64,000 nt of DNA from assembly GCF_900167535.1 (NCBI RefSeq), contig NZ_FUYE01000011.1, positions 62,001 through 126,000 of the forward strand, written 5' to 3'. This stretch comes from Prosthecobacter debontii. Lineage in GTDB: Bacteria; Verrucomicrobiota; Verrucomicrobiia; Verrucomicrobiales; Verrucomicrobiaceae. The translations under genes and the position numbers were made by a program. Positions 1 to 64,000 of the stretch are shown one piece after another. Each line of letters begins with the position of its first letter. Positions within the stretch are counted from its first letter, which is position 1. Below the pieces are notes generated by a model. It made no database searches. It was not told the origin of the DNA and saw only the letters and a program-made list of their open reading frames with translations.

Positions 1-993
1 CAGCTCACCTCTGAAAATAACGAACGCCTGCGTCAGGGACTCAAGAAGTATCCGGCGGCTGATGCCGATAAGGATGGTATTCTGACCCTGGAAGAAGCTC
101 GGGCTTACCTTGCAAAAAACAAAAAGTCAGAGGTGGTGAAACCGAAGCGGGGCTCGCCCAGACCGGACTTTGCCGAGGTGGCTTACGGTGAACACGAGCG
201 CAATCGTTTGGACCTTTATCTAGCCAAGGGCATGCAAGGTCCGACACCGGTCGTGGTGCTGATCCATGGAGGTGGATTTAACCATGGCGACAAGAGCGAG
301 TGGGTAAACGACAAAGCTCTCCAGGAACTGCTATCTCAGGGGGTATCTTGCGCGGCGATCAATTATCCGTTCATCGAGCACATGCCCATTCAGGACATCC
401 TGCATCATTGCGCTCGATCGGTGCAGTTCCTGCGCAGTAAAGCGGACGAGTGGAATCTGGACAAAACCCGCTTTGCGGCCATGGGCGAATCGGCGGGAGC
501 TGGAACCTCACTGTGGTTGGCGACTCGGGATGATCTGGCGGATCGGCGTTCAAAGGATCCGGTGCTTCGGGAGTCTTCGCGTCTCGTCTGTGCGGTCTGC
601 AATGCCCCCCAGGCTACCTACGACATCTCGCGCTGGGAGGCCTTCCTGGGCCCTTCTAAACCCAAATACAGCACCCAGGGCACTGAGGCTGCCATGTTTT
701 ATCACTTGGCCTCCACTCAGGATTTCCTGACAGAGACCGGAAAGGCCATTCTGCGTGAATGCGACATGCTATCCTGGATCACCAAGGACGATCCGCCTCT
801 GCTGCTGGGCAACTCCATTGTGGTGAAGGCACCGCGCAATCGCGGTCAGTGGCTGCACTGCATCCAGCATGCACGGGAGATCCGGAAAAAATGTGAGGAG
901 GGTAATGTCTCTTGTATCGTCCTTCAGGACCAGCCGGAGATAAAGACCGACGCCGCTCAGTTCCTTTTGGTGAATTTGTTCCCCTCCATGTAG
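1..993 (+). CDS. Alpha/beta hydrolase (BD-FAE/esterase-like) with EF-hand-like N-terminus, 5' partial
   Basis: The frame is open from base 1, so the gene starts upstream of the window; the GTG at 133 is only an internal codon. Early residues read DADKDGILTLEEA, an EF-hand/dockerin-like calcium loop. The hydrolase fold follows with the oxyanion motif HGGGF and nucleophile elbow GESAGAG. It is clearly paralogous to the hydrolase at 62282-63289 (shared RSKA-EWNLDK and DLAD stretches). That paralogue has a KHPQ motif near its C-terminus where the catalytic His belongs; here the equivalent part reads PEIKTDAAQ with no His, so the triad may be incomplete. Probably exported, given the EF-hand type of fusion, but the signal peptide lies outside the window. 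Substrate unknown; ester or acylated polysaccharide is the family expectation. Confidence 0.85.
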   Translation, partial: QLTSENNERLRQGLKKYPAADADKDGILTLEEARAYLAKNKKSEVVKPKRGSPRPDFAEVAYGEHERNRLDLYLAKGMQGPTPVVVLIHGGGFNHGDKSEWVNDKALQELLSQGVSCAAINYPFIEHMPIQDILHHCARSVQFLRSKADEWNLDKTRFAAMGESAGAGTSLWLATRDDLADRRSKDPVLRESSRLVCAVCNAPQATYDISRWEAFLGPSKPKYSTQGTEAAMFYHLASTQDFLTETGKAILRECDMLSWITKDDPPLLLGNSIVVKAPRNRGQWLHCIQHAREIRKKCEEGNVSCIVLQDQPEIKTDAAQFLLVNLFPSM

Positions 994-1049
994 AAAGGCG
1001 GAAGCCATCACGGACTTCCGCCTTAATCATGCCCTGACTGGCACTCCGA

Positions 1050-1778
1050 TCATTGTGCCCCTGCTGTCGGGCGGACGATGATTTCGTTCACATCCACATC
1101 GGCAGGTTGCGCGATGACGTAAGCCATGGCTCGGGCGATGGCATCGGGAGTGAGCGCCACCTTGCGGAACTCATGCATGGCTGCGCGGGTATCGGGATCG
1201 GAGATGGTATCGGCCAGTTCAGACTCCACAACGCCGGGGGAGATGATGGTCACACGCACGTCCTTATTCTCCAGTCGCAAGCCTTCAGAGATGGCACGCA
1301 CGGCGAACTTGGTGCCGCTGTAAACCGCACAGGTCGGCCAGACCTGATGTCCACCGATGGAAGACAGATTGATGATGTGACCCTTCTTACGAGCCTGCAT
1401 ATCGGGCAGCACAGCTGCGATGCCATGGAGCACACCACGGATGTTCACATCGATCATGCGATTCCACTCATCCACCTTCAGTTCATGAAGGGGCGACAAG
1501 GGCATGACCCCGGCATTGTTGATGATCACATCCACCGGTCCGAATTTCTCTTTCGCGAAAGCGACGAAGTCCTGCATGTCTTGGAGGCTGGTCACATCCA
1601 GGGCCCGGAATTCCGCTTGCCCGCCCGCCGTGTGAATTTCGGTAGCCAGTTTTTGCAGACGATCGGTGCGGCGTGCGCCGAGAACCACACGATGCCCAAG
1701 AGAGGCGAGGTGACGTGCGGTAGCTTCGCCAATACCGCTGCTGGCTCCGGTGATGAGGATGGTTTGAGTCGTGTTCAT
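1050..1778 (-). CDS. SDR family NAD(P)-dependent oxidoreductase
   Basis: A 242-residue classical short-chain dehydrogenase/reductase. The Rossmann motif TGASSGIG is at residues 10-17, NNAG near 90, and the catalytic Ser-Tyr-Lys set is visible as NLSSIGG followed by YSGTK. Length is normal for the class. It belongs to the YdfG-like branch of SDRs that act on small hydroxy acids, aldehydes or ketones, but the substrate cannot be read from sequence. It lies 54 bases downstream of a second SDR on the same strand, probably in one transcript, and both diverge from an AraC-type regulator at 2773. That layout resembles inducible carbonyl-detoxification loci. Confidence 0.88.
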   Translation of the reverse strand: MNTTQTILITGASSGIGEATARHLASLGHRVVLGARRTDRLQKLATEIHTAGGQAEFRALDVTSLQDMQDFVAFAKEKFGPVDVIINNAGVMPLSPLHELKVDEWNRMIDVNIRGVLHGIAAVLPDMQARKKGHIINLSSIGGHQVWPTCAVYSGTKFAVRAISEGLRLENKDVRVTIISPGVVESELADTISDPDTRAAMHEFRKVALTPDAIARAMAYVIAQPADVDVNEIIVRPTAGAQ

Positions 1779-1832
1779 AATGTTTGATGAATGAGTTGTT
1801 AGGTTTGAATGAGGGAAGGGATAAGATGGGCA

Positions 1833-2597
1833 TTACAAAAACATGCCGCCTGATGCTTCGAGGCGTTGGGCATTCACCCAGCGGCCTTCTTCCGTGCAAA
1901 GAAAGACGACCACACCGCCGATATCATCGGGTTCGCCCACACGGCCCAGGGCCGTCTGAGAAGCGAGGAAGTCCTTCACGCCTGGGTGAGAGAAAGCCTC
2001 GGTGGTGAAATCTGTCGCGATGGCCCCAGGCGCGACGGCATTTGCCCGGATACCACGGCTCCCCAGTTCCTTGGCCAGATAACGGGTGAAGACTTCGATG
2101 GCACCTTTCATGGAGGCGTAGGCGGAATAACCAGGAACAGCGAAACGCGCCAGACCTGTGGACAGGTTGACGATGGCTCCGCCATCGGCCAGCAGAGGCA
2201 GTAGCTTCTGCGTCAGGAAGAAGACGCCTTTGAAGTGGATGTTGAAAAGCGCATCGAAGTTCTCTTCCGTGGTTTCAGCAAAGGGCGCTGAAGAATCAAT
2301 GCCTGCGTTATTGATCAGGTAATGAAAGCTATCCTGAGCCCATTGGGTGCGCAGTGTTTCTTCGACGCTCTGGACAAAGGTTGGAAAGGCGGAAACGTCG
2401 GCCGCTTCAAAGGGGAGGGCGGCAGCTTGGCGCCCCAAGGTTTGGATCTCAGCGACGACGGCGAGGGCTTCCTCGCGGCGGCTGCGATAGGTGAGGATGA
2501 CGTCCTTTCCGCTCTTGGCGAGCTGCAGGGCGATGTTACGACCAAGACCCCGACTGCCCCCGGTGACGAGAGCGATTTTAGTGTTCTGCGATTTCAT
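1833..2597 (-). CDS. SDR family oxidoreductase
   Basis: A 254-residue short-chain dehydrogenase/reductase with cofactor motif TGGSRGLG close to the N-terminus, NNAG in the middle and the active-site pair in YASMK. The C-terminal stretch GRWVNAQRLEASGG matches the usual FabG-like ending that closes over the substrate pocket. It is the promoter-proximal gene of the two-SDR unit and is divergent from the AraC-type regulator, with about 175 bases between the two starts. A FabG-like ketoreductase role is possible but not shown; the neighbouring regulator points to an inducible accessory pathway rather than core fatty acid synthesis. Confidence 0.88.
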   Translation of the reverse strand: MKSQNTKIALVTGGSRGLGRNIALQLAKSGKDVILTYRSRREEALAVVAEIQTLGRQAAALPFEAADVSAFPTFVQSVEETLRTQWAQDSFHYLINNAGIDSSAPFAETTEENFDALFNIHFKGVFFLTQKLLPLLADGGAIVNLSTGLARFAVPGYSAYASMKGAIEVFTRYLAKELGSRGIRANAVAPGAIATDFTTEAFSHPGVKDFLASQTALGRVGEPDDIGGVVVFLCTEEGRWVNAQRLEASGGMFL

Positions 2598-2772
2598 AGA
2601 GGTGTGTGCGTTTAGGCGTTAGAAGTTCCTCAAAAGCTGATTTGGAACTGTGCTAACCCTGCCTCATCACCCCCCGAAAAAACAAGGCACGTTCATCTAG
2701 AATACTTGCCTGATTCTCTGAATGCATGGATATTTGGGAGTGTAAACGGCAAATCTATTGTCTGATCATCCT
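2598..2772. promoter_or_regulatory. Divergent promoter region between SDR pair and AraC regulator
   Basis: This spacer separates divergent starts, so promoters for both transcripts must lie here. It is more AT-rich than the flanking genes in its right half. I see no convincing -35/-10 pair or operator repeat by eye. Confidence 0.4.
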
Positions 2773-3705
2773 ATGAAGAGGACCGTTAAAACCACCCTAG
2801 AGGCACCTGCTTTACCCGCCCGAAACTCTTCTCTAGCCGCGTTATTACGAGATCTCGTTCGCGAAGAAGGTTTTGGGGGATCGGCGTTGCCGGAGGTGCG
2901 GTTAATGTATTCCACAGAGACCTACCCCAGCGCCCCTGTATCCTATGAGCCGAGCATCGTCATCATCGCACAGGGGCGTAAACGGGGGCGGTTAGGCAAC
3001 CGCGTCTTCACCTATGATCCCAGTAACTATCTTGTGCTGTCGCTGCCTTTGCCTTTCGAGTGTGAAACGATTGGCACTGTGGAAGAGCCCATGTTGGGAA
3101 TGGCGGTGCGGGTCAGTCCCACCACCATCGCTGAGCTGCTTCTGGATATGGATACTCCTGCATCCTACCTGGAGCCAACAGGGCATGCCATTGACGCGAT
3201 GCCTCTTACATCTGAAGTCCATGATGCGGCAGTTCGATTAGCCCGTTGTCTTCGTTCTCCTGTTGAGGCACGGATCCTCGGCCCGCAGATCATTCGCGAA
3301 ATGACTTACTGGGCACTGCGTGGAGGTCAAGGTCCTGCGTTGCGAGCCTTAGCCAGTCCGCAGAGTAACTTCGGCCAGATCGCGCGAGCGCTTCGGCGTA
3401 TGCATCTGGACTATGATCAAACGCTGGATGTTCCTTCGCTGGCTCGTGAGGCGGGGATGAGTGTCTCGACGTTTCATGCTAACTTCAAAGCGGTGACGGC
3501 CTATCCACCTCTGCGGTATCTCCAGACCATTCGTCTCCATAAGGCTCAGGTGATGATGGTGAATGGTGTGCCTGTCGCCGAGGCGGCGAATCGTGTAGGC
3601 TACGAAAGCCCTTCGCAATTCAGCCGCGAGTTCAAGCGCTTGTTCGGCGGCACACCGAAAGAGATCACTTCACGTTCTCGCGTAGCCTTGTCCATGTTTT
3701 CTTGA
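2773..3705 (+). CDS. AraC family transcriptional regulator with AraC_N domain
   Basis: A 310-residue regulator. Residues about 15-190 form the cupin-like AraC_N sensor domain (recognisable by PSIVIIAQGRK and YLVLSLPLPFE), and the last 100 residues form the double helix-turn-helix, including SLAREAGMSVSTFHANFK and VAEAANRVGYESPSQFSREF. I chose ATG 2773 over the in-frame TTG at 2758, which would add five residues; neither has a good ribosome binding site. It diverges from two SDR genes. AraC_N regulators frequently control adjacent oxidoreductase genes, so local control of the SDR pair is the likely role. The effector is unknown. Confidence 0.87.
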   Translation: MKRTVKTTLEAPALPARNSSLAALLRDLVREEGFGGSALPEVRLMYSTETYPSAPVSYEPSIVIIAQGRKRGRLGNRVFTYDPSNYLVLSLPLPFECETIGTVEEPMLGMAVRVSPTTIAELLLDMDTPASYLEPTGHAIDAMPLTSEVHDAAVRLARCLRSPVEARILGPQIIREMTYWALRGGQGPALRALASPQSNFGQIARALRRMHLDYDQTLDVPSLAREAGMSVSTFHANFKAVTAYPPLRYLQTIRLHKAQVMMVNGVPVAEAANRVGYESPSQFSREFKRLFGGTPKEITSRSRVALSMFS

Positions 3706-3765
3706 GTCGGAAAAACTGTCCAAAAAAGCTCGCTGAGGGCCTCATGTTGAGACTATCCTTTTCCC

Positions 3766-5022
3766 ATGATGACCGATCGCCGCACTTTTATTTCCGCCGT
3801 TACTGCCGCTCTTGGAGGCTCTCTTTTTGCAGCTTCAGGAAAGGCGAAGACCGTTCTGCTTCAGTCGGCTTGGGATACCATCAATATCGGTGACATCGGC
3901 CACACGCCCGGCACGCTGCGCATCTTAGAAGAGCACCTACCGCAAGTGAATGTGGTGCTTTGGGCCATGAAACTGGATGAGCGTGTGGAAGCGATGCTGC
4001 GTCGTCGTTTTCCCAAGGTGAACATTGTGCGCGGAAGCCTGAAAGGAACCACCCTTGCCGACAAAGAAGTCCAGCAAGCCATCGCTTACTGCGATTTGTT
4101 CATTCGCAATTCCGGCATGGGCCAAGGCACAGACTACATGGAATACTGCCACAAGCTCGGCAAACCCTACGGCCTTTACGGCCAATCCTTTTTCCCCAGC
4201 ATGGTGGAGGGAAAGGGTGCAGCGGAACGCATCGCACTGCTGGATGCAGCTGCCTTCATCTATTGCCGTGAAACCAAGACGCTGAACATCCTCAAGAACG
4301 CAGGGGTTAAAACACCCGTGCTCGAGTTTGGCCCCGACGGCTGTTTCGGCATTGATGTGCGCGATGATGAGCGCGGCCTCGCGACCCTGAAGAAATTGGG
4401 ACTGGAGGACCGACAGTTCATCACGCTGCAACTGCGGACGCATACCGCCAAGCATGAAGGGGTGGATAACCCGCCGCTCAATCCCTTGCATCCGACACCT
4501 GAGATGATTGCTGACGATGAACGGCGCGCTGCGAAGTATCGTGATCTGGTGACGCGCTGGGTTCAGAAAACCGGCAAGAAAGTGCTCATCGCTCCCGAAG
4601 TGAAAAAGGAGATGGTGCATAACAAACGATTGATCTTCGATTTACTGCCTCCTGAGATTCAGACGAATGTGGTGAACCTGGAAGAGTTCTGGAATGCTGA
4701 TGAAGCTGCCTCCGTTTTTGCTCGTGCCCATACCATCGTCTGTCACGAGCCTCATTCACCGATCATCGCACTGGCCAATGGTACACCGATCATCCATACC
4801 TATTCTGAGTTTCACAGCCCGAAATGCTGGATGTTCAAAGACATCGGCTTGAACGAGTGGTTACTGGAGTTTGATGAAACACCCGTCGAGACAATGGAGG
4901 AGACTCTGCTGACCATTGACGCCGATTATCCCGCCGCACTGGCCAAAGTGAAGAAGGCGATGGAGTATGTCCATCAACGCCAGGCGGACACGATGAAGAC
5001 GGTGCAGCAAAGCATGGCTTGA
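3766..5022 (+). CDS. Polysaccharide pyruvyl transferase family protein with Tat signal
   Basis: A 418-residue protein that begins DRRTFISAVTAALGG, a twin-arginine signal. The mature part resembles the polysaccharide pyruvyl transferase family (PF04230): an N-terminal segment with NIGDIGHTPG, a central GPDGCFG region and a C-terminal half with CHEPHSPIIALANGTP, typical of the GT-B-like fold of this family. Known members transfer pyruvate from phosphoenolpyruvate to sugars in the cytoplasm, so an exported form is unexpected; this copy may have another substrate or be a non-catalytic homologue. It follows the AraC gene by 60 bases but has no obvious link to it. ATG 3769 is an equally possible start. 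Confidence 0.75.
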   Translation: MMTDRRTFISAVTAALGGSLFAASGKAKTVLLQSAWDTINIGDIGHTPGTLRILEEHLPQVNVVLWAMKLDERVEAMLRRRFPKVNIVRGSLKGTTLADKEVQQAIAYCDLFIRNSGMGQGTDYMEYCHKLGKPYGLYGQSFFPSMVEGKGAAERIALLDAAAFIYCRETKTLNILKNAGVKTPVLEFGPDGCFGIDVRDDERGLATLKKLGLEDRQFITLQLRTHTAKHEGVDNPPLNPLHPTPEMIADDERRAAKYRDLVTRWVQKTGKKVLIAPEVKKEMVHNKRLIFDLLPPEIQTNVVNLEEFWNADEAASVFARAHTIVCHEPHSPIIALANGTPIIHTYSEFHSPKCWMFKDIGLNEWLLEFDETPVETMEETLLTIDADYPAALAKVKKAMEYVHQRQADTMKTVQQSMA

Positions 5023-5025
5023 AGA

Positions 5026-5063
5026 TGCCTGACGGGCTGGCGTTGGCTGAATACGCTCAGGCA
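5026..5063 (+). other. Weak inverted repeat after the pyruvyl-transferase-like gene
   Basis: TGCCTGA (5026-5032) and TCAGGCA (5057-5063) can pair around a 24-base loop just after the stop codon. There is no T-run behind it, so a terminator role is uncertain. Confidence 0.25.
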
Positions 5064-5090
5064 GGACTTACGGTGCGTATTTAGAGCATC

Positions 5091-5564
5091 ATGACTCCGT
5101 CTAAACGTTCCGCTTTGGCACTCTTCGCTTTTTTCCTGGTGACCTTCAGCGCTCCTATCTTGGGATCGCTGTGGATGCCAGGCGAGTGGTATGCTGCCCT
5201 TGAAAAGCCTTCTTGGAATCCGCCTTCATGGCTTTTTGGTCCGGTCTGGACTGTCTTGTACATCGTCATGGCGATTGCGGCATGGCTGGTGTGGAAAAAG
5301 GGTGAGTTTAAGTTTCAGGCAAAGCCCTTGACTTGGTATTTCATTCAGCTCGGCCTGAATGCGGCTTGGACACCGCTCTTTTTTGGAGCCCATGAATTAC
5401 TCGCATCATTGGTGGTCCTTGCGGCTTTGTGGGTGGCGATTCTAATGACCGTTCTTTTGTTCCGTCCCGCGAGTTCGGTGGCCTCCAATTTGATGATCCC
5501 CTATCTCGCTTGGGTCACGTTTGCGTCGTCACTGAATTACGAAATCTGGCGTCTGAATCGTTAG
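5091..5564 (+). CDS. tspO: TspO/MBR family membrane protein
   Basis: A 157-residue protein with five hydrophobic membrane segments, the standard TspO layout and length. Hallmarks are EKPSWNPPSWLFGPVW after the first helix, LNAAWTPLFFG in the middle, and PYLAWVTFASSLNYEIW at the end. TspO proteins bind porphyrins and hydrophobic ligands and are linked to stress, tetrapyrrole handling and photooxidative responses. It stands alone between unrelated genes, with its own short upstream region, so the context gives no further clue to its role. Confidence 0.92.
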   Translation: MTPSKRSALALFAFFLVTFSAPILGSLWMPGEWYAALEKPSWNPPSWLFGPVWTVLYIVMAIAAWLVWKKGEFKFQAKPLTWYFIQLGLNAAWTPLFFGAHELLASLVVLAALWVAILMTVLLFRPASSVASNLMIPYLAWVTFASSLNYEIWRLNR

Positions 5565-5707
5565 CGAGAAACTGAACGGAGGGTCAAGATTGCCCCATCC
5601 AGTTTGCTTGGAGCTAGCGATAAAGAGGGTGTTAAAAGTTTCGAGTCACCCGAATGAAAACCGCCGGTCGGCGTTTCCTAGTTCTCGGCTTTTGACGCTC
5701 AGCCTCT

Positions 5708-7003
5708 ATGAATCTTCATCAGCGTCTTGTGCCCCTGTCGTCATGCATGGCGAGAGTCCTTCTCGTGAGTTTGGCTCTCAATGGCTGCACAGCCACGCGG
5801 CCTGCCCGGGGTCCCACCGACCACGCTTTCATCCACTACTGGCCTGCTCCTGAAGGCAATCAAGCTTTGCGCTTGGCGGTCAAAGACTTCATTGATGTGA
5901 AAGGTTATGTGACCAGCGCCGGCTCAGAATACGTGGCTAAACACAATCCACCGGCCACCCGCGATGCCGAATGCCTGAAGATAGCTCGGGAGAGAGGCGT
6001 GCATATCGTTGGTAAAACCAATGCCAGTGAGTTTGGCGTGACGTCTTCGGGAGTGAATCCTTATTTCGGCACGCCTCGCAGCCCACTGACGGATCGGAAG
6101 CATCGGGTGATCTCGGGGGGATCCTCCAGCGGGTCAGCCGTTGCCGTGGCCACGAACTTAGCGGATGTGGCCTTTGGCACGGATACCGGAGGTTCGGTGC
6201 GCATCCCTGCAGCCTGCTGCGGCGTCTATGGTCTCAAAACCACGTTTGGATTGGTATCGCTCAAAGGGGTGTTCCCGATGTCGCCCAAGAATTTGGATAC
6301 CGTGGGGCCCTTGGCCAAAAATATTCCCAACCTTGTGCGGGGGATGAGTCTTTTGAAACGCGGGTTTGAAAAGGAATATGCGGAAGCTGTGGCGGATAGA
6401 CCGACCGGAAGGAACTTTACCGTAGGCCGCCTATATGTGGACGGCACCGATCCCGCTATTGATCAGGCTGTGGATGCTGCTTTGAAGAAGGCCGGGTTTA
6501 AAGTCATACGTCTCAACGAACGGTTCAAAGAAGCCTGGGATCAAGCTCAGAAAGATGGACTCACGATTGCGGTGGGAGACGCCTGGACGAATGATGATCA
6601 ATACCGAAACAAACGGGGTGTATCAGCTGTGACAAAAGCCACCATTTTGTTAGGCCAAGTCGAGCATCTCACCGGTGGCTATGATCGGGCTTTGCAGAAT
6701 CGCTCGTCTTGGCAGCGCTGGCTCCGTCGAACGTTTCAGCAGGTGGATATCATCGCTTTGCCAACTTTAAAGAAACAACCTCCGCCGATACCCAGATTCG
6801 GGGGGTCTGCGCTTTTTGAAGCCACGACCTTTGCATTGCAAAATACAGTGAGTTTCAATTTTTCCGGCAACCCTGCGTTGGCCATTCCGGTGCCCCTCAA
6901 AGAAGGAGAGATCCCGATGACTAGCTTGCAGCTTGTGGGTCCTCGCTTGAGCGAAGCAGAACTTTTGAACGCAGGGCGCATTGTGGCCTCCAAGCGTTTA
7001 TGA
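5708..7003 (+). CDS. Amidase (amidase signature family), predicted lipoprotein
   Basis: A 431-residue amidase-signature hydrolase. The Ser-cisSer-Lys triad can be placed: Lys59 in VKDFIDVKG, the cis-Ser at about 139 in GGSSSGSA, and the nucleophile Ser163 in GTDTGGSVRIPA. The N-terminus has a hydrophobic stretch ending in LALNGC, a plausible lipobox, so it is probably an envelope lipoprotein; many family members are instead cytoplasmic. The substrate is not predictable (amides, nitrile-derived amides, cyclic amides). Its stop overlaps the next start by four bases (ATGA), so it is translationally coupled to the TPR gene. Confidence 0.88.
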   Translation: MNLHQRLVPLSSCMARVLLVSLALNGCTATRPARGPTDHAFIHYWPAPEGNQALRLAVKDFIDVKGYVTSAGSEYVAKHNPPATRDAECLKIARERGVHIVGKTNASEFGVTSSGVNPYFGTPRSPLTDRKHRVISGGSSSGSAVAVATNLADVAFGTDTGGSVRIPAACCGVYGLKTTFGLVSLKGVFPMSPKNLDTVGPLAKNIPNLVRGMSLLKRGFEKEYAEAVADRPTGRNFTVGRLYVDGTDPAIDQAVDAALKKAGFKVIRLNERFKEAWDQAQKDGLTIAVGDAWTNDDQYRNKRGVSAVTKATILLGQVEHLTGGYDRALQNRSSWQRWLRRTFQQVDIIALPTLKKQPPPIPRFGGSALFEATTFALQNTVSFNFSGNPALAIPVPLKEGEIPMTSLQLVGPRLSEAELLNAGRIVASKRL

Positions 7004-7773
7004 ACTTATTGGATGTTAGGCATGTGATTGCCGGTTTATGCTTTTCTTTCGCATTCTGCACGGGGACGCAGGCTCAAAATCAAAGTGCCCAAGATTGGGT
7101 GCAAGCGGGCCGTGTTTATGAGTCGAAGCTGGAGAGCCAAAGAGCTTTAGATTGCTATTTGCAAGCGGAGAGGCTGGCTCCCACAGATGCGGATCTTTTG
7201 GTAAATATTGCCCGTCAGTATCGGCATCTGATGGCTGATGCGAGGTCTGAAAAAGACAAGCTTCGTCTCGGAAATCAGGCTTTGGAATATGGATACCGTG
7301 CGGCTAAACTTGGACCTCAGAATTCCGACGCCCAACTCTCGGTCGCCATCAGTTACGGCAAAATGCTGCCTTTGCTGGGGGCGAAAGAGCAGGTCCAAAG
7401 CTCTAAACTCATTCGTCAAGGCGCTGAGCGAGCCATTCAACTCAATCCTCGCAATGATCTTGCGTGGCATATCTTAGGCCGATGGCATCGGAACGTCGCT
7501 GAGATCAGCGGGCTGAAACGCACGTTGGCAGCCCTCGTTTATGAAAAACTGCCTGAGGGGACTCATGCCGATGCGGTGAAATGTTTCACCAAGGCCATGG
7601 AGATCAATCCCAAACGGCTGATTCACTACATTGAGCTCGGGCGCACTTATGCGCAGATGGGGGAGCCCAGCGAAGCTCGACGCTTTTTAGCTAAAGGTCT
7701 GAAAATGCCAAGCGTGGAAAAGGATGATGAAGAATCAAAGGCGCTGGGTCGCAGCGTTTTGGCTAAACTTTAA
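7000..7773 (+). CDS. Secreted TPR protein, RMD/FAM82-like
   Basis: A 257-residue protein with a signal peptide (hydrophobic to residue 20, cleavage near TQAQ) followed by tetratricopeptide helices. The part around NVAEISGLKRTLAALVYEK and later AVKCFTKAMEINPKRLIHY resembles the regulator-of-microtubule-dynamics (RMD) family, which has bacterial members of unknown function. It overlaps the amidase stop by four bases and is surely co-transcribed with it, so it may act as a periplasmic partner or scaffold. It converges on asnB, with only 41 bases between the stops. Confidence 0.78.
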   Translation: MNLLDVRHVIAGLCFSFAFCTGTQAQNQSAQDWVQAGRVYESKLESQRALDCYLQAERLAPTDADLLVNIARQYRHLMADARSEKDKLRLGNQALEYGYRAAKLGPQNSDAQLSVAISYGKMLPLLGAKEQVQSSKLIRQGAERAIQLNPRNDLAWHILGRWHRNVAEISGLKRTLAALVYEKLPEGTHADAVKCFTKAMEINPKRLIHYIELGRTYAQMGEPSEARRFLAKGLKMPSVEKDDEESKALGRSVLAKL

Positions 7774-7814
7774 GCCCATTCGCAAGGAGTTGAGCTAGCG
7801 CTTTGGCAGGTGCC

Positions 7815-9803
7815 TCATCCCAGAGCCTGAGTATAATGCTGTCCTGCCTGAGATGGCAATCCACAAAGGTTGCCATCGATGTAGAGATGATGCCAAAGCT
7901 GAGTGGCGACGACTGCCGCAAGACCTAACTCAATCGAAAGACGGGGTAACGAACCCGGCCGCATCTCCTGATAAGCGCGCCGCCAATGGCGAATGGCTTG
8001 GGGATCGAAATAGCCGGTCCTCTGCAAGGATTCTTCGCTAACAAGCTGCCGCACGTACTCGGGTTCAGGCTCCAGATGGAAGCTATCCAAAGGCGCTCGG
8101 AAGATGACCTTGCCGCGTTGATAAATGGAAGGCGGCAGCCAGCGCTCGGCCAGAAGGCGGAGCAGGTGCTTGTCACGGAAGCCGTGGAGCTTCCAGTCGG
8201 GGTGCAGTTTGGAGCAAAAGTCGAAGACTTCTTCATCCAGGAAGGGATAACGGACTTCGACCGAGGAGTGCATGGCCACGCGGTCGCCCTTAGCCTGGAG
8301 CAGATGCCCAGCAAGGGTGACACGTCCGGCAACCCAAATGCCCCGGTTGAGAGGATGCCACTTTTTAGCACGCTCCAGATTCAGCCCGAGGTCAGCCCAG
8401 GGGCTGGAATTGGCGAGAACACCTTGCATGGACTCGCCGTAAAAACGCAATCGGGACAGGCCTAACAAACCATAAGAATCAATCCAGGCGTTAGGGCCGC
8501 CGATCGTTTGCTCGATGTTTCGTCGAAACTGTTTCGGGAACTGCGGCACCTTACTCAATCGGAGGAAAGCTCGGCGTGCATAGTCGCTGAGACGCAATCC
8601 AGGGATGGCATCCAGATATCCGGCGAGTTTAGCCGCTTTATACCAGGGATAGCCGACAAGCCATTCGTCGGCACCTTCCCCCGTGAGGACCACCTTTTGA
8701 CCGCAGGCATGGACTTTCTGCGCCAACTGAAGCAGGGAGGCACAAGACGTATCGATGACAGGGGCCTCGGCGGCTTTGATCAGGTCAGGATATGTATCAA
8801 TGGCATCCTGATGATCGAATTGCTGCACGACAGGCGGTGGCGCCCCAATATGCTTGGCGACAAGACTGGCAGCACTCAGTTCATCTAGAGCTGGGTCATT
8901 TACCTGCACGGTGTACGTCGAGATGGACTTCCCACGCAGGTGGCACGCTAAGGCCAAGATCATGCTGGAGTCCACACCCCCGGAGAGATAGGAACCTACA
9001 GGCACGTCCGCTCGCAACCGTTTATCCACGGCGTTCAGCATGACTTGCTCGAAGGCATCCACCAGCTTCTGTTGATTCGGGTGCGGCTCTTCTTGACCCG
9101 CATCTGGGAAGTCCATTTCCCAATAGCGACGCTCTTGGATTGATGTCGTTCCGGTTCGGCCCCAGCCGGGTTTCACTTCGAGGAAGTGGGCTGGAGGCAG
9201 CATCTGAATGCCTTCGAAGCAGGTGATGGGGCCCGGTAACGCGGAAAAGGCAAAGATGTGATCGAGGCCTCGGCGATCCGGTTTTGCCGGCACGGCCCCT
9301 GATGCGAGCAAACTCTTGATTTCTGAAGCGAATAAGAGCCAGTCGCCCTGCCGGGTCCAGTAAAGCGGGCTGATCCCAAAGCGATCACGACCTAACAAAA
9401 GTTTCTGCTCACTTTCGTCCCAAAGAGCAATAGCAAACTGGCCACGCAATTTTTCGAAGACACCTTCAGCGCTTTCCTCCCAAAGATGAGGAATGATCTC
9501 GGTATCACAATGGGTAACAAGGGTATGCCCACGAGCCGCTAACTCAGCCCTCTTTTCGATATGATCGAATAATTCGCCATTGAAGACGACGGAGACCGTT
9601 TTCGCTTCATTGTGCATGGGCTGCTGCCCATCTGCCAAGCCCACGATGCTGAGTCTGCGGGAGGCGAGAGCAAGGCCAGGGCGAACGAAAAACCCCTCTT
9701 CATCGGGGCCACGATGATAGAGAGCCTGAGACATCCTTCGAATGACTTCATCAGGCACCGGGCGCTGCCCGACCAGATCCACGACGCCAGCTATGCCACA
9801 CAT
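7815..9803 (-). CDS. asnB: Asparagine synthase (glutamine-hydrolysing)
   Basis: A 662-residue two-domain enzyme. The mature N-terminus is Cys2 (MCGIAGVVD), the nucleophile of the class II glutaminase domain; the C-terminal synthetase domain carries the ATP pyrophosphatase motif SYLSGGVDSS. It makes asparagine, or another amide, from an acid, ATP and glutamine. It is longer than E. coli AsnB (554) and close to the lengths of AsnB copies found in polysaccharide and natural-product loci. It is divergent from the polyketide synthase across a 293-base spacer, so it may amidate a pathway intermediate, although an ordinary housekeeping role cannot be excluded. Confidence 0.9.
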   Translation of the reverse strand: MCGIAGVVDLVGQRPVPDEVIRRMSQALYHRGPDEEGFFVRPGLALASRRLSIVGLADGQQPMHNEAKTVSVVFNGELFDHIEKRAELAARGHTLVTHCDTEIIPHLWEESAEGVFEKLRGQFAIALWDESEQKLLLGRDRFGISPLYWTRQGDWLLFASEIKSLLASGAVPAKPDRRGLDHIFAFSALPGPITCFEGIQMLPPAHFLEVKPGWGRTGTTSIQERRYWEMDFPDAGQEEPHPNQQKLVDAFEQVMLNAVDKRLRADVPVGSYLSGGVDSSMILALACHLRGKSISTYTVQVNDPALDELSAASLVAKHIGAPPPVVQQFDHQDAIDTYPDLIKAAEAPVIDTSCASLLQLAQKVHACGQKVVLTGEGADEWLVGYPWYKAAKLAGYLDAIPGLRLSDYARRAFLRLSKVPQFPKQFRRNIEQTIGGPNAWIDSYGLLGLSRLRFYGESMQGVLANSSPWADLGLNLERAKKWHPLNRGIWVAGRVTLAGHLLQAKGDRVAMHSSVEVRYPFLDEEVFDFCSKLHPDWKLHGFRDKHLLRLLAERWLPPSIYQRGKVIFRAPLDSFHLEPEPEYVRQLVSEESLQRTGYFDPQAIRHWRRAYQEMRPGSLPRLSIELGLAAVVATQLWHHLYIDGNLCGLPSQAGQHYTQALG

Positions 9804-10096
9804 TAGGGTAGGTAATTCGGAGGTTGGTTGCTAAAATTCACCTTCATATCGCATCTGGCGGGCGTCTTGCGCCTCTGCCTTCAGTGCGGCATGAGAAAAA
9901 TTCAGCCTAGAAGGTGAGATAGAGGGCAGATGGCAAACCGAAACGCTGACTGAGTGATTAAGGCTGACTGGTAAAAATGTAATTTTCCCGAAAATGGGAG
10001 GCGCACCTCACAAGGCAAAGCCGATTCGATAAAGGTTACCCTGACGTCATCCCGTCTGCCGTTAACCAATGAATCTTCACTTACGCTCGAACCTGC
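9804..10096. promoter_or_regulatory. Divergent promoter region between asnB and the PKS operon
   Basis: A 293-base gene-free spacer with starts facing outward on both sides. It must hold the promoter of the 12.8-kb biosynthetic operon and that of asnB. The stretch around 9950-10040 is AT-richer than the surroundings. I see no riboswitch, clear operator or small gene. Confidence 0.45.
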
Positions 10097-13000
10097 ATGC
10101 AAAAAGAAGGAATCGCCATTATTGGTATCGGCTGCCGTTTTCCCGGTGGCGTGAATGACGTTGAAGCATTTTGGAAGCTTCTGGCGGAGGGGCGGGATGC
10201 TGTTTGTGAGGTGCCTGCCGATCGTTGGAACGTCGAGCGTTTCTATGACGCCGAGCCGAATCTGGCGGGTAAATCCATCGCCAAACGCGGAGGCTTCTTG
10301 GACTCCATTGATCAATACGACCCCCAATTTTTCGGTATTTCACCGCGCGAGGCTCCTTTTGTCGATCCCCAACAGCGCCTGGTTCTGGAGACAGCCTGGG
10401 AAGCCATTGAGGACGCAGGGATTGTTCTGGATCTGGAAAAAGGAACCGATATTGGCGTGTTTGTGGGTGTGTCTCACACCGACTACCAGATCATCCAAGG
10501 CACACCGTTTGATTCTGCAGGGATTGGCGCGCACTCCTCCACGGGAAGCGCTCACTCCATTGCGGCCAACCGCATCTCGTATTCGCTCAACCTGACAGGT
10601 CCCAGTGTTTCCATGGATACGGCTTGCTCCTCGGCTCTGACCGCTGTGCATGCCGCCTGTGAATACATCTGGACTGGCCGAGGTCACACAGCCTTAGCGG
10701 GTGGGGTCACGGTGATGATCACACCGGGGGGATTCATCGGATTCTCCCAGGCCTCCATGCTCTCCCCAGATGGGAAGTGCAAGGCCTTCGATGCGGAAGC
10801 CAATGGCTTCGTTCGTGCAGAAGGCGCTGGTATGGTGATGGTGAAGAAGCTGTCTCAGGCCCTGGCTGACGGCGATCCGATTCAGGGTGTCATTCTGGGC
10901 AGCTCGCTCAATCAAGACGGCCACACCAATGGTATCTCTTTGCCCAGCCCTGAAGCTCAGGCTCGCTTGGTGAAAGACGCTTGCATCGATGCGGGTATCA
11001 ACCCTAGCCACATCGGTTATGTGGAGGCGCACGGCACGGGCACCGCTGTAGGTGACCCTATCGAAGCGACGGCTCTCTCAGAAGCCTTATGCGTTGATCG
11101 TCCAGAGGGCCAACCGCTGGCCATGGGGTCCGTCAAGACCAATCTGGGACACATGGAAACCGCGGCAGGTGTGGCAGGTCTAGTGAAGGCGATGCTCGTT
11201 CTCAAACACGGTAAGATCCCGCCGAATCTCCATTACACCTCACCGAATCCGCACATTGATTTCAAGGAACTGAAGCTACGCGTGCCGACCGAGATGGAGG
11301 ACTTTCCCTCTCATCTCCCGGTGCGCATGGCAGGGGTTAATTCCTTTGGCTTCGGTGGAGCGAACTCCCACGTCATTGTGGCGGAGGCGCCCAAACAGCC
11401 CAAGGTAAAAATGCCCGCGTCGGCCTTCGAGCGCTCCTGGCCGCTGGTCGTTTCAGCCCGCTCTGAAGAAGCTTTGAAAGCCAATGCTTACCGTTTGGGC
11501 ACTTGGATTGAAGATCACGAAAGGTCCAATGGCAGTTCCCCCTTGCTGCCTGACCTGACCTACACTCTGGGAGCACGCCGCAATCATCATCAGTATCGAC
11601 TGACGCTGGTCGCTCGGAGTTCCCATGAAGCAGCTACAGCACTCCAAGCCTTTGGCATGGGCCAAGAGGTGCCGAGCATTCGCAGCGGATTTTCTCCCCG
11701 TCGCGAAACCGCTGCCCGCGTCGGTTTCGTCATGAGTGGTCAGGGGCCACAGTGGTGGGGCATGGGCCGTGAGTTGATGAAAAACGAGCCCGTCTTCCGC
11801 AAGGCCATGGAGGCCTGTGCCAAAGCGCTCGATCCCTGGACGCATTTTTCATTGCTCGAAGAACTCGCTCGCGATGAGAAGGACTCGAAGATGAGCATGA
11901 CCGAGATCGCTCAGCCGGCTATCTTTGCCATGCAGGTGTCTCTGGCTGAGTTGTGGAAGTCTTGGGGAGTTCACCCTGCGGCCATCGTCGGTCACAGTGT
12001 CGGTGAAATCGCCGCTGCCTGTGTCGCTGGTGTATTGAATCTCGAAGAAGGAGCCAAGGTCATCGCCCTGCGCGGACGTTTCATGAACGAATGCGCTCGC
12101 GGTGCAGGCACCATGTTGGCGGTAGGCCTCAATGAAGAGCAGGCCCTGGCGGTCATTGCTCGGCATGATCGCGTGGTCAGCATTGCCGCTTTCAATGGTC
12201 CTCGTTCGCTGACACTCTCCGGTCCTAAAGCCTCGCTTGAGGCCATTCAGAAGGAGCTGGAAGCCGACGGTGTCTTTGCCCGCTTTGTGCGTGTGGATCA
12301 TCCATTCCATCACGCCTTCATGCAGCCTGCGGCGGATGAACTCGTGGCGGCTCTGAAAGACCTTCAGCCCCGTGAGGAGATCGTTCCTTTCTTTAGCACG
12401 GTCACGGGTGATCGTATCACGGGGAAGGAATGTGACGCTGATCACTGGGGGCGTGGCATTCGCCAAGCCGTCATGTTTGCTCCTGCGGTCAACGCACTGG
12501 CTGATTTTGGTGTGGATGTTTGGCTGGAAATCACCGCTCACCCAGCCCTCTCGGTTTCCATTCAGGAATGTCTGTCCGCACGTGGCATGAAAGCTCCAGT
12601 GGTTGCCTCCGCACGTCGGGACCGCGAACACGAGCATATGCTTGAATCTGCCATGGAGTTGCACCGGGCTTGTGTGGACTTGGATTTCAAAGGTCTGACC
12701 CCTGGCCGTTATCAGCATACTCTACCGACTTATGCGTGGGATAAAGCCCGCTGGTGGAATGAATCCCCGGATTGGCGCGAAGGCCGTCTGGCTGCTGGTG
12801 GCAAAGGCATGCTGGATATCCGCCTTCCTCGCGCCATCCCGACCTGGATCGCCCGCCTGGACAACCGCCACATGGCCTATCTCAAGGATCACAAAGTGGA
12901 AAGCCACGTCGTGTTCCCTGGCGCTGGTTTCGTCGAACTCATCCTGGAAGCCGGGGCGCAGTATTTCGAGGGCCGTCCGTTCGCCATCGAAGACTTCGAG

Positions 13001-16000
13001 ATCCGTAAACCGCTGATCCTTCCAGAAAACCCCGCTGGTCTGCTGCTTGAGATCACTTATGATCCGAATGAGCGCACCTTCGCCATTCAGAGCAAGTTTG
13101 AACAAGGGGCCGCTTGGTCCGTGCATGTGGTCGGTTCGATGCGTGGTGAACGCACGGAGTCCATCTTCAACGGCACCACCTGGGAAGGCGCTGCCGAGGG
13201 CCTGATCTCACTGGACACTACTGATTTCTACCAGCACATGAGCGACCTCGGCCTGCGTTATGGAGACGAGTTCCGCGCTGTGCGTGAACTTTGGGCGGGT
13301 GGTGGCAAAGCCGCAGGTAAGGTGGCTCTGTCGGAAAACATCGCGTCTCGTGCGGGTGAATACTGCCTGCATCCGGTTCTACTGGATGGTGCCCTGCACA
13401 CCTTCTCGGCCGGATCCAAAACGGTCGAAGACCGCAAGGCGAAGATGAAGCTTCCCGTGCGCTTTGGCCGTATCCTTTACCTTCGCTCCCCAGGCGCAGT
13501 GACTCGAGTCCAGGCCAAGGTGGTGCAGTTCAACGAAGAGTTCATCGAGGGCAACATCGGTCTCTACGACGATGCCGGTAAACCTTGTGTCCTCGTGGAT
13601 GGCTTCCGTGCCATCAGCATGGCCGCCGCACGTCGTGCCGGCACCAGCAGTACGCGCGATCTGCTTTACCACGTGGATTGGGAACGCACCCCCACCACGG
13701 AAGCACCTGCACCGCTGGCCCCAGTCTCACTGGAGCAGTTGAAGAAGGCAGCGCAGAAGACCCTGGAGGAAGTCATCGCGGTGCGCGGTCGCGATCATCT
13801 GGAGGCCACGATGGCCTCCGAGGATGACCTCGCCGCAGCTCAGATCGCCCGCGGTCTACGCTCCATGGCCTCCAGCTTGAAGGCGGGTGAAGTCTGGACA
13901 GAAGACTCGCTCAAAGTGGCCGAGCCGATGCGCCGTGTTTACAAACATCTTGTGAACGATCTCGCCCAGCGTGGTCTGCTCCAGGTGAAAGGCGAAGGTC
14001 ACGTGCCGACCGCCACGTTCGATGCTGCGGCGGACTCCTCTACGAACGAACTCAAGCAGTTCCTCGACAAGCATCCGGGCCATCTTCCTGAAGCCCAACT
14101 CTGCTCCATCACCTGCTCGGAGCTAGGCCCGATCCTGCGGGGTGAAAAAGATGCCGTGCAGGTGCTCTTCGGCGGTTCCAACAGTGACTTGCTCGATCAG
14201 TTCTACGGTGATGGTTTGCTCTCCAGTCACTGGATGGCCATGATCACCAGCGCGGTTCAGGAAGCTGCCAAAAACCTGCCGGAAGGACGTGGTCTGCGCA
14301 TCCTGGAGGTCGGTGCAGGCACCGGCGGTCTCAGCGCCTACCTACTGCCGATGCTGCCACGCGGCGTGCATTCCTACACCTTCACCGATGTCTCGGCTGG
14401 GTTCTTCTCTGTGGCGGGCCAAAAGCTCGCGGCCTTCCCTGAGGTCGAATACAAAGTCTTCAACCTGGAAAAATCCGGTTTGGAGCAAGGCTTCGAACCA
14501 GACAGCTATGACATCGTCGTCGGCACCAATGTGATCCATGCCGTGGCCGATGTCCGCGCCACTCTGGGTTACATCCACGAAGTGCTCAAACCCGGCGGCA
14601 GCCTCGTCTTCATGGACGTGGCCAGCCCGCAGCTTTGGACGGAGTCTGTTTTCGGCCTCACCAGCGGCTGGTGGCATCTCACCGACCGCGATCTGCGCCC
14701 GGATCAACCGCTAATGCCTCGCGAGAAGTGGGAAGCGGCGATGAAGGAAGTTGGTTTCAGCGAAACCACCTCCGTTCCCGGTTTGAAAACCCCGCGCGGT
14801 GGCGAAGGTCAGATTGGCCTCTTCGGTCGCAAGGCCTGGAAAGAACCGGCCGCCGCCGAACCAACGATTCAACAACCGACCGAAGCCTCCTGGCTTATCT
14901 TCGCCGACAAGGGCGGTTTGGGTGATCGTCTGGCCATCCAGCTCGGTGCTTCTGGAACCCGTGTGCGCATCGCTCGTCGTGGTGATGAATACGCGGTGAA
15001 GGGTGACGAATACACCCTGCGTGCGAACACGCCGGAGGACTGGATGAAGCTGGTCACTTCCTACGCGGACGACACGCCGCCGGAGCGCATGACCTATCTC
15101 TGGAGCCTGGATGAACCTGCGGGCAAAGGCGAGGGCGATGCCGCTCTCATGGGCATCGATGCTCTGCTGCACCTGACCCAGGCCATCGAAAACACCACGC
15201 CAGCCGCCAAGCTGCGCATGGACCTGATCACCCGTGGTGCCCAGCCTGCGGGCGAGCACATGGGCCTCACGAATGTGGCCCAGGCTCCGTCCATCGGCGT
15301 CTTTCGCGTGATCCTCAGCGAGCATCCGAACTTCGCCTGCCGTGGCCTCGACCTGCCACCGGAAGCCACCGCTTCCGATGACACGTTGCTCTGGAACGAA
15401 CTGCTCCGCGAACACGGCGAGCGCGAAATCGCCATCCGTGGTGAAGCCCGCTACGTGCAGCGCATCAAGCGCGGTCTGCCCGTGCAGGAAGTGACGCTGG
15501 ACAGCAAGGTCCCGCTGCGTCTGGAATCCCGCGAACGCGGCATGCTGGACACGCTGCGCATGACGCCTTTCACCATGCCGGTCTGTGGCGATGGCGAGGT
15601 GCTCATCGAAGTGAAAGCTGCAGGCATGAACTTCCGCGATGTGCTGAAAGCCCTCGCTTTGTATCCGGCAGAAACCCCAGATGCGCGCATCTTTGGGGAC
15701 GAAGTCGGCGGTATCGTGGTCGCCACTGGCAAGAATGTCAGCCATGTCACCGTCGGTGACCGTGTGTTCGGTCTGGCCGTTTACGGTTTGTCCACGCACA
15801 CCCTGGCTCGGGGAGGCGATGTGGTGAAGATGCCGGACTGGATGTCCTTTGAAGAGGCCGCCACGCTGCCAGTCGTCTTCATGACCTCCTGGCATGCGCT
15901 CTACAACGTGGCCCGCATGCGCAAGGGCGAGAAGATCCTCGTCCATGCCGGGGCCGGTGGTGTCGGTATGTCCGCCATTCAGATCGCCCTGCATCTCGGC

Positions 16001-17821
16001 TGCGAAGTCATCGCCACCGCAGGCAGCCCTTCGAAGCGTGCATTGCTGCAAACACTGGGCGTGAAGCACGTCATTGACTCTCGTCGCGCGGACTTCGCCG
16101 ATGCGGTGATGGAACTCACCAACCGCAAGGGTGTGGATGTAGTCCTCAACGCGCTGGCTGGTGAAGCCATTCCGATGGGGCTTTCCTGCCTCGCCGAGTT
16201 TGGCCGTTTCATCGAGATCGGCAAACGCGACATCTACTCAAACTCGCGTATCCCGCTTTGGCACCTGCGTAAGAACGCTTCCTTCCACGTCGTGGCCATG
16301 GATGCGGTCTTCGGGGGTGATGAAGAACTGACACGCAAGTTGTTAGGCGAACTGCTGGAACTGGTCGAGGCCCGCGCCCTGCGTCCTCTGCCATTCCGTT
16401 CCTTCCCGGCGGGTCGTGTGGATGCGGCCTTCCGTCTCATGGCGGCTGGCAAACACATCGGCAAGGTAGTGGTTGCCTTCACGGATGCGTTTGTGAACCG
16501 TCGCAGCGAAGCTCCGGCTCCGGGCTTTGAAGTGAAGTCCGATGGCACCTATCTCATCACCGGAGGTTTCGGCGGCTTCGGCCGCGTGCTTTCCAACTGG
16601 CTGGTCGATTGCGGTGCTCGTCACCTGTCCCTGGTCGGTCGTAGCGGTGCTTCCACGGCGGAGGCGAAAGCTTTCGTCAAGGATCTCGAAGGCCGTGGCG
16701 TCAATGTCCAGATCATCAAGGCTGATGCCGGAGAACCTGCGGATGTCACCCGCATGCTTCAGGAAGTGGAGGCGGCTAAGGTGCCGCTGAAAGGCGTCTT
16801 CCATCTGGCCATGGTCATTGATGATGCGCCGATGGGTGTGCTGAACCGTGAACGCATGCGCACCGTCTTGGCTCCCAAAGCCTTGGGTGCCTGGATGCTG
16901 CATGAAGGCACGCTGGATCAGAACCTCGACTGCTTTGTCATGTTCTCCTCCATCTCCAGTGTGTTTGGCAACCCGGCCCAGAGTAACTACTCCGGTGCCA
17001 ACGCCTTCCTCGACTCGCTGGCCCATCATCGCCGCGCTCTCGGACTGCCTGCGCTGGCCGTGAACTGGGGTGTGCTGGGTGGTGAAGGATATGTCGCCCG
17101 CAACGAGAAGGTGGCTGAGTTCCTGGCCCGCCAGGGCACCTCTGCTATTACTCCGGGTGAAGTTACTTCCCTGCTGGAAACCTTCCTCACCGCCGGTTCT
17201 GCCCAGGTGGCTGCCCTGCGTGTGGACTGGAGCAAATGGCGTCAGTCCTTCCGCGGGCTGCAGGAGAATCCGCTGCTCGAACACATCTTCGCCGCAGGCG
17301 TGGACAGTGCCGAATCTGGCGGAGTCACGAGCGACTGGCGTGGCAAGATCGATGCGGCACCGGCCGAGGAACGTGTGGGGCTCATTGCCCAGGCGCTCCG
17401 TGAAGTGGTCGGCTCTGTGCTCCGCGTGAAACCGGACAGCCTGCGCGATGACCAACCGCTCACGGATTTGGGTCTGGACTCCCTCATGGGGGTGGAGATC
17501 GAAAACCTCATCGAGAGCACCATCGGCGTGGCTCTACCGCCGACCAGCCTCATGCGTGCCCGCACCATCGGCCAACTTGCTGCGCTGATCGGTGAGCACC
17601 TGGGCGCTGCTTCCGGTTCCGGGTCTGCGGCTCCAGCCAAACCAGCCGCTCCGGCGGTGGTCGAGGCTGCACCCTCCGTGGAGGAAATCGATCTGGATGC
17701 CATCTCCGATGCCGACATCGCCAGCCTGCTGGATGATGAACCAGCCGCTAAAGCAGCTCCGCTGGAGAAGTCTGACACGGCATCTTCGGCGAAGAAGTCT
17801 AAATCCAAAGCGAAGGCCTGA
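10097..17821 (+). CDS. Highly reducing type I polyketide synthase, KS-AT-DH-MT-ER-KR-ACP
   Basis: A 2574-residue single-module synthase with every reductive domain. KS (1-430) has DTACSSA, HGTGT and KTNLGH. AT (about 540-850) has GHSVGE near 632 and HPFH at 735, close to the HAFH of malonyl-specific ATs. DH has DHKVES with its His near 932 and LHPVLLDGALH near 1093. A C-methyltransferase shows LEVGAGTGG near 1402. ER (about 1800-2130) has HAGAGGVGM, and KR has TGGFGGFG near 2153 with Tyr near 2297. The ACP has DLGLDSLMG with Ser near 2461. There is no thioesterase. A charged tail with DADIASLLDDE ends the protein. The order matches fungal highly reducing synthases, so iterative use to make a methyl-branched saturated chain is likely. 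It heads an operon; the next start is six bases after the stop. Confidence 0.95.
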   Translation: MQKEGIAIIGIGCRFPGGVNDVEAFWKLLAEGRDAVCEVPADRWNVERFYDAEPNLAGKSIAKRGGFLDSIDQYDPQFFGISPREAPFVDPQQRLVLETAWEAIEDAGIVLDLEKGTDIGVFVGVSHTDYQIIQGTPFDSAGIGAHSSTGSAHSIAANRISYSLNLTGPSVSMDTACSSALTAVHAACEYIWTGRGHTALAGGVTVMITPGGFIGFSQASMLSPDGKCKAFDAEANGFVRAEGAGMVMVKKLSQALADGDPIQGVILGSSLNQDGHTNGISLPSPEAQARLVKDACIDAGINPSHIGYVEAHGTGTAVGDPIEATALSEALCVDRPEGQPLAMGSVKTNLGHMETAAGVAGLVKAMLVLKHGKIPPNLHYTSPNPHIDFKELKLRVPTEMEDFPSHLPVRMAGVNSFGFGGANSHVIVAEAPKQPKVKMPASAFERSWPLVVSARSEEALKANAYRLGTWIEDHERSNGSSPLLPDLTYTLGARRNHHQYRLTLVARSSHEAATALQAFGMGQEVPSIRSGFSPRRETAARVGFVMSGQGPQWWGMGRELMKNEPVFRKAMEACAKALDPWTHFSLLEELARDEKDSKMSMTEIAQPAIFAMQVSLAELWKSWGVHPAAIVGHSVGEIAAACVAGVLNLEEGAKVIALRGRFMNECARGAGTMLAVGLNEEQALAVIARHDRVVSIAAFNGPRSLTLSGPKASLEAIQKELEADGVFARFVRVDHPFHHAFMQPAADELVAALKDLQPREEIVPFFSTVTGDRITGKECDADHWGRGIRQAVMFAPAVNALADFGVDVWLEITAHPALSVSIQECLSARGMKAPVVASARRDREHEHMLESAMELHRACVDLDFKGLTPGRYQHTLPTYAWDKARWWNESPDWREGRLAAGGKGMLDIRLPRAIPTWIARLDNRHMAYLKDHKVESHVVFPGAGFVELILEAGAQYFEGRPFAIEDFEIRKPLILPENPAGLLLEITYDPNERTFAIQSKFEQGAAWSVHVVGSMRGERTESIFNGTTWEGAAEGLISLDTTDFYQHMSDLGLRYGDEFRAVRELWAGGGKAAGKVALSENIASRAGEYCLHPVLLDGALHTFSAGSKTVEDRKAKMKLPVRFGRILYLRSPGAVTRVQAKVVQFNEEFIEGNIGLYDDAGKPCVLVDGFRAISMAAARRAGTSSTRDLLYHVDWERTPTTEAPAPLAPVSLEQLKKAAQKTLEEVIAVRGRDHLEATMASEDDLAAAQIARGLRSMASSLKAGEVWTEDSLKVAEPMRRVYKHLVNDLAQRGLLQVKGEGHVPTATFDAAADSSTNELKQFLDKHPGHLPEAQLCSITCSELGPILRGEKDAVQVLFGGSNSDLLDQFYGDGLLSSHWMAMITSAVQEAAKNLPEGRGLRILEVGAGTGGLSAYLLPMLPRGVHSYTFTDVSAGFFSVAGQKLAAFPEVEYKVFNLEKSGLEQGFEPDSYDIVVGTNVIHAVADVRATLGYIHEVLKPGGSLVFMDVASPQLWTESVFGLTSGWWHLTDRDLRPDQPLMPREKWEAAMKEVGFSETTSVPGLKTPRGGEGQIGLFGRKAWKEPAAAEPTIQQPTEASWLIFADKGGLGDRLAIQLGASGTRVRIARRGDEYAVKGDEYTLRANTPEDWMKLVTSYADDTPPERMTYLWSLDEPAGKGEGDAALMGIDALLHLTQAIENTTPAAKLRMDLITRGAQPAGEHMGLTNVAQAPSIGVFRVILSEHPNFACRGLDLPPEATASDDTLLWNELLREHGEREIAIRGEARYVQRIKRGLPVQEVTLDSKVPLRLESRERGMLDTLRMTPFTMPVCGDGEVLIEVKAAGMNFRDVLKALALYPAETPDARIFGDEVGGIVVATGKNVSHVTVGDRVFGLAVYGLSTHTLARGGDVVKMPDWMSFEEAATLPVVFMTSWHALYNVARMRKGEKILVHAGAGGVGMSAIQIALHLGCEVIATAGSPSKRALLQTLGVKHVIDSRRADFADAVMELTNRKGVDVVLNALAGEAIPMGLSCLAEFGRFIEIGKRDIYSNSRIPLWHLRKNASFHVVAMDAVFGGDEELTRKLLGELLELVEARALRPLPFRSFPAGRVDAAFRLMAAGKHIGKVVVAFTDAFVNRRSEAPAPGFEVKSDGTYLITGGFGGFGRVLSNWLVDCGARHLSLVGRSGASTAEAKAFVKDLEGRGVNVQIIKADAGEPADVTRMLQEVEAAKVPLKGVFHLAMVIDDAPMGVLNRERMRTVLAPKALGAWMLHEGTLDQNLDCFVMFSSISSVFGNPAQSNYSGANAFLDSLAHHRRALGLPALAVNWGVLGGEGYVARNEKVAEFLARQGTSAITPGEVTSLLETFLTAGSAQVAALRVDWSKWRQSFRGLQENPLLEHIFAAGVDSAESGGVTSDWRGKIDAAPAEERVGLIAQALREVVGSVLRVKPDSLRDDQPLTDLGLDSLMGVEIENLIESTIGVALPPTSLMRARTIGQLAALIGEHLGAASGSGSAAPAKPAAPAVVEAAPSVEEIDLDAISDADIASLLDDEPAAKAAPLEKSDTASSAKKSKSKAKA

Positions 17822-17827
17822 GTCCGA

Positions 17828-19180
17828 ATGTCACAGGATCTCCGAGCCAATCTCAAACAGTGGCTGGAGAGCGGTGAAATCCGTCTCCAGCCCCTGAGTC
17901 TGCCGCAGCGGGAACTCTGGGAAAACTCCCCGGTTCCTCCTGGCGATATTGGGAACCACATCTGTGCCTTCATTGAGGTAACGGGCCACATCACGCCGGA
18001 GGATTGCCGCGAGGCACTTCGTTTGGTTGTGGAGCGGCAAGAGGTGCTGCGCCTTTCCTTCTTACCGGGGAAAGGCCAGCCCTTTCAGATGATTCGAGTG
18101 ACCGGCACCGTGGCGATGAACTATCGTGAATTGCCACCCGAACAGCATTCCCAAGAAGCACTGGAAGAGGTCATGGAAGAGATCTTCCGCCAGCCTTTCG
18201 ACATGCTGCGTGGGCCGCTCTATCGCGTTGAGATGCTTCAGCGAGGTCCCAACCGACAGGTGCTGGTTTTTGCCATTCACCATGCCATCGCCGATGGCTG
18301 GACCTTGGGTGTCTTTGTTCAGGATCTGGCCGGGGCTTATCTCCAGAGCAAGATGAGCAAGGGCACCCCGCTGCCTCTGCCTGACATGACTTACACGGCC
18401 TGGGCTGCGACTGAACGCGCGGCTTGGCAACCGGGACCGGAGATGGATTCCCGCATCAAGTTCTGGAAGGAGCAGTTCACCGAAATCCCACGGCTGTGGG
18501 AGCGACCAGCGGACCTAGAAGATCGTTCGGGTAAACTCACACGCTGGGCCTCCAGCGTTCCTCCTGAGGCCACGCGCGAGATTCGAGCTCTGGCCAAGAG
18601 CATTGGGGTCACTTTGTTCAACACGCTGCTCACGGCTTTCCAGATCACCCTGGCGCAATGGACCGGCAAAACCGACATCATCGTCGGCAGCCCCGTGGCG
18701 AATCGTAACTACGCCGCTGCAAAGGAAACCATGGGTTACTTCGCAGGGGTTGTGCCTCTGCGTGGTCGGGTCAATGCCCAACTTCCTTTCGCGACAGCGG
18801 CTAAGGCGATGCAAGACCAAACGATGGACTGCTTTGCCAATGCGATGCCCTTTGCCGAATTGGCCAAGGCATTGGGGCTCGCACTCGAAGAGGGGCACAA
18901 TCCGATCTTCGATGTTCGGTTTGCCCTGCAAAACCATCCCGTGCCTGATGTCACGCTTCCTAGCTTAGCGTTTAAGCTGCGCATGCGCTCCACCGGCACG
19001 GCGCGTTTTGACCTCGCCTGCGAAGTCACTGAAGACGGAGATGAGTTGGAAGTGGTGTGGCTCTATCGTCCGTCTCTTTTTGACAAAACGGACATGGAAG
19101 AACTCAATCGCCGCTATCAGAAGGTGCTGGCAGACGTATTCCATTCTCCCCACACTGCCATCTCCAGCCTCACAGCCTGA
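17828..19180 (+). CDS. Free-standing condensation-domain protein
   Basis: A 450-residue protein made of a single NRPS-type condensation domain. The active-site motif HHAIADG is at residues 151-157 (HHxxxDG intact). IVGSPVANRNY and MGYFAGVVPLRG match later conserved motifs, and the C-terminal strand ends normally. No adenylation or carrier domain is present. It starts six bases after the synthase stop. Because the synthase lacks a thioesterase, this protein is the best candidate to release the acyl chain from the ACP onto an amine or hydroxyl acceptor, as the terminal condensation domain does in some fungal synthases or as PapA-type acyltransferases do in mycobacteria. The acceptor is unknown. 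Confidence 0.9.
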   Translation: MSQDLRANLKQWLESGEIRLQPLSLPQRELWENSPVPPGDIGNHICAFIEVTGHITPEDCREALRLVVERQEVLRLSFLPGKGQPFQMIRVTGTVAMNYRELPPEQHSQEALEEVMEEIFRQPFDMLRGPLYRVEMLQRGPNRQVLVFAIHHAIADGWTLGVFVQDLAGAYLQSKMSKGTPLPLPDMTYTAWAATERAAWQPGPEMDSRIKFWKEQFTEIPRLWERPADLEDRSGKLTRWASSVPPEATREIRALAKSIGVTLFNTLLTAFQITLAQWTGKTDIIVGSPVANRNYAAAKETMGYFAGVVPLRGRVNAQLPFATAAKAMQDQTMDCFANAMPFAELAKALGLALEEGHNPIFDVRFALQNHPVPDVTLPSLAFKLRMRSTGTARFDLACEVTEDGDELEVVWLYRPSLFDKTDMEELNRRYQKVLADVFHSPHTAISSLTA

Positions 19181-19189
19181 CCGAATGTG

Positions 19190-20206
19190 ATGAATGCATC
19201 GACCACATCCTCCGATCCGCTGAATCTGAATGTCCAAGGCGATCTCGCCGATCCCCATGAAGCGCATTGGATCAGCCGTTCGGCCTTTCAGATCCTGGTC
19301 TTCATTTTGGTCTTCATTCAGGCTGGTCTGTTCGCCTCTCTTTATTATGACGTCACCTGGCTGACCGTCGTGACGACACTGCTGGCTGGGCATTTCATGC
19401 ACGGTGTGCTCATTGGCTTTCATGAAGCCTCGCACGGGTTGCTGCGCAAGAATCGCACCTTCAATGAGTTTGATGGCGTCTTCATCGGCATGTTAAGCCT
19501 CACCAGCTTCACGCTCTATCGTGTGCTGCATCAGAAGCATCATATGTATCTGGCTACGGAGCGGGATGAAGAACTCTGGCCTTTCAATGATCCTTCCAAG
19601 CCCCGCTGGTTCCGCTGCTCGGCGGCCTTTCTGGAGTTGTGTTTGGGCCTGTTCTTCACGCCCTATTTGTTCCTGCGCTGCTTCTTTGCCAAGGACACCA
19701 CTGTCCGCAGCCCGCGGGTCCGCAAACGCATCTGGAAGGAACTGATCGGCACTCTGGTCTTTTGGGGAGTTGTCGTCAGCATCGTCGCTTGGTTTGGCCT
19801 GTGGAAATACTACTTCTGCATGTATCTCATCCCTGCGATGCTCGCGGCCAATCTGCAAAGCTGGCGCAAGTACATTGAGCATGTCGGGCTGCGCGGCACC
19901 TCGGCCACTGGAGCGACCCGCAGCATCGTGAGTGAAGGCATCGCTGGCAAGCTGCTGGCCTTCAGCCTGCTGCACGAGCCTTTCCACGGCCTGCATCATC
20001 GCCATGCAGGGCTGCACCATTACGAGCTGCCTGCCCGCGCATCGGAGCTGGAACCCAAGACGCCGGAAGAGACCAAGCCTTACCCTAACTACCGCTCAGC
20101 CGTATTCGATCTGCTGCGTGATCTTGCGGATCCCAAAGTAGGGCCGCAATGGTTCAGCCAGACGAAGACAAAGGATGTCACTAACTCTGTGGCGATGCCC
20201 GGTTGA
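19190..20206 (+). CDS. Membrane fatty acid desaturase/hydroxylase family protein
   Basis: A 338-residue integral membrane di-iron oxidase. Three histidine clusters are visible: HEASH at about residues 78-82, HQKHH at about 114-118, and HEPFHGLHHRH at about 262-272, separated by hydrophobic hairpins. This is the PF00487 pattern of desaturases, hydroxylases and carotenoid ketolases. ATG 19190 is preferred over the GTG three bases earlier. It follows the condensation gene by nine bases, so it probably oxidises the polyketide chain or its lipid conjugate in the inner membrane. Desaturation versus hydroxylation cannot be decided. Confidence 0.88.
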   Translation: MNASTTSSDPLNLNVQGDLADPHEAHWISRSAFQILVFILVFIQAGLFASLYYDVTWLTVVTTLLAGHFMHGVLIGFHEASHGLLRKNRTFNEFDGVFIGMLSLTSFTLYRVLHQKHHMYLATERDEELWPFNDPSKPRWFRCSAAFLELCLGLFFTPYLFLRCFFAKDTTVRSPRVRKRIWKELIGTLVFWGVVVSIVAWFGLWKYYFCMYLIPAMLAANLQSWRKYIEHVGLRGTSATGATRSIVSEGIAGKLLAFSLLHEPFHGLHHRHAGLHHYELPARASELEPKTPEETKPYPNYRSAVFDLLRDLADPKVGPQWFSQTKTKDVTNSVAMPG

Positions 20207-20243
20207 AACGGACTGGGCCACAACCACCTTTCCCGATCCCTTC

Positions 20244-20969
20244 ATGAGTTCCACCCTTGCGTCTGCTGGCTCTGCCGCGCCTGTTTACGAAGCCATCGAC
20301 CTGAAAAAGGACTATGACGGCGGTCAGGTCCAAGCGCTGCGTGGGGTCAGCTTTCGGGTGAATGCGGGCGAGTTCGTAGCGATCACGGGCCCTAGCGGCT
20401 GCGGCAAAAGCACGCTGTTGCAGATGCTGGGTGCCCTGGATAAACCAGATACCGGCACGCTGAACTATCGCGACCAGTCCTTGCCAGACTTGACGGATCC
20501 TCCGGCTTATCGAGCCCATGAAATCGGCTTTATCTTTCAGGCCTTTCATCTGCTGCCGACTTACACCGCTGTGGAGAATGTGCAGATCCCGATGTTTGAG
20601 GGGAAACTGGGGACGAAAGCTCGTCGGGATCGTGCGATTGAATTGCTCACCCAAGTGGGTCTCAGTCACCGCATCCATCATTTCCCCGGCAAGCTCTCTG
20701 GGGGTGAACGCCAGCGAGTGGCCATTGCTCGAAGCCTAGCCAATAATCCAGGCGTGCTTCTGGCGGATGAACCCACGGGTAATCTCGACAGCAAGAACGC
20801 GGCGCAGGTCCTTGAACTCCTGGTGAAACTCCACCAGGAACAACGGACAACGCTGATCATGGTCACACATGACATGAGCATCGCTCGCATGGCGGAACGT
20901 GTCCTCTTAATGAAAGACGGACTCATTGTTTCAGATGGCAACCTCGACGTGGAGCCTAACCAGCTATGA
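20244..20969 (+). CDS. ABC transporter ATP-binding protein, MacB/LolD type
   Basis: A 241-residue ATPase. Walker A is GPSGCGKST, the signature motif is LSGGERQRVAIARS, and Walker B is VLLADEP. The overall pattern, including FQAFHLLPTYTAVENV, is the MacB/LolD subfamily that pairs with FtsX-like permeases. An upstream in-frame ATG at 20175 would overlap the desaturase and add 23 residues unlike the family, so I start at ATG 20244. Its stop overlaps the permease start by four bases. With the permease it forms an exporter or lipid-extraction machine for the product of this operon. Confidence 0.92.
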   Translation: MSSTLASAGSAAPVYEAIDLKKDYDGGQVQALRGVSFRVNAGEFVAITGPSGCGKSTLLQMLGALDKPDTGTLNYRDQSLPDLTDPPAYRAHEIGFIFQAFHLLPTYTAVENVQIPMFEGKLGTKARRDRAIELLTQVGLSHRIHHFPGKLSGGERQRVAIARSLANNPGVLLADEPTGNLDSKNAAQVLELLVKLHQEQRTTLIMVTHDMSIARMAERVLLMKDGLIVSDGNLDVEPNQL

Positions 20970-22081
20970 CTTTCCTAACCATCGTCATACGCGGCCTTTT
21001 ACGCCGGCGCATGCGCACCGCGCTGACGCTGGTGGGCATCTCCATCGGCATTGCCGCCGTGGTGGCCCTGGTGGGCATTTCAGAAGGCTTTGAGAAAAGC
21101 TGGGCCAAGGGACTTAATGCCCGCGGCACCGACATCGTGGTGAGTAACATGGGAGGTGCCATGGTTCCCAAACCGTTTCGAATGGATGTGCGGGATCGCA
21201 TAACCGCTCTGCCGGAAGTCGCTGCGGCAGACATGCTGATGGTCGAATTGATGAGCGTGGAAAATGCCAACATGATCATGGTCTCAGCACGTGAGTGGGG
21301 GGGATTCACGTGGGAAAATCTGAAGCTGATTTCGGGTCGGCTGCCTCATGATACAAAGGAACCCGCCGCAGTGCTGGGTCAAACAGCGGCTGAAGTGCTG
21401 AACAAAAAGGTTGGTGATTCGCTGCAAATCGAGGCGACCGAGTTGACGGTTGTCGGCATCGTCAATGGGGGGGCCCTCGTCGAGAATGGATCGATCATTC
21501 TAGCCCTGCCCATTCTTCAAGAAATCATGGCCAGCGAAGACAAAATCAATGTTGTGGATGTGCGTGCACGAGCTGGCATGACCGAAGCGGAACTGGAGGC
21601 CTTATGTGCCAAGATCAATCAGCTAGTCCCTGAGGTCAGAGCTGTATCCGTGGCTCAGCATTTGTCACACAGTCAGGGTTATCAGATGATTCGTGCCATG
21701 AGCTGGGGGACTTCGTTGCTGGCGGTTCTCGTCGGCGTGCTGGGTGTGATGAACACCATGCTGATGACGGTCTTTGAACGAAAACAAGAAATCAGCGTGC
21801 TTTTGGCCATCGGCTGGAAGCGCAATCGCATCGTGCGCATGATTCTTTGGGAGTCGGCCTTGCTGGGATTCGCTGGGGGCATAGGAGGTGTGATCCTGGG
21901 GGTGGTCGGCACGCATCTCATGCAGGCTGCACCTGCCATTAAAGGATTGTTAGAGCCGGATCTCGGCGCATTGCTTTTGCTGCAAGCTGTGGCGATCGCA
22001 GTCACGGTGGGGGTGCTCAGTGGTCTGTATCCAGCCTGGCGAAGCGCCCGTTTAAATCCGGCTGCGGCCCTCAATGGCTGA
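20966..22081 (+). CDS. ABC transporter permease, FtsX/MacB family
   Basis: A 371-residue permease with one N-terminal membrane helix (about 17-37), a large periplasmic MacB-type core domain, and three C-terminal helices (about 250-370) ending in YPAWRSARLNPAAAL, the usual MacB ending. MacB-type permeases do not move substrates through a classic channel but work mechanically on periplasmic or membrane-embedded lipophilic cargo, such as lipoproteins, siderophores or lipopeptides. It is coupled to the ATPase by ATGA overlap and followed by a LolA-like protein, which fits transfer of an amphipathic product to the outer membrane. Confidence 0.92.
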   Translation: MTFLTIVIRGLLRRRMRTALTLVGISIGIAAVVALVGISEGFEKSWAKGLNARGTDIVVSNMGGAMVPKPFRMDVRDRITALPEVAAADMLMVELMSVENANMIMVSAREWGGFTWENLKLISGRLPHDTKEPAAVLGQTAAEVLNKKVGDSLQIEATELTVVGIVNGGALVENGSIILALPILQEIMASEDKINVVDVRARAGMTEAELEALCAKINQLVPEVRAVSVAQHLSHSQGYQMIRAMSWGTSLLAVLVGVLGVMNTMLMTVFERKQEISVLLAIGWKRNRIVRMILWESALLGFAGGIGGVILGVVGTHLMQAAPAIKGLLEPDLGALLLLQAVAIAVTVGVLSGLYPAWRSARLNPAAALNG

Positions 22082-22122
22082 TTAAAGGCGTGCAAAACCG
22101 AGGTGTCCTTCGATTCCTTTCC

Positions 22123-22908
22123 ATGATGACCCAGCGAATTTTTCTCTCCGGTTTGATCTCCACCTTCGGACTCTTCTGTTTCCCTGCTTTGACGCTGGCT
22201 CAGGCACCTTCTGGCAAGGAGTTAGCAGCAGAGTTGAATGCCGCTCATCAAGATGGCACCTCTTACATCCGCATGAGATTGGAGGTGAATGGCGGAGGTG
22301 CCATTCAAATCCAGAGCAAACAAAGACATGTTCAGGGGAGTTCTGAGACCATCTATCAGATCCTCTTTCCGAAGGAACGTAAAGGTGAGTCTGTGTTGTT
22401 GAAAAAGACCTCGAGTGGTGCGCCTTCAGGCAGTGTGTTCATTCCACCCTCGGAAGAGAAAAGCCTGAGCGCGGGTGACATGAAGCAGCGTCTTTTCGGA
22501 AGCGATCTCACTTATGAAGATATGATTGGAAACTTCTTTGCCTGGTCCAATCAATCCATTCAGGGCCAGGAAGACATTGGCCGCCATACGTGTTGGATTT
22601 TGGAATCCAAACCTTCGGCTTCCGATCATTCCAGTTATGCCTCGGTGAAAAGCTGGATCGATGTCGAACGCAAGGTGCCACTCAAGGTCGAAAAATATGA
22701 TTCAAAAGGGGCTCTTCAAGTGAGCATTGAAACCACCAACGTCGAAAAAGATGATTTGGGGAGATACTTACCTGCGAGCCTGGAAGCCAAGCGCAGTGGC
22801 AGTGGGGGAAGCAGCGTTTTTGAAGGTTCCCGCATCAAGCACGGAGTCGGCCTCACCGATGCAGATTTTACACCTCAAGCGCTGAAAGACTTGACTGTGC
22901 CGAAGTAA
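22123..22908 (+). CDS. LolA-like outer membrane lipoprotein-sorting protein
   Basis: A 261-residue secreted protein. I start at ATG 22123 (ATG 22126 also possible) because the signal peptide then follows directly and cleaves near ALTLAQA; the longer GTG-started form from 22090 has a poor leader. The body matches the outer membrane lipoprotein-sorting protein family (PF17131, LolA-like fold), with the hallmark GSDLTYEDM and the SWIDVERKVPLKVE strand. Such proteins carry lipid moieties in a half-barrel cavity and often sit beside MacB/LolCDE-like or RND permeases. Last gene of the operon; it probably chaperones the exported lipid-like product through the periplasm. Confidence 0.82.
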   Translation: MMTQRIFLSGLISTFGLFCFPALTLAQAPSGKELAAELNAAHQDGTSYIRMRLEVNGGGAIQIQSKQRHVQGSSETIYQILFPKERKGESVLLKKTSSGAPSGSVFIPPSEEKSLSAGDMKQRLFGSDLTYEDMIGNFFAWSNQSIQGQEDIGRHTCWILESKPSASDHSSYASVKSWIDVERKVPLKVEKYDSKGALQVSIETTNVEKDDLGRYLPASLEAKRSGSGGSSVFEGSRIKHGVGLTDADFTPQALKDLTVPK

Positions 22909-22928
22909 CACCGAGGTCGGGACTGTGA

Positions 22929-23108
22929 TCAGTTCGGCGACTCGTTGGTGGTCGTTGGAATCGGTGCGTCGGGCTTTGGCATGGCTCTGCCCCATAGGAT
23001 CATCCACATGATCAAACCCAGAAGAACGAGCGCTGCTAATGTCATGACCACACAGCCTTTCCCCGATTTTCCGGACTGCTTGTCTTGTTCGGTGAAGCTG
23101 TCATTCAT
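22929..23108 (-). CDS. Small single-pass membrane protein, 59 aa
   Basis: A 59-codon frame starts at ATG 23108 and ends with TGA at 22929. The product begins MNDSFTEQDKQSGKSGKG, then has a strongly hydrophobic helix (about residues 19-40, rich in Leu, Met, Trp) and a short Pro/Thr-rich tail. The topology and charge pattern look like a genuine small inner membrane protein. It lies on the opposite strand to the exporter operon, with the stops 20 bases apart, and points the same way as the DUF892 gene upstream of it (23204-23695). Function unknown. Confidence 0.6.
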   Translation of the reverse strand: MNDSFTEQDKQSGKSGKGCVVMTLAALVLLGLIMWMILWGRAMPKPDAPIPTTTNESPN

Positions 23109-23203
23109 GGCCAGATGGAATTTAAAGTCAGCAGGACGCTCAAATCAAAACCCGGCATCCTGAGTGAACCCCAGAATGCCGAGTGAGAAGGTCGGAGCTA
23201 GGC

Positions 23204-23695
23204 TCAGCCCGCCGCTGAAACGTTGATTTCAGACAGCGCGAGTTTGCTGAGTTTTTTGTCCGTCGCGCCTTCTTCGTCCAAGGTCTGCTGGAGGATCTTC
23301 TGTCCTTCTTTATCTCCCAGTAGTTCGGCAAAAGAACGCGCACAGCCGTAGCCGGCGATTTCATAGTGCTCCACGCGTTGAGCCGCGCAGATGAGACCCG
23401 CGTCGATGACTTCAGGGTCGCCTTCTTCTTCTATCATCTCAGAGCCTTCTTTGATCAGTCCTTCCATGGCTTTGCACTTGGGGCCACGCGTGGTTTGCTT
23501 GTGACTGGAGAGCAGTTTCTCCAGACGGTTGGCGTGTTCACGGGTTTCTTCCAGATGCAGCTCAAAGCCCTCTTTCAATTTCTCATTGGAAGCGGCTTTA
23601 GCCATTTTAGGAAGGGCCTTGATCAATTGCTTCTCCGCATTGTAGAGGTCCTTGAGTTGATGAATGTAAAGGTCGGTAAGAGTTTCTAGCTTCAT
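23204..23695 (-). CDS. DUF892/YciE-YciF-type ferritin-like protein
   Basis: A 163-residue all-helical protein of the YciE/YciF (DUF892) family. Typical features are the opening LYIHQLKDLYNAEKQL, the glutamates in HLEETREHANRLE and DAGLICAAQRVEHYEIAGY, which give the E-x-x-H pairs expected of a ferritin-like di-iron bundle. Length is standard. Family members are induced by osmotic and general stress; the biochemical role is unclear. It sits among other stress-type small genes upstream of the trehalose operon. Confidence 0.88.
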   Translation of the reverse strand: MKLETLTDLYIHQLKDLYNAEKQLIKALPKMAKAASNEKLKEGFELHLEETREHANRLEKLLSSHKQTTRGPKCKAMEGLIKEGSEMIEEEGDPEVIDAGLICAAQRVEHYEIAGYGCARSFAELLGDKEGQKILQQTLDEEGATDKKLSKLALSEINVSAAG

Positions 23696-23899
23696 AGCGG
23701 CAGGAGTTCGGGCCAGTGGGTAGGGCAGGATGTATGCGGGATATAAATTTTCCGAACATTTTAAAGATGAACAATCCTTGTTCCGTCAGACTGGAATAAC
23801 CAATGTTGATAAGTTGTGAATAGGGGTCGGCACAACCGACATCAGCGTGGGCAGCGAATCATCGACGTACGCACTCGTCACCCTAAACCCCCCAATGTT

Positions 23900-24151
23900 A
23901 TGACCACCGATCCCATTATTCTCATTCCACCGACGCATGAGCAGTCTGTTTATGGTTTTCACGTGGAAGAGCGTTTGCTGACACGCTTTTTGGAGTTTCT
24001 TGAACAAAAAGGTTTGAGCCCATGGAGACCTCCGGTGCCTTTGGACAAGAACGATGCCAACGAGCAACCGTTGATTCAGGTCGATGTCGAGTCCAAGGCC
24101 ACCCAAGCCATGATGGAAGATCTCAAAACCGAATTCTTGAGTCAGGAATGA
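23900..24151 (+). CDS. Hypothetical acidic protein, 83 aa
   Basis: I start at ATG 23900 because the upstream extension to 23816 is Arg/His-rich and looks like spacer. The product begins MTTDPIILIPPTHEQ, contains FHVEERLLTRFLEFLEQKGL, and ends in an acidic helix with MMEDLKTEFLSQE. No family recognised. It is soluble, with no signal peptide or membrane segment. It precedes the KGDK-type gene by 68 bases on the same strand, so the two may be co-expressed. Confidence 0.55.
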   Translation: MTTDPIILIPPTHEQSVYGFHVEERLLTRFLEFLEQKGLSPWRPPVPLDKNDANEQPLIQVDVESKATQAMMEDLKTEFLSQE

Positions 24152-24219
24152 ATCCTCTTTTCGGTGTGACATCCAGAGAGTGCGGATGAAGCGATCCGTT
24201 GATTGAATCTTATTTTGTT

Positions 24220-24534
24220 ATGCCAAAAGGAGATAAATCCAGCTACACGGACAAGCAGAAGCGCCAGGCTGAGCACATCCAAGAGAACTATGAAGATCGG
24301 GGTGTGTCGGAAGCCGAAGCCGAAAGTCGTGCTTGGGCCACTGTGAATAAGACCTGGGGTGGAGGTAAGAAAAGCGGCTCAGGTCGCGGCAAGCCCGAGG
24401 ATAAAGGCCCCGCTAAAAAAGGAGGTCGGAAAGGTGGGGCGGCCTCTGCTGCCAGATCCGCTGCGGAGCGTTCGGCCTCAGCTCGCAAAGCCGCAGCGAC
24501 ACGCAAGAGACGTGCTGCAGCAAAGAAGGCATGA
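24220..24534 (+). CDS. Small basic protein with histone H1-like tail
   Basis: A 104-residue protein, started at ATG 24220. Residues 1-45 (KSSYTDKQKRQAEHIQ, SRAWATVNKTWGG) match a small family widely annotated as plasmid stabilisation proteins in rhizobia and other soil bacteria, though no such function is proven. Residues 50-104 are low-complexity Lys/Ala/Arg/Gly, including ARKAAATRKRRAAAKKA, like histone H1 tails, so nucleic acid binding is likely. It sits between DUF892 and the trehalose operon, consistent with stress-phase nucleoid association, but this is inference. Confidence 0.68.
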   Translation: MPKGDKSSYTDKQKRQAEHIQENYEDRGVSEAEAESRAWATVNKTWGGGKKSGSGRGKPEDKGPAKKGGRKGGAASAARSAAERSASARKAAATRKRRAAAKKA

Positions 24535-24621
24535 CAAGGATCTCGTCTTCTTTGGGGGATGCTCTTGAGGTAGTCGCTCGGCTATAGACGCAAGTGTGAG
24601 GTCAGCTACGAACTTTCTGCA

Positions 24622-27824
<3,203 letters not shown>

Positions 27825-27828
<4 letters not shown>

Positions 27829-29705
27829 AGGCGGACTCGGATTTTTTCAGCCCTAGTGCGGCTAAGCTTGCGCTGGGGGCGACGGTGACTCCCTCAGGGG
27901 TAGTCTATCGCGTGTGGTGTCCCACCCAGCAGAGGCTGAAGGTTGAGATTCAGTCACGGCAGGGAGAAAAGCGATGGTTGCCGATGCAGCGTGACGACGA
28001 AGGATTTCATCAGGCTCATGATGCTGACGGACGCGCGGGGGATCTGTATGCCTATGTGTTTGAAGACGGGCCAACCTTTCCCGATCCCGCATCCCGAGGG
28101 CAGGTCGAAGATGTCCGTGGTTATTCCGTGGTGATTGATCCTCATCGTTATGCCTGGACGGATCATGCCTGGCAGCGCCCCCCGTTTCGTGATCTTGTCA
28201 TTTACGAACTGCACATCGGCACCTTCACACCCAGCGGGAGTTTTGCGGCCGCGGTAGAGAAGCTTCCTTGGCTACAGGAACTCGGGGTCAATGCCATCGA
28301 AATCATGCCCCTGGCGGATTTCCCAGGGGATCGGAATTGGGGTTACGATGGCGTCTTGATGTATGCGCCTGCGCGAACCTATGGAACACCTGACGAGCTG
28401 CGTGCGTTGGTGGATGCCGCGCATGCCTTGGGCTTGGCGGTGATTCAGGATGTTGTGTACAACCACCTCGGCCCTGATGGCAATTGTTTGACAGCTTTTG
28501 CGCCGCAGTTCTTTGATCAACGGCGGCAGACTCCCTGGGGCGCTACGCTGAACTATGACGGTGCTGAATCAAAGTACGTCCGCGAGTTTTTTATCCAGAA
28601 TGCCACCTATTGGATGGATGAGTTTCACATGGATGGTCTCAGGTTGGATGCGACACATTGGATTCTCGATCATTCTGAAAAGCATCTGATCGCGGAGATC
28701 ACGGAACGAGTTCATGCCCGTGGCGGATATGTGATTGCCGAAGATCATCGCAATGAAGCCAAGCTGGTCGAGCCGGTGGAGAAAAAGGGGTATGGTTGTG
28801 ATGCCGTCTGGGCGGATGATTATCACCACAGCGTGCGGGTGAGTCAGACGGGGGAAAAGCACGCTTACCTTCAGGATTTTAATGGTACCTTGGAGGAAAC
28901 GGTCGAGACCCTGAATCATGGATGGTTATTCCGGGGGCAAAAACACGCCCTGCATGGCACCGTGCCACGCGGCACTACAGTCGCTCACGTGCCACCTGCG
29001 CATTTGATCCACTGCATCTCCAATCACGATCAGACAGGGAATCGTGCCTTCGGGGAGAGGCTGCATTCGATTATTCCGGAGGCATCGTATCGGGCGATCT
29101 CGATGATGCTGTGTCTCTCGCCCTATACGCCGATGCTTTTTATGGGTCAGGAGTGGTCCTGCTCCACCCCCTTCCAGTTCTTCACGGATCATCATCCGGA
29201 GCTGGGACGCTTGGTGACCCAGGGGCGCCGCCGGGAGTTCATTGCGTTCCCCGAGTTTAATGATCCGTCTCGCTTGAATGAAATTCCTGACCCCCAAGAT
29301 CAACTCACCTTTGAACGATCCAAGCTCAACTGGCTGGAACGTACGGCAGCGCCGCACCAGGGCATTCTCAAGCTCTACCAGGAGTGCTTGAAGTTGCGCG
29401 CTCAAGAGCCCGCCTTCAGGCCTTCATCACGTCAGGGTTGGGAAGCCGGAATCCTCCAACGCGGGGTGGGCTATCTTCAGTTCGAGGGCGCAGAACGGCA
29501 TTATTTTCTTTTGTTCCATCTCTGGCCCGGTCCAGAGCCTCTGGACATGGATCTCCGTCAGCTTCCGTGGAAGAAAAAGCCGAAGACCTGGGAGCTGATC
29601 TTATCGAGCAATGATCTACGCTTCGGCGGCACCGGGACTGAGATGACCTCCCGAGATACCGCTTATGTATTCGGTCAGGCCGAGACTCTCTTGATCGGTG
29701 GCTGA
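27825..29705 (+). CDS. treZ: Malto-oligosyltrehalose trehalohydrolase
   Basis: A 626-residue GH13 enzyme that releases trehalose from malto-oligosyltrehalose. An N-terminal beta-sandwich (GVVYRVWCPTQQRLKVEI) precedes the barrel; catalytic positions are in GLRLDATHW (Asp about 275), VIAEDHRNE (Glu about 306) and SNHDQTGNR (Asp about 402). The true start is ATG 27825, overlapping the treS stop as ATGA; the frame is open further upstream to 27606, but that part lies inside treS and does not resemble the family. Works with TreY in the glycogen-to-trehalose route. Confidence 0.95.
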
Positions 29706-29714
29706 TCGCTTTTT

Positions 29715-29750
29715 GGCCTTTTTACAGGAAGCTCTTCCTATGAACAGGCC
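29715..29750 (+). other. Two-tier hairpin in the treZ-treY spacer
   Basis: An outer GGCCT/AGGCC pair (29715-29719, 29746-29750) encloses an inner AGGAA/TTCCT hairpin with a GCTC loop (29726-29739). A T-run precedes it, but none follows on the plus strand. It could be an RNA processing or attenuation site inside the operon; a functional role is unproven. Confidence 0.35.
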
Positions 29751-29802
29751 GATAGACATCGGGGCTGCGATTGCCTTGTGAACGCTGCTAAGGCGTTTTG
29801 CT

Positions 29803-32610
29803 ATGCCCCCCTTTCCTTGTATCCCTTCAGCGACCTATCGCCTCCAATTTCATCAAGGTTTTACCTTTTTGGATGCGAAGAAGATCGTTCCTTATCTGAG
29901 CCAGTTAGGCATCAGTCATCTTTATGCGTCCCCGATCTTTCGAGCTTCGCCCGGAAGTATCCATGGTTATGATATCAGTGATCACAATGAATTGAATCCA
30001 GAGTTGGGCTCACGTGAGGACTTTGATGCTCTATTGCAGGAACTCGAGAAGCATCATCTGAAGCTGATTCTGGATTTTGTGCCTAACCACATGGGTGTTT
30101 CTGAGGCCAGTAACCTTTGGTGGATGAGTGTCCTCGAGGATGGCCCCAGCTCGCCCTATGCACACTGTTTTGACATTGATTGGTCCCCGCTCAAGGTGGA
30201 GATGGAAGGCAAGGTGCTACTGGCGATCCTCGAGGATCAATATGGGAGAGTCCTGGAACGCGGAGAGTTCAGTGTGGTGTTCAATGATGGCTCGCTTTTC
30301 ATCCAGTACGGAGATCGTTATCTGCCCACCGCGCCGCATACCCTGATTCCCATGCTGAAGCGAGTGGTCGATTTGCTGTCTCCTGAGCCGCCGATTGAGT
30401 TGGAAAGCATCATTTACTCAATCGAGCACTTGCCGAGCAATCATGAGACGGATGAGGCGGGCATTCGTGAGAAAGCTCGGGAGAAGCAACTGATCCGTTC
30501 CCGGTTGGCTCGCTTGTATGAGGAGTCCTCAGAGGTGCGTCAGGGCATCCAGACGGCGTTAACCAGTCTCTATGCTCCGGGTGAAGGGGGCGATTATGAT
30601 GCCCTGGATGAGCTGATTCAGGCGCAGTCCTATCGTCTAGCCTACTGGCGCGTGGCGTCCGAAGAAATCAACTATCGTCGGTTCTTCGATGTCAACGATC
30701 TCGCCGCCTTACGCATGCACCAACCTGAGGTATTTGAGGCAACCCACCGGTTGGTGACCGATCTGTTAGCGTCCGAGACGGTGACGGGATTGCGCATTGA
30801 CCACATTGATGGTCTTTCAGATCCGCAAGGGTATCTCGAAAAGCTCCAGGGACTGTATGCGGAGTTGCATGATCAACCTGTGGAGAACAAACCGCTCTAT
30901 TTGCTGGTCGAGAAAATTCTCATTCATGATGAAGGCCTGCGAACTGAGTGGCCCGTGCATGGAACCACAGGCTATGAGTTCGCCACGCAGGCGACCAATG
31001 TCTTGGTGAACGGGCATTCCGCCGTTCGAATGACCAAAAGTTATGAGCGCTTCACCGGCATGAACCGCTCCTTTGCGGACTGCATGTATCAAGGCAAGCT
31101 CTTGGTGATGAGGACCACCATGCCGAGCGAGGTCAACATGCTGGCGCACATGCTGCATCGCCTGTGTCAAACCAATCGATGGTATCGTGACTTTACCCTC
31201 AACGCCTTGGAGGCGGCTCTACGTGAAGTGATTGCCTGCTTTCCGGTTTACCGCAGCTACATCACACCTGGTCAGCCCGTGACTCATGAAGATCATCGCT
31301 TAGTCTTGAGGGCTATTGCAGCGGCACGGCGGCGTAACCCTGACATGGAGCGGACGGTGTTTGAGTTCCTCCGAGATGTTCTATTACCCCCGGCGATGAA
31401 TGCGCATCCGGTGGATGAACCCACCCGTCAAGAGTTCGTGAGACGCTTTCAGCAGTCCACGGGACCCATCATGGCCAAGGGCGTCGAAGACACCGCCTTC
31501 TATGTTTACAATCGGCTGGTCGCCTTGAACGAAGTGGGCGGAGAGCCGGGAAACTTTGGAGCGGATATCGCCACCTTTCACCGGCTGAATGAAGCGCGTG
31601 CTGCTCATTGGCCTGCCTGCATGCTCACGACGTCAACTCATGACACCAAACGCAGTGAGGATGTCAGGGCGAGGATCGCGGTTTTGTCGGAGTTCCCCCA
31701 TGAGTGGGAAAAGGCATTGCGCTTCTGGCAACGCTGCAATCAAAAATATCGAACCGAGATCGAAGGGTTTCCTGCGCCGGATGCCAATGAAGAATCCCTC
31801 TTTTACCAGACTCTCATGGGCTCTTGGCCCCTGCACCCGATGAGCCCCGGAGAAAGGAGGGTTTACATTGAGCGACTCCAACACTACATGGTTAAGGCGC
31901 TCCATGAAGCTAAGGTGAACAGCTCGTGGATTGAGCCTCACAAGGAGTGGGATCAAGCTGTGCGGGATTATGTGGAGAGGGTGCTCACGAATGGCTCCTC
32001 CCGCTTTGAATCCAGTCTGCAAAACTTTGTTCAGCGGGTCGCACAGGCGGGGGCGATCAACAGTCTCACACAGACCGTGCTGAAGCTGACTTCACCCGGT
32101 GTCCCTGACACTTATCAAGGACAAGAGATGTGGGACTTCAGTTTGGTGGACCCGGATAACCGAAGACCCGTGGACTATGCCGTTCGGCAGGCGGCTCTGG
32201 CTGAGGACCTCCCTTCAGTTCAGTCACTGCTCGAAACGTGGCAGGACGGCAAGATCAAACTCTGGGTCACCCATCGGCTGCTGCATCTCCGAAAAGAACT
32301 GCCGGAACTTTTCCTCAATGGGGGTTACGAAGCCTTAATCATCGAAGGTGAATTGAGCGACCATGTGGTCGCTTATCGGCGTCGGCATGGGGAGGTCGTG
32401 GTGGATGTCGTCGTGCCGAGATGGATCGCGGCTATGCGCTCTCCGCCTCTGGGAGACTGTTGGGGGAACACACGGGTCAAGCTAGGAAGCCTTACGGCAT
32501 CCTGGAACGTTTTGACACAAGAGACCTTGGAGCTGGAAGACGGGTATGCGGCTTTGAAGGAAATCTTCAAAGACTTTCCTGTGGCTGTTTTCAGGAGCAG
32601 GCCTCTATAG
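29803..32610 (+). CDS. treY: Malto-oligosyltrehalose synthase
   Basis: A 935-residue GH13 enzyme that converts the reducing-end alpha-1,4 bond of maltodextrins into the alpha,alpha-1,1 bond of trehalose. Diagnostic motifs: the N-terminal ATYRLQFHQGFTF and HGYDISDHNELNP, then GLRIDHIDGL with the nucleophile Asp, VEKILIHDE with the acid/base Glu, and MAKGVEDTAFYVYNRL. Length is a little above the usual 700-850, within range for the family. It is 97 bases after treZ and directly followed by a RidA-family gene. No treX debranching gene occurs in the window. Confidence 0.95.
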   Translation: MPPFPCIPSATYRLQFHQGFTFLDAKKIVPYLSQLGISHLYASPIFRASPGSIHGYDISDHNELNPELGSREDFDALLQELEKHHLKLILDFVPNHMGVSEASNLWWMSVLEDGPSSPYAHCFDIDWSPLKVEMEGKVLLAILEDQYGRVLERGEFSVVFNDGSLFIQYGDRYLPTAPHTLIPMLKRVVDLLSPEPPIELESIIYSIEHLPSNHETDEAGIREKAREKQLIRSRLARLYEESSEVRQGIQTALTSLYAPGEGGDYDALDELIQAQSYRLAYWRVASEEINYRRFFDVNDLAALRMHQPEVFEATHRLVTDLLASETVTGLRIDHIDGLSDPQGYLEKLQGLYAELHDQPVENKPLYLLVEKILIHDEGLRTEWPVHGTTGYEFATQATNVLVNGHSAVRMTKSYERFTGMNRSFADCMYQGKLLVMRTTMPSEVNMLAHMLHRLCQTNRWYRDFTLNALEAALREVIACFPVYRSYITPGQPVTHEDHRLVLRAIAAARRRNPDMERTVFEFLRDVLLPPAMNAHPVDEPTRQEFVRRFQQSTGPIMAKGVEDTAFYVYNRLVALNEVGGEPGNFGADIATFHRLNEARAAHWPACMLTTSTHDTKRSEDVRARIAVLSEFPHEWEKALRFWQRCNQKYRTEIEGFPAPDANEESLFYQTLMGSWPLHPMSPGERRVYIERLQHYMVKALHEAKVNSSWIEPHKEWDQAVRDYVERVLTNGSSRFESSLQNFVQRVAQAGAINSLTQTVLKLTSPGVPDTYQGQEMWDFSLVDPDNRRPVDYAVRQAALAEDLPSVQSLLETWQDGKIKLWVTHRLLHLRKELPELFLNGGYEALIIEGELSDHVVAYRRRHGEVVVDVVVPRWIAAMRSPPLGDCWGNTRVKLGSLTASWNVLTQETLELEDGYAALKEIFKDFPVAVFRSRPL

Positions 32611-32618
32611 TGAAGGTG

Positions 32619-33014
32619 ATGCATCACCCCCTCGTTTCTTATCCCCAAGATCCCGATACACCGGTTTCCCATTTGCCTTTCAGCCCCTGCGTCATGGTCG
32701 GGGAGATGATCTTCGTTTCCGGGCAAGCTTCCGTGGATGAATCTGGCAAGATCGTCAGTGACAGTTTCGAGGGTGAGTTCCGTCGTTCGGTGGAAAATCT
32801 TCGCAAGGTGCTTGCTGCCGCAGGCAGTGATCTGGCGCATGTGGTGCAGACGCGCAATTATGTTCGTGATGCGGAAGACGTGCCGTTGTTTAACCAACTG
32901 TATCGCGAGTATTTTTCAGCGCCTTTTCCCGCGCGAACCACCATCACAAACTGCCTGCCGCCTTCATTGCGTTATGAGATCGAAGCGGTGGCCGTGAAAG
33001 CGAGCCAAAAGTAG
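32619..33014 (+). CDS. RidA family protein
   Basis: A 131-residue protein of the RidA/YjgF/UK114 family, started at ATG 32619, eight bases after the treY stop. Motifs are GEMIFVSGQASVDE near the N-terminus, NLRKVLAAAGSDLAHVVQ in the middle and FPARTTI followed by YEIEAVAV at the end. Archetypal RidA deaminates reactive enamine/imine intermediates. The catalytic Arg is probably the one in PARTTI. The long upstream open frame from 32421 lies inside treY and is not part of the gene. Its presence in a trehalose operon is unexplained. Confidence 0.85.
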   Translation: MHHPLVSYPQDPDTPVSHLPFSPCVMVGEMIFVSGQASVDESGKIVSDSFEGEFRRSVENLRKVLAAAGSDLAHVVQTRNYVRDAEDVPLFNQLYREYFSAPFPARTTITNCLPPSLRYEIEAVAVKASQK

Positions 33015-33214
33015 GACGGGTATGTCCGGTTGGCGAGCGAGAGGAATCGAATGACTCTGTTGCCGGATTCCCCGCCTTTTCAATGAGGGTGTCTTGGTCA
33101 TGTATCATCGAATGCCCCTACATTTCCCAAAGTAGGCGGGTGATTCTGCAACACATCGAAGATGAATGCCAGCTCGCGAGCAGACCAAACCCACCCTACG
33201 AGTTGAAGGTGGTA
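33015..33214. other. Gene-free convergent spacer
   Basis: Two hundred bases between convergent stop codons. I see no convincing gene, terminator hairpin or repeat. An ORF from 33083 on the plus strand lacks family features and runs into the antisense of the next gene. Confidence 0.4.
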
Positions 33215-34396
33215 CTATTTGATTGCTTGTTTGCGAAGTGCCGTTGCGAGTTTCTCACGTTCATCTTGCAGCTGTGCAATTCTGGCTTTGGTTTGATTGA
33301 TGGTTGTTACCATTGCTTCAGGTGTGACTGGCATCGACTTCAACTTCTTCTGCAAGGCACTTAGTATTTTCAGCAACTCAACCCTTCGTTGATCAAGATT
33401 AGCTTTCGCTACGGTCTCGAGAGATGTGGAGTTCGCCAGCTGACCTTCAATGCGAAGCAATTCGTTGGCAGCCTCCTCCGCATCATTTCCACATCCCATG
33501 CGTTGAATCGTTTGATGAATGACTTGCAGTGATTGTTCTTCTCGTTCAATCGCTGCATCGAGTTTCTTGATCGTTGGTAACCACCCCATACTATCCATCC
33601 ATTCGGCACAGCGTTGGGGCCATTGATTGATGGGTTGCTTGTTGTCGCGCATGCCAAACCCATGACCACCTGCGGAGAACAGATGAATTTCGGCGGAGAG
33701 CTTTTTCTTTTTGTATTCGAGGTAGAGTTGAGTGGCGGCGATTGGATTCAATCCATCATCACCTGCACAGACTAAGAACAAGGGAGGTGCATCCGAGGGC
33801 ACGGAGAAGCCTTCTTTAAACCGGCTCGGATCTTGAGGGTCCAAAAAGCCTCCGCCATAAATCATCACACCGAAGTCGGGCCGTTGAGCGCCGGTCTGAT
33901 CACAGGCCAGATAGGCGAGGAGATTGCCTCCTGCGCTGAATCCCAAGACACCGACCCGTTTCGGGTTCAGGTTCCACTCAGCGGAATGTTGGCGAACGAT
34001 TTCCAGGGTCTTTTGCGCGTCTTGCACCGGTCTTGCGTGCGGCGCGGCATCATCCCGAGTCGGGGTGCGGTAGTTGAGCAACACACCGGTGACGCCGAGG
34101 GTGTTCAGCCATTCACACACTTGGCTACCCTCGTGCACGGCAGACAAAAAGGCATAACCTCCTCCAGGAGCCACGATGACACACGTGCCGTTAGGCTTCT
34201 CCGGTCGATAAACCGTGATAGTGGGGGAGGTGATGTTCGTGACCGTACTCTTGCCCGCTTTCTTCTGAATGAATTCCTCTGTGGTCTTGGAGATCGGTGC
34301 CGCTTGGCCAGGAGGTCCATCCGGCCACAGGGTGAGAGTCAGCGGTTCAGCCGCAGAAAGAGACAGGGTAAAAGCCAGAGCAAGGGACCATTTCAT
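33215..34396 (-). CDS. Secreted alpha/beta hydrolase (acetylesterase-like) with C-terminal coiled coil
   Basis: A 393-residue protein started at ATG 34396, where the signal peptide WSLALAFTLSLSAAEP begins; the longer frame to 34492 adds an unlikely leader. Residues about 75-300 are a BD-FAE/acetyl-xylan-esterase-like hydrolase: APGGGYAFL for the oxyanion hole, GFSAGGNLLAYL with the nucleophile Ser, CAGDDGLNP with the Asp and GGHGFGM with the His, so the triad is complete. Residues about 305-393 are a charged heptad-like helical tail not found in typical esterases. It follows the FAD oxidoreductase on the same strand with about 100 bases between, so they may act together on a carbohydrate. Confidence 0.85.
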   Translation of the reverse strand: MKWSLALAFTLSLSAAEPLTLTLWPDGPPGQAAPISKTTEEFIQKKAGKSTVTNITSPTITVYRPEKPNGTCVIVAPGGGYAFLSAVHEGSQVCEWLNTLGVTGVLLNYRTPTRDDAAPHARPVQDAQKTLEIVRQHSAEWNLNPKRVGVLGFSAGGNLLAYLACDQTGAQRPDFGVMIYGGGFLDPQDPSRFKEGFSVPSDAPPLFLVCAGDDGLNPIAATQLYLEYKKKKLSAEIHLFSAGGHGFGMRDNKQPINQWPQRCAEWMDSMGWLPTIKKLDAAIEREEQSLQVIHQTIQRMGCGNDAEEAANELLRIEGQLANSTSLETVAKANLDQRRVELLKILSALQKKLKSMPVTPEAMVTTINQTKARIAQLQDEREKLATALRKQAIK

Positions 34397-34495
34397 GGAG
34401 AGGCAAGAAAACCAAAACGGCGATGTTACCGCCTCTTCTTTCGGCTCCGGGCGCGTTTTGCCCTGGCAGGTCAGCCAGGGCACACGGGGCATGCA

Positions 34496-36520
34496 TCACT
34501 GTTTCAAAAGCTGAACGGCATCAGCTCCGACAATGCCATTCGTATCCTTGTTGCTGATGGTCACCACGGCATCTTGAGAGGCTCTGAAGCTGAAGATCCC
34601 CAGGCTGGTGAAGGTGCCATCGTCAGGCTGTTTCTTCTGATTCACCAGGACGGTGTTGCTGCCCTCGGCGTGTTGAATCGTGACGGGCACATTGCTCGCG
34701 CGATTGGGGGCAGGGGCATAAGAGACGCGGACTTCGTAACGGCCATCTTCAGGGACCTTCAAGCTGTAGATGACGCTCTTCTGACCCTTCTCCGTGTTTT
34801 CATCGTGACGGCTGGCACCATCTACAGGGTTGCCATAGGTGCTACCTGCCCAGTTGCCCACGCGCTCCGCGTCCTGCTCATCCATGATAATTCCTGGAAG
34901 CTTCGCGGAGCGAGGCATGGAAGCAAGTTCGGCCAACTCAAGCACAGCCTCTTGTTCCAGCAGCTTTTTGCGCAAGGCCTGGACATCAATGGCTTGAACC
35001 GAGCTGCCATTTTTCATGGCCATCACTGCGGCGAGACCGGAGGCATGTCCCAGAGCCATGTACACGGGTTCCATACGCAGAGAGCAATAGGCGATGTGGC
35101 TGGCGGAAAGGCAGACGGGGACGAGGAGATTTTCACACTCGGACTGTTTAGGCGTGAGACTCCGATAAGCGATCTGATAAGGCAGGGCAGGGGCATCGGG
35201 GAAACTGCCTTCATCACGCACGGTGCCATCCTCGGCCACGATGCGCTGCACGATGTGGCAGTCGATGACGAAGGAACCCATGCCGACGGAGTCGTCCTTG
35301 AAGATATCGTTTTGGAGATCCTTCTGGATCATTACGTATTCACCGATCATGCGTCTCCCTTCACGGACGTAGAGGGCATAGGGCCAGTAGTCGTTGTCGG
35401 CAAATTCGTCTTTGCACAGCCCCCAGGAGTTGCATTGATCGCGCAGGCTCTGCGGCACACGTTCATCATGACCGAGGAACCACAGCATGCCTTGGATGAA
35501 ATCCACATGATCCTGCCAGATGCGAGCGCGCGTTGTCGCATCGCCATCGGGATACCCGGTATTGGCACCGGGGTAATCGGTGGAAAAAAGACCCTGAGCA
35601 TTGAGGTCATACTTGCCGCTAGACACACTGCCGATGTGAAACAGACGACCGAAGCGAACACCGGGGAAAGTTTGGATCAAACGCAGCAGCAGTTCATATT
35701 TCGCCGGATCATAGGAGGCGGGCTTGGGGAAGGGGATCTTGAGATCGGGACGCTGGGTGACACAGATTCGGAAGTTGTAAGACTGCGTCAGGTTATCGGC
35801 GCTGCCCGGAGCGAGATTGGGAGCTTTGAAGACGCCGTAGATCGGCTGCCCATGGGCATCGAGAGCGGAGATGCTGGCAGGTGTGCCGTGGATGTAACTT
35901 GGTCCGGTGCCTCCGATGCTGGGGCAATCACTCTCCATGACCTCCACCGTGCGTGGTCGGATGGGCATCGGATGGTAACCCGCCAGGGATTCACCGTATT
36001 GGGAACTGCTCTCGCGGCCCACGATGTAGCTCACCTTAGCCGCAGCCATCAGATCCCCCTCGTAGGTGGCGTCGACAAACATTTTGCCTTCATGCGTCGT
36101 GCCATCGGTGGTCGTAAGGTTGGTGATGCGGGCGCCTTCTTTTGTGAGGGTCTTTAAAGCTTGGCCCTTGATCACTTTCACACCTGCTTCTTTCAGCATG
36201 GTTTCAAAGGTGGCGTGGTTCACGCTCGGCTCGGCATACCACATGGGCGTGTCGGATTTCACGGCGGCGGCGCGAGCGAAGAATTCGCGGGGGAAACCGC
36301 CGATGGTTTTTTCCTTGCCCACATCCGTGCGGCAGAGGCCGCCTGTGACCATGCCGCCGATCCAGCGGGTCGGTTCGATGATCGTCACGGAAGCCCCTTC
36401 ACGAGCGGCCACGATGCCTGCACTGATGCCTGCTGGGGTGCCACCATAGATCACGAGGTCGGCAGAATCCGCCAGGGCAGCGGAAGTGAGGCAGAGAAGA
36501 GAAAAAAGCACGGAACGCAT
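34496..36520 (-). CDS. FAD-dependent oxidoreductase with golvesin-like C-terminal domain
   Basis: A 674-residue secreted protein with signal peptide (SVLFSLLCLTSAALA). The first domain is a PF12831-type FAD oxidoreductase: the dinucleotide fold IYGGTPAGISAGIVAAREG, then RWIGGMVTGGL, and a later FVDATYEGDLMAAA. Residues about 550-674 form a golvesin/xanthan-lyase CBD-like beta domain with DGRYEVRVSYAP and GADAVQLL at the end, suggesting attachment to a polysaccharide or cell surface. Common in Verrucomicrobia and Planctomycetes; proposed to oxidise sugars, but the substrate is unknown. It is divergent from a PAS-AraC regulator, 70 bases away. Confidence 0.88.
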   Translation of the reverse strand: MRSVLFSLLCLTSAALADSADLVIYGGTPAGISAGIVAAREGASVTIIEPTRWIGGMVTGGLCRTDVGKEKTIGGFPREFFARAAAVKSDTPMWYAEPSVNHATFETMLKEAGVKVIKGQALKTLTKEGARITNLTTTDGTTHEGKMFVDATYEGDLMAAAKVSYIVGRESSSQYGESLAGYHPMPIRPRTVEVMESDCPSIGGTGPSYIHGTPASISALDAHGQPIYGVFKAPNLAPGSADNLTQSYNFRICVTQRPDLKIPFPKPASYDPAKYELLLRLIQTFPGVRFGRLFHIGSVSSGKYDLNAQGLFSTDYPGANTGYPDGDATTRARIWQDHVDFIQGMLWFLGHDERVPQSLRDQCNSWGLCKDEFADNDYWPYALYVREGRRMIGEYVMIQKDLQNDIFKDDSVGMGSFVIDCHIVQRIVAEDGTVRDEGSFPDAPALPYQIAYRSLTPKQSECENLLVPVCLSASHIAYCSLRMEPVYMALGHASGLAAVMAMKNGSSVQAIDVQALRKKLLEQEAVLELAELASMPRSAKLPGIIMDEQDAERVGNWAGSTYGNPVDGASRHDENTEKGQKSVIYSLKVPEDGRYEVRVSYAPAPNRASNVPVTIQHAEGSNTVLVNQKKQPDDGTFTSLGIFSFRASQDAVVTISNKDTNGIVGADAVQLLKQ

Positions 36521-36590
36521 GATGAAAGGATAACGACATCAATCCGCCCTTGTCTTGTGCGTCACCGCCATCTTTTGTTAAATCTCTGCC
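36521..36590. promoter_or_regulatory. Short divergent promoter region
   Basis: Only 70 bases separate the start of the FAD oxidoreductase from that of the PAS-AraC gene, so their promoters overlap or abut. This tight layout favours direct control of the oxidoreductase by the regulator. No clear operator repeat seen. Confidence 0.4.
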
Positions 36591-37334
36591 ATGAGTCGCC
36601 TTCGCCTTCAGACTGAGTTTTTCGCCCAGATGCAGGATCCGCAGGCTATGCGGAGGATGTTCGATCACCTGCCTGGCGTTTTCTTTTTTGTCAAAGACGC
36701 CGAGGGACGGATGATCACGGCCAACGCGGCTAAGCTGGAGCGCCTGGGTTTGAAACAGGAGAGTGATTTCGTCGGCAAGACCGACGCAGACTTCTTTCCT
36801 CCCGATGTGGCGCTGGCCTTTCGACGAGACGATGAGGAGATCATCCGGACAGGGCGAGCGGTCATCAACCGGCTCGAGCCCTGGTTGGATGAGCAGCGTG
36901 AGCTGGCTTGGTTCATGACCACGAAACTGCCCATCACGGGTCCGCGTGGAAAAATCATCGGCATCATGGGCATGAGCCGCCGTTGTGATGAGCAAGAGAA
37001 CCCCCACGCGGCCCCAGAGGCCTCCGCCGTGGTCGCCTTCATCCGGGCGAACCTGCACCAGAGCCTGACGGCGGCGGACTTGGCTGCCGCCGTCAATCTC
37101 TCCGAACGACAGTTGCATCGGAAACTGCGGGACAGCCTGGGTGCCACGCCCCATGAGTTGATGGTGCGGATTCGCATTCAAGCGGCTGCCGAGGCTTTGA
37201 CTCGAACGTCAGTTCCCATTTCCAACATCGCGCTCGATCACGGTTTCTGCGATCAAAGCGCCTTCACCCAGCAGTTTCGCAAACGCACCGGCATGACGCC
37301 ACGTCAGTTCCGGCAGCGGCATGGGATCGCCTAG
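36591..37334 (+). CDS. PAS domain-containing AraC-family regulator
   Basis: A 247-residue cytoplasmic regulator. Residues about 22-125 are a PAS/PAC sensor: LPGVFFFVKDAEGRM, FVGKTDADFFP and the closing IIGIMGMSRR. Residues about 145-245 are the AraC DNA-binding domain with two helix-turn-helix units, AVNLSERQLHRKLRDSLG and IALDHGFCDQSAFTQQF, ending in GMTPRQFRQRHG. This PAS-AraC layout is frequent in Verrucomicrobia and Planctomycetes next to carbohydrate genes. It probably regulates the divergent oxidoreductase/esterase unit. A strong terminator follows the stop. Confidence 0.9.
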   Translation: MSRLRLQTEFFAQMQDPQAMRRMFDHLPGVFFFVKDAEGRMITANAAKLERLGLKQESDFVGKTDADFFPPDVALAFRRDDEEIIRTGRAVINRLEPWLDEQRELAWFMTTKLPITGPRGKIIGIMGMSRRCDEQENPHAAPEASAVVAFIRANLHQSLTAADLAAAVNLSERQLHRKLRDSLGATPHELMVRIRIQAAAEALTRTSVPISNIALDHGFCDQSAFTQQFRKRTGMTPRQFRQRHGIA

Positions 37335-37344
37335 ACGCAAAAAA

Positions 37345-37378
37345 GGCGGCCGGGGATTCCGGCCGCCTGGGGTCTTTT
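37345..37378 (+). terminator. Rho-independent terminator of the PAS-AraC gene
   Basis: A perfect 9-bp stem, GGCGGCCGG (37345-37353) with CCGGCCGCC (37359-37367), closes a five-base loop 11 bases after the stop codon and is followed by GTCTTTT. It may also act on the converging small lipoprotein gene. Confidence 0.85.
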
Positions 37379-37400
37379 AAACTTCAGCAGGGGGGTGAGT

Positions 37401-37565
37401 TTACAGGTTCACACCCAGGCCGACGTTGGTTTTCACCTTCGTGCTAGAGCTGCGATGATGGGATTTACCGTGAACACCTGCCTTGGCCTTAGCATTGACG
37501 CCAGTGCTGCAGCTGATGGGCGACAGGATGAGACCTGTCATGAGGAGAGTGAGGATGGTTTTCAT
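37401..37565 (-). CDS. Small predicted lipoprotein, 54 aa
   Basis: A short frame from ATG 37565 to TAA at 37401 encodes 54 residues. It begins MKTILTLLMTGLILSPISC, a lipoprotein-type leader with Cys19, then a Lys/His/Ser-rich stretch (KAGVHGKSHHRSSS) and a short ending KVKTNVGLGVNL. It resembles the next gene on the same strand (37613-37906): both share MK-ILTLL at the start and a V-T-V/N-V-L pattern at the end. The 47-base gap suggests one transcript. The plus-strand ORF over the same bases has no such features. Function unknown; probably an envelope stress peptide. Confidence 0.6.
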   Translation of the reverse strand: MKTILTLLMTGLILSPISCSTGVNAKAKAGVHGKSHHRSSSTKVKTNVGLGVNL

Positions 37566-37612
37566 GAGATGAGGCTGTTGAGGGTGAGGTTTTGGGGAGA
37601 AAGGGACGACGG

Positions 37613-37906
37613 TTAACGGAAGAGACTCACGTTAGCGTTGACGCGGGTATCCACACCGCGGCGATAGCGCACAGTGCGGCGGTCGTGGTCATGATCGTGG
37701 CGGTCACGGTCGTAGCGGTCAGAGCTGCGACGATAACGGCTCGAGTAATGGCGGTTATTGTCGTAGCGGCGATCATGGATCACGCGAGTGGAGCTGTAGT
37801 GGGGGTTCCGGTAGGAATAGACCGGAGTTCCATCCACGTAGGTGCTGCAGTTCGACAGAGTGAGTGCGGCAACGGCAGCGCAGAGCAGGGTCAAAATAGA
37901 TTTCAT
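37613..37906 (-). CDS. Small predicted lipoprotein rich in Arg, Tyr, His and Asp
   Basis: A 97-residue protein with a lipoprotein leader, SILTLLCAAVAALTLSNC, Cys20 being the lipidation site. The mature part is very unusual: repeated Arg/Tyr/Asp/His runs such as RRSSDRYDRDRHDHDHDRR, then a hydrophobic ending VDTRVNANVSLF. No known family recognised. The His/Asp run could bind metal. It is followed by a related 54-residue gene and preceded by a hairpin and an AT-rich inverted repeat in its upstream region, which may control it. Confidence 0.75.
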   Translation of the reverse strand: MKSILTLLCAAVAALTLSNCSTYVDGTPVYSYRNPHYSSTRVIHDRRYDNNRHYSSRYRRSSDRYDRDRHDHDHDRRTVRYRRGVDTRVNANVSLFR

Positions 37907-37932
37907 GGCTTCAAAGGGGGTTGAGTGTTTTT

Positions 37933-37957
37933 GAGAGCCACATCGCAGTGCGCTCTC
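37933..37957 (-). promoter_or_regulatory. Hairpin in the 5' region of the small lipoprotein gene
   Basis: GAGAGC (37933-37938) pairs with GCTCTC (37952-37957), and CAC/GTG pairs extend it inward. It sits 27 bases upstream of the lipoprotein start at 37906, so it would be in the mRNA leader on the minus strand. Could tune translation or mRNA stability. Confidence 0.4.
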
Positions 37958-38004
37958 TCCCTCCTTATCAGCGAATGCCGTGCCGCCGCTGGCTTGGCTG
38001 GACT

Positions 38005-38027
38005 AAGTTATTGATATTCAATAAGTT
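38005..38027. promoter_or_regulatory. AT-rich inverted repeat, possible operator/promoter
   Basis: AAGTTATTGA and TCAATAAGTT form a ten-base inverted repeat with one mismatch around TAT, in an AT-rich island (about 38000-38040) unlike the GC-rich surroundings. It lies about 100 bases upstream of the small lipoprotein gene on the minus strand, where a promoter is expected. Confidence 0.4.
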
Positions 38028-38115
38028 AACTAAGATTTTGCGATGGATGCGAGGACGGTAACTATCATGCTTTTTGCACGAAAAGTGTGCAAAGCGGTGA
38101 TCTCGTGCAGGATGC

Positions 38116-39408
38116 CTAGCCTTTTAGGGCCAATTCTATCCCTGAAAAGGCCGCAAGAATGCCCGAGGCTTTGTGCAGCGTTTCCTCCCACTCCTTCTCC
38201 GGCACGCTGTCGGCCACGATGCCTGATCCGGCATGAAAAGTGATCTCCTCACCTCTTCGGATGGCTGTCCGGATGGCGATGTTCCATTGACTGTGGCCAT
38301 CGAAACCAAAATAACCGATGGCACCTGTGTAAAGCCCACGAGGCCATGTTTCCAATTCTTGGATGATTTCAGACGCACGCTTTTTTGGCGCACCCGTTAT
38401 GCTTCCTCCGGGGAAACAAGCGTGGAAAGCCTGAGCGTGGCTGATCCCGGGTAGCAGATGGCCTGTCACCGTGGAGACGAGGTGATAAACCTGCGCAAAA
38501 CTTTCCACGCGCCAGAGATCTGGCACCTGCACGCTGCCGAATCGACAGACTTGCCCGAGATCGTTGCGCTCCAGATCTGTGATCATGAGCAATTCTGCCC
38601 GCTCCTTTTCACAGGCCAGGAGTTCCCTGGCGGCAGCTTCATCACGTGTGGGGTCGGCGGGGAAGCGGGGTCGCGTGCCCTTGATCGGATGGGTGGCGAT
38701 GGTGTCTCCATCGATTTTCAAAAACAGCTCCGGAGAAGCTGAAAGCACCGTGGTTCCCGCCAGATTCAGGCACGCCGCATGAGGAGCTGGGGAAACTTTA
38801 CGTAAGCGTTGGTAAAGAGGGAAAAAAGCCGTTTCGGACGGCCACGCTGCCTTCCAGGGATGGGAGAGATTGACCTGGTAGATGTCGCCCGCGCGGATGT
38901 ACTCCTGGGCGCTTTGCACCTGAGACAGGAAATCGGTGCGCTGGACTTGGGGGGTGAAGTGCAGAGGTTGTGGCGGCTCTTGGGTGGAAAAAGGGGCGTT
39001 TTTGGCCCGAAAACGGGCGGTTTTCTGCCAAAAATCTCCAGAATCGAACCATTCTGCCCGATCATGGTCATACAGGAGCGCATGAGGATAACTCCCCAGA
39101 ACGAACTCCCCATCATAACCTACCCAGCCGAAAAGGCCGCCTGTTTGACCGGTGGCAAGGCCAGACTGAAGGGACTGTTCGACCAGGTGCCAATCCGTCG
39201 CCTGATGGCCCCTCAGCAGTGTGTCCGGCCAGCAGGTAAGGATGGAAACGGCTCCAGGGGCAGCGATGGCGCTGTCCAGCCAGACGAAACCCTCTTCCTG
39301 AGCCAGGACGGCGGCCAGTTGCTCGGGGAGCCATTTGTCAGTGACCTCGACTCGCGTCCACGATCCTTCTTTTTTCGGAGCAGAATCGTTGGAAAAAGGC
39401 TGGAGCAT
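38116..39408 (-). CDS. pabB: Aminodeoxychorismate synthase component I
   Basis: A 430-residue chorismate-binding enzyme. PIKGTRPR carries the Lys typical of PabB-type aminodeoxychorismate synthases, where anthranilate synthases have Ala. Other landmarks are AGDIYQVNLSHPW, LSASPELFLKI, DLERNDLGQVC, FPGGSITGAPKKRASEII and GSGIVADSVPEKEWEE. It makes 4-amino-4-deoxychorismate for folate, using ammonia from a PabA subunit not present in this window. ATG 39408 is preferred over GTG 39414. It is divergent from the TPR gene at 39462 with a 53-base spacer. Confidence 0.9.
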   Translation of the reverse strand: MLQPFSNDSAPKKEGSWTRVEVTDKWLPEQLAAVLAQEEGFVWLDSAIAAPGAVSILTCWPDTLLRGHQATDWHLVEQSLQSGLATGQTGGLFGWVGYDGEFVLGSYPHALLYDHDRAEWFDSGDFWQKTARFRAKNAPFSTQEPPQPLHFTPQVQRTDFLSQVQSAQEYIRAGDIYQVNLSHPWKAAWPSETAFFPLYQRLRKVSPAPHAACLNLAGTTVLSASPELFLKIDGDTIATHPIKGTRPRFPADPTRDEAAARELLACEKERAELLMITDLERNDLGQVCRFGSVQVPDLWRVESFAQVYHLVSTVTGHLLPGISHAQAFHACFPGGSITGAPKKRASEIIQELETWPRGLYTGAIGYFGFDGHSQWNIAIRTAIRRGEEITFHAGSGIVADSVPEKEWEETLHKASGILAAFSGIELALKG

Positions 39409-39461
39409 TGACACTTCGGAGCACGAACCCTATACCATACGAATTTCCTGCGGCAATCGGC

Positions 39462-40790
39462 ATGGCTCAAGCCTCTTCCAATATCAGCGCTGACCGGGGC
39501 CGTGTGAATGTAGCGGCCCTGGGGACTCTCTGCGCTCTAGCGGTCGTTCAGGTCGGCCTCGTCGGACATGCGGTCTGGCAGGAGGCTCGCCATGGTAACA
39601 CCGATTCGGTCGGCAAAAGCCCCGGCGTAAATGCCGCCCCGGCTGCCTTTTTACCCACAGTGAGCTTCAGCCCACCGCCGGTGGGGCAGATCGCAGCGCC
39701 GCCGTCGGTTTCATCGCCCGCTCCGGCGGTTGTTTCTCCAGCGCCCGCACCGGTGGTGAGCCTAGCACCGCCGCCCATTGGTTCTTTCACAGCCCCTTCA
39801 TTGCCGGCATCCAGCGCCGTTGTTGCTCCGCCCGCAGTGGCTTCCTTGGCCCCACCTCCCCAGGTGCCTGTGGCTCCGCCAACCCTCGGTGCCGTTCCAT
39901 CGGCGAGCTCAGCGCCGCTGCCGCCGGTAATGCCGGGAGAAAAAATCGCGTCAGCGGCTCCTCCGTCAGCCTTTGGTAATCAAGCCGCTACGACAACCAA
40001 CGATCCAGCGGCGGGCATGGCCCTGCAAGAAATGATCGAGTTGGCAAAACAAGTGCGGGGGCTGGGAGACATGCAAGGAGCCCTGGAAGTGCTGAGACGC
40101 GCGGATTTGCAGTATCCAGCGCGGCCTGAAGTACTGGCGGAAACCGCCCAGTGCTATGAAACCATGGGCCTCCCCGACAAAGCGGCCAGCCTCTGGCACC
40201 AAATCGAAGCCATGGATCCCGCCCAGGCCTCCGGCTTCCGTGATTTGGCCAAACGCAGGCTGAGTTCTCCTTCCAGTGCCGATAGGACAGCCCCCTCCTC
40301 CAGTTTCTTGACAGGCGCTGAGGCAGGTAAAATGCTGTCTCTGGGGGCGTGTCAGGCCAACCGGGATCCCTCCGTGGTGAACGGGGAAAAAGTGGTCCTG
40401 CGCATCCCTATCCTACGTCATGGCAACACTCAGGTGGACCCTAGCCAAGTGGACATTGACGTTTATTTCTTTGACCGGGTGAACGGCGAGAAAGTCGCCC
40501 AAACCATTGCCGATGAACCCGTTTCCGCCTGGGCTGCTGCGCCTGTGGACTGGAGCGGCATCGGTGAAGAACCTCTTGATGTAACCTATTTCCTGCCGGC
40601 CCTCACACCGGGAGAGATAGCCGCCCATGGCCGCCGTTCTTATCACGGCTATGTGGTCCGGCTCTACTACCAGCACAAGCTCCAGGACGTGGCCGCAGAG
40701 CCGCGAGACCTCCTGGACTTCGGCTCACGCATGCCCTCCGAGACTGCCCCGGGCGGCGTGAACCCGCTGCTCCCCCCGGTGACGAACTGA
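39462..40790 (+). CDS. Membrane-anchored Pro/Ala-rich TPR protein
   Basis: A 442-residue protein, started at ATG 39462. A single N-terminal membrane segment (VAALGTLCALAVVQVGLVGH) is followed by a low-complexity Pro/Ala/Ser linker of about 130 residues, then a TPR-like helical region (about 195-270, with ALEVLRRADLQYPARPEVL and CYETMGLPDKAASLW), and a C-terminal beta-rich domain with VDIDVYFFDRVNGEKV and DVTYFLPALTPGE. No named family recognised beyond the TPR. Eighteen bases separate it from the pseudokinase fusion gene, so it is likely a partner in one envelope complex. Confidence 0.72.
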   Translation: MAQASSNISADRGRVNVAALGTLCALAVVQVGLVGHAVWQEARHGNTDSVGKSPGVNAAPAAFLPTVSFSPPPVGQIAAPPSVSSPAPAVVSPAPAPVVSLAPPPIGSFTAPSLPASSAVVAPPAVASLAPPPQVPVAPPTLGAVPSASSAPLPPVMPGEKIASAAPPSAFGNQAATTTNDPAAGMALQEMIELAKQVRGLGDMQGALEVLRRADLQYPARPEVLAETAQCYETMGLPDKAASLWHQIEAMDPAQASGFRDLAKRRLSSPSSADRTAPSSSFLTGAEAGKMLSLGACQANRDPSVVNGEKVVLRIPILRHGNTQVDPSQVDIDVYFFDRVNGEKVAQTIADEPVSAWAAAPVDWSGIGEEPLDVTYFLPALTPGEIAAHGRRSYHGYVVRLYYQHKLQDVAAEPRDLLDFGSRMPSETAPGGVNPLLPPVTN

Positions 40791-40808
40791 CGGCACCTCC
40801 CCCGAACG

Positions 40809-42773
40809 ATGACGATCCTTTTTCTCGATGCCAATGCCGCAACGCGCGGCCCCAGAACCGATGCTCTCCAACGACAAGCTGGCTGGAATGTCCACTCGGT
40901 CTCCAGCGTCATGGAGGCGCGTTCATGGCTTAACAAAGCGCCCTCCCTTGATCTTCTAATCACTGAGGCCATTCCTTCCGCCAGCGGAGCGACGGGTTTC
41001 GATCTCCGCGACGACGCTCTGGGCCGCTTCCCGCTAGCGCGGGTGCTTTTCACCACTCGCTATGACCTGACCGGGTTTGAGTCCCAAATCGCCGGTTGGC
41101 CCGTGCTTCTGGACGGCCCTTACTCGGAGGAAAAGCTCATCGCCAAGGTGGACGCTGCGATGACCAATCCGCCACCGCCCTGCTGTGTGGAGCTTCCGCC
41201 TTCGATCACGCGCGGAGCCATGCTGGGGAATTACCAAGTGTTGGAACGCCTGACACAGGAAACCGAGTCGGAGACTTATCGTGCGATTCAGGTCACCGTT
41301 CAGCGTCCCGTGGCGTTGGTGATGCTCAAGCCGGGGCTGCAAAGCCAACCGGAAGCCTTGGAAGGTTTTCGGGCGCGTGTGCGTCTCAAGGCCTCCATTT
41401 CGCATCCGCGCATCGCCCCCCTCTACGAGGCGGGAGAGGTCAACGGCCTGCTGTTTTATACCCGCGAGCTGCCCCGTGGACGCAATCTGGAAGAGCTCCA
41501 AGCGGCCAAGGAACACCTCACCGAACGTAAGATTGCCGAGCTCCTCTTTGGCGTGGCGGAAGCCATGCAGTATGCGGTGGAGAGAGGGTATCATCACCGT
41601 CGTCTTTATCCGCGCGACATTTACCTCGATGCAGAAAATCAGGCCAGCATCGTGAACATCTTCCGCCCCGCGGGCAGTCGGCCGCGTGCTGAGAAAGAAG
41701 AAGTCGCCGCCTTGCTGGAGTTGGTGCAGCCCCTGGCCAGCGAAGGGAAAGCACGTGGATTGTTAGCCACTCTCGCCGACGCCGGGCATGATTGGTCGGG
41801 CCTGTTGGACGCTCTCGACGATGTGCGCGATGCCATGCGTGAGCGCAGCATCATGCGCCGGATCGAAGCGGAGGAGATCTCTGCCGCCAAGAAAGAAACG
41901 ACCCCCTGGTGGGTCTGGGCAGGGGCCGCCGCAGCCCTCATCGCCGTTTTTGGACTCGGTAACCTCGCGGGCATCGCGACGCCGAAGGGCAGCCCGGCTC
42001 TGAAACAGGAAATGGTCCAGATCCCGGCAGGCCCGTTTGTGTATCAGAAAAAGGAAAGCCTTAACCTGCCGACCTTTTGGATCAGCAAGCACGAGGTCAC
42101 CATCGGCCAATACGGAGATTTTTTGGCGGCTCTGGCCAAGCATCCCGAGAAGTCTTTCGATCACGCGGACCAGCCCAAAACCAAGACGACTCATACCCCC
42201 CCTAAGTGGGCGGATACCTATGCTGCCGCTCAGGCCGGGGCGACTTACAATGGCCAAGCCATCGGCTTGAACACACCCGTGACTCAGGTGGATTGGTGGG
42301 ATGCTTATGCCTATGCCGCCTGGAGAGGTCAACGGCTCCCTACTGAGCAAGAGTGGGAAAAGGCAGCCCGGGGTGAAAAAGGCTTTTCCTTCCCTTGGGG
42401 CAATAAACCGGACAAAACCGCCGCCAATCTAGGGGATGACTACGATGCCAACGGCAAAGGCGGCACCGTCGATGGCTATAACCTCTGGGCACCTGTGGAT
42501 CGCAAGACCCTGGATGTCAGTCCCTACGGAATCTGTGATATGGAGGGCAATGTCTCGGAATGGACCGCCTCGGAGCGTAAGGGCGAGCCTTGGCCTGCGC
42601 ATCCCGATTACCCTGATCTTCGAGTCCCGGTGGTGCGTGGAGGTCACTTCGCTCTCAAAGGCACAAACGATCTGTTAATCACTCGTTACTTTGCCGAGTC
42701 CGCCTCGGAGTCCACTTTGGCTCGCGGCTTTCGCACCGCCAGCGACAGCCCTCCTGCGGCGAAGAAAAAATAA
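40809..42773 (+). CDS. Pseudo-receiver / pseudokinase / TM / FGE-like domain fusion
   Basis: A 654-residue fusion. Residues 1-120 look like a receiver domain, but the phosphorylation site reads DLLITEAIPS with Glu in place of Asp. Residues about 135-350 look like a Ser/Thr kinase fold: the VAIK Lys is missing (VALVML), the catalytic loop is HRRLYPRDIYLD instead of HRDLKPxN, and no DFG is seen, so it should be inactive. A TM helix lies at about 366-388. Residues about 400-650 are a formylglycine-generating-enzyme-like (SUMF) domain with QIPAGPFVY, RLPTEQEWEKAARG and DMEGNVSEW, yet the end (VVRGGHFALKG) lacks the active-site cysteines. Chlamydial Pkn1 also joins a kinase to an FGE domain. Likely a scaffold or ligand sensor with the upstream TPR protein. 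Confidence 0.85.
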   Translation: MTILFLDANAATRGPRTDALQRQAGWNVHSVSSVMEARSWLNKAPSLDLLITEAIPSASGATGFDLRDDALGRFPLARVLFTTRYDLTGFESQIAGWPVLLDGPYSEEKLIAKVDAAMTNPPPPCCVELPPSITRGAMLGNYQVLERLTQETESETYRAIQVTVQRPVALVMLKPGLQSQPEALEGFRARVRLKASISHPRIAPLYEAGEVNGLLFYTRELPRGRNLEELQAAKEHLTERKIAELLFGVAEAMQYAVERGYHHRRLYPRDIYLDAENQASIVNIFRPAGSRPRAEKEEVAALLELVQPLASEGKARGLLATLADAGHDWSGLLDALDDVRDAMRERSIMRRIEAEEISAAKKETTPWWVWAGAAAALIAVFGLGNLAGIATPKGSPALKQEMVQIPAGPFVYQKKESLNLPTFWISKHEVTIGQYGDFLAALAKHPEKSFDHADQPKTKTTHTPPKWADTYAAAQAGATYNGQAIGLNTPVTQVDWWDAYAYAAWRGQRLPTEQEWEKAARGEKGFSFPWGNKPDKTAANLGDDYDANGKGGTVDGYNLWAPVDRKTLDVSPYGICDMEGNVSEWTASERKGEPWPAHPDYPDLRVPVVRGGHFALKGTNDLLITRYFAESASESTLARGFRTASDSPPAAKKK

Positions 42774-42841
42774 GCCCGCTTCTCGTCGCCGAGCTGCATT
42801 TTAGAGTTTTCTCCCAGCCCGTTTTCCGCTCTCAATCGGTC

Positions 42842-43711
42842 ATGCGCTATCTTACCCCCCTGCTTTTTCTTTTCTGTGCCCTGACGGTGCAGGCCCAATA
42901 CGAGGTCAGCTTGACCTTGCCGCGGACTAACTTTTTGGCCCTCGAAGCGATTCCCGCCACGGTGACAGTCACCAACCGCACCGGCGCGGAAGCGGTGCTC
43001 GGTGGCCCCGGGCGAGGCAGTTGGCTTTCCTTCGAGATGACGGATAAAACCGGTTTGCCTTTGGCTCCAATGGATGTCTCGGGCGATGAATTGATCCAGA
43101 TCCCGGCTGGAGGCACGATTCAGCAGAAGATCATGGTGACGGATGCCTTCGCACCTACGGAGATCGGCAACTACGGTCTCAAGGCTCGCGTGGCGCATGT
43201 CGCTTCCGGCCAATACTACACCAGTGCCCGAGTGCGGTTTAACATCACCGATAGCAAGCCGATGTGGGAGCAGGCCTATGGGGTGCCTGAAGGTTTTAAA
43301 GGTGCGGGCTCTGTGCGCCGTTATGCCGTGCTTTTGTTCACCGATCTGAGCAGCACTTCGCTTTATGCCCGGGTGATTGACGATAAGAGCAATCTTCGCC
43401 TGCACACATTCCGCTTGGGCCCTGTCTCCATGGCCCATGATCCGCAGATCACCATGGATCGCGAAAATCAGCTCCAGGTGTTGTTTCTCGCCCAACCCGG
43501 CATCTATGCGCATTGCGTTGTGACCCCTGATGGCAAGCTCAAAAAACGCTCCTATTATCGGGATGTGGAAGGCAACCGCCCGAGCATGAGCCTGGATAGC
43601 AATGGCAATGTGGCCGTGGCGGGTGGAGTCTTTTTTGACCCCAGTGCTCCACCTCCGAGCGAGACGAGCAAGCCTTCTCGCAATGTCTCTGACCGGCCCC
43701 CTGGCTTGTAG
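42842..43711 (+). CDS. Secreted hypothetical protein with beta-sandwich-like N-terminal domain
   Basis: A 289-residue protein with a signal peptide (YLTPLLFLFCALTVQAQ). Residues about 20-135 look like an Ig-like beta-sandwich: TVTVTNRTGAEAVL, then IPAGGTIQQKIMV and ARVRFNITDS. The later part has repeated short beta motifs such as DPQITMDRENQLQVLFL and PSMSLDSNGNVAVAGG, reminiscent of a small propeller. A Pro/Ser-rich tail ends it. No named family recognised. It follows the pseudokinase fusion by 68 bases, on the same strand, so the three genes 39462-43711 may form one unit for an envelope function. Confidence 0.7.
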   Translation: MRYLTPLLFLFCALTVQAQYEVSLTLPRTNFLALEAIPATVTVTNRTGAEAVLGGPGRGSWLSFEMTDKTGLPLAPMDVSGDELIQIPAGGTIQQKIMVTDAFAPTEIGNYGLKARVAHVASGQYYTSARVRFNITDSKPMWEQAYGVPEGFKGAGSVRRYAVLLFTDLSSTSLYARVIDDKSNLRLHTFRLGPVSMAHDPQITMDRENQLQVLFLAQPGIYAHCVVTPDGKLKKRSYYRDVEGNRPSMSLDSNGNVAVAGGVFFDPSAPPPSETSKPSRNVSDRPPGL

Positions 43712-43763
43712 TCGGTGGATTTTGCCTAACGATCTTTTGATCGATGATTGCCTTGGCTGCGTC

Positions 43764-46703
43764 CTACCCCTTGGTGATAGTTTCATCCAAGTTCAGCAGA
43801 GCACTGGCTAAGGCTGTCGTGGCTTTTGCTTCGCCTTGGGGTAGCTGGGAATCATAAAGCTTCTTCATCACGTGCAACTCCTCCTTCGCTGGCTCGCGTG
43901 CTAGAGCTAACTGGAACCCGAGTCGAATGCGCGAGACGACGTCGCTTTCCTTCATCAACCGTTGAGCGAAAGTCTGTGCGGCCTCCACATAGACTGGATC
44001 ATTCAACAAAGTAAGAGCCTGAAGGGGCGTGTTGCTACGCCCTCGCTTCACCACACAGGCCATGCGGGCACTGGCATCGAAATTGACGAAGCTGGGATAG
44101 GGGGCACCACGCTTCAGCACCACATAGAGACCCCTGCGATATTGTTTTTCACCCGGACTGACTTGGTAATTATACTTCTGTCCGCCGACCTTGATCCACA
44201 GGCCATCGGGTTGGGGTGGGCGAATGGGTTCGCCTCCTTTCTCCAGACTGATGAGGTTGGCGATGGTGAGAGCATTGTCACGGATGGCTTCGGCATCGAG
44301 TCGGAAGCGTGGGCCATGCCAGAGGAAGACATTGGCGGCATCCATCTCCGCTTCCTTGCTGCCCGCTCGCATCTGCGAGCTCTGTCGGTAAGTCTGAGAC
44401 ATCACGATCTGCTTCAGGGCTTTCTTCAGGCTCCACCCTTGATCCATGAAATCCACGGCCAGCCAGTCGAGCAACTCCGGATGAGAGGGTGGTGCGCCTT
44501 TGATGCCAAAGTCTTCCACCGTGGTGACGATGCCTTGGCCAAAAACCTCAGCCCAAAGACGATTCACCACCACTCGTGCAGTGAGTGGGTTGTCTCGTGA
44601 GACCAGCCAGTGGGCCAGCGTGAGGCGATTGGCGGGGCCTTCGATGGATGTCTCGAACACCGCAGGAATGGCCGCCTTCACGGGCTCTGCGGGATCGGTA
44701 TAAACACCGCGTTTGAAAATGGAGGTCATACGAGGCTTGGGAAGCTCACGCATGACTTCTGTGGTGGCAGGCTTCAGGGCATCGATCTGCTTTTCCACCG
44801 CCTTCATCTGCTTCTGCATGGCAGCCAGTACAGGGTTTTGAGTGCTTTTCGGATCTTCGCTAGCCAGAGTGGCTGGAAGGTTGGTTTCGACGGCTTCGGT
44901 GAAGGCGCTGAAACGCAACCGCCCGATGGTTCGTCCACCTCCGAATTCCTGCACCAGACGAAGTTGCAACTTGCTGCCCGGAGTGATCTTCAGAGGCTTC
45001 TCCAGTGCCAATGCCGCCCAGTGATCTTGATGGAATTGGGGATTGATGGCCCAACCCGTCGCGGGGTTTTGGTCGATCAAGCCCGTGACATCGAAACGGG
45101 TCTGTGAGAAGCTTGCGTAAGCGTTTTTGAAGGTAAGGGGTGTTGACTTGCCCTCGGAATCTACAAGCGTGACCTCCAGATGTTGCAACACGAAGTTAGG
45201 CCGTTTGGCATCTCCTCGACCGGGTCCTTCGCCGGGAAGAGAGGGGTGGGTTAAAGCTTCAAGCAGGAAGCCTGTGACCTCCCCCGCTGACAATTCATAA
45301 CTGACGAGACAGACGTCTGTCGCGGGAGCTTCGCCGATGAAAAGTACGCTCTGATCCTTCTGCGTTTCAGACTCAGCCCCAGCGGAAGATTGAATGTCGA
45401 GGGGTTTGAGGGCAATGATGGACTTAGGGTTGGGATTCGGCGTGGGGCCTTTGGTCGTGGCCTGAAGTTGATCCATCTTCGCCTGCAGAGTCTCGGCTTG
45501 TTGATGGAGTTTGGTGCGTGCTTGATCCCGTTCAGGATCGGTCAAGGTGTAGGGGCTCCCGCCGAATTGAATCGAGCCGGGGGTCTTGGGATTGGTGCGT
45601 TCGGCTTCCTTCTCTGTGTTGTTGAAATAAGCTAGGAGCTGATAGTAGTCTTTTTGGCTGAATGGATCATACTTATGGTTATGGCATTGCGCACACTCCA
45701 GGGTGCTTCCTAGCCAAACGGCTCCCGTGGTATTGACCCGATCAATGACCTGATTGATGCGGCTTTCTTCGGGTTCGGTGCCCGCCTCCACATTCGTGGG
45801 CGTGCAGCGGTGAAAGCCTGTGGCGACGATTTGAGAAGGAGTGGGATGGGGCAGGAGATCACCAGCCACTTGTTCAATCGTGAATTGATCAAAAGGCATG
45901 CCATCATTCAACGCCTTCACGACCCAATCGCGATAACCCCAGATATCGCGCAAGTCATCACGCTGGAAGCCATGGGAATCGGCATACCGAGCGAGATCCA
46001 GCCAGTGGCGTGCCCACTTCACGCCAAACTCGGGCGAGGCCAGCAGATGATCCACGAGCCGCTCATAGTCAGCATCGGACAGATGAGGTGTGGTGAGATC
46101 CGGCAGAAAGCGCGCGAGGTCTTCCTGGGTGGGTGGTAAACCTGTCAGATCGAAAAACACCCGCCGCAACAGAGTGCTCGCCGCAGCTTGGGGGGATGCA
46201 TGCAAGCCCTGTTGGTTGAGCTTGTCAGCGACGAAAGCGTCAATGGCATTGGTGTCGCCATGGGGCTGTGGCCAAGTCACCCGAGGGAGCTCGGTTTTCA
46301 CGGGTGGGAGGTAAGCCCAATGTTGGGTGGTTTGAACGGTTTCAGGCCAAACTGCGCCTGCTTGAATCCACTGCGTTAAAGTCGCGATCTCCGCCGTTGT
46401 CAGAGGCGTGCCGCGTCTCGGCATGGCTTCCTTGTTCTGGCGGGGTAAAGACACGCGGCGCAGCAGCTCGCTTGCCTCGGGTTTACCGGGGATGATGACG
46501 GCTTGGTGGTCACTGCCTTTTAGTGCACTCACCTTCTCATGCAAACGTAGCCCGGCCTTAGCCACTTCGGGGCCATGGCACTCAAAGCAAGCGCGTTGCA
46601 AAACCGGCAAGACTTCGCGGGAAAAATCCACAGCGAAGGCCGAAGAGCCGGAGAGCAGCAGGAAAATCAGCAAACGATTCACATTGCTGACAACGATACG
46701 CAT
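43764..46703 (-). CDS. PSD1 / DUF1549 / DUF1553 cytochrome-type protein
   Basis: A 979-residue secreted protein, started at ATG 46703 where the signal peptide NRLLIFLLLSGSSAFA begins. A planctomycete cytochrome c domain follows, with haem motif CFECH near residue 38. DUF1549 starts near 160 (ADSHGFQRDDLRDIWGYRDW, GDLLPHPTPSQ), a concanavalin-like insert lies in the middle, and DUF1553 ends the protein (ARVVVNRLWAEVFGQG, KRGRSNTPLQALTLLNDP). Roles in polysaccharide breakdown or respiration are suspected; no activity is established. It is divergent from a second such gene. The DUF1501 gene that often accompanies this type is not on its own side. Confidence 0.9.
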   Translation of the reverse strand: MRIVVSNVNRLLIFLLLSGSSAFAVDFSREVLPVLQRACFECHGPEVAKAGLRLHEKVSALKGSDHQAVIIPGKPEASELLRRVSLPRQNKEAMPRRGTPLTTAEIATLTQWIQAGAVWPETVQTTQHWAYLPPVKTELPRVTWPQPHGDTNAIDAFVADKLNQQGLHASPQAAASTLLRRVFFDLTGLPPTQEDLARFLPDLTTPHLSDADYERLVDHLLASPEFGVKWARHWLDLARYADSHGFQRDDLRDIWGYRDWVVKALNDGMPFDQFTIEQVAGDLLPHPTPSQIVATGFHRCTPTNVEAGTEPEESRINQVIDRVNTTGAVWLGSTLECAQCHNHKYDPFSQKDYYQLLAYFNNTEKEAERTNPKTPGSIQFGGSPYTLTDPERDQARTKLHQQAETLQAKMDQLQATTKGPTPNPNPKSIIALKPLDIQSSAGAESETQKDQSVLFIGEAPATDVCLVSYELSAGEVTGFLLEALTHPSLPGEGPGRGDAKRPNFVLQHLEVTLVDSEGKSTPLTFKNAYASFSQTRFDVTGLIDQNPATGWAINPQFHQDHWAALALEKPLKITPGSKLQLRLVQEFGGGRTIGRLRFSAFTEAVETNLPATLASEDPKSTQNPVLAAMQKQMKAVEKQIDALKPATTEVMRELPKPRMTSIFKRGVYTDPAEPVKAAIPAVFETSIEGPANRLTLAHWLVSRDNPLTARVVVNRLWAEVFGQGIVTTVEDFGIKGAPPSHPELLDWLAVDFMDQGWSLKKALKQIVMSQTYRQSSQMRAGSKEAEMDAANVFLWHGPRFRLDAEAIRDNALTIANLISLEKGGEPIRPPQPDGLWIKVGGQKYNYQVSPGEKQYRRGLYVVLKRGAPYPSFVNFDASARMACVVKRGRSNTPLQALTLLNDPVYVEAAQTFAQRLMKESDVVSRIRLGFQLALAREPAKEELHVMKKLYDSQLPQGEAKATTALASALLNLDETITKG

Positions 46704-46814
46704 TCCCTCGGGCTTTCCGTGTAATGTTGGTGAAGACCCTGCTCTGGCGATGGAGTATCCCTGCACACTGCGGAAGATGATGGCAGACGCCACGTATCTA
46801 ACTTTCTCTCTGTC
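46704..46814. promoter_or_regulatory. Divergent promoter region of the two cytochrome-type genes
   Basis: The 111 bases between the outward-facing starts of two homologous DUF1549/1553 genes must hold both promoters, allowing joint control. No clear operator by eye. Confidence 0.4.
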
Positions 46815-49283
46815 ATGGTTCGTCTGTTTATTCCATATGCCGTTGGGCTCGCTCTGATTCCGTTGGATTCAGAGGCGGTGGATTTTTCCAAACAGGTTCG
46901 GCCGATCCTCTCAGAGAACTGTTTTTTCTGCCATGGTCCTGACGAAGCGAAGCGGGAAGCGGGGCTGCGACTCGATGAGGAAAAGACGGCCAAAGCGGAC
47001 AATGAGGGAGTGATCGCTGTGGTGCCAGGGGACCCGGATAAGAGTGCCTTGATCCAACGCATCGTCTCCACCGATCCAGATGAAGTGATGCCGCCGCCTA
47101 AGCAGCACAAAGAGATCCCTGCGGCCCAAATCGAATTGCTCAAGCAATGGATTCGAGAAGGTGCCCCATGGGGAGGGCATTGGAGTTATGAAAAGGTCGT
47201 TAGGCCTGAGGTGCGACCAATCGGCGAATCGAAAGGCCATCCGGTGGATGCCTTTCTATTAGCTCGCTTGAAGGAGGAAAAACTGAGTTACAGCCCTGAA
47301 GCGAATGCGGCTGTGTTGGTTCGGAGGGTGGCTCTTGATCTGACGGGCCTCCCCCCCACGGTGGAAGAGTTGCAGATGTTTGCCCCCGTGTCGGGAGGGA
47401 CTTTGAATCCGCAGGCTTACGAAAAGCTAGTGGATCATTATTTAGCCAAGCCCGCCTTCGGGGAGCATTGGGCACGCCAGTGGCTAGACCTCGCTCGTTA
47501 TGCAGACAGCTCGGGTTACCCCAGTGATCAACCTCGCGAAATTTGGCTGTATCGAGACTGGGTGGTCAAAGCTTTGAATGCCAACATGCCGTTTGATCAA
47601 TTTACGATTGAACAACTGGCGGGTGATCTCCTGCCGAAGCCCACCGACGATCAGCTCATCGCGACGGCTTTTCATCGCAATACGATGACGCAAAATGAAG
47701 GGGGCACGAGCGACGAAGAATTTCGTGTGGCGGCCATCGTGGATCGGGTCAATACCACCTTTGCCGTGTGGATGGGCACGACCCTGGCTTGCGCGCAATG
47801 CCACACCCATAAGTATGATCCGCTCACCCAGAAGGAATACTTTCAGATCTACGCTTTCCTGAATCAAAGCGCGGATGCGGATAAGAAAGATGAATCACCC
47901 GTGCATGAACTGGTAACGCCGGAGGTGAAGCGGCAACGGGAAGGCTGGCAAAAAGAGATCACACGGTTGGAGGCTCAGTTTGCTCAACCGTCAGACGCTT
48001 GGTTGAAGGGGCTGGAGGCTTGGTTAGCCACCCCACCTGAAGTCAAAGACAAGAAGGTGAGCGCAGCGCTGAAGGTAGCGGCGGAAAAACGCTCGAAGGA
48101 TGAGCTGAAGCTGATCCGCACTTACTATGCGCGGTATGTCTCGCCAGATGCGAAAACTGAGCGCACCCGATTGAGCCAACTGAGCCAAGAGATGGCGCGG
48201 ACCAAACCGGTCACGGTGCCGGTGATGCTGGATCTCCCAGGCAAAGATCGCCGCAAGACCCAGGTGCAACTGCGCGGCAACTGGCAGGCACTCGGTGAGG
48301 TAGTTCATGAAGGCACTCCCGCCGTATTTCCGGCTCTCCCAGCCGATGCGCCGCGCAATCGGCTGACGCTTGCTCGCTGGCTGGTCAGCTGGGAGAATCC
48401 ACTGACCGCGCGGGTAACCGTGAATCGCTTGTGGGAGAGTTTGTTCGGCATCGGTATCGTGCGCACGAGCGAGGAATTTGGCAGTCAGGGCGAGTTGCCG
48501 TTTCATCCAGAACTGCTGGACTGGCTGGCCGCCGAGTTCATGGAGAGTGGGTGGGATGTGAAGCACATGATCAAACTCTTGGTGACGACGCGGGCTTATC
48601 GTCAGGAGTCTTCCAGCACCGATGAACTGAACGAGCGTGATCCTGATAACCGCTTGTTGGCTCGGGGGCCTCGTTTCCGACCAAGCGGTGAACTGTTGCG
48701 CGATCAAGCCTTAGCCGTGAGTGGCCTGCTGAGTCCGAAAATGGGTGGACCTGCGGTCCGTCCGCTGGCTCCGAATATGGGCCTTACAACGGCCTTTGGG
48801 CGCAGCAATGACTGGACTGTGAGTGAGGGAGAGGATCGCCACCGCCGCAGCCTTTATACCGAGGTTCGCCGCAATAGCCCTTATCCCAGCTTTACCACCT
48901 TCGATGCGCCGAATCGTGAAGTCTGTACCATTCGTCGGGGACGCACCAACACACCCCTTCAAGCTTTTGTGACTCTCAATGACCCGGTGTTCATCGAGGC
49001 CAATCAAGCCTTGGCGCGCCGAGTCATGAGTGCCGAGGATAAGCTGGCGGCCATGTATGAAGTTTGTGTTTCACGTCAGCCGTCGGCGACAGAGCGTGCC
49101 GCTCTCCAGAAGCTTCACGATGAGGCGCTGACCGACTATCGAGCCGATCTTGAGTCCGCTCAAAAGATGGCGACTGAACCGCTAGGACCTGCTCCGAAAG
49201 GAGCCGACTTGGCAGAACTCGCCGCCTGGACCACGGTGGCCAACGTGGTGATGAACCTCGATGAGTTTTTGATGCGGAGATAA
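46815..49283 (+). CDS. PSC1 / DUF1549 / DUF1553 cytochrome-type protein
   Basis: An 822-residue homologue of the divergent gene. A signal peptide ([16 protein letters not shown]) leads to a haem-binding CFFCH near residue 36. DUF1549 has [19 protein letters not shown] and [14 protein letters not shown]1553 has [16 protein letters not shown] and [18 protein letters not shown]. It is about 150 residues shorter than its partner and lacks the middle concanavalin-like insert. The DUF1501 gene follows 12 bases after the stop, the standard arrangement for this protein pair, so the two are likely one periplasmic complex. Confidence 0.92.
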
Positions 49284-49295
49284 CCCCCTAAGCCC

Positions 49296-50747
49296 ATGAA
49301 CCCCGTCCGCCACGACAGTCTTCAGTTCACCACGCGCCGCGCTTTTCTAAGCAGCGCAGGGCAGTTCAGTCTCGGGGCCATCGCCTTGCAGGCACTGCAG
49401 GGGCAGGGCCAAGCCTCGCCATCGGTGGTCAATCCTATGGCGCCACGTGTGTCGCATCATGCGGCCAAGGCGAAGCGGGTGATCTACCTGCACATGTCGG
49501 GGGCACCGCCACATCTGGACCTGTTTGATTACAAACCGGAGTTGGTGAAACACGATGGTGAAAATTGCCCGGACTCCATTCTGAAAGGGCGCACCTTTGC
49601 CTTCACCACTGGTGTGCCTAAGCTCATGGGCACTCCGCGCAGCTTCCAGCGTTACGGTCAGGCAGGCATGTGGATGAGTGATGCCTGTCCTAACTTCCAC
49701 ACCATCGCGGATGAGATCACCATGGTGCGGTCCATGTTCACGGATCAGTTCAACCATGCGCCGGCGGAGTTGCTGCTGTTCACGGGGCACACCCGTCAGG
49801 GCAGGCCCTCCCTCGGCTCATGGGCCACATACGGGTTGGGCACGGAAAACCAGGACTTGCCCGGGTTTGTAACCCTCATCTCCAGCGGCACTCAGCCAAG
49901 CGGTGGGCAGGGGCTGTGGGGCAGTGGTTTCATCCCCTCCGTTTATCAGGGCGTTCAGTGCCGCAGTAAGGGCGATCCCGTGCTGTATGTCTCCGACCCC
50001 GCAGGCATGAGCCGCAGCATGCGCCGCCGCACCTTGGATGCGCTGCGGGAGATCAATGAGAGCCAAGTGGCTGAACTCGGGCATCCCGAGACGGTCACCC
50101 GCATTGCGCAGTATGAGCTGGCCTATCGCATGCAGATGAGTGTGCCGGAGGTGATGGATATCTCCAAAGAACCTTCCAAGGTCATTGAGGAGTATGGTGC
50201 CAAGCCGGGGGAGGCGAGCTTTGCCAACAACTGCCTTTTAGCTCGACGTCTCGTGGAGAAGGGCGTGCGTTTTGTGCAGCTCTTCGATTGGGGGTGGGAC
50301 TTCCATGGCACGTCGGAGGCCTCCGGCATCACCGATGGTCTGACGAAAAAGATGGCCGAGACGGACAAACCCGTGGCGGCTCTTATTAAAGATCTCAAAC
50401 AGCGGGGCTTGCTGGAAGACACGCTGGTCATCTGGGGCGGTGAATTTGGCCGCACCCCCTTCCGAGAAGGCCGCACCGCAGCGAGTAAGATCCTCGGACG
50501 CGATCACTACCCCGATTGCTTCACCCTCTTCATGGCAGGTGGCGGGGTGAAATCAGGCTTCGACTACGGCAGCACGGATGAGCTCGGCTTCGGCATCGCT
50601 GAGAAAAAGGTCCATGTGCATGATTTCCAAGCCACGGTGATGCATTTGCTGGGTTTCAATCACGAGCGCTTTACCTATCGCTTCCAGGGACGTGACTATC
50701 GCCTGACGGATGTTCACGGCCATGTGGTGCACGATCTTTTGGTCTAA
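49296..50747 (+). CDS. DUF1501 family Tat-exported protein
   Basis: A 483-residue protein with a twin-arginine signal, TRRAFLSSAGQFSLGAIA. The body is the DUF1501 (alkaline-phosphatase-superfamily-like) fold: YLHMSGAPPHLDLFDYKP near the start, DQFNHAPAELLLFTGH, RFVQLFDWGWDFHG and VIWGGEFGRTPF with candidate metal ligands. Members accompany DUF1549/1553 proteins across Planctomycetes and Verrucomicrobia. The Tat route suggests folding with cofactor or metals before export. Translationally close to the gene upstream. Activity unknown. Confidence 0.92.
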   Translation: MNPVRHDSLQFTTRRAFLSSAGQFSLGAIALQALQGQGQASPSVVNPMAPRVSHHAAKAKRVIYLHMSGAPPHLDLFDYKPELVKHDGENCPDSILKGRTFAFTTGVPKLMGTPRSFQRYGQAGMWMSDACPNFHTIADEITMVRSMFTDQFNHAPAELLLFTGHTRQGRPSLGSWATYGLGTENQDLPGFVTLISSGTQPSGGQGLWGSGFIPSVYQGVQCRSKGDPVLYVSDPAGMSRSMRRRTLDALREINESQVAELGHPETVTRIAQYELAYRMQMSVPEVMDISKEPSKVIEEYGAKPGEASFANNCLLARRLVEKGVRFVQLFDWGWDFHGTSEASGITDGLTKKMAETDKPVAALIKDLKQRGLLEDTLVIWGGEFGRTPFREGRTAASKILGRDHYPDCFTLFMAGGGVKSGFDYGSTDELGFGIAEKKVHVHDFQATVMHLLGFNHERFTYRFQGRDYRLTDVHGHVVHDLLV

Positions 50748-50837
50748 AACGACACTCTCAGACCTGCGAGGTCAGTTTTACAAGAGTCTATTTGGCCCAT
50801 TGCAATTACTAAAATAGTCGTTAGCCTCGCACACGTT

Positions 50838-50861
50838 GCAGCCTCACGACGTGGAGGCTGC
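50838..50861 (+). other. Hairpin upstream of the 37-aa lipoprotein gene
   Basis: GCAGCCTC (50838-50845) and GAGGCTGC (50854-50861) form a perfect 8-bp stem with an eight-base loop, 36 bases before the next start. No T-run follows, so a leader structure is as likely as a terminator for the DUF1501 operon. Confidence 0.4.
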
Positions 50862-50896
50862 CGCAAAGCTAACAAAAACGCTACAAACATCAGACT

Positions 50897-51010
50897 ATGA
50901 AATACGCCCTCCTCGCTCTTGCAGCTTCCGTGATCGCCGGTGGCCTTGTCTCCTGCGCTTCCAAGGCTCCCCCTCCGCCGCCTCCTGCTCCTGTGCAGAT
51001 GAGCAAGTAA
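50897..51010 (+). CDS. Tiny proline-rich lipoprotein, 37 aa
   Basis: A 37-residue frame from ATG 50897 to TAA 51008-51010. It begins MKYALLALAASVIAGGLVSC, a canonical lipoprotein leader with lipobox LVSC, then ASKAPPPPPPAPVQMSK. After processing only about 18 residues would remain. Entericidin-like in size, but the proline run is distinct. It precedes the Cys-rich lipoprotein by 61 bases on the same strand. Too small for standard gene finding; the clear leader and lipobox support it. Function unknown. Confidence 0.6.
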   Translation: MKYALLALAASVIAGGLVSCASKAPPPPPPAPVQMSK

Positions 51011-51071
51011 TTGGAAGAATAGGTTAAAAGGCGTCTCATGGACGACCGTGGCCAACCAACACATATTTTCT

Positions 51072-51251
51072 ATGATCCGTCTTCTTACCATCGGTCTTGC
51101 CTCCGTCTCCTTCTTGCTGGCCTCCTGCGCTAGCGCCAAGAAGGACAGTTCCTGCTGCAGTGCTTCCGGCGATAAAGCCGCCAGCTCCTGCTGCTCGACC
51201 AAAGACAAGGGTGCCTGCTGTGACTCCAAAAAAGAGGGTCATAAGCACTAA
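51072..51251 (+). CDS. Small Cys-rich lipoprotein, 59 aa
   Basis: A 59-residue protein, started at ATG 51072. The leader IRLLTIGLASVSFLLASC ends in lipobox LASC. The mature part carries three Cys-Cys pairs in a loose repeat (KKDSSCCS, SSCCSTKDK, GACCDSKK) and ends GHKH. Such density of CC pairs with a terminal His cluster points to metal binding or disulfide-linked envelope structure; no named family recognised. An in-frame ATG at 51048 would add eight residues before the leader. A strong terminator follows, so the two tiny lipoprotein genes may be one transcript. Confidence 0.75.
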   Translation: MIRLLTIGLASVSFLLASCASAKKDSSCCSASGDKAASSCCSTKDKGACCDSKKEGHKH

Positions 51252-51281
51252 GCCCTGAGGTTAGTCCGTCATTCCCTGTAG

Positions 51282-51320
51282 GCACCGCATGTGGGTTCAC
51301 CCGCATGCGGTGTCTCTTTT
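51282..51320 (+). terminator. Rho-independent terminator after the Cys-rich lipoprotein
   Basis: A 13-bp stem with one G-T pair (51283-51295 with 51300-51312) closes a TTCA loop and is followed by TCTCTTTT. It lies about 30 bases after the stop codon. Confidence 0.9.
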
Positions 51321-51510
51321 ATGTCGGGATTCCAGGTTGCGTTTAACCATCAGGCTATACGGGGCGCATGCCCAACGGTGGATTGGCTTGCGACCCATAG
51401 GGTCGCACGATCCGGCCCAGGATTAGCCGAACAGATGCCGCGATACATCAATGATTCGACATCCTTGGTGAGTGAAATCGCAAACGAGGAACAAGCCGGA
51501 TTGACTCAGC
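51321..51510. other. Gene-free convergent spacer with a perfect short hairpin
   Basis: TGCGACCC (51389-51396) and GGGTCGCA (51400-51407) form an 8-bp stem with a three-base ATA loop. No T-run on either strand. This may be a minimal terminator for the kinase gene or a REP-like unit. No gene seen. Confidence 0.4.
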
Positions 51511-52854
51511 TTACACTCTCACCTGCGGCCGTTTTTCGATCACCTCGCGCACCACGCGGATGAGCTCGCCGCTGTCGTAGGGCTTCGGCAGCATGCCGAG
51601 AAAGCCGTATTCGCCGGGGTCCTGCATCGTGGGGTCCAGGCGGTTACCACTGGAGACGACGGCGGTCACGTGCGGGTCGATTTGACGCAGGTGTTCCATG
51701 GTCTCCGCCCCCCCCATACCCATCGGGATGGTGAGATCGATCAGGACGAGGTCAAAACATTGGCCTGCCTTCAGCGCTTCCTGGTAGCTGGCGACGGTGT
51801 CTCGGCCATCTCCTGTTTCTACAATTTCAAAGCCCTCGTTCTTCAGGTTGCGCACGATGAGCTGGCGCAAAAGCAGGTCATCCTCCAGCACCAGCACACG
51901 GCCTTGCGGCGGTTTCGGAGCAGGTGTTACGGCCCCTGGTAGTGGAGTGATGGGCGTCAGCGGCGCGGTGAGGCTGCTCAGCAGGGCCTGTTTGAACTCT
52001 TCCGCGGAGGCATAACGTTGATTTCGGTCCGGCATCAGTGCCCGCACGATGACTGTATCCAGGCGCGGATCGGTGCCTGCTAGGGCGGAAGGCGGCTGCC
52101 AGGCCCCACGGGGTAGGGCTCCTGTGAGCATCTGGTAAAACACTACCCCGAGAGCATAGAGGTCCGCCCGGTGATCGATCACCGCGCTCGTGTCATACTG
52201 CTCCGGCGCGGCGTAGTCGGGCGTGCCCATGGCCATGTTGCTATGGGTCAGCAGGGTGGTCGGGCGGTCGAACCGCTTGGCCAGGCCAAAGTCCGCCAGC
52301 TTCACCCGGCCATCGGACGAGATCAGCACATTGGCCGGTTTCAGGTCCCGATGCACGAGGCCCTTGGAGTGGGCATAGGTCAGGGCGTCACACAGCGCGG
52401 GCACGATTTGCAGCGCCTCCGCCTGGGTCATCTTGCGGCTGGAGAGCAGGTGGTGCAGGTCTGTGCCCTCGATGAACTCCATCACGTAGTAGAGGTAGTC
52501 TCCCACCACACCCAGATCATACACACTGACAATGTTGGGGTGGTTCATGTGCGCCAGGGACTGCGCCTCCCGGCGAAACCGCTCCGCATAAGAGTAATCC
52601 GTGCCGTGCTGCTGATGCAGGATCTTGATCGCGACCGGTCGGTCCAGCTTGAGCTGGCGTCCGCGATACACGGCGCCCATGCCGCCTTGGCCGATCAGAG
52701 AGTCGAACACATACTCCCCGGTGGAGACCATGCGCGTCAGTTCCTCCGGCGTGGGGTAGATTTGTAGAGGTGCCCAGCCTGCCACGCCATCGGACACGGA
52801 CGGTGCCGCCTTAGGCGGTGTCGATCGTTTACCGAAGGAGAAGAAACGCATCAT
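51511..52854 (-). CDS. Serine/threonine protein kinase with C-terminal receiver domain
   Basis: A 447-residue cytoplasmic fusion. Residues about 45-300 are an apparently active Hanks-type kinase: IGQGGMGAVY, VAIKIL, HRDLKPAN, ADFGLA and the activation-segment motif GTPDYAAPEQ are all intact. After a Pro-rich linker, residues about 318-440 are a receiver domain with VLEDD, the acceptor Asp in LVLIDLTIP, and the conserved Lys in PKPYDSGE. No membrane helix. Output is through phosphorylation of unknown targets, possibly gated by a histidine kinase acting on the receiver. It is divergent from a GAF gene and a subtilase gene; the pair may form its signalling circuit. Confidence 0.93.
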   Translation of the reverse strand: MMRFFSFGKRSTPPKAAPSVSDGVAGWAPLQIYPTPEELTRMVSTGEYVFDSLIGQGGMGAVYRGRQLKLDRPVAIKILHQQHGTDYSYAERFRREAQSLAHMNHPNIVSVYDLGVVGDYLYYVMEFIEGTDLHHLLSSRKMTQAEALQIVPALCDALTYAHSKGLVHRDLKPANVLISSDGRVKLADFGLAKRFDRPTTLLTHSNMAMGTPDYAAPEQYDTSAVIDHRADLYALGVVFYQMLTGALPRGAWQPPSALAGTDPRLDTVIVRALMPDRNQRYASAEEFKQALLSSLTAPLTPITPLPGAVTPAPKPPQGRVLVLEDDLLLRQLIVRNLKNEGFEIVETGDGRDTVASYQEALKAGQCFDLVLIDLTIPMGMGGAETMEHLRQIDPHVTAVVSSGNRLDPTMQDPGEYGFLGMLPKPYDSGELIRVVREVIEKRPQVRV

Positions 52855-52961
52855 GGGCAGGGAGAGCAGGCTTGGACAGTCAGGAGTTTGCTTTGTCCCC
52901 GCAAGTAACTCTTTTCAATCGCATACGTTGCCACATTCATCTCTTCCACTTAGCATTTGGC
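52855..52961. promoter_or_regulatory. Divergent promoter region between kinase and GAF genes
   Basis: About 107 bases between outward-facing starts. Both promoters should be here. The right half is AT-richer than the genes. No operator repeat seen. Confidence 0.35.
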
Positions 52962-53609
52962 ATGCCCGCGCCCTATTCCACCTTTCCAGACCCGGATTTG
53001 AGCCCCCTGGCGGAGCGGTTGGACAGTCGCTGTGAGGAGCATGCCCTGCATGCGCTCCGTCTAGCTCCAGCGGCATTGGTGGAGGGTTTACCAGCGCGGC
53101 TGCTGCATCAGGCCCTGGCGGGGGTGCAGGCGGATGAAGGCAGCGTCTGGCTGGCCCAGGAGACCCCTGCCGTGCTGGTGCCGGTCTGGAACAACGGCCC
53201 CGATGCCGCGCGCTTCGTCGGCAGCTTTCGCCTGCCTTCCACACAGGGCATCACGGGCAGTGTGTTCACCAGTGGACTGGCTGCGTGTGAGAGCGAGGTG
53301 TGCTTTCGTCAACGGCAAAACCGCGATCTCGACCGTAGCCTGGAGGTGCTCACCTGGGCCATGTTGGCCGTGCCGCTGAAGTTTGCCGGTGCCGTACGAG
53401 GGGTCATCACCGCTGTGCGGCTCATTCGCCCGCGTGATCTGCCGGGTCTCACCCACGTGCCCGAGTCCGCTGCAGATTTTCCCCCCGGGTTTACCCCTCC
53501 GGCAGCTTTTAGCGTGGCGGATCTGGCCGCCATGGAAACCACAGCCGCAGGTGTGGGTCGCCTCATTCAGCATCGTCTTACCACCTGGGTTCTCGGCACC
53601 GAGGAGTGA
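52962..53609 (+). CDS. GAF-like domain protein
   Basis: A 215-residue protein, started at ATG 52962; the frame runs upstream to 52818, but that part overlaps the kinase start and is Arg-rich. Features fit a GAF fold: ALAGVQADEGSVWLAQ, VPVWNNGPDAARFVG, QGITGSVFTSG with the usual turn, and LAVPLKFAGAVRGVITAVRL. No output domain is attached, so it would act as a free sensor or adaptor. It precedes a subtilase gene by 51 bases on the same strand and is divergent from the receiver-kinase. Confidence 0.75.
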   Translation: MPAPYSTFPDPDLSPLAERLDSRCEEHALHALRLAPAALVEGLPARLLHQALAGVQADEGSVWLAQETPAVLVPVWNNGPDAARFVGSFRLPSTQGITGSVFTSGLAACESEVCFRQRQNRDLDRSLEVLTWAMLAVPLKFAGAVRGVITAVRLIRPRDLPGLTHVPESAADFPPGFTPPAAFSVADLAAMETTAAGVGRLIQHRLTTWVLGTEE

Positions 53610-53660
53610 CCGCTGTCCCACCCCTTTCTTTGTCCCACCCGCGATGGCCCTACCTGACTC

Positions 53661-54392
53661 ATGACCCTGCAGGATCTCCAAACCAGCACCGGCCGCGGCG
53701 TCCGCATTGCCATTTTGGATTCCGGTGTGGAGACCTCGCACCCCGCCTTGGCCGGTCTGGAGTTGAGCGATGACGTGGCCTTTGAGCGCGATGGCTCATT
53801 TTTGAAAACCGTCCCTGGGGGCGGTGGGGATGTCATGGGTCACGGCACCGCCATCGCCTGGATCATCCGCAGTCTCGCCCCCGAGGCCGAGATCGGCAGC
53901 TTTCGTGTTCTGGATGGCGATCTACGCGGTCGCACCACCGTCATCTGGGAGGCCGCTCGTCTGGCCATGCAGCGCGGTTATCACATCCTCAATTGCAGCT
54001 TTGGCAGCCCGGGCGAGGCCCGCTTTGTCATGCCCTACAAGGAATGGACCGATGAAGCCTACCTGCGCCGCACCCACATCGTCGCGGCCTGTAGCAATGA
54101 AGACGCGAACCTGCGCGAATGGCCCGGCTGGTTCCCCACCGTTCTCACCGTCAACCTCGCCGACATGCCCGATCAACCCTGGGCCCATCGCCCCGGCAGC
54201 ATGGTCGAATTCCTCGCCCACGGATATCAAGTCCGCGTGCCCTGGCAGGGCGGTTGGAAAGTCGTCACTGGCAGCAGCTTCGCCGCCCCGAGAGTGACCG
54301 GCTGGCTGGCGAAACTCCTTTCTGTTAGGCCCGATCTCAGCGTGGAAGGGGCGAAGGAGTGGATGCGGGGGATGACTTCACGAAGTCGATAG
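53661..54392 (+). CDS. Leaderless subtilisin-like (S8) serine protease
   Basis: A 243-residue protein. The triad can be placed: Asp about 20 in AILDSGVE, His about 61 in GHGTAIA, and Ser about 206 in GSSFAAPRV. It has no signal peptide, prodomain or extension, so it is a compact intracellular-type subtilase, smaller than most (usually at least 270 mature). The oxyanion Asn may be the one in ACSNEDAN. It follows a GAF gene and faces a receiver-kinase gene, so proteolysis may be an output of that signalling module. Substrate unknown. Confidence 0.85.
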   Translation: MTLQDLQTSTGRGVRIAILDSGVETSHPALAGLELSDDVAFERDGSFLKTVPGGGGDVMGHGTAIAWIIRSLAPEAEIGSFRVLDGDLRGRTTVIWEAARLAMQRGYHILNCSFGSPGEARFVMPYKEWTDEAYLRRTHIVAACSNEDANLREWPGWFPTVLTVNLADMPDQPWAHRPGSMVEFLAHGYQVRVPWQGGWKVVTGSSFAAPRVTGWLAKLLSVRPDLSVEGAKEWMRGMTSRSR

Positions 54393-54481
54393 CTGACGAA
54401 GGGTGAAAGTCCGGTTTGGTCACGGGATCAAACTCTTTTTGTTATTGACATCCTTTTGGTTAATCCCCCGGCTGCCTGGGT

Positions 54482-54865
54482 ATGACAACCTTGTCTTTAT
54501 CGCATCAGAAGTTTGTTCAAGTGTATGTGAGCCATGCCAATGCGGCACGGGCGTATCAGGCGGTATATCCTGAGGCGAGTATGGACTCGGCTCGGAAGGC
54601 AGGCTCGCGACTGCTGAGGCAGCCGGAAGTGGCGGCGGAGGTCGAGCGTCTGCGCAGGCTGAGTGAATCCGCCTCGGTGATGGACCTCGCCCAAAAGCGG
54701 GAGTTCCTGGCCCGCATCATCCATGACCCGGGGCAGAAGACGGCGGATCGACTGCGAGCGCTGAAGCTGGATGCGGAGTTGGCCGGCGAGATGGGTTTTC
54801 CCCGTGCCGCGAACGACTCCGATGAGGCCGCGGGTGAGATCGTGCAAGCGATCCGTCATGTGTGA
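54482..54865 (+). CDS. Terminase small subunit-like protein (orphan phage-type gene)
   Basis: A 127-residue protein resembling terminase small subunits (Terminase_2): LSHQKFVQVYVSHANAARAY, then a helix-turn-helix-like SMDSARKAGSRLLRQPEV and a C-terminal helical part with QKREFLARIIHD. Terminases initiate phage DNA packaging by binding DNA. No large terminase, portal or other phage gene lies nearby, so this is a remnant or a domesticated DNA-binding protein. A TTGACA hexamer at 54445-54450 could be part of its promoter. The gene has a normal length and no break. Confidence 0.7.
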   Translation: MTTLSLSHQKFVQVYVSHANAARAYQAVYPEASMDSARKAGSRLLRQPEVAAEVERLRRLSESASVMDLAQKREFLARIIHDPGQKTADRLRALKLDAELAGEMGFPRAANDSDEAAGEIVQAIRHV

Positions 54866-55234
54866 CCCGCGTGGAAGCGGAGGCGATGGGGTGAGGCGGG
54901 TGAGGGGTTCAAGTGAGGGTTGTTGAGGCACGGAAGGAAGTGGTTGGGACTCCCACGTTGCCGACCGTTCCACCCGTCCCGATTCGGCCCTTGGATGTCA
55001 TCCCCCTGTTCTGGCGACCTTTCAGGCTGTGACACGTAGGCCGTCGATATCTTTCGGCACTACCCAGGGCTGGCTCCGCTGTGCCTGGGCTGAATCCGGC
55101 GACCCGTTGGGCCGCAAGAAGCTGTTTATCGACTAGAGAGGAGCGCGGACACTTTGTCCGCATCTTCTAACATCGCGGCTTTGCCGCCATTTGAAGGAAG
55201 CGGAGAAGGCTCTCTTCTCTCCTTTTCCATGCCT
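54866..55234. repeat. REP-like repeat patch, gene-free
   Basis: Several short palindromes: CCCAGG (55063-55068) with CCTGGG (55084-55089); GCGGACA/TGTCCGC with a CTT loop (55145-55161); and GCGGC/GCCGC with a TTT loop (55175-55187). The last two stand 13 bases apart like a REP doublet. ORFs here are low-complexity and lack family features. From general knowledge, similar patches are common in Verrucomicrobia and Planctomycetes; copy number here is unknown. Confidence 0.5.
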
Positions 55235-55465
55235 TCACGCACTGCGGCTGCGGATGGCTTTGCCGAGGTAGCGGAGGTATTCGGGGTGCTCTTTGAGCAG
55301 TTGGGCCAGAGCTGCACGTTCCTTGGCATCGGCCTCACCGGAGGCGAAGGCATCGAGCCGGGGCAGGACGTCCGCAGGGGGATCTCCCAGATCGTGACCC
55401 TCGACATCGAGGTCCATCCGACGGAGGAAGCGGGTAAGGATGAAGAGATCGTTTTCAGCAGTCAT
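55235..55465 (-). CDS. Small acidic protein, possible Cys-less mini anti-sigma factor
   Basis: A 76-residue protein, 81 bases downstream of a sigma factor gene on the same strand. Its C-terminal half, LDAFASGEADAKERAALAQ then KEHPEYLRYLGKAI, follows the pattern of zinc-finger anti-sigma domains (a Leu-x-Ala-x-x-x-Gly-Glu opening, ERA helix, then a cysteine pair), but both cysteines are absent: the HPEY replaces CPEC. No membrane segment. The position after the sigma gene supports an anti-sigma or sigma-partner role; this is inference. ORFs in other frames lack such features. Confidence 0.6.
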   Translation of the reverse strand: MTAENDLFILTRFLRRMDLDVEGHDLGDPPADVLPRLDAFASGEADAKERAALAQLLKEHPEYLRYLGKAIRSRSA

Positions 55466-55546
55466 ACGGGTGGCGGTGGCGGGTGTTTGTCTGTCTGAAG
55501 AGGGATGCAGCGAGGGGCAGAAACTTGCGCAGAAAGTGAAACCTTT

Positions 55547-56242
55547 TTATTCCGAAGGCCCCAAGATGGCCTCGGCTCCATCGCCGCAGGCCTCCAGGAG
55601 GTCTTGCCAGGAGATTTGCAGGGAGGGCTCGCGCTCGGCGAGGTAGGCCAGGGTGGCATCGCGGATCTGCTCCATGGCCTCGGTCTTTTTTCGGGAGATG
55701 GTGCCCTCGTGACAGCCGCCCCAGAGCTGGCAGAGATCGCGCTGGCGCACCTCCTGTAGCAGGGAGAGGCGCAGGATGAGCAGGGCCTCGGCATCGGTCT
55801 GGGCCAGGGCGTGCAGGAGGGCGTCCTTCAGCAAATGGGCCAGGGGAGACTCCTGCGGGGCAGGGCGTTCATCGCGGGAGAGGTTTTCTAGAGGATCGGC
55901 GTCGCTGTCTTCGGAGGTCAGGTTGGTGGCAGGGACCATGCGGCGGTGTTTGCGCAGGTATTCCAGCCAGGCATTGGCGGCCATGGTGCGGACGAAGCCG
56001 ACCAGGGGCCCGCTGCCGGTGTAGGCGGCGAGTTTTTTTTGTGCCCACAGTTTTTCCATGACGATGCCGATCACCTCCTGGGCATCGGCATTGGTGGCCC
56101 CCGAGGCGAGCAGTTTGCTCAGCATCGCCGGTTTCAACTCCTGATCGAAGCGGCCCCAGGCGGTGCGGTCACCATCCAGGAGATCCTGGGCAAACTCGTA
56201 GTCGGCGGCTTGAAAGGGAGCAGACGCTGAAGCGGAACTCAT
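55547..56242 (-). CDS. ECF-like RNA polymerase sigma factor
   Basis: A 231-residue sigma-70-family protein, started at ATG 56242. Region 2 is visible as AQEVIGIVMEKLWAQ, then SGPLVGFVRTMAANAWLEYLRKHRR; region 4 as LLQEVRQRDLCQLWGGCHEGTISRKK, with the helix-turn-helix near the end. A C-terminal extension of about 40 residues (SLQISWQDLLEACGDG) is beyond the usual ECF boundary. It is followed by a candidate mini anti-sigma factor. It is divergent from an exported DPBB-like protein at 56393, a possible target of its own regulon. Confidence 0.88.
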   Translation of the reverse strand: MSSASASAPFQAADYEFAQDLLDGDRTAWGRFDQELKPAMLSKLLASGATNADAQEVIGIVMEKLWAQKKLAAYTGSGPLVGFVRTMAANAWLEYLRKHRRMVPATNLTSEDSDADPLENLSRDERPAPQESPLAHLLKDALLHALAQTDAEALLILRLSLLQEVRQRDLCQLWGGCHEGTISRKKTEAMEQIRDATLAYLAEREPSLQISWQDLLEACGDGAEAILGPSE

Positions 56243-56392
56243 GGTCGCATGTTTACGCGGAAGGGCTGGAAACTGCACCTGAAAATGCCGCCGGAAGGCG
56301 CGGAAAATACGTTTCGAATGAACACTTTGTTTTTGGGATTGCCTAAGATGGGGATTTTCGGTTATCCTAGTCCCCCACGTTTTAAAGAAAGC
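56243..56392. promoter_or_regulatory. Divergent promoter region between sigma factor and exported protein
   Basis: About 150 bases between outward-facing starts. Because one gene encodes a sigma factor, autoregulation from this spacer is plausible. No clear consensus promoter by eye. Confidence 0.4.
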
Positions 56393-57286
56393 ATGCTAGC
56401 TGCCCCCCCACGACGCTCCATGGTCTTTCTGCTGATGCTCGCATCAGCGGCCGCTTCGGCGATGGCTCAATCGATGTCCACGGTCAGCACTTCCAGCAGT
56501 GCCGCTGCAGCTCCGCAGGGCATTACTGTGCCACGGGTCAATTCGCCGACGATGCCGCGGCTAGGTTATTCCAAGTATCCCTGGAAGACGGACATCATGG
56601 CCACGGTCTTTTGGGTGGGGGAAACGCCGACGGAGAATAATCCGACGCCAAACAACAAAAGCAGTTGGGACCCTGAGTGGGAGAAGAACTTTGGGGGCTT
56701 TGATGATCCCGATCCGCTGAAGCGCAACAACGCGAACTACTGCCCGCAGGGATTCACGCCGCAGCTCAATCCTTTCTACATCGCGCTGCCTTACAACGAC
56801 TGCCTGGACTACTCCACGCATAAACCGGAGGCCTCCAAGATCATCCCGTGGTTCAAGCAGCGCTTTACCCGCGCGGGTAAAACCGTGCTGCGTGGCACCT
56901 GGGTAGCCATCCGCTTTGGCAACCGCGTCTGCTATGCGCAGTGGGAAGACTGCGGGCCTTTCGTGACGGATGACCATGAGTATGTCTTCGGCAATGCCCG
57001 ACCCAAGAACACGAGCAACCGAGGGGCGGGCATCGATGTCAGCCCGGCCGTGCGTGATTACCTGGGCATGGGCAGCAGCGGCAAGTGCGACTGGCGCTTT
57101 GTGGATGTGAACGAGATCCCTCCAGGTCCCTGGCGTTCCTTGGGCAATAACAACCACTTCGTGCGGGCTCAGATCCAACAGCAGTCCCAGCAGCGCAGTG
57201 ATGTGGCTTCTCGCCTGGAAGAACTGAAGAAAGCTCGCGATGCCTACTTCAAGCAGAACGGCAATTCGGACCTACGGGTGCGCTAA
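56393..57286 (+). CDS. Exported hypothetical protein with possible double-psi beta-barrel domain
   Basis: A 297-residue secreted protein, started at ATG 56393, whose signal peptide (SMVFLLMLASAAASAMAQ) follows directly. Residues about 160-235, with GTWVAIRFGNRVCYAQWEDCGPF and GAGIDVSPAVRDYLG, resemble an RlpA/DPBB-like fold including a conserved Cys pair and Asp. A C-terminal coiled coil ends it (about 255-297). Similar proteins occur in Planctomycetes and Verrucomicrobia; a role in peptidoglycan or polysaccharide handling is a guess. It is divergent from the sigma factor gene. Confidence 0.7.
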   Translation: MLAAPPRRSMVFLLMLASAAASAMAQSMSTVSTSSSAAAAPQGITVPRVNSPTMPRLGYSKYPWKTDIMATVFWVGETPTENNPTPNNKSSWDPEWEKNFGGFDDPDPLKRNNANYCPQGFTPQLNPFYIALPYNDCLDYSTHKPEASKIIPWFKQRFTRAGKTVLRGTWVAIRFGNRVCYAQWEDCGPFVTDDHEYVFGNARPKNTSNRGAGIDVSPAVRDYLGMGSSGKCDWRFVDVNEIPPGPWRSLGNNNHFVRAQIQQQSQQRSDVASRLEELKKARDAYFKQNGNSDLRVR

Positions 57287-58573
57287 CTAGCTAATGCTGG
57301 TAGGACCGTGCTTCGGCACGCCGAGCCTTTGAGCCGAGTAGATGCCTGAGGGACCGCTGAAAAAGTAGGCCACAAAACAGGCGACTCCGAAATAGACCGC
57401 ATAGTGAGCCCCGAAGAGCTCGATGCCCATGAGCGTGCAGGCCAGTGGGGTATTGGCTGCACCGGCGAAGACGGCGATGAAACCCAGGGCGGCGAAAAGG
57501 GCTACGGGTTCATGCAGCAGGAGCGCTAGAGCGTGGCCGAGGGTGGAGCCGATGAAGAAGAGGGGTGTGACCTCACCGCCTTTGAAGCCACTGCCGACGG
57601 TGAGGGTGGTGAAGAGGGTCTTCCAAAGCCAGCTCCAAGGGGTGGCCCCTCCCGGCTCAAAGGAGGAGACGATGCTGACGCCACCGGGCGTCGAAGCTTC
57701 CACCCCGAGGCCCAGGTAATCCCGGGAACCGAGCAGATGAACCATCAGAATCACCACCAGACCGCCGACGAAGGGCCGCAGCGGCGGGTAGGCGACCCAG
57801 CGCTTCAGCGTCCGCTGAATGCCATGCGCCAGGGTGGCGAAAAACCGCGCCATGAGGCCGAAGGCCATCGCGGCTAGAGCCACCTTCAGCAGGAGCAGCC
57901 ACTCAATCGGAGCTCGCAGGCCTGCATCGGGGCTGACCTCCAGATGGTAAGTGGTGTGATGGATGCCCCAGGCGGTGCAGACGGCATCCCCGACAACGCT
58001 GGCCACCAGCACTGGCACCAGGGCCTGGTAGTTCACGCGACCGATGATGAGCACCTCCATGGCAAAGATGGCTCCCGTGAGCGGAGTGCCGAAGACGGCG
58101 CCAAACCCGGATGCGATACCACAGAGCAGCAGGATCTTCACCTGCTCAGGACCCAGGCGAAACCAACGTGCGAGCAGATGAGCCAGGCCGCCGCCCATCT
58201 GCACAGCGGTGCCCTCGCGGCCGGCAGAGCCGCCAAAGAGATGGGTGACCCAGGTGCCCAGAAGCACTAGCGGGGCCATGCGTGCAGGCACACCGCCTCC
58301 TGGCTCATGGATTTCATCAATGATCAGGTTGTTCCCCCGCTCCGAGTTTTTGCCAAAGTGATGATACAGCCAACCCACGGCCAGACCCGCCACTGGCAAG
58401 CCCCACAGCAGGGCAGGGTGGGCGGCATGCGTTTGAGTCATGCGATCCAGCACCCACAGGAACAGCGCCACCGCTGAGCCCACGACTCCCGCCACCGGCA
58501 GAGCCAGCAGGGTCCAGCGCAGCAGCTGAGCGAGACCGCTGAGATGCGTGTGGAGATTCAGGAGGCGCTTCAT
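57287..58573 (-). CDS. CLC family ion antiporter, probable fluoride/proton type
   Basis: A 428-residue membrane protein of the CLC superfamily with about ten helices. The motifs GSAGREGTAVQMG and GFKGGEVTPLFFIG, and GNNLIIDEIHEP where chloride-type CLCs have GSGIP, match the CLC-F subgroup that exports fluoride in exchange for protons, in the variant with Asn near the central site. The proton-coupling Glu is in GREGT. No fluoride riboswitch was recognised upstream. It is divergent from a sulfatase gene, with an 84-base spacer. Chloride transport cannot be excluded. Confidence 0.85.
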   Translation of the reverse strand: MKRLLNLHTHLSGLAQLLRWTLLALPVAGVVGSAVALFLWVLDRMTQTHAAHPALLWGLPVAGLAVGWLYHHFGKNSERGNNLIIDEIHEPGGGVPARMAPLVLLGTWVTHLFGGSAGREGTAVQMGGGLAHLLARWFRLGPEQVKILLLCGIASGFGAVFGTPLTGAIFAMEVLIIGRVNYQALVPVLVASVVGDAVCTAWGIHHTTYHLEVSPDAGLRAPIEWLLLLKVALAAMAFGLMARFFATLAHGIQRTLKRWVAYPPLRPFVGGLVVILMVHLLGSRDYLGLGVEASTPGGVSIVSSFEPGGATPWSWLWKTLFTTLTVGSGFKGGEVTPLFFIGSTLGHALALLLHEPVALFAALGFIAVFAGAANTPLACTLMGIELFGAHYAVYFGVACFVAYFFSGPSGIYSAQRLGVPKHGPTSIS

Positions 58574-58657
58574 GAGGGCTCAACTTGGCGGGAAGCACGT
58601 CTCCGTCCAGCTTCGATCTTTGCTGTGAGATGCCGCCCGCACCTGCGTTGTCATGAG

Positions 58658-60136
58658 ATGCTGCTGAAAAGCTTCTTCGCTCTCCTGACACTCACCTCCG
58701 TTGCCTTAGCGGCAGACTCCCGGCCTAACATTGTGTTCTTCCTCGTGGATGATCTGGGGCAAAGGGACATCGGCTGTTATGGCAGCACGTTTTACGAGAC
58801 GCCGAATGTGGATCGCCTCGCCAAAGAAGGTGCGCGTTTCACCGATGCTTATGCGGCCTGCCCTGTCTGCTCACCCACGCGTGCCGCCGTGCAGACGGGG
58901 CGTTGGCCCCAGCGCACCGGCATCACGGATTACATCGGGGCACCGATGAAACCGGGGCTCTGGACCCGCAATACCAAGCTCCTGCCCGCGTCTTACAGCG
59001 ACCGCCTCGCGCATGAGGAAGTGACGATGGCGGAGATGCTGAAGGCCGCAGGCTACGCCACCTTCTTCGCAGGTAAGTGGCATCTCGGGCCGGAGGGTTG
59101 GTGGCCGGAGAACCAGGGTTATGACCACAACCTCGGCGGTGTGGATCGCGGGGGTCCTTACGGTCGGGGCAAATACTTCGTGCCCTATGACAATCCCCGC
59201 CTGCCAGATGGCCCCGAGGGCGAGCATCTGCCGGACCGCCTGGCGACCGAGGCCAACAAGTTCATCGAGGCGAGCAAGGACAAGCCCTTCTTTGCTTTCT
59301 TCTCCTTTTACTCCGTCCACACACCCCTTCAGTCCCGGCCTGATCTGGAGAAGAAGTATGAGGAAAAGCGCAACCGTTTGGGCTTGAAAGCCGAGTGGGG
59401 CAAGGAAGACACCCGCGAGGTGCGATTGGTGCAAGAGCTCCCGGTTTATGCTGGCATGGTGGAGGCCATGGACCTCGCCGTGGGCAAGGTGTTGGCCAAA
59501 TTGGATGAACTGGGCTTGGCCGAGAACACCCTCGTCATCTTCACCTCCGATAACGGTGGTCTCTCCACCAGCGAGGGTTCCCCCACCTCCAACCTGCCTC
59601 TGCGTGGAGGTAAAGGCTGGATGTATGAGGGGGGAATCCGCGAGCCTTTGGTGATCCGTTGGCCTGCGGTGGTGAAACCCGGCCGCGTGGTGGATACCCC
59701 CGTGAGCAGCCCCGACTACTTCGCCACGGCGATGGAGCTGGCCCAGGGGAAAACCACTTCTCAGGTCGATGGCTTGAGCCTGCTCCCCGTGCTGCGTGGC
59801 GGTTCCCTGCCTGAGCGCCCCCTCTACTGGCACTACCCCCATTACGGTAACCAAGGCGGTGCTCCTGGTGCCGCCGTGCGCGAGGGGGACTGGAAGCTGA
59901 TCGAATGGTATGAGGACGGCAAACGCGAGTTGTTTAACCTGCGCGAGGACATCGGTGAGACAGACGATGTCGCCCGAGCTCACCCTGACAAAGTGGCTGC
60001 TCTGGCGGCCAAGCTGGAGGCCTGGCGCAAGGATGTGGGTGCTCTGATGCCCACTCCCAACCTCGCCTATGACCCCGCGAAGCCAAGTGGCCGCCTCCCC
60101 GGTGCAGGGCAGGCGAAGAAGAAAAAGAAGAAGTGA
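58658..60136 (+). CDS. Cys-type sulfatase
   Basis: A 492-residue secreted arylsulfatase-family enzyme, started at ATG 58658, giving a clean signal peptide (SFFALLTLTSVALAA). Near the N-terminus, FFLVDDLGQRD provides metal-binding Asp residues; CSPTRAAVQTGR is the signature whose Cys is converted to formylglycine; TGITDYIGA and later FTSDNGG complete the site. It desulfates a sulfated sugar or ester in the periplasm. The long frame upstream to 58544 overlaps the CLC start and is not part of the gene. A Lys-rich end (KKKKKK) is notable. No maturase gene is in the window. Confidence 0.92.
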   Translation: MLLKSFFALLTLTSVALAADSRPNIVFFLVDDLGQRDIGCYGSTFYETPNVDRLAKEGARFTDAYAACPVCSPTRAAVQTGRWPQRTGITDYIGAPMKPGLWTRNTKLLPASYSDRLAHEEVTMAEMLKAAGYATFFAGKWHLGPEGWWPENQGYDHNLGGVDRGGPYGRGKYFVPYDNPRLPDGPEGEHLPDRLATEANKFIEASKDKPFFAFFSFYSVHTPLQSRPDLEKKYEEKRNRLGLKAEWGKEDTREVRLVQELPVYAGMVEAMDLAVGKVLAKLDELGLAENTLVIFTSDNGGLSTSEGSPTSNLPLRGGKGWMYEGGIREPLVIRWPAVVKPGRVVDTPVSSPDYFATAMELAQGKTTSQVDGLSLLPVLRGGSLPERPLYWHYPHYGNQGGAPGAAVREGDWKLIEWYEDGKRELFNLREDIGETDDVARAHPDKVAALAAKLEAWRKDVGALMPTPNLAYDPAKPSGRLPGAGQAKKKKKK

Positions 60137-60560
60137 GGGGAGCGCGCGGTAGCGTCCCGGAGTGCGGTGGTCCCGCACGCGGGACGGGGCCATCGGCTTC
60201 GGCGACACCGCTATTGAGTCAGGCCATGGCTTGTTGTGTTACGGGATCCACTCAGCCGAAGTCGTGACCGAGCCTGCAGAGGGCTCCTTTTGCGTGAGCT
60301 CCACGCTTTGGCTAGAGCGGTGTCGTCGAGGCAAGGTCGTTGCCCTTGCCTCTCTGCCACCGCCTCCGGGACGCTTCGCGACCTCATCGCGTCTCAGTTT
60401 GGCCGCACCGCGCGTCTGCTTGGCCACTCCACGGGACGTGGGAAAACGATGAAGCCGTGCGGGGGAAGCCTAAAATCAGGCAAAACGCCCGATTTTGGTG
60501 AGGTGTTGAGACGCGGACCCTCTTCTTGAGATGGGTGCAGGAAGTCGGACAAACCCAGGC
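60137..60560. repeat. Repeat-rich gene-free spacer with three palindromes
   Basis: Three structures: a two-part hairpin at 60154-60185 (GTCCCG with CGGGAC and GTGCGG with CCGCAC); CGACACCGCT (60203-60212) inverted as AGCGGTGTCG (60316-60325); and GAGGCAAGG with CCTTGCCTC (60328-60352, nine perfect pairs). ORFs in this spacer lack family features. It may be a dispersed repeat or the terminator region of the sulfatase. Confidence 0.5.
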
Positions 60561-61208
60561 TCATCGCCGGGCGATCATGCGGTAAGCACCGAGGAGCGTT
60601 TCCTGGACGGTGACCTCCCAGTCCTCTCCAAGACCGAGTTGGTCGGGGAGTTCCTGCCCACGGAAGCCGGCGCGAATGCTGACCTGCATGTCGTAGCGGG
60701 TGACGTGGTTCAGCTCGGCAATGCTGCAAAAGAGCCGACCCGAGAGCGTATGGAGCCACCGGCGGGCAGGTTCGGCCGCCAAAATGAGGCGGGTCTGCGG
60801 GGGAATCCGCTGACCGAGCGTCCGGAGTTGGTCGGGCTGGAAGTGGTGCAGGAAGAGATTGGCGATCAGCACCTCTGAAGGCGGCAGGGTTTGCACAAAG
60901 AGATCTCCCTGAGTCCACCCCGCATCGGAAGACCAGTCCGCCGGACGTGGGGCTAGATCGAAGGCATGCAGGGCCGAGGTGGGGCAGACGCCCCGGCAGG
61001 CGAGTTTCTGCGAGAGGGCACCATCGCCAGCACCGATCTCGGTGATATGCCAGCCTGGCTGGGTAAAGCGCAGTAGAGTGCGGCTGATCCAGCCGTGATT
61101 CCCCATGATGCCATTGACCAGAAGGAGGTCATCCCGCCCACGAATGGCGTCGGGATGATCTGGCGGCAGGGTTTCTAAAATCTCCGGCTGGACGCTGCGC
61201 TGCTGCAT
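60561..61208 (-). CDS. Class I SAM-dependent methyltransferase
   Basis: A 215-residue protein with motif I ITEIGAGDGALSQKLA (residues about 55-70), the motif II/III acidic end in DLAPRP, and LIANLFLHHF as motif IV. The N-terminus carries DHPDAIRGRDDLLLVNGIMGN, matching a subset of Verrucomicrobia methyltransferases whose substrate is unknown. No signal peptide. It is the last gene of a minus-strand run (63852 down to 60561), 18 bases after the coiled-coil gene. Confidence 0.85.
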   Translation of the reverse strand: MQQRSVQPEILETLPPDHPDAIRGRDDLLLVNGIMGNHGWISRTLLRFTQPGWHITEIGAGDGALSQKLACRGVCPTSALHAFDLAPRPADWSSDAGWTQGDLFVQTLPPSEVLIANLFLHHFQPDQLRTLGQRIPPQTRLILAAEPARRWLHTLSGRLFCSIAELNHVTRYDMQVSIRAGFRGQELPDQLGLGEDWEVTVQETLLGAYRMIARR

Positions 61209-61226
61209 GGACGAATCCTAGCACGC

Positions 61227-62210
61227 TCACTTGTTGGCGCCACGCAGGATCATCTTGGACATCTCGATTCCTGACTTGGCCATGGTTTGTGTCTGGGTCA
61301 GGTAGTTCTGCAGGGTGAGTTGCTGGGCGGGGGTGAGGAAGGACTGGGCACGCTCGGCGACGATGCGGTTATTGGTCTCAATCTGCTGGAGTTGCTGGGC
61401 GATGACATCGTCGGTGAGGCGATTGGGGTCGGTGCCGGTTTGGTCATTGAGACCGCCCACAGAGCTGGGGCTCATGCGCACCTCGGCCATGAGGTCGATG
61501 AGCTGCTGCTCCTGTTGCTGGGAGAGCGGCTCAGAGGAGGCTTCGAAAAGGCCGCGCCCGACGCTGTTGAACTGCGTGCGCTCGGTCTTGGTGTTTTCCC
61601 AATGGGCGAAGGTATTCCAGTCATTTTCGTCGTTGAGGAACTGCTTGATGGTGGCCTCATAGACGGAGTGCTGATTCCTCGCTTCCTCAATGAGCTGCTG
61701 GCGGCGTTCTGGCGACAAGTTCGGGTCCAGGAGTTGGACGTTGTAGTCTGTGAACACCTTCTGGCGTGCCGTGAGCAGGTTTTTGAGGTGGGCGCGCTCC
61801 TCAGGGGTGAGGCGGAGCTGCTCGAAAAGCTGCGCGTAACCCACCTCAATCTGGGCGGCCTGCTGCTGGTCAATGACCGCGCGCATGGCGGGGGTGCTGT
61901 AGAGCTGGCTGAGGTTCTGCTTCTCCGACGAGGTGGTGGCGAGGGTGGAGTTAGCCGTCTGGCTCAGGGCCAGATTCCCCCCTGGGGTGATGTTGGCGGT
62001 GTGCCGGGTTGATTCTTTAGCAAGGTCGGCCTTGAGCTGAGCAATGGTCTGGCGTGCTTCTTTGAGATCGGACTCCAGCTTGACCAAACGGGGGTCCACT
62101 GACGGAGGGGAGGCTAAAAGCCAAGCGACAGCACCGATGGAAACGATGCTGACGGCTCCGAGAATGGGGATGACGATGTTTTTCATGAAAAAAAGGAGGC
62201 TGCTTGCCAT
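61227..62210 (-). CDS. Membrane-anchored coiled-coil protein, hypothetical
   Basis: A 327-residue protein. A strong Shine-Dalgarno (AAGGAG, six to eight bases before) selects ATG 62210 over the upstream ATG 62231 and the downstream ATG 62186. One N-terminal membrane segment (IVIPILGAVSIVSIGAVAWLL) is followed by a coiled coil (LESDLKEARQTIAQLK), then a Gln-rich helical domain with RLTPEERAHLKNLLTARQ and FLTPAQQLTLQNYL, which recalls the LTxxQ motif region of Spy/CpxP-like periplasmic chaperones. No family recognised with certainty. It sits between the hydrolase and methyltransferase genes in one run. Confidence 0.7.
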   Translation of the reverse strand: MASSLLFFMKNIVIPILGAVSIVSIGAVAWLLASPPSVDPRLVKLESDLKEARQTIAQLKADLAKESTRHTANITPGGNLALSQTANSTLATTSSEKQNLSQLYSTPAMRAVIDQQQAAQIEVGYAQLFEQLRLTPEERAHLKNLLTARQKVFTDYNVQLLDPNLSPERRQQLIEEARNQHSVYEATIKQFLNDENDWNTFAHWENTKTERTQFNSVGRGLFEASSEPLSQQQEQQLIDLMAEVRMSPSSVGGLNDQTGTDPNRLTDDVIAQQLQQIETNNRIVAERAQSFLTPAQQLTLQNYLTQTQTMAKSGIEMSKMILRGANK

Positions 62211-62281
62211 CACAGTCTCCTTTTTACCCATCGGCGTTCATTTTGACCAGCCGAAAATGAATACATTGTCATCACATCCAC

Positions 62282-63289
62282 CTACTTCGCCGAGGGAGCT
62301 TTCAACTTCTCGATGAGGTAATCGTCGATCTGCGGATGCTTCACGTTCGGGGCTCCTGGATACACCAACTCGCAAGGAACGCCGACTTCCTGGCATTTTT
62401 CCTGGAGCTTCACCCCGAAGTTGGAGGTGTGCGTGGGGTCCTTCTGATCCTGACCGAGGGCTGGTGGCGTGGAGTAGGTGAGATAGACGGGGCTATCGTC
62501 CACAGTGACGTTGGCGTAGGGGGAGTATTCCTGAATCCAAGGAAGCACCCGCTCGCGGTCGGCCAGGAAGAGATTGAATTGGGAGTCGCGTTGCTTGGGA
62601 TCACCCGCTTTAGCCAGGAATCCGAAGGCATGACCCCCGTAGCGGCTGTTGGGCGTCCACTCCTTCATCTGCTGGGGGTCCAGGGTGGTTTGAGCCCCAG
62701 CAACAGCGGCGCACCAGAGGCGGGTGGATTCATGGGCGATCGGGTCGCTGCTTTTCGGATCGGCGAGGTCGTTGTGGAAAGCCAGCCACAGACTGGAGCA
62801 GGCCCCGGCGGAGCCGCCGGTGGCGCCGATGCGCTCTTTGTCGAGGTTCCACTCGGCGGCCTTGCTGCGGATGAACTGGAGCGCGCGGGCCGCGTCTTCC
62901 AGGGGGGCTTTGACCGGGGGCATGATTCCCGCCTCATGGGCCTGGGAGACGTAGCGGTAGTTGATGGAAACGACGGAGATCCCTTTGGCGAGATACTTGT
63001 CCACGTTGCTGACGCGGCCTTTGTCCCCATTCATCCACCCGCCGCCGTGGATATTGAAAACCACCGGAGTAGGCTGGTCCGACTTGGCCTGCCAGAAGTC
63101 CAGCACCTGCCGCTCGTGAGTGCCATAGGACACATTGGCCTGGGTCGGTGTCGGGAGCTTGGGAGCTGCGGGTTTGCTTGCTTCAGGCTTGGCCGCCTTA
63201 GGTTTGGCGGGCTTGGTGGCGGTATCCGCAGCGAAAAGCGAACTGCCGATCAGGCTGACGGCACAGAGGGTGAGGTAGGTCGGACGCAT
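62282..63289 (-). CDS. Secreted alpha/beta hydrolase, esterase-like
   Basis: A 335-residue protein, started at ATG 63289 where the signal peptide PTYLTLCAVSLIGSSLFAA begins. A Lys/Ala/Pro-rich linker precedes the hydrolase domain. HGGGWMNGDKG is the oxyanion region, GGSAGACSSLWLAF has the nucleophile Ser, and VKHPQIDDYLIEKL near the end probably holds the catalytic His. It is paralogous to the window-truncated gene at 1-993 but without the EF-hand segment. Family: BD-FAE/carboxylesterase-like. Substrate unknown; acylated polysaccharide is possible. Confidence 0.87.
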   Translation of the reverse strand: MRPTYLTLCAVSLIGSSLFAADTATKPAKPKAAKPEASKPAAPKLPTPTQANVSYGTHERQVLDFWQAKSDQPTPVVFNIHGGGWMNGDKGRVSNVDKYLAKGISVVSINYRYVSQAHEAGIMPPVKAPLEDAARALQFIRSKAAEWNLDKERIGATGGSAGACSSLWLAFHNDLADPKSSDPIAHESTRLWCAAVAGAQTTLDPQQMKEWTPNSRYGGHAFGFLAKAGDPKQRDSQFNLFLADRERVLPWIQEYSPYANVTVDDSPVYLTYSTPPALGQDQKDPTHTSNFGVKLQEKCQEVGVPCELVYPGAPNVKHPQIDDYLIEKLKAPSAK

Positions 63290-63345
63290 GGTGGTAAAGC
63301 CGTTTTGAAACGACTCTCGGCCACCGATGTTTCCAGCAATCCCGC

Positions 63346-63852
63346 TCAGGGCTGCCAATTGCCGTCTAGCACGCCTTTGTCGGTGACCGTGTATTTGTCC
63401 CCGGCACGGGTGACGGTCCAGGTGCGGCGCTGGAAGTGCTTTTTGTAAGACCAGCCAGCCTCATACTCCCAGGAGTCAGGTCCGGTGGATTTCATCAGAC
63501 GAACCTGAATGACGTAGGCGGCGATGCGCTGTTCTGGGTCCACGATGATGTTGTCTGGCTGCTGAGTGGTCAGCACGCTGGCACTGATGAGGCGCAGGTT
63601 GAGATCGGCAAAGCGCTCCAGAAAGGGCACACTCGCAGGGGTGTAGTCACGGTTCGGGACGATCTCCCCCAGGGAAATGGAGTAGCTCTTCGGCACGCCG
63701 GGGTTCGGATCAGGCAGGGTGCGCAGCATTTCACGGACCAGCGCCTCTGTCGCATCGGTTTCGTAACGGCTCAGTCTCGTGCCTTCACGATCCACCGGCC
63801 CACAGGCGGCGAGGGAGAGCAGGCAGAGGCAGGAGAAAAGGCGGCGGGTCAT
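63346..63852 (-). CDS. Predicted lipoprotein, hypothetical
   Basis: A 168-residue protein with lipobox LSLAAC at Cys17. The mature part is about 150 residues with no named family; it has a beta-rich C-terminal half ([42 protein letters not shown]) and an acidic N-terminal helix. It leads the minus-strand run 63852-60561, 56 bases before the esterase gene, and may be an envelope partner. It is divergent from hflX. Confidence 0.8.
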
Positions 63853-63934
63853 GGAATGTGTTCTGTGGCATGAAATACGGTGCGGAGCAACTGGCTGTGC
63901 TTGGCAAGCGCCTGCACTCCGCTATAGGTGGACG
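63853..63934. promoter_or_regulatory. Divergent promoter region before hflX
   Basis: Eighty-two bases between outward-facing starts of the lipoprotein and hflX. An AGGTGG stretch just before ATG 63935 may serve as ribosome binding site. Confidence 0.35.
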
Positions 63935-64000
63935 ATGTTTGATATTCGTGAAAAGCCTCAGCAGGTGGAACGTGCATTCCTGGTGGGAGCCTATTTTGAC
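63935..64000 (+). CDS. hflX: HflX GTPase, N-terminal fragment (3' partial)
   Basis: The last 22 codons open at ATG 63935 and run off the window. The peptide MFDIREKPQQVERAFLVGAY matches the usual HflX start (VERAFLVG followed by a strand), as in Verrucomicrobia HflX proteins. HflX is a ribosome-associated GTPase that splits stalled ribosomes. The GTPase domain lies outside the window, so the call rests on the N-terminus only. Confidence 0.65.
   Translation, partial: MFDIREKPQQVERAFLVGAYFD

Follow-up and report, generated by a model that had tools for sequence, protein, structure and literature searches.

The genome of Prosthecobacter debontii carries a locus, shared with other Verrucomicrobiota, that we consider rather likely to encode a pathway devoted to a polyketide lipid with methyl branches. 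A free-standing condensation (C) protein would release the chain, a membrane enzyme would oxidize it and a Lol-like apparatus would export it, with an amide made inside the cell and possibly acted on outside. The gene content of the locus, its intact active sites and the co-inheritance of its genes can be read directly from the DNA. Since the six-gene arrangement at its core recurs in dozens of genomes, it is not a product of chance.

Genes of the operon and its neighbourhood

The window (the whole stretch analysed, 64,000 nucleotides of contig NZ_FUYE01000011.1) contains the following features, given in window coordinates.

5708-7003, plus strand: amidase-signature enzyme with a lipoprotein-type signal, probably periplasmic (Pfam Amidase, 1.4e-63)
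7000-7773, plus strand: secreted TPR protein (Pfam RMD1-3, 7e-17, and TPR)
7815-9803, minus strand: asparagine-synthetase-like glutamine amidotransferase, divergent from the polyketide synthase (PKS) gene (Asn_synthase, 4.8e-73; GATase_7)
9804-10096, no strand: intergenic region of 293 bases between two divergent start codons, presumably the shared promoter region of the amidotransferase and PKS genes
10097-17821, plus strand: highly reducing PKS with KS-AT-DH-cMT-ER-KR-ACP domains, presumably iterative, with an acidic C-terminal tail motif (Pfam, alignment)
17828-19180, plus strand: free-standing condensation-domain protein (Condensation, 1.5e-71)
19187-20206, plus strand: membrane oxidase of the fatty-acid-desaturase family with three His boxes (PF00487 FA_desaturase, 5.5e-34)
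20175-20969, plus strand: open reading frame of a LolD/MacB-type ABC ATPase, likelier start at ATG 20244 (ABC_tran, 2.6e-35)
20966-22081, plus strand: FtsX/MacB-type permease (MacB_PCD, 3.9e-20; FtsX, 1.1e-18)
22090-22908, plus strand: LolA-like periplasmic carrier (LolA_like, 7.9e-29)

Checking open reading frames against Pfam gave six genes at 10097-22908, all on the plus strand, and not the eight-gene set of an earlier, sequence-only reading of the window. The PKS, C protein, oxidase, exporter and LolA-like carrier that it had described as one run of genes were all recovered. The gaps measure 6, 6, about 37 and 8 bases, and the ATPase and permease genes overlap by 4 bases. As it had also stated, the PKS is devoid of a thioesterase: KS, AT, DH, cMT, ER, KR and ACP domains were matched, and none of the 22 Pfam families listed was a thioesterase. 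Its statement that the locus lacks a gene for making the acceptor is doubtful: 293 bases upstream, in divergent orientation, lies an amidotransferase gene that it had missed and that travels with the locus within the genus.

This amidotransferase, the secreted TPR protein and the amidase-family lipoprotein (5708-9803) belong to the locus and bring it to nine genes. The amidotransferase contains the Cys2 glutaminase and ATP-pyrophosphatase motifs of the asparagine-synthetase-like class (MCGI, SGGVDS and GEGADE, with equivalents in three relatives) and is 30% identical over 643 residues to the other AsnB of the genome. Because of this second AsnB gene, and because 22 out of 34 genomes of the genus have neither the amidotransferase nor the C protein, a housekeeping role is unlikely. 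Its best PDB match was 7ylz, titled hydroxyamidotransferase; this entry is TsnB9, linked to trichostatin in the reference list of a paper covered here in part (PMC13122635). The window amidase has the motifs VKDFID, GGSSSGS and GTDTGGS; GatA and fatty acid amide hydrolase ranked high among its PDB matches, with ClbL at a lower rank. In most of its relatives, visual inspection showed a Cys following a hydrophobic stretch at the N-terminus, and the TPR proteins have signal-peptide-like N-termini by the same measure. In relatives, the TPR gene adjoins the amidase gene or directly precedes the PKS gene.

In all 48 distinct full-length PKSs (the window copy included, the others being 60-87% identical to it), the KS Cys/His/His, AT Ser and DH His/Asp residues were retained, as were the cMT, ER and KR glycines and the KR Tyr/Asn. 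The ACP Ser was present in 47 out of 48, the remaining row being a gap where the ACP region is missing. This retention supports methylation and full reduction, as claimed earlier. The AT of the window PKS has an HPFH motif; malonyl-type AT enzymes have HAFH at that motif. The operon holds one PKS module and, although the genome gave five KS-family matches, none was another PKS of this size, which suggests that the single module is used iteratively. Downstream of the ACP, a variable Ala/Pro-rich linker leads to a short acidic motif like DLDALSDEEIDRLLG, matched by a loose pattern in all 47 PKS rows with an ACP, with a degenerate copy in locus L119. This tail looks like a docking peptide. We rejected the C protein as its beta-hairpin docking partner because the C protein has no beta-hairpin domain.

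The C protein (450 aa), whose C fold starts at about residue 16 and whose Pfam C domain starts at residue 21, was the only PF00668 match in the genome, and there was a single ACPS-family (PF01648) match. In its HHxxxDG motif, the second His, Asp and Gly were invariant in 15 out of 15 sequences; the first His was replaced by Gln in L045. Its fold is that of an NRPS C domain (Z up to 38.2, rmsd 2.8, 420 residues), and starter C domains scored the same Z as other C domains. Three genomes of the genus (G008, G015 and G030) each have two diverged copies of the C protein.

All three His boxes of the desaturase were invariant in 16 out of 16 sequences, and a profile search for solved relatives gave 0 matches at E up to 0.1. 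The best NCBIfam match of the ATPase was LolD (1.4e-70), at 237.3 of 307.75 bits and below the cut-off; the operon has a single permease gene, which scored 63.5 of 362.45 bits for LolC/E. With the LolC, LolD and LolE equivalogs all under their curated cut-offs, the operon does not encode a recognized LolCDE lipoprotein exporter. The model of the LolA-like protein (pLDDT 86) has the half-barrel fold of the LolA superfamily. Its best three matches were a DUF1329 protein, LolA3 of P. gingivalis and a LolA-type protein of Vibrio (Z 26.8-27.6, rmsd 2.5-2.7, 229 residues), compared with Z 7.2-12.8 for entries titled classical LolA; its Foldseek matches included the mycobacterial lipoprotein LprG. 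The MacB and LolA families serve unrelated cargo too. Between the desaturase and ATPase genes, four loci of the genus (L043 [11760-13361], L045, L048 and L052) have a gene for a lipoprotein-like alpha/beta hydrolase of about 530 residues, with remote homologues (28-33%) in seven other loci.

Distribution and co-inheritance in Verrucomicrobiota

We scanned contigs with the desaturase alignment, using one genome per species, and obtained 69 loci, every one from a record titled Verrucomicrobiota; some of these titles are metagenome bins with doubtful species names. Because the scan relied on a pair of short peptide patterns, relatives without these can escape it, and its loci overlap an earlier set of 16 loci, so the two were not summed. 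Records without a metagenome-bin label accounted for four loci: Chthoniobacter flavus Ellin428, Verrucomicrobium sp. BvORR106 and BvORR034, and Brevifollis gellanilyticus. The PKS and C frames are interrupted in the Ellin428 draft. Metagenome records titled Akkermansia muciniphila, probably misnamed bins, also had the locus (L063 and L100).

Sequence of 2.2 kb or more upstream of the desaturase was available for 59 loci, and in 56 of them the PKS and C genes lay there, the exceptions being L109, L118 and L120. Among the 57 loci with at least 3.5 kb downstream, 45 had the ATPase, permease and LolA-like genes within 6.5 kb, and this count rose to 47 with L058 (ATPase found by tblastn) and L091 (LolA-like gene at 6.8 kb). 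The exporter and carrier genes are therefore not regularly missing or unlinked in relatives: the trio lies within 6.8 kb in 47 out of 57 testable loci. The remaining 10 loci did not have the full trio. Only the LolA-like gene went undetected in L057, L111, L116 and L122; L061, L104 and L067 had the PKS, C and desaturase genes with no exporter nearby (in L067, an ABC pair lies 8.7 kb away); and L094, L118 and L120 had a desaturase without a PKS. Across Verrucomicrobiota, the genes for the PKS, C protein, desaturase, exporter and LolA-like carrier are co-conserved; the sequence-only reading had named co-conservation of the PKS, condensation, desaturase and LolA-like genes as support for one pathway.

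Desaturase homologues with no nearby PKS were seen in L094 (less than 2 kb upstream), L109, L118 and L120; in L120, the desaturase gene directly follows the amidase and TPR genes. In L042 (G030:C140), PKS and C genes were followed by no desaturase or exporter gene up to the contig end. Clustering of open reading frames for additional conserved genes returned mostly shadow frames of known genes, along with two genuine additions that occur in part of the loci: a hydrolase and a protein matching no family. In 11 loci, a gene after or near the LolA-like gene encodes a protein of roughly 370 residues to which neither Pfam nor NCBIfam gave a match (in L081, at 13618-14754), and six of eight such genomes tested gave no amidotransferase match.

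Within the genus, the C protein was found in 12 out of 34 genomes. The amidase (E up to 1e-60) occurred in exactly those 12 and in 0 out of 22 genomes without the C protein, and the amidotransferase (E up to 1e-120) occurred in 10 out of 12 and 0 out of 22, respectively (Fisher 1.8e-9 and 5e-7, kinship ignored). The two misses were G020, with a 105-residue piece at a contig end, and G011, with none. When 25 genomes were placed on an rpoB tree, the PKS label required seven changes, at least six of them forced by supported branches, and 100 of 500 shuffles gave a change count as low; the label is thus scattered on the tree. The amidase, entered with a presence list identical to that of the C protein, agreed with the PKS in all six independent supported pairs (p 0.03), and the gene set therefore seems to have been gained or lost as a unit within the genus.

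Beyond the genus, the amide genes were often absent and the coupling looser. Among 11 order-level genomes, G040 had the C protein without amidase or amidotransferase, and G043 had an amidotransferase match of 48% without amidase. Among 46 desaturase-carrying genomes, 31 had both amide genes, two the amidase only, two the amidotransferase only and 11 neither. At E up to 1e-100, the amidotransferase was found in 33 of these genomes and not found in 13; the amidase was not found in 13 at the threshold used. Given these absences and G040, the amide steps are not universal. In a phylum-wide sample, with at most four candidates scored per genome in the rows listed, the C protein was detected in 5 out of 383 genomes at E up to 1e-90, our own genome counted. 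The locus looks patchy in the phylum, and not universal.

The amidase, TPR and amidotransferase genes occurred together in 19 out of 30 short stretches around amidase homologues. Of 33 amidase-positive genomes, 30 had a known contig extent, and in 24 of these the amidase shared a contig with the desaturase, at a distance of 1.7-22.5 kb; in the other six it lay on another contig (four contigs shorter than 11 kb, one site near a contig end in G066 and one long contig in G089). Outside these 30, the amidase of L059 is located behind the LolA-like gene. G018 has the amidase and PKS on separate contigs and retains both.

The proposed pathway and its alternatives

In the reading we favour, the PKS would work iteratively on malonyl-CoA with methylation by SAM, and the C protein would take the place of a thioesterase by moving the ACP-bound chain onto a small amine or alcohol; candidate acceptors are an amine, an amino acid that is later amidated, or a lipid alcohol. 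The desaturase-family enzyme would then hydroxylate or desaturate the chain at the membrane, the MacB/LolD-type ABC pair would extract the lipid and the LolA-like protein would ferry it. These four steps follow what is known of the protein families. Two further steps, of which we are least sure and whose genes are missing from part of the relatives, would be conversion of a carboxylate of the product or acceptor to an amide by the amidotransferase and action of the lipoprotein amidase on an amide outside the cytoplasm. They draw on co-inheritance within the genus and on the precedent of SoaC, in the part of that report covered (PMC13284220). The earlier proposal of a dedicated pathway for an exported lipid-like molecule is supported by the co-conservation, but its boundaries proved too narrow; the lipid nature of the product and chain release by the C protein are inferred.

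A bolder version is speculative and rather doubtful: the product would be a lineage-specific outer-membrane polyketide lipid of Verrucomicrobiota whose carboxyl is amide-capped in the cytoplasm by the amidotransferase and, after Lol-like export, uncapped or re-coupled by the lipoprotein amidase. To our knowledge, such an amide mask and unmask cycle for a surface lipid is unlike any known pathway.

Instead of an envelope lipid, the amide genes could also serve a soluble bioactive polyketide, its acid masked by the amidotransferase for self-protection, exported by a MacB-type pump and unmasked by the amidase outside, with the LolA-like protein merely shielding a greasy molecule. SoaC, encoded beside a highly reducing PKS, converts sorbic acid to sorbamide with proposed self-protection in the part of the report considered (PMC13284220), and the two amide genes occur together in 31 out of 46 genomes and singly in only two and two. 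However, a LolA-fold carrier in 47 out of 57 loci points to insoluble cargo, and the 11 genomes with neither gene manage without both; we regard this explanation as possible but unlikely. It is improbable that the C protein instead acts as PapA proteins do and esterifies trehalose or another sugar, giving a mycobacteria-like acylated sugar with the TreS/maltokinase-like gene at 24622 included. That gene begins 1.7 kb downstream of the operon, and the second-best model match of the PKS was the Pks2 sulfolipid synthase, at 1191 of 2400 bits (half the cut-off). Yet no TreS match above cut-offs was found downstream of the operon in the relatives' stretches examined, and in two Verrucomicrobium records the TreS matches next to the amidase reached only 37-38%. 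We therefore rejected trehalose as acceptor by way of this gene, which is not a conserved neighbour in those stretches. Membership of the Pap family found no backing in the matches listed: the C protein had no Pap protein named in the best 60 of its 61 sequence matches in the PDB or in the listed fold matches, an absence that does not exclude it.

That the ABC trio is a private sorting system for the lipoprotein amidase and the hydrolase of some loci, with the PKS acyl chain modifying those proteins, is very improbable. A LolD-like ATPase, a LolA-fold carrier and a lipoprotein do share one locus, but the trio is also found in loci of genomes without an amidase match (for example, L071, L077 and L099). 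The window interval 24622-32610, after the operon, encodes a TreS-maltokinase-like protein, a GlgB-like protein and a further amylase-family protein, which were not seen beside the operon in the relatives' stretches examined.

Relation to known systems and significance

Mycobacterial lipid pathways include Mas, the LolA-fold lipoproteins LppX and LprG and the Pap proteins of the condensation superfamily, and their methyl branches come via methylmalonyl-CoA. In the acyltrehalose pathway, as described in the part of the report covered, a PKS for methyl-branched chains is combined with PapA3, an acyltransferase separate from it, and with MmpL10, an exporter dedicated to the pathway (PMC4183827). 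The DAT/PAT, sulfolipid and DIM pathways (Pks3/4, Pks2 and Mas) share with our locus, at this partial coverage, a methyl-branching PKS, a separate acyltransferase and a dedicated exporter. By contrast, the Verrucomicrobiota locus has cMT-domain methylation in place of methylmalonyl-CoA, an ABC pump of the MacB/LolD type in place of MmpL and an NRPS-like C protein; its operon has no FadD-type gene, and an amidotransferase and an amidase are added.

Aryl polyene clusters resemble the locus in bringing a polyketide-type chain to the Gram-negative outer membrane, for which a LolA-like carrier, ApeL, and the LolB-like ApeN have been proposed in the portion of the paper covered (PMC8253772). They differ in the part of their gene table covered, where each enzyme is a separate protein with one function, the transporter, ApeM, is of the RND type, and no C protein or multidomain PKS is listed (PMC8253772). 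The free C protein with a catalytic HHxxxDG motif recalls enacyloxin. There, Bamb_5915 catalyses the release step. This separate C protein uses a short C-terminal motif to act on a chain bound to a carrier, according to the sections covered (PMC9113145); the window C protein differs in having no N-terminal beta-hairpin docking domain. The sorbamide system, SoaA/B/C, likewise pairs a highly reducing PKS with a glutamine-using amidotransferase to yield a polyketide amide, whereas it is fungal, uses hydrolase release and, in the part covered, names no exporter or reversing amidase (PMC13284220).

Monomodular PKSs with a polycyclic-tetramate-macrolactam-like architecture have been described in Verrucomicrobia (PMC10308959, covered in part) and, as far as can be told, are of a different type from the window PKS; a further paper, in the part covered, concerns another verrucomicrobial genus (PMC7343977). 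The acyltrehaloses of mycobacteria, the aryl polyenes, enacyloxin and sorbamide each provide precedent for parts of the logic, and the combination was not found in the literature searched. Judged from listings, the open-access literature held no description of the locus; subscription papers lay outside the search.

A 2025 review, in the part covered, calls the secondary metabolism of Verrucomicrobiota underestimated (PMC12714770). The linked amidase and amidotransferase lead to a concrete chemical prediction, and, with four loci from records not labelled as metagenome bins, strains may be available. If the reading as a dedicated lipid pathway is true, Verrucomicrobiota would have a dedicated polyketide-lipid component comparable to the methyl-branched lipids of mycobacteria.
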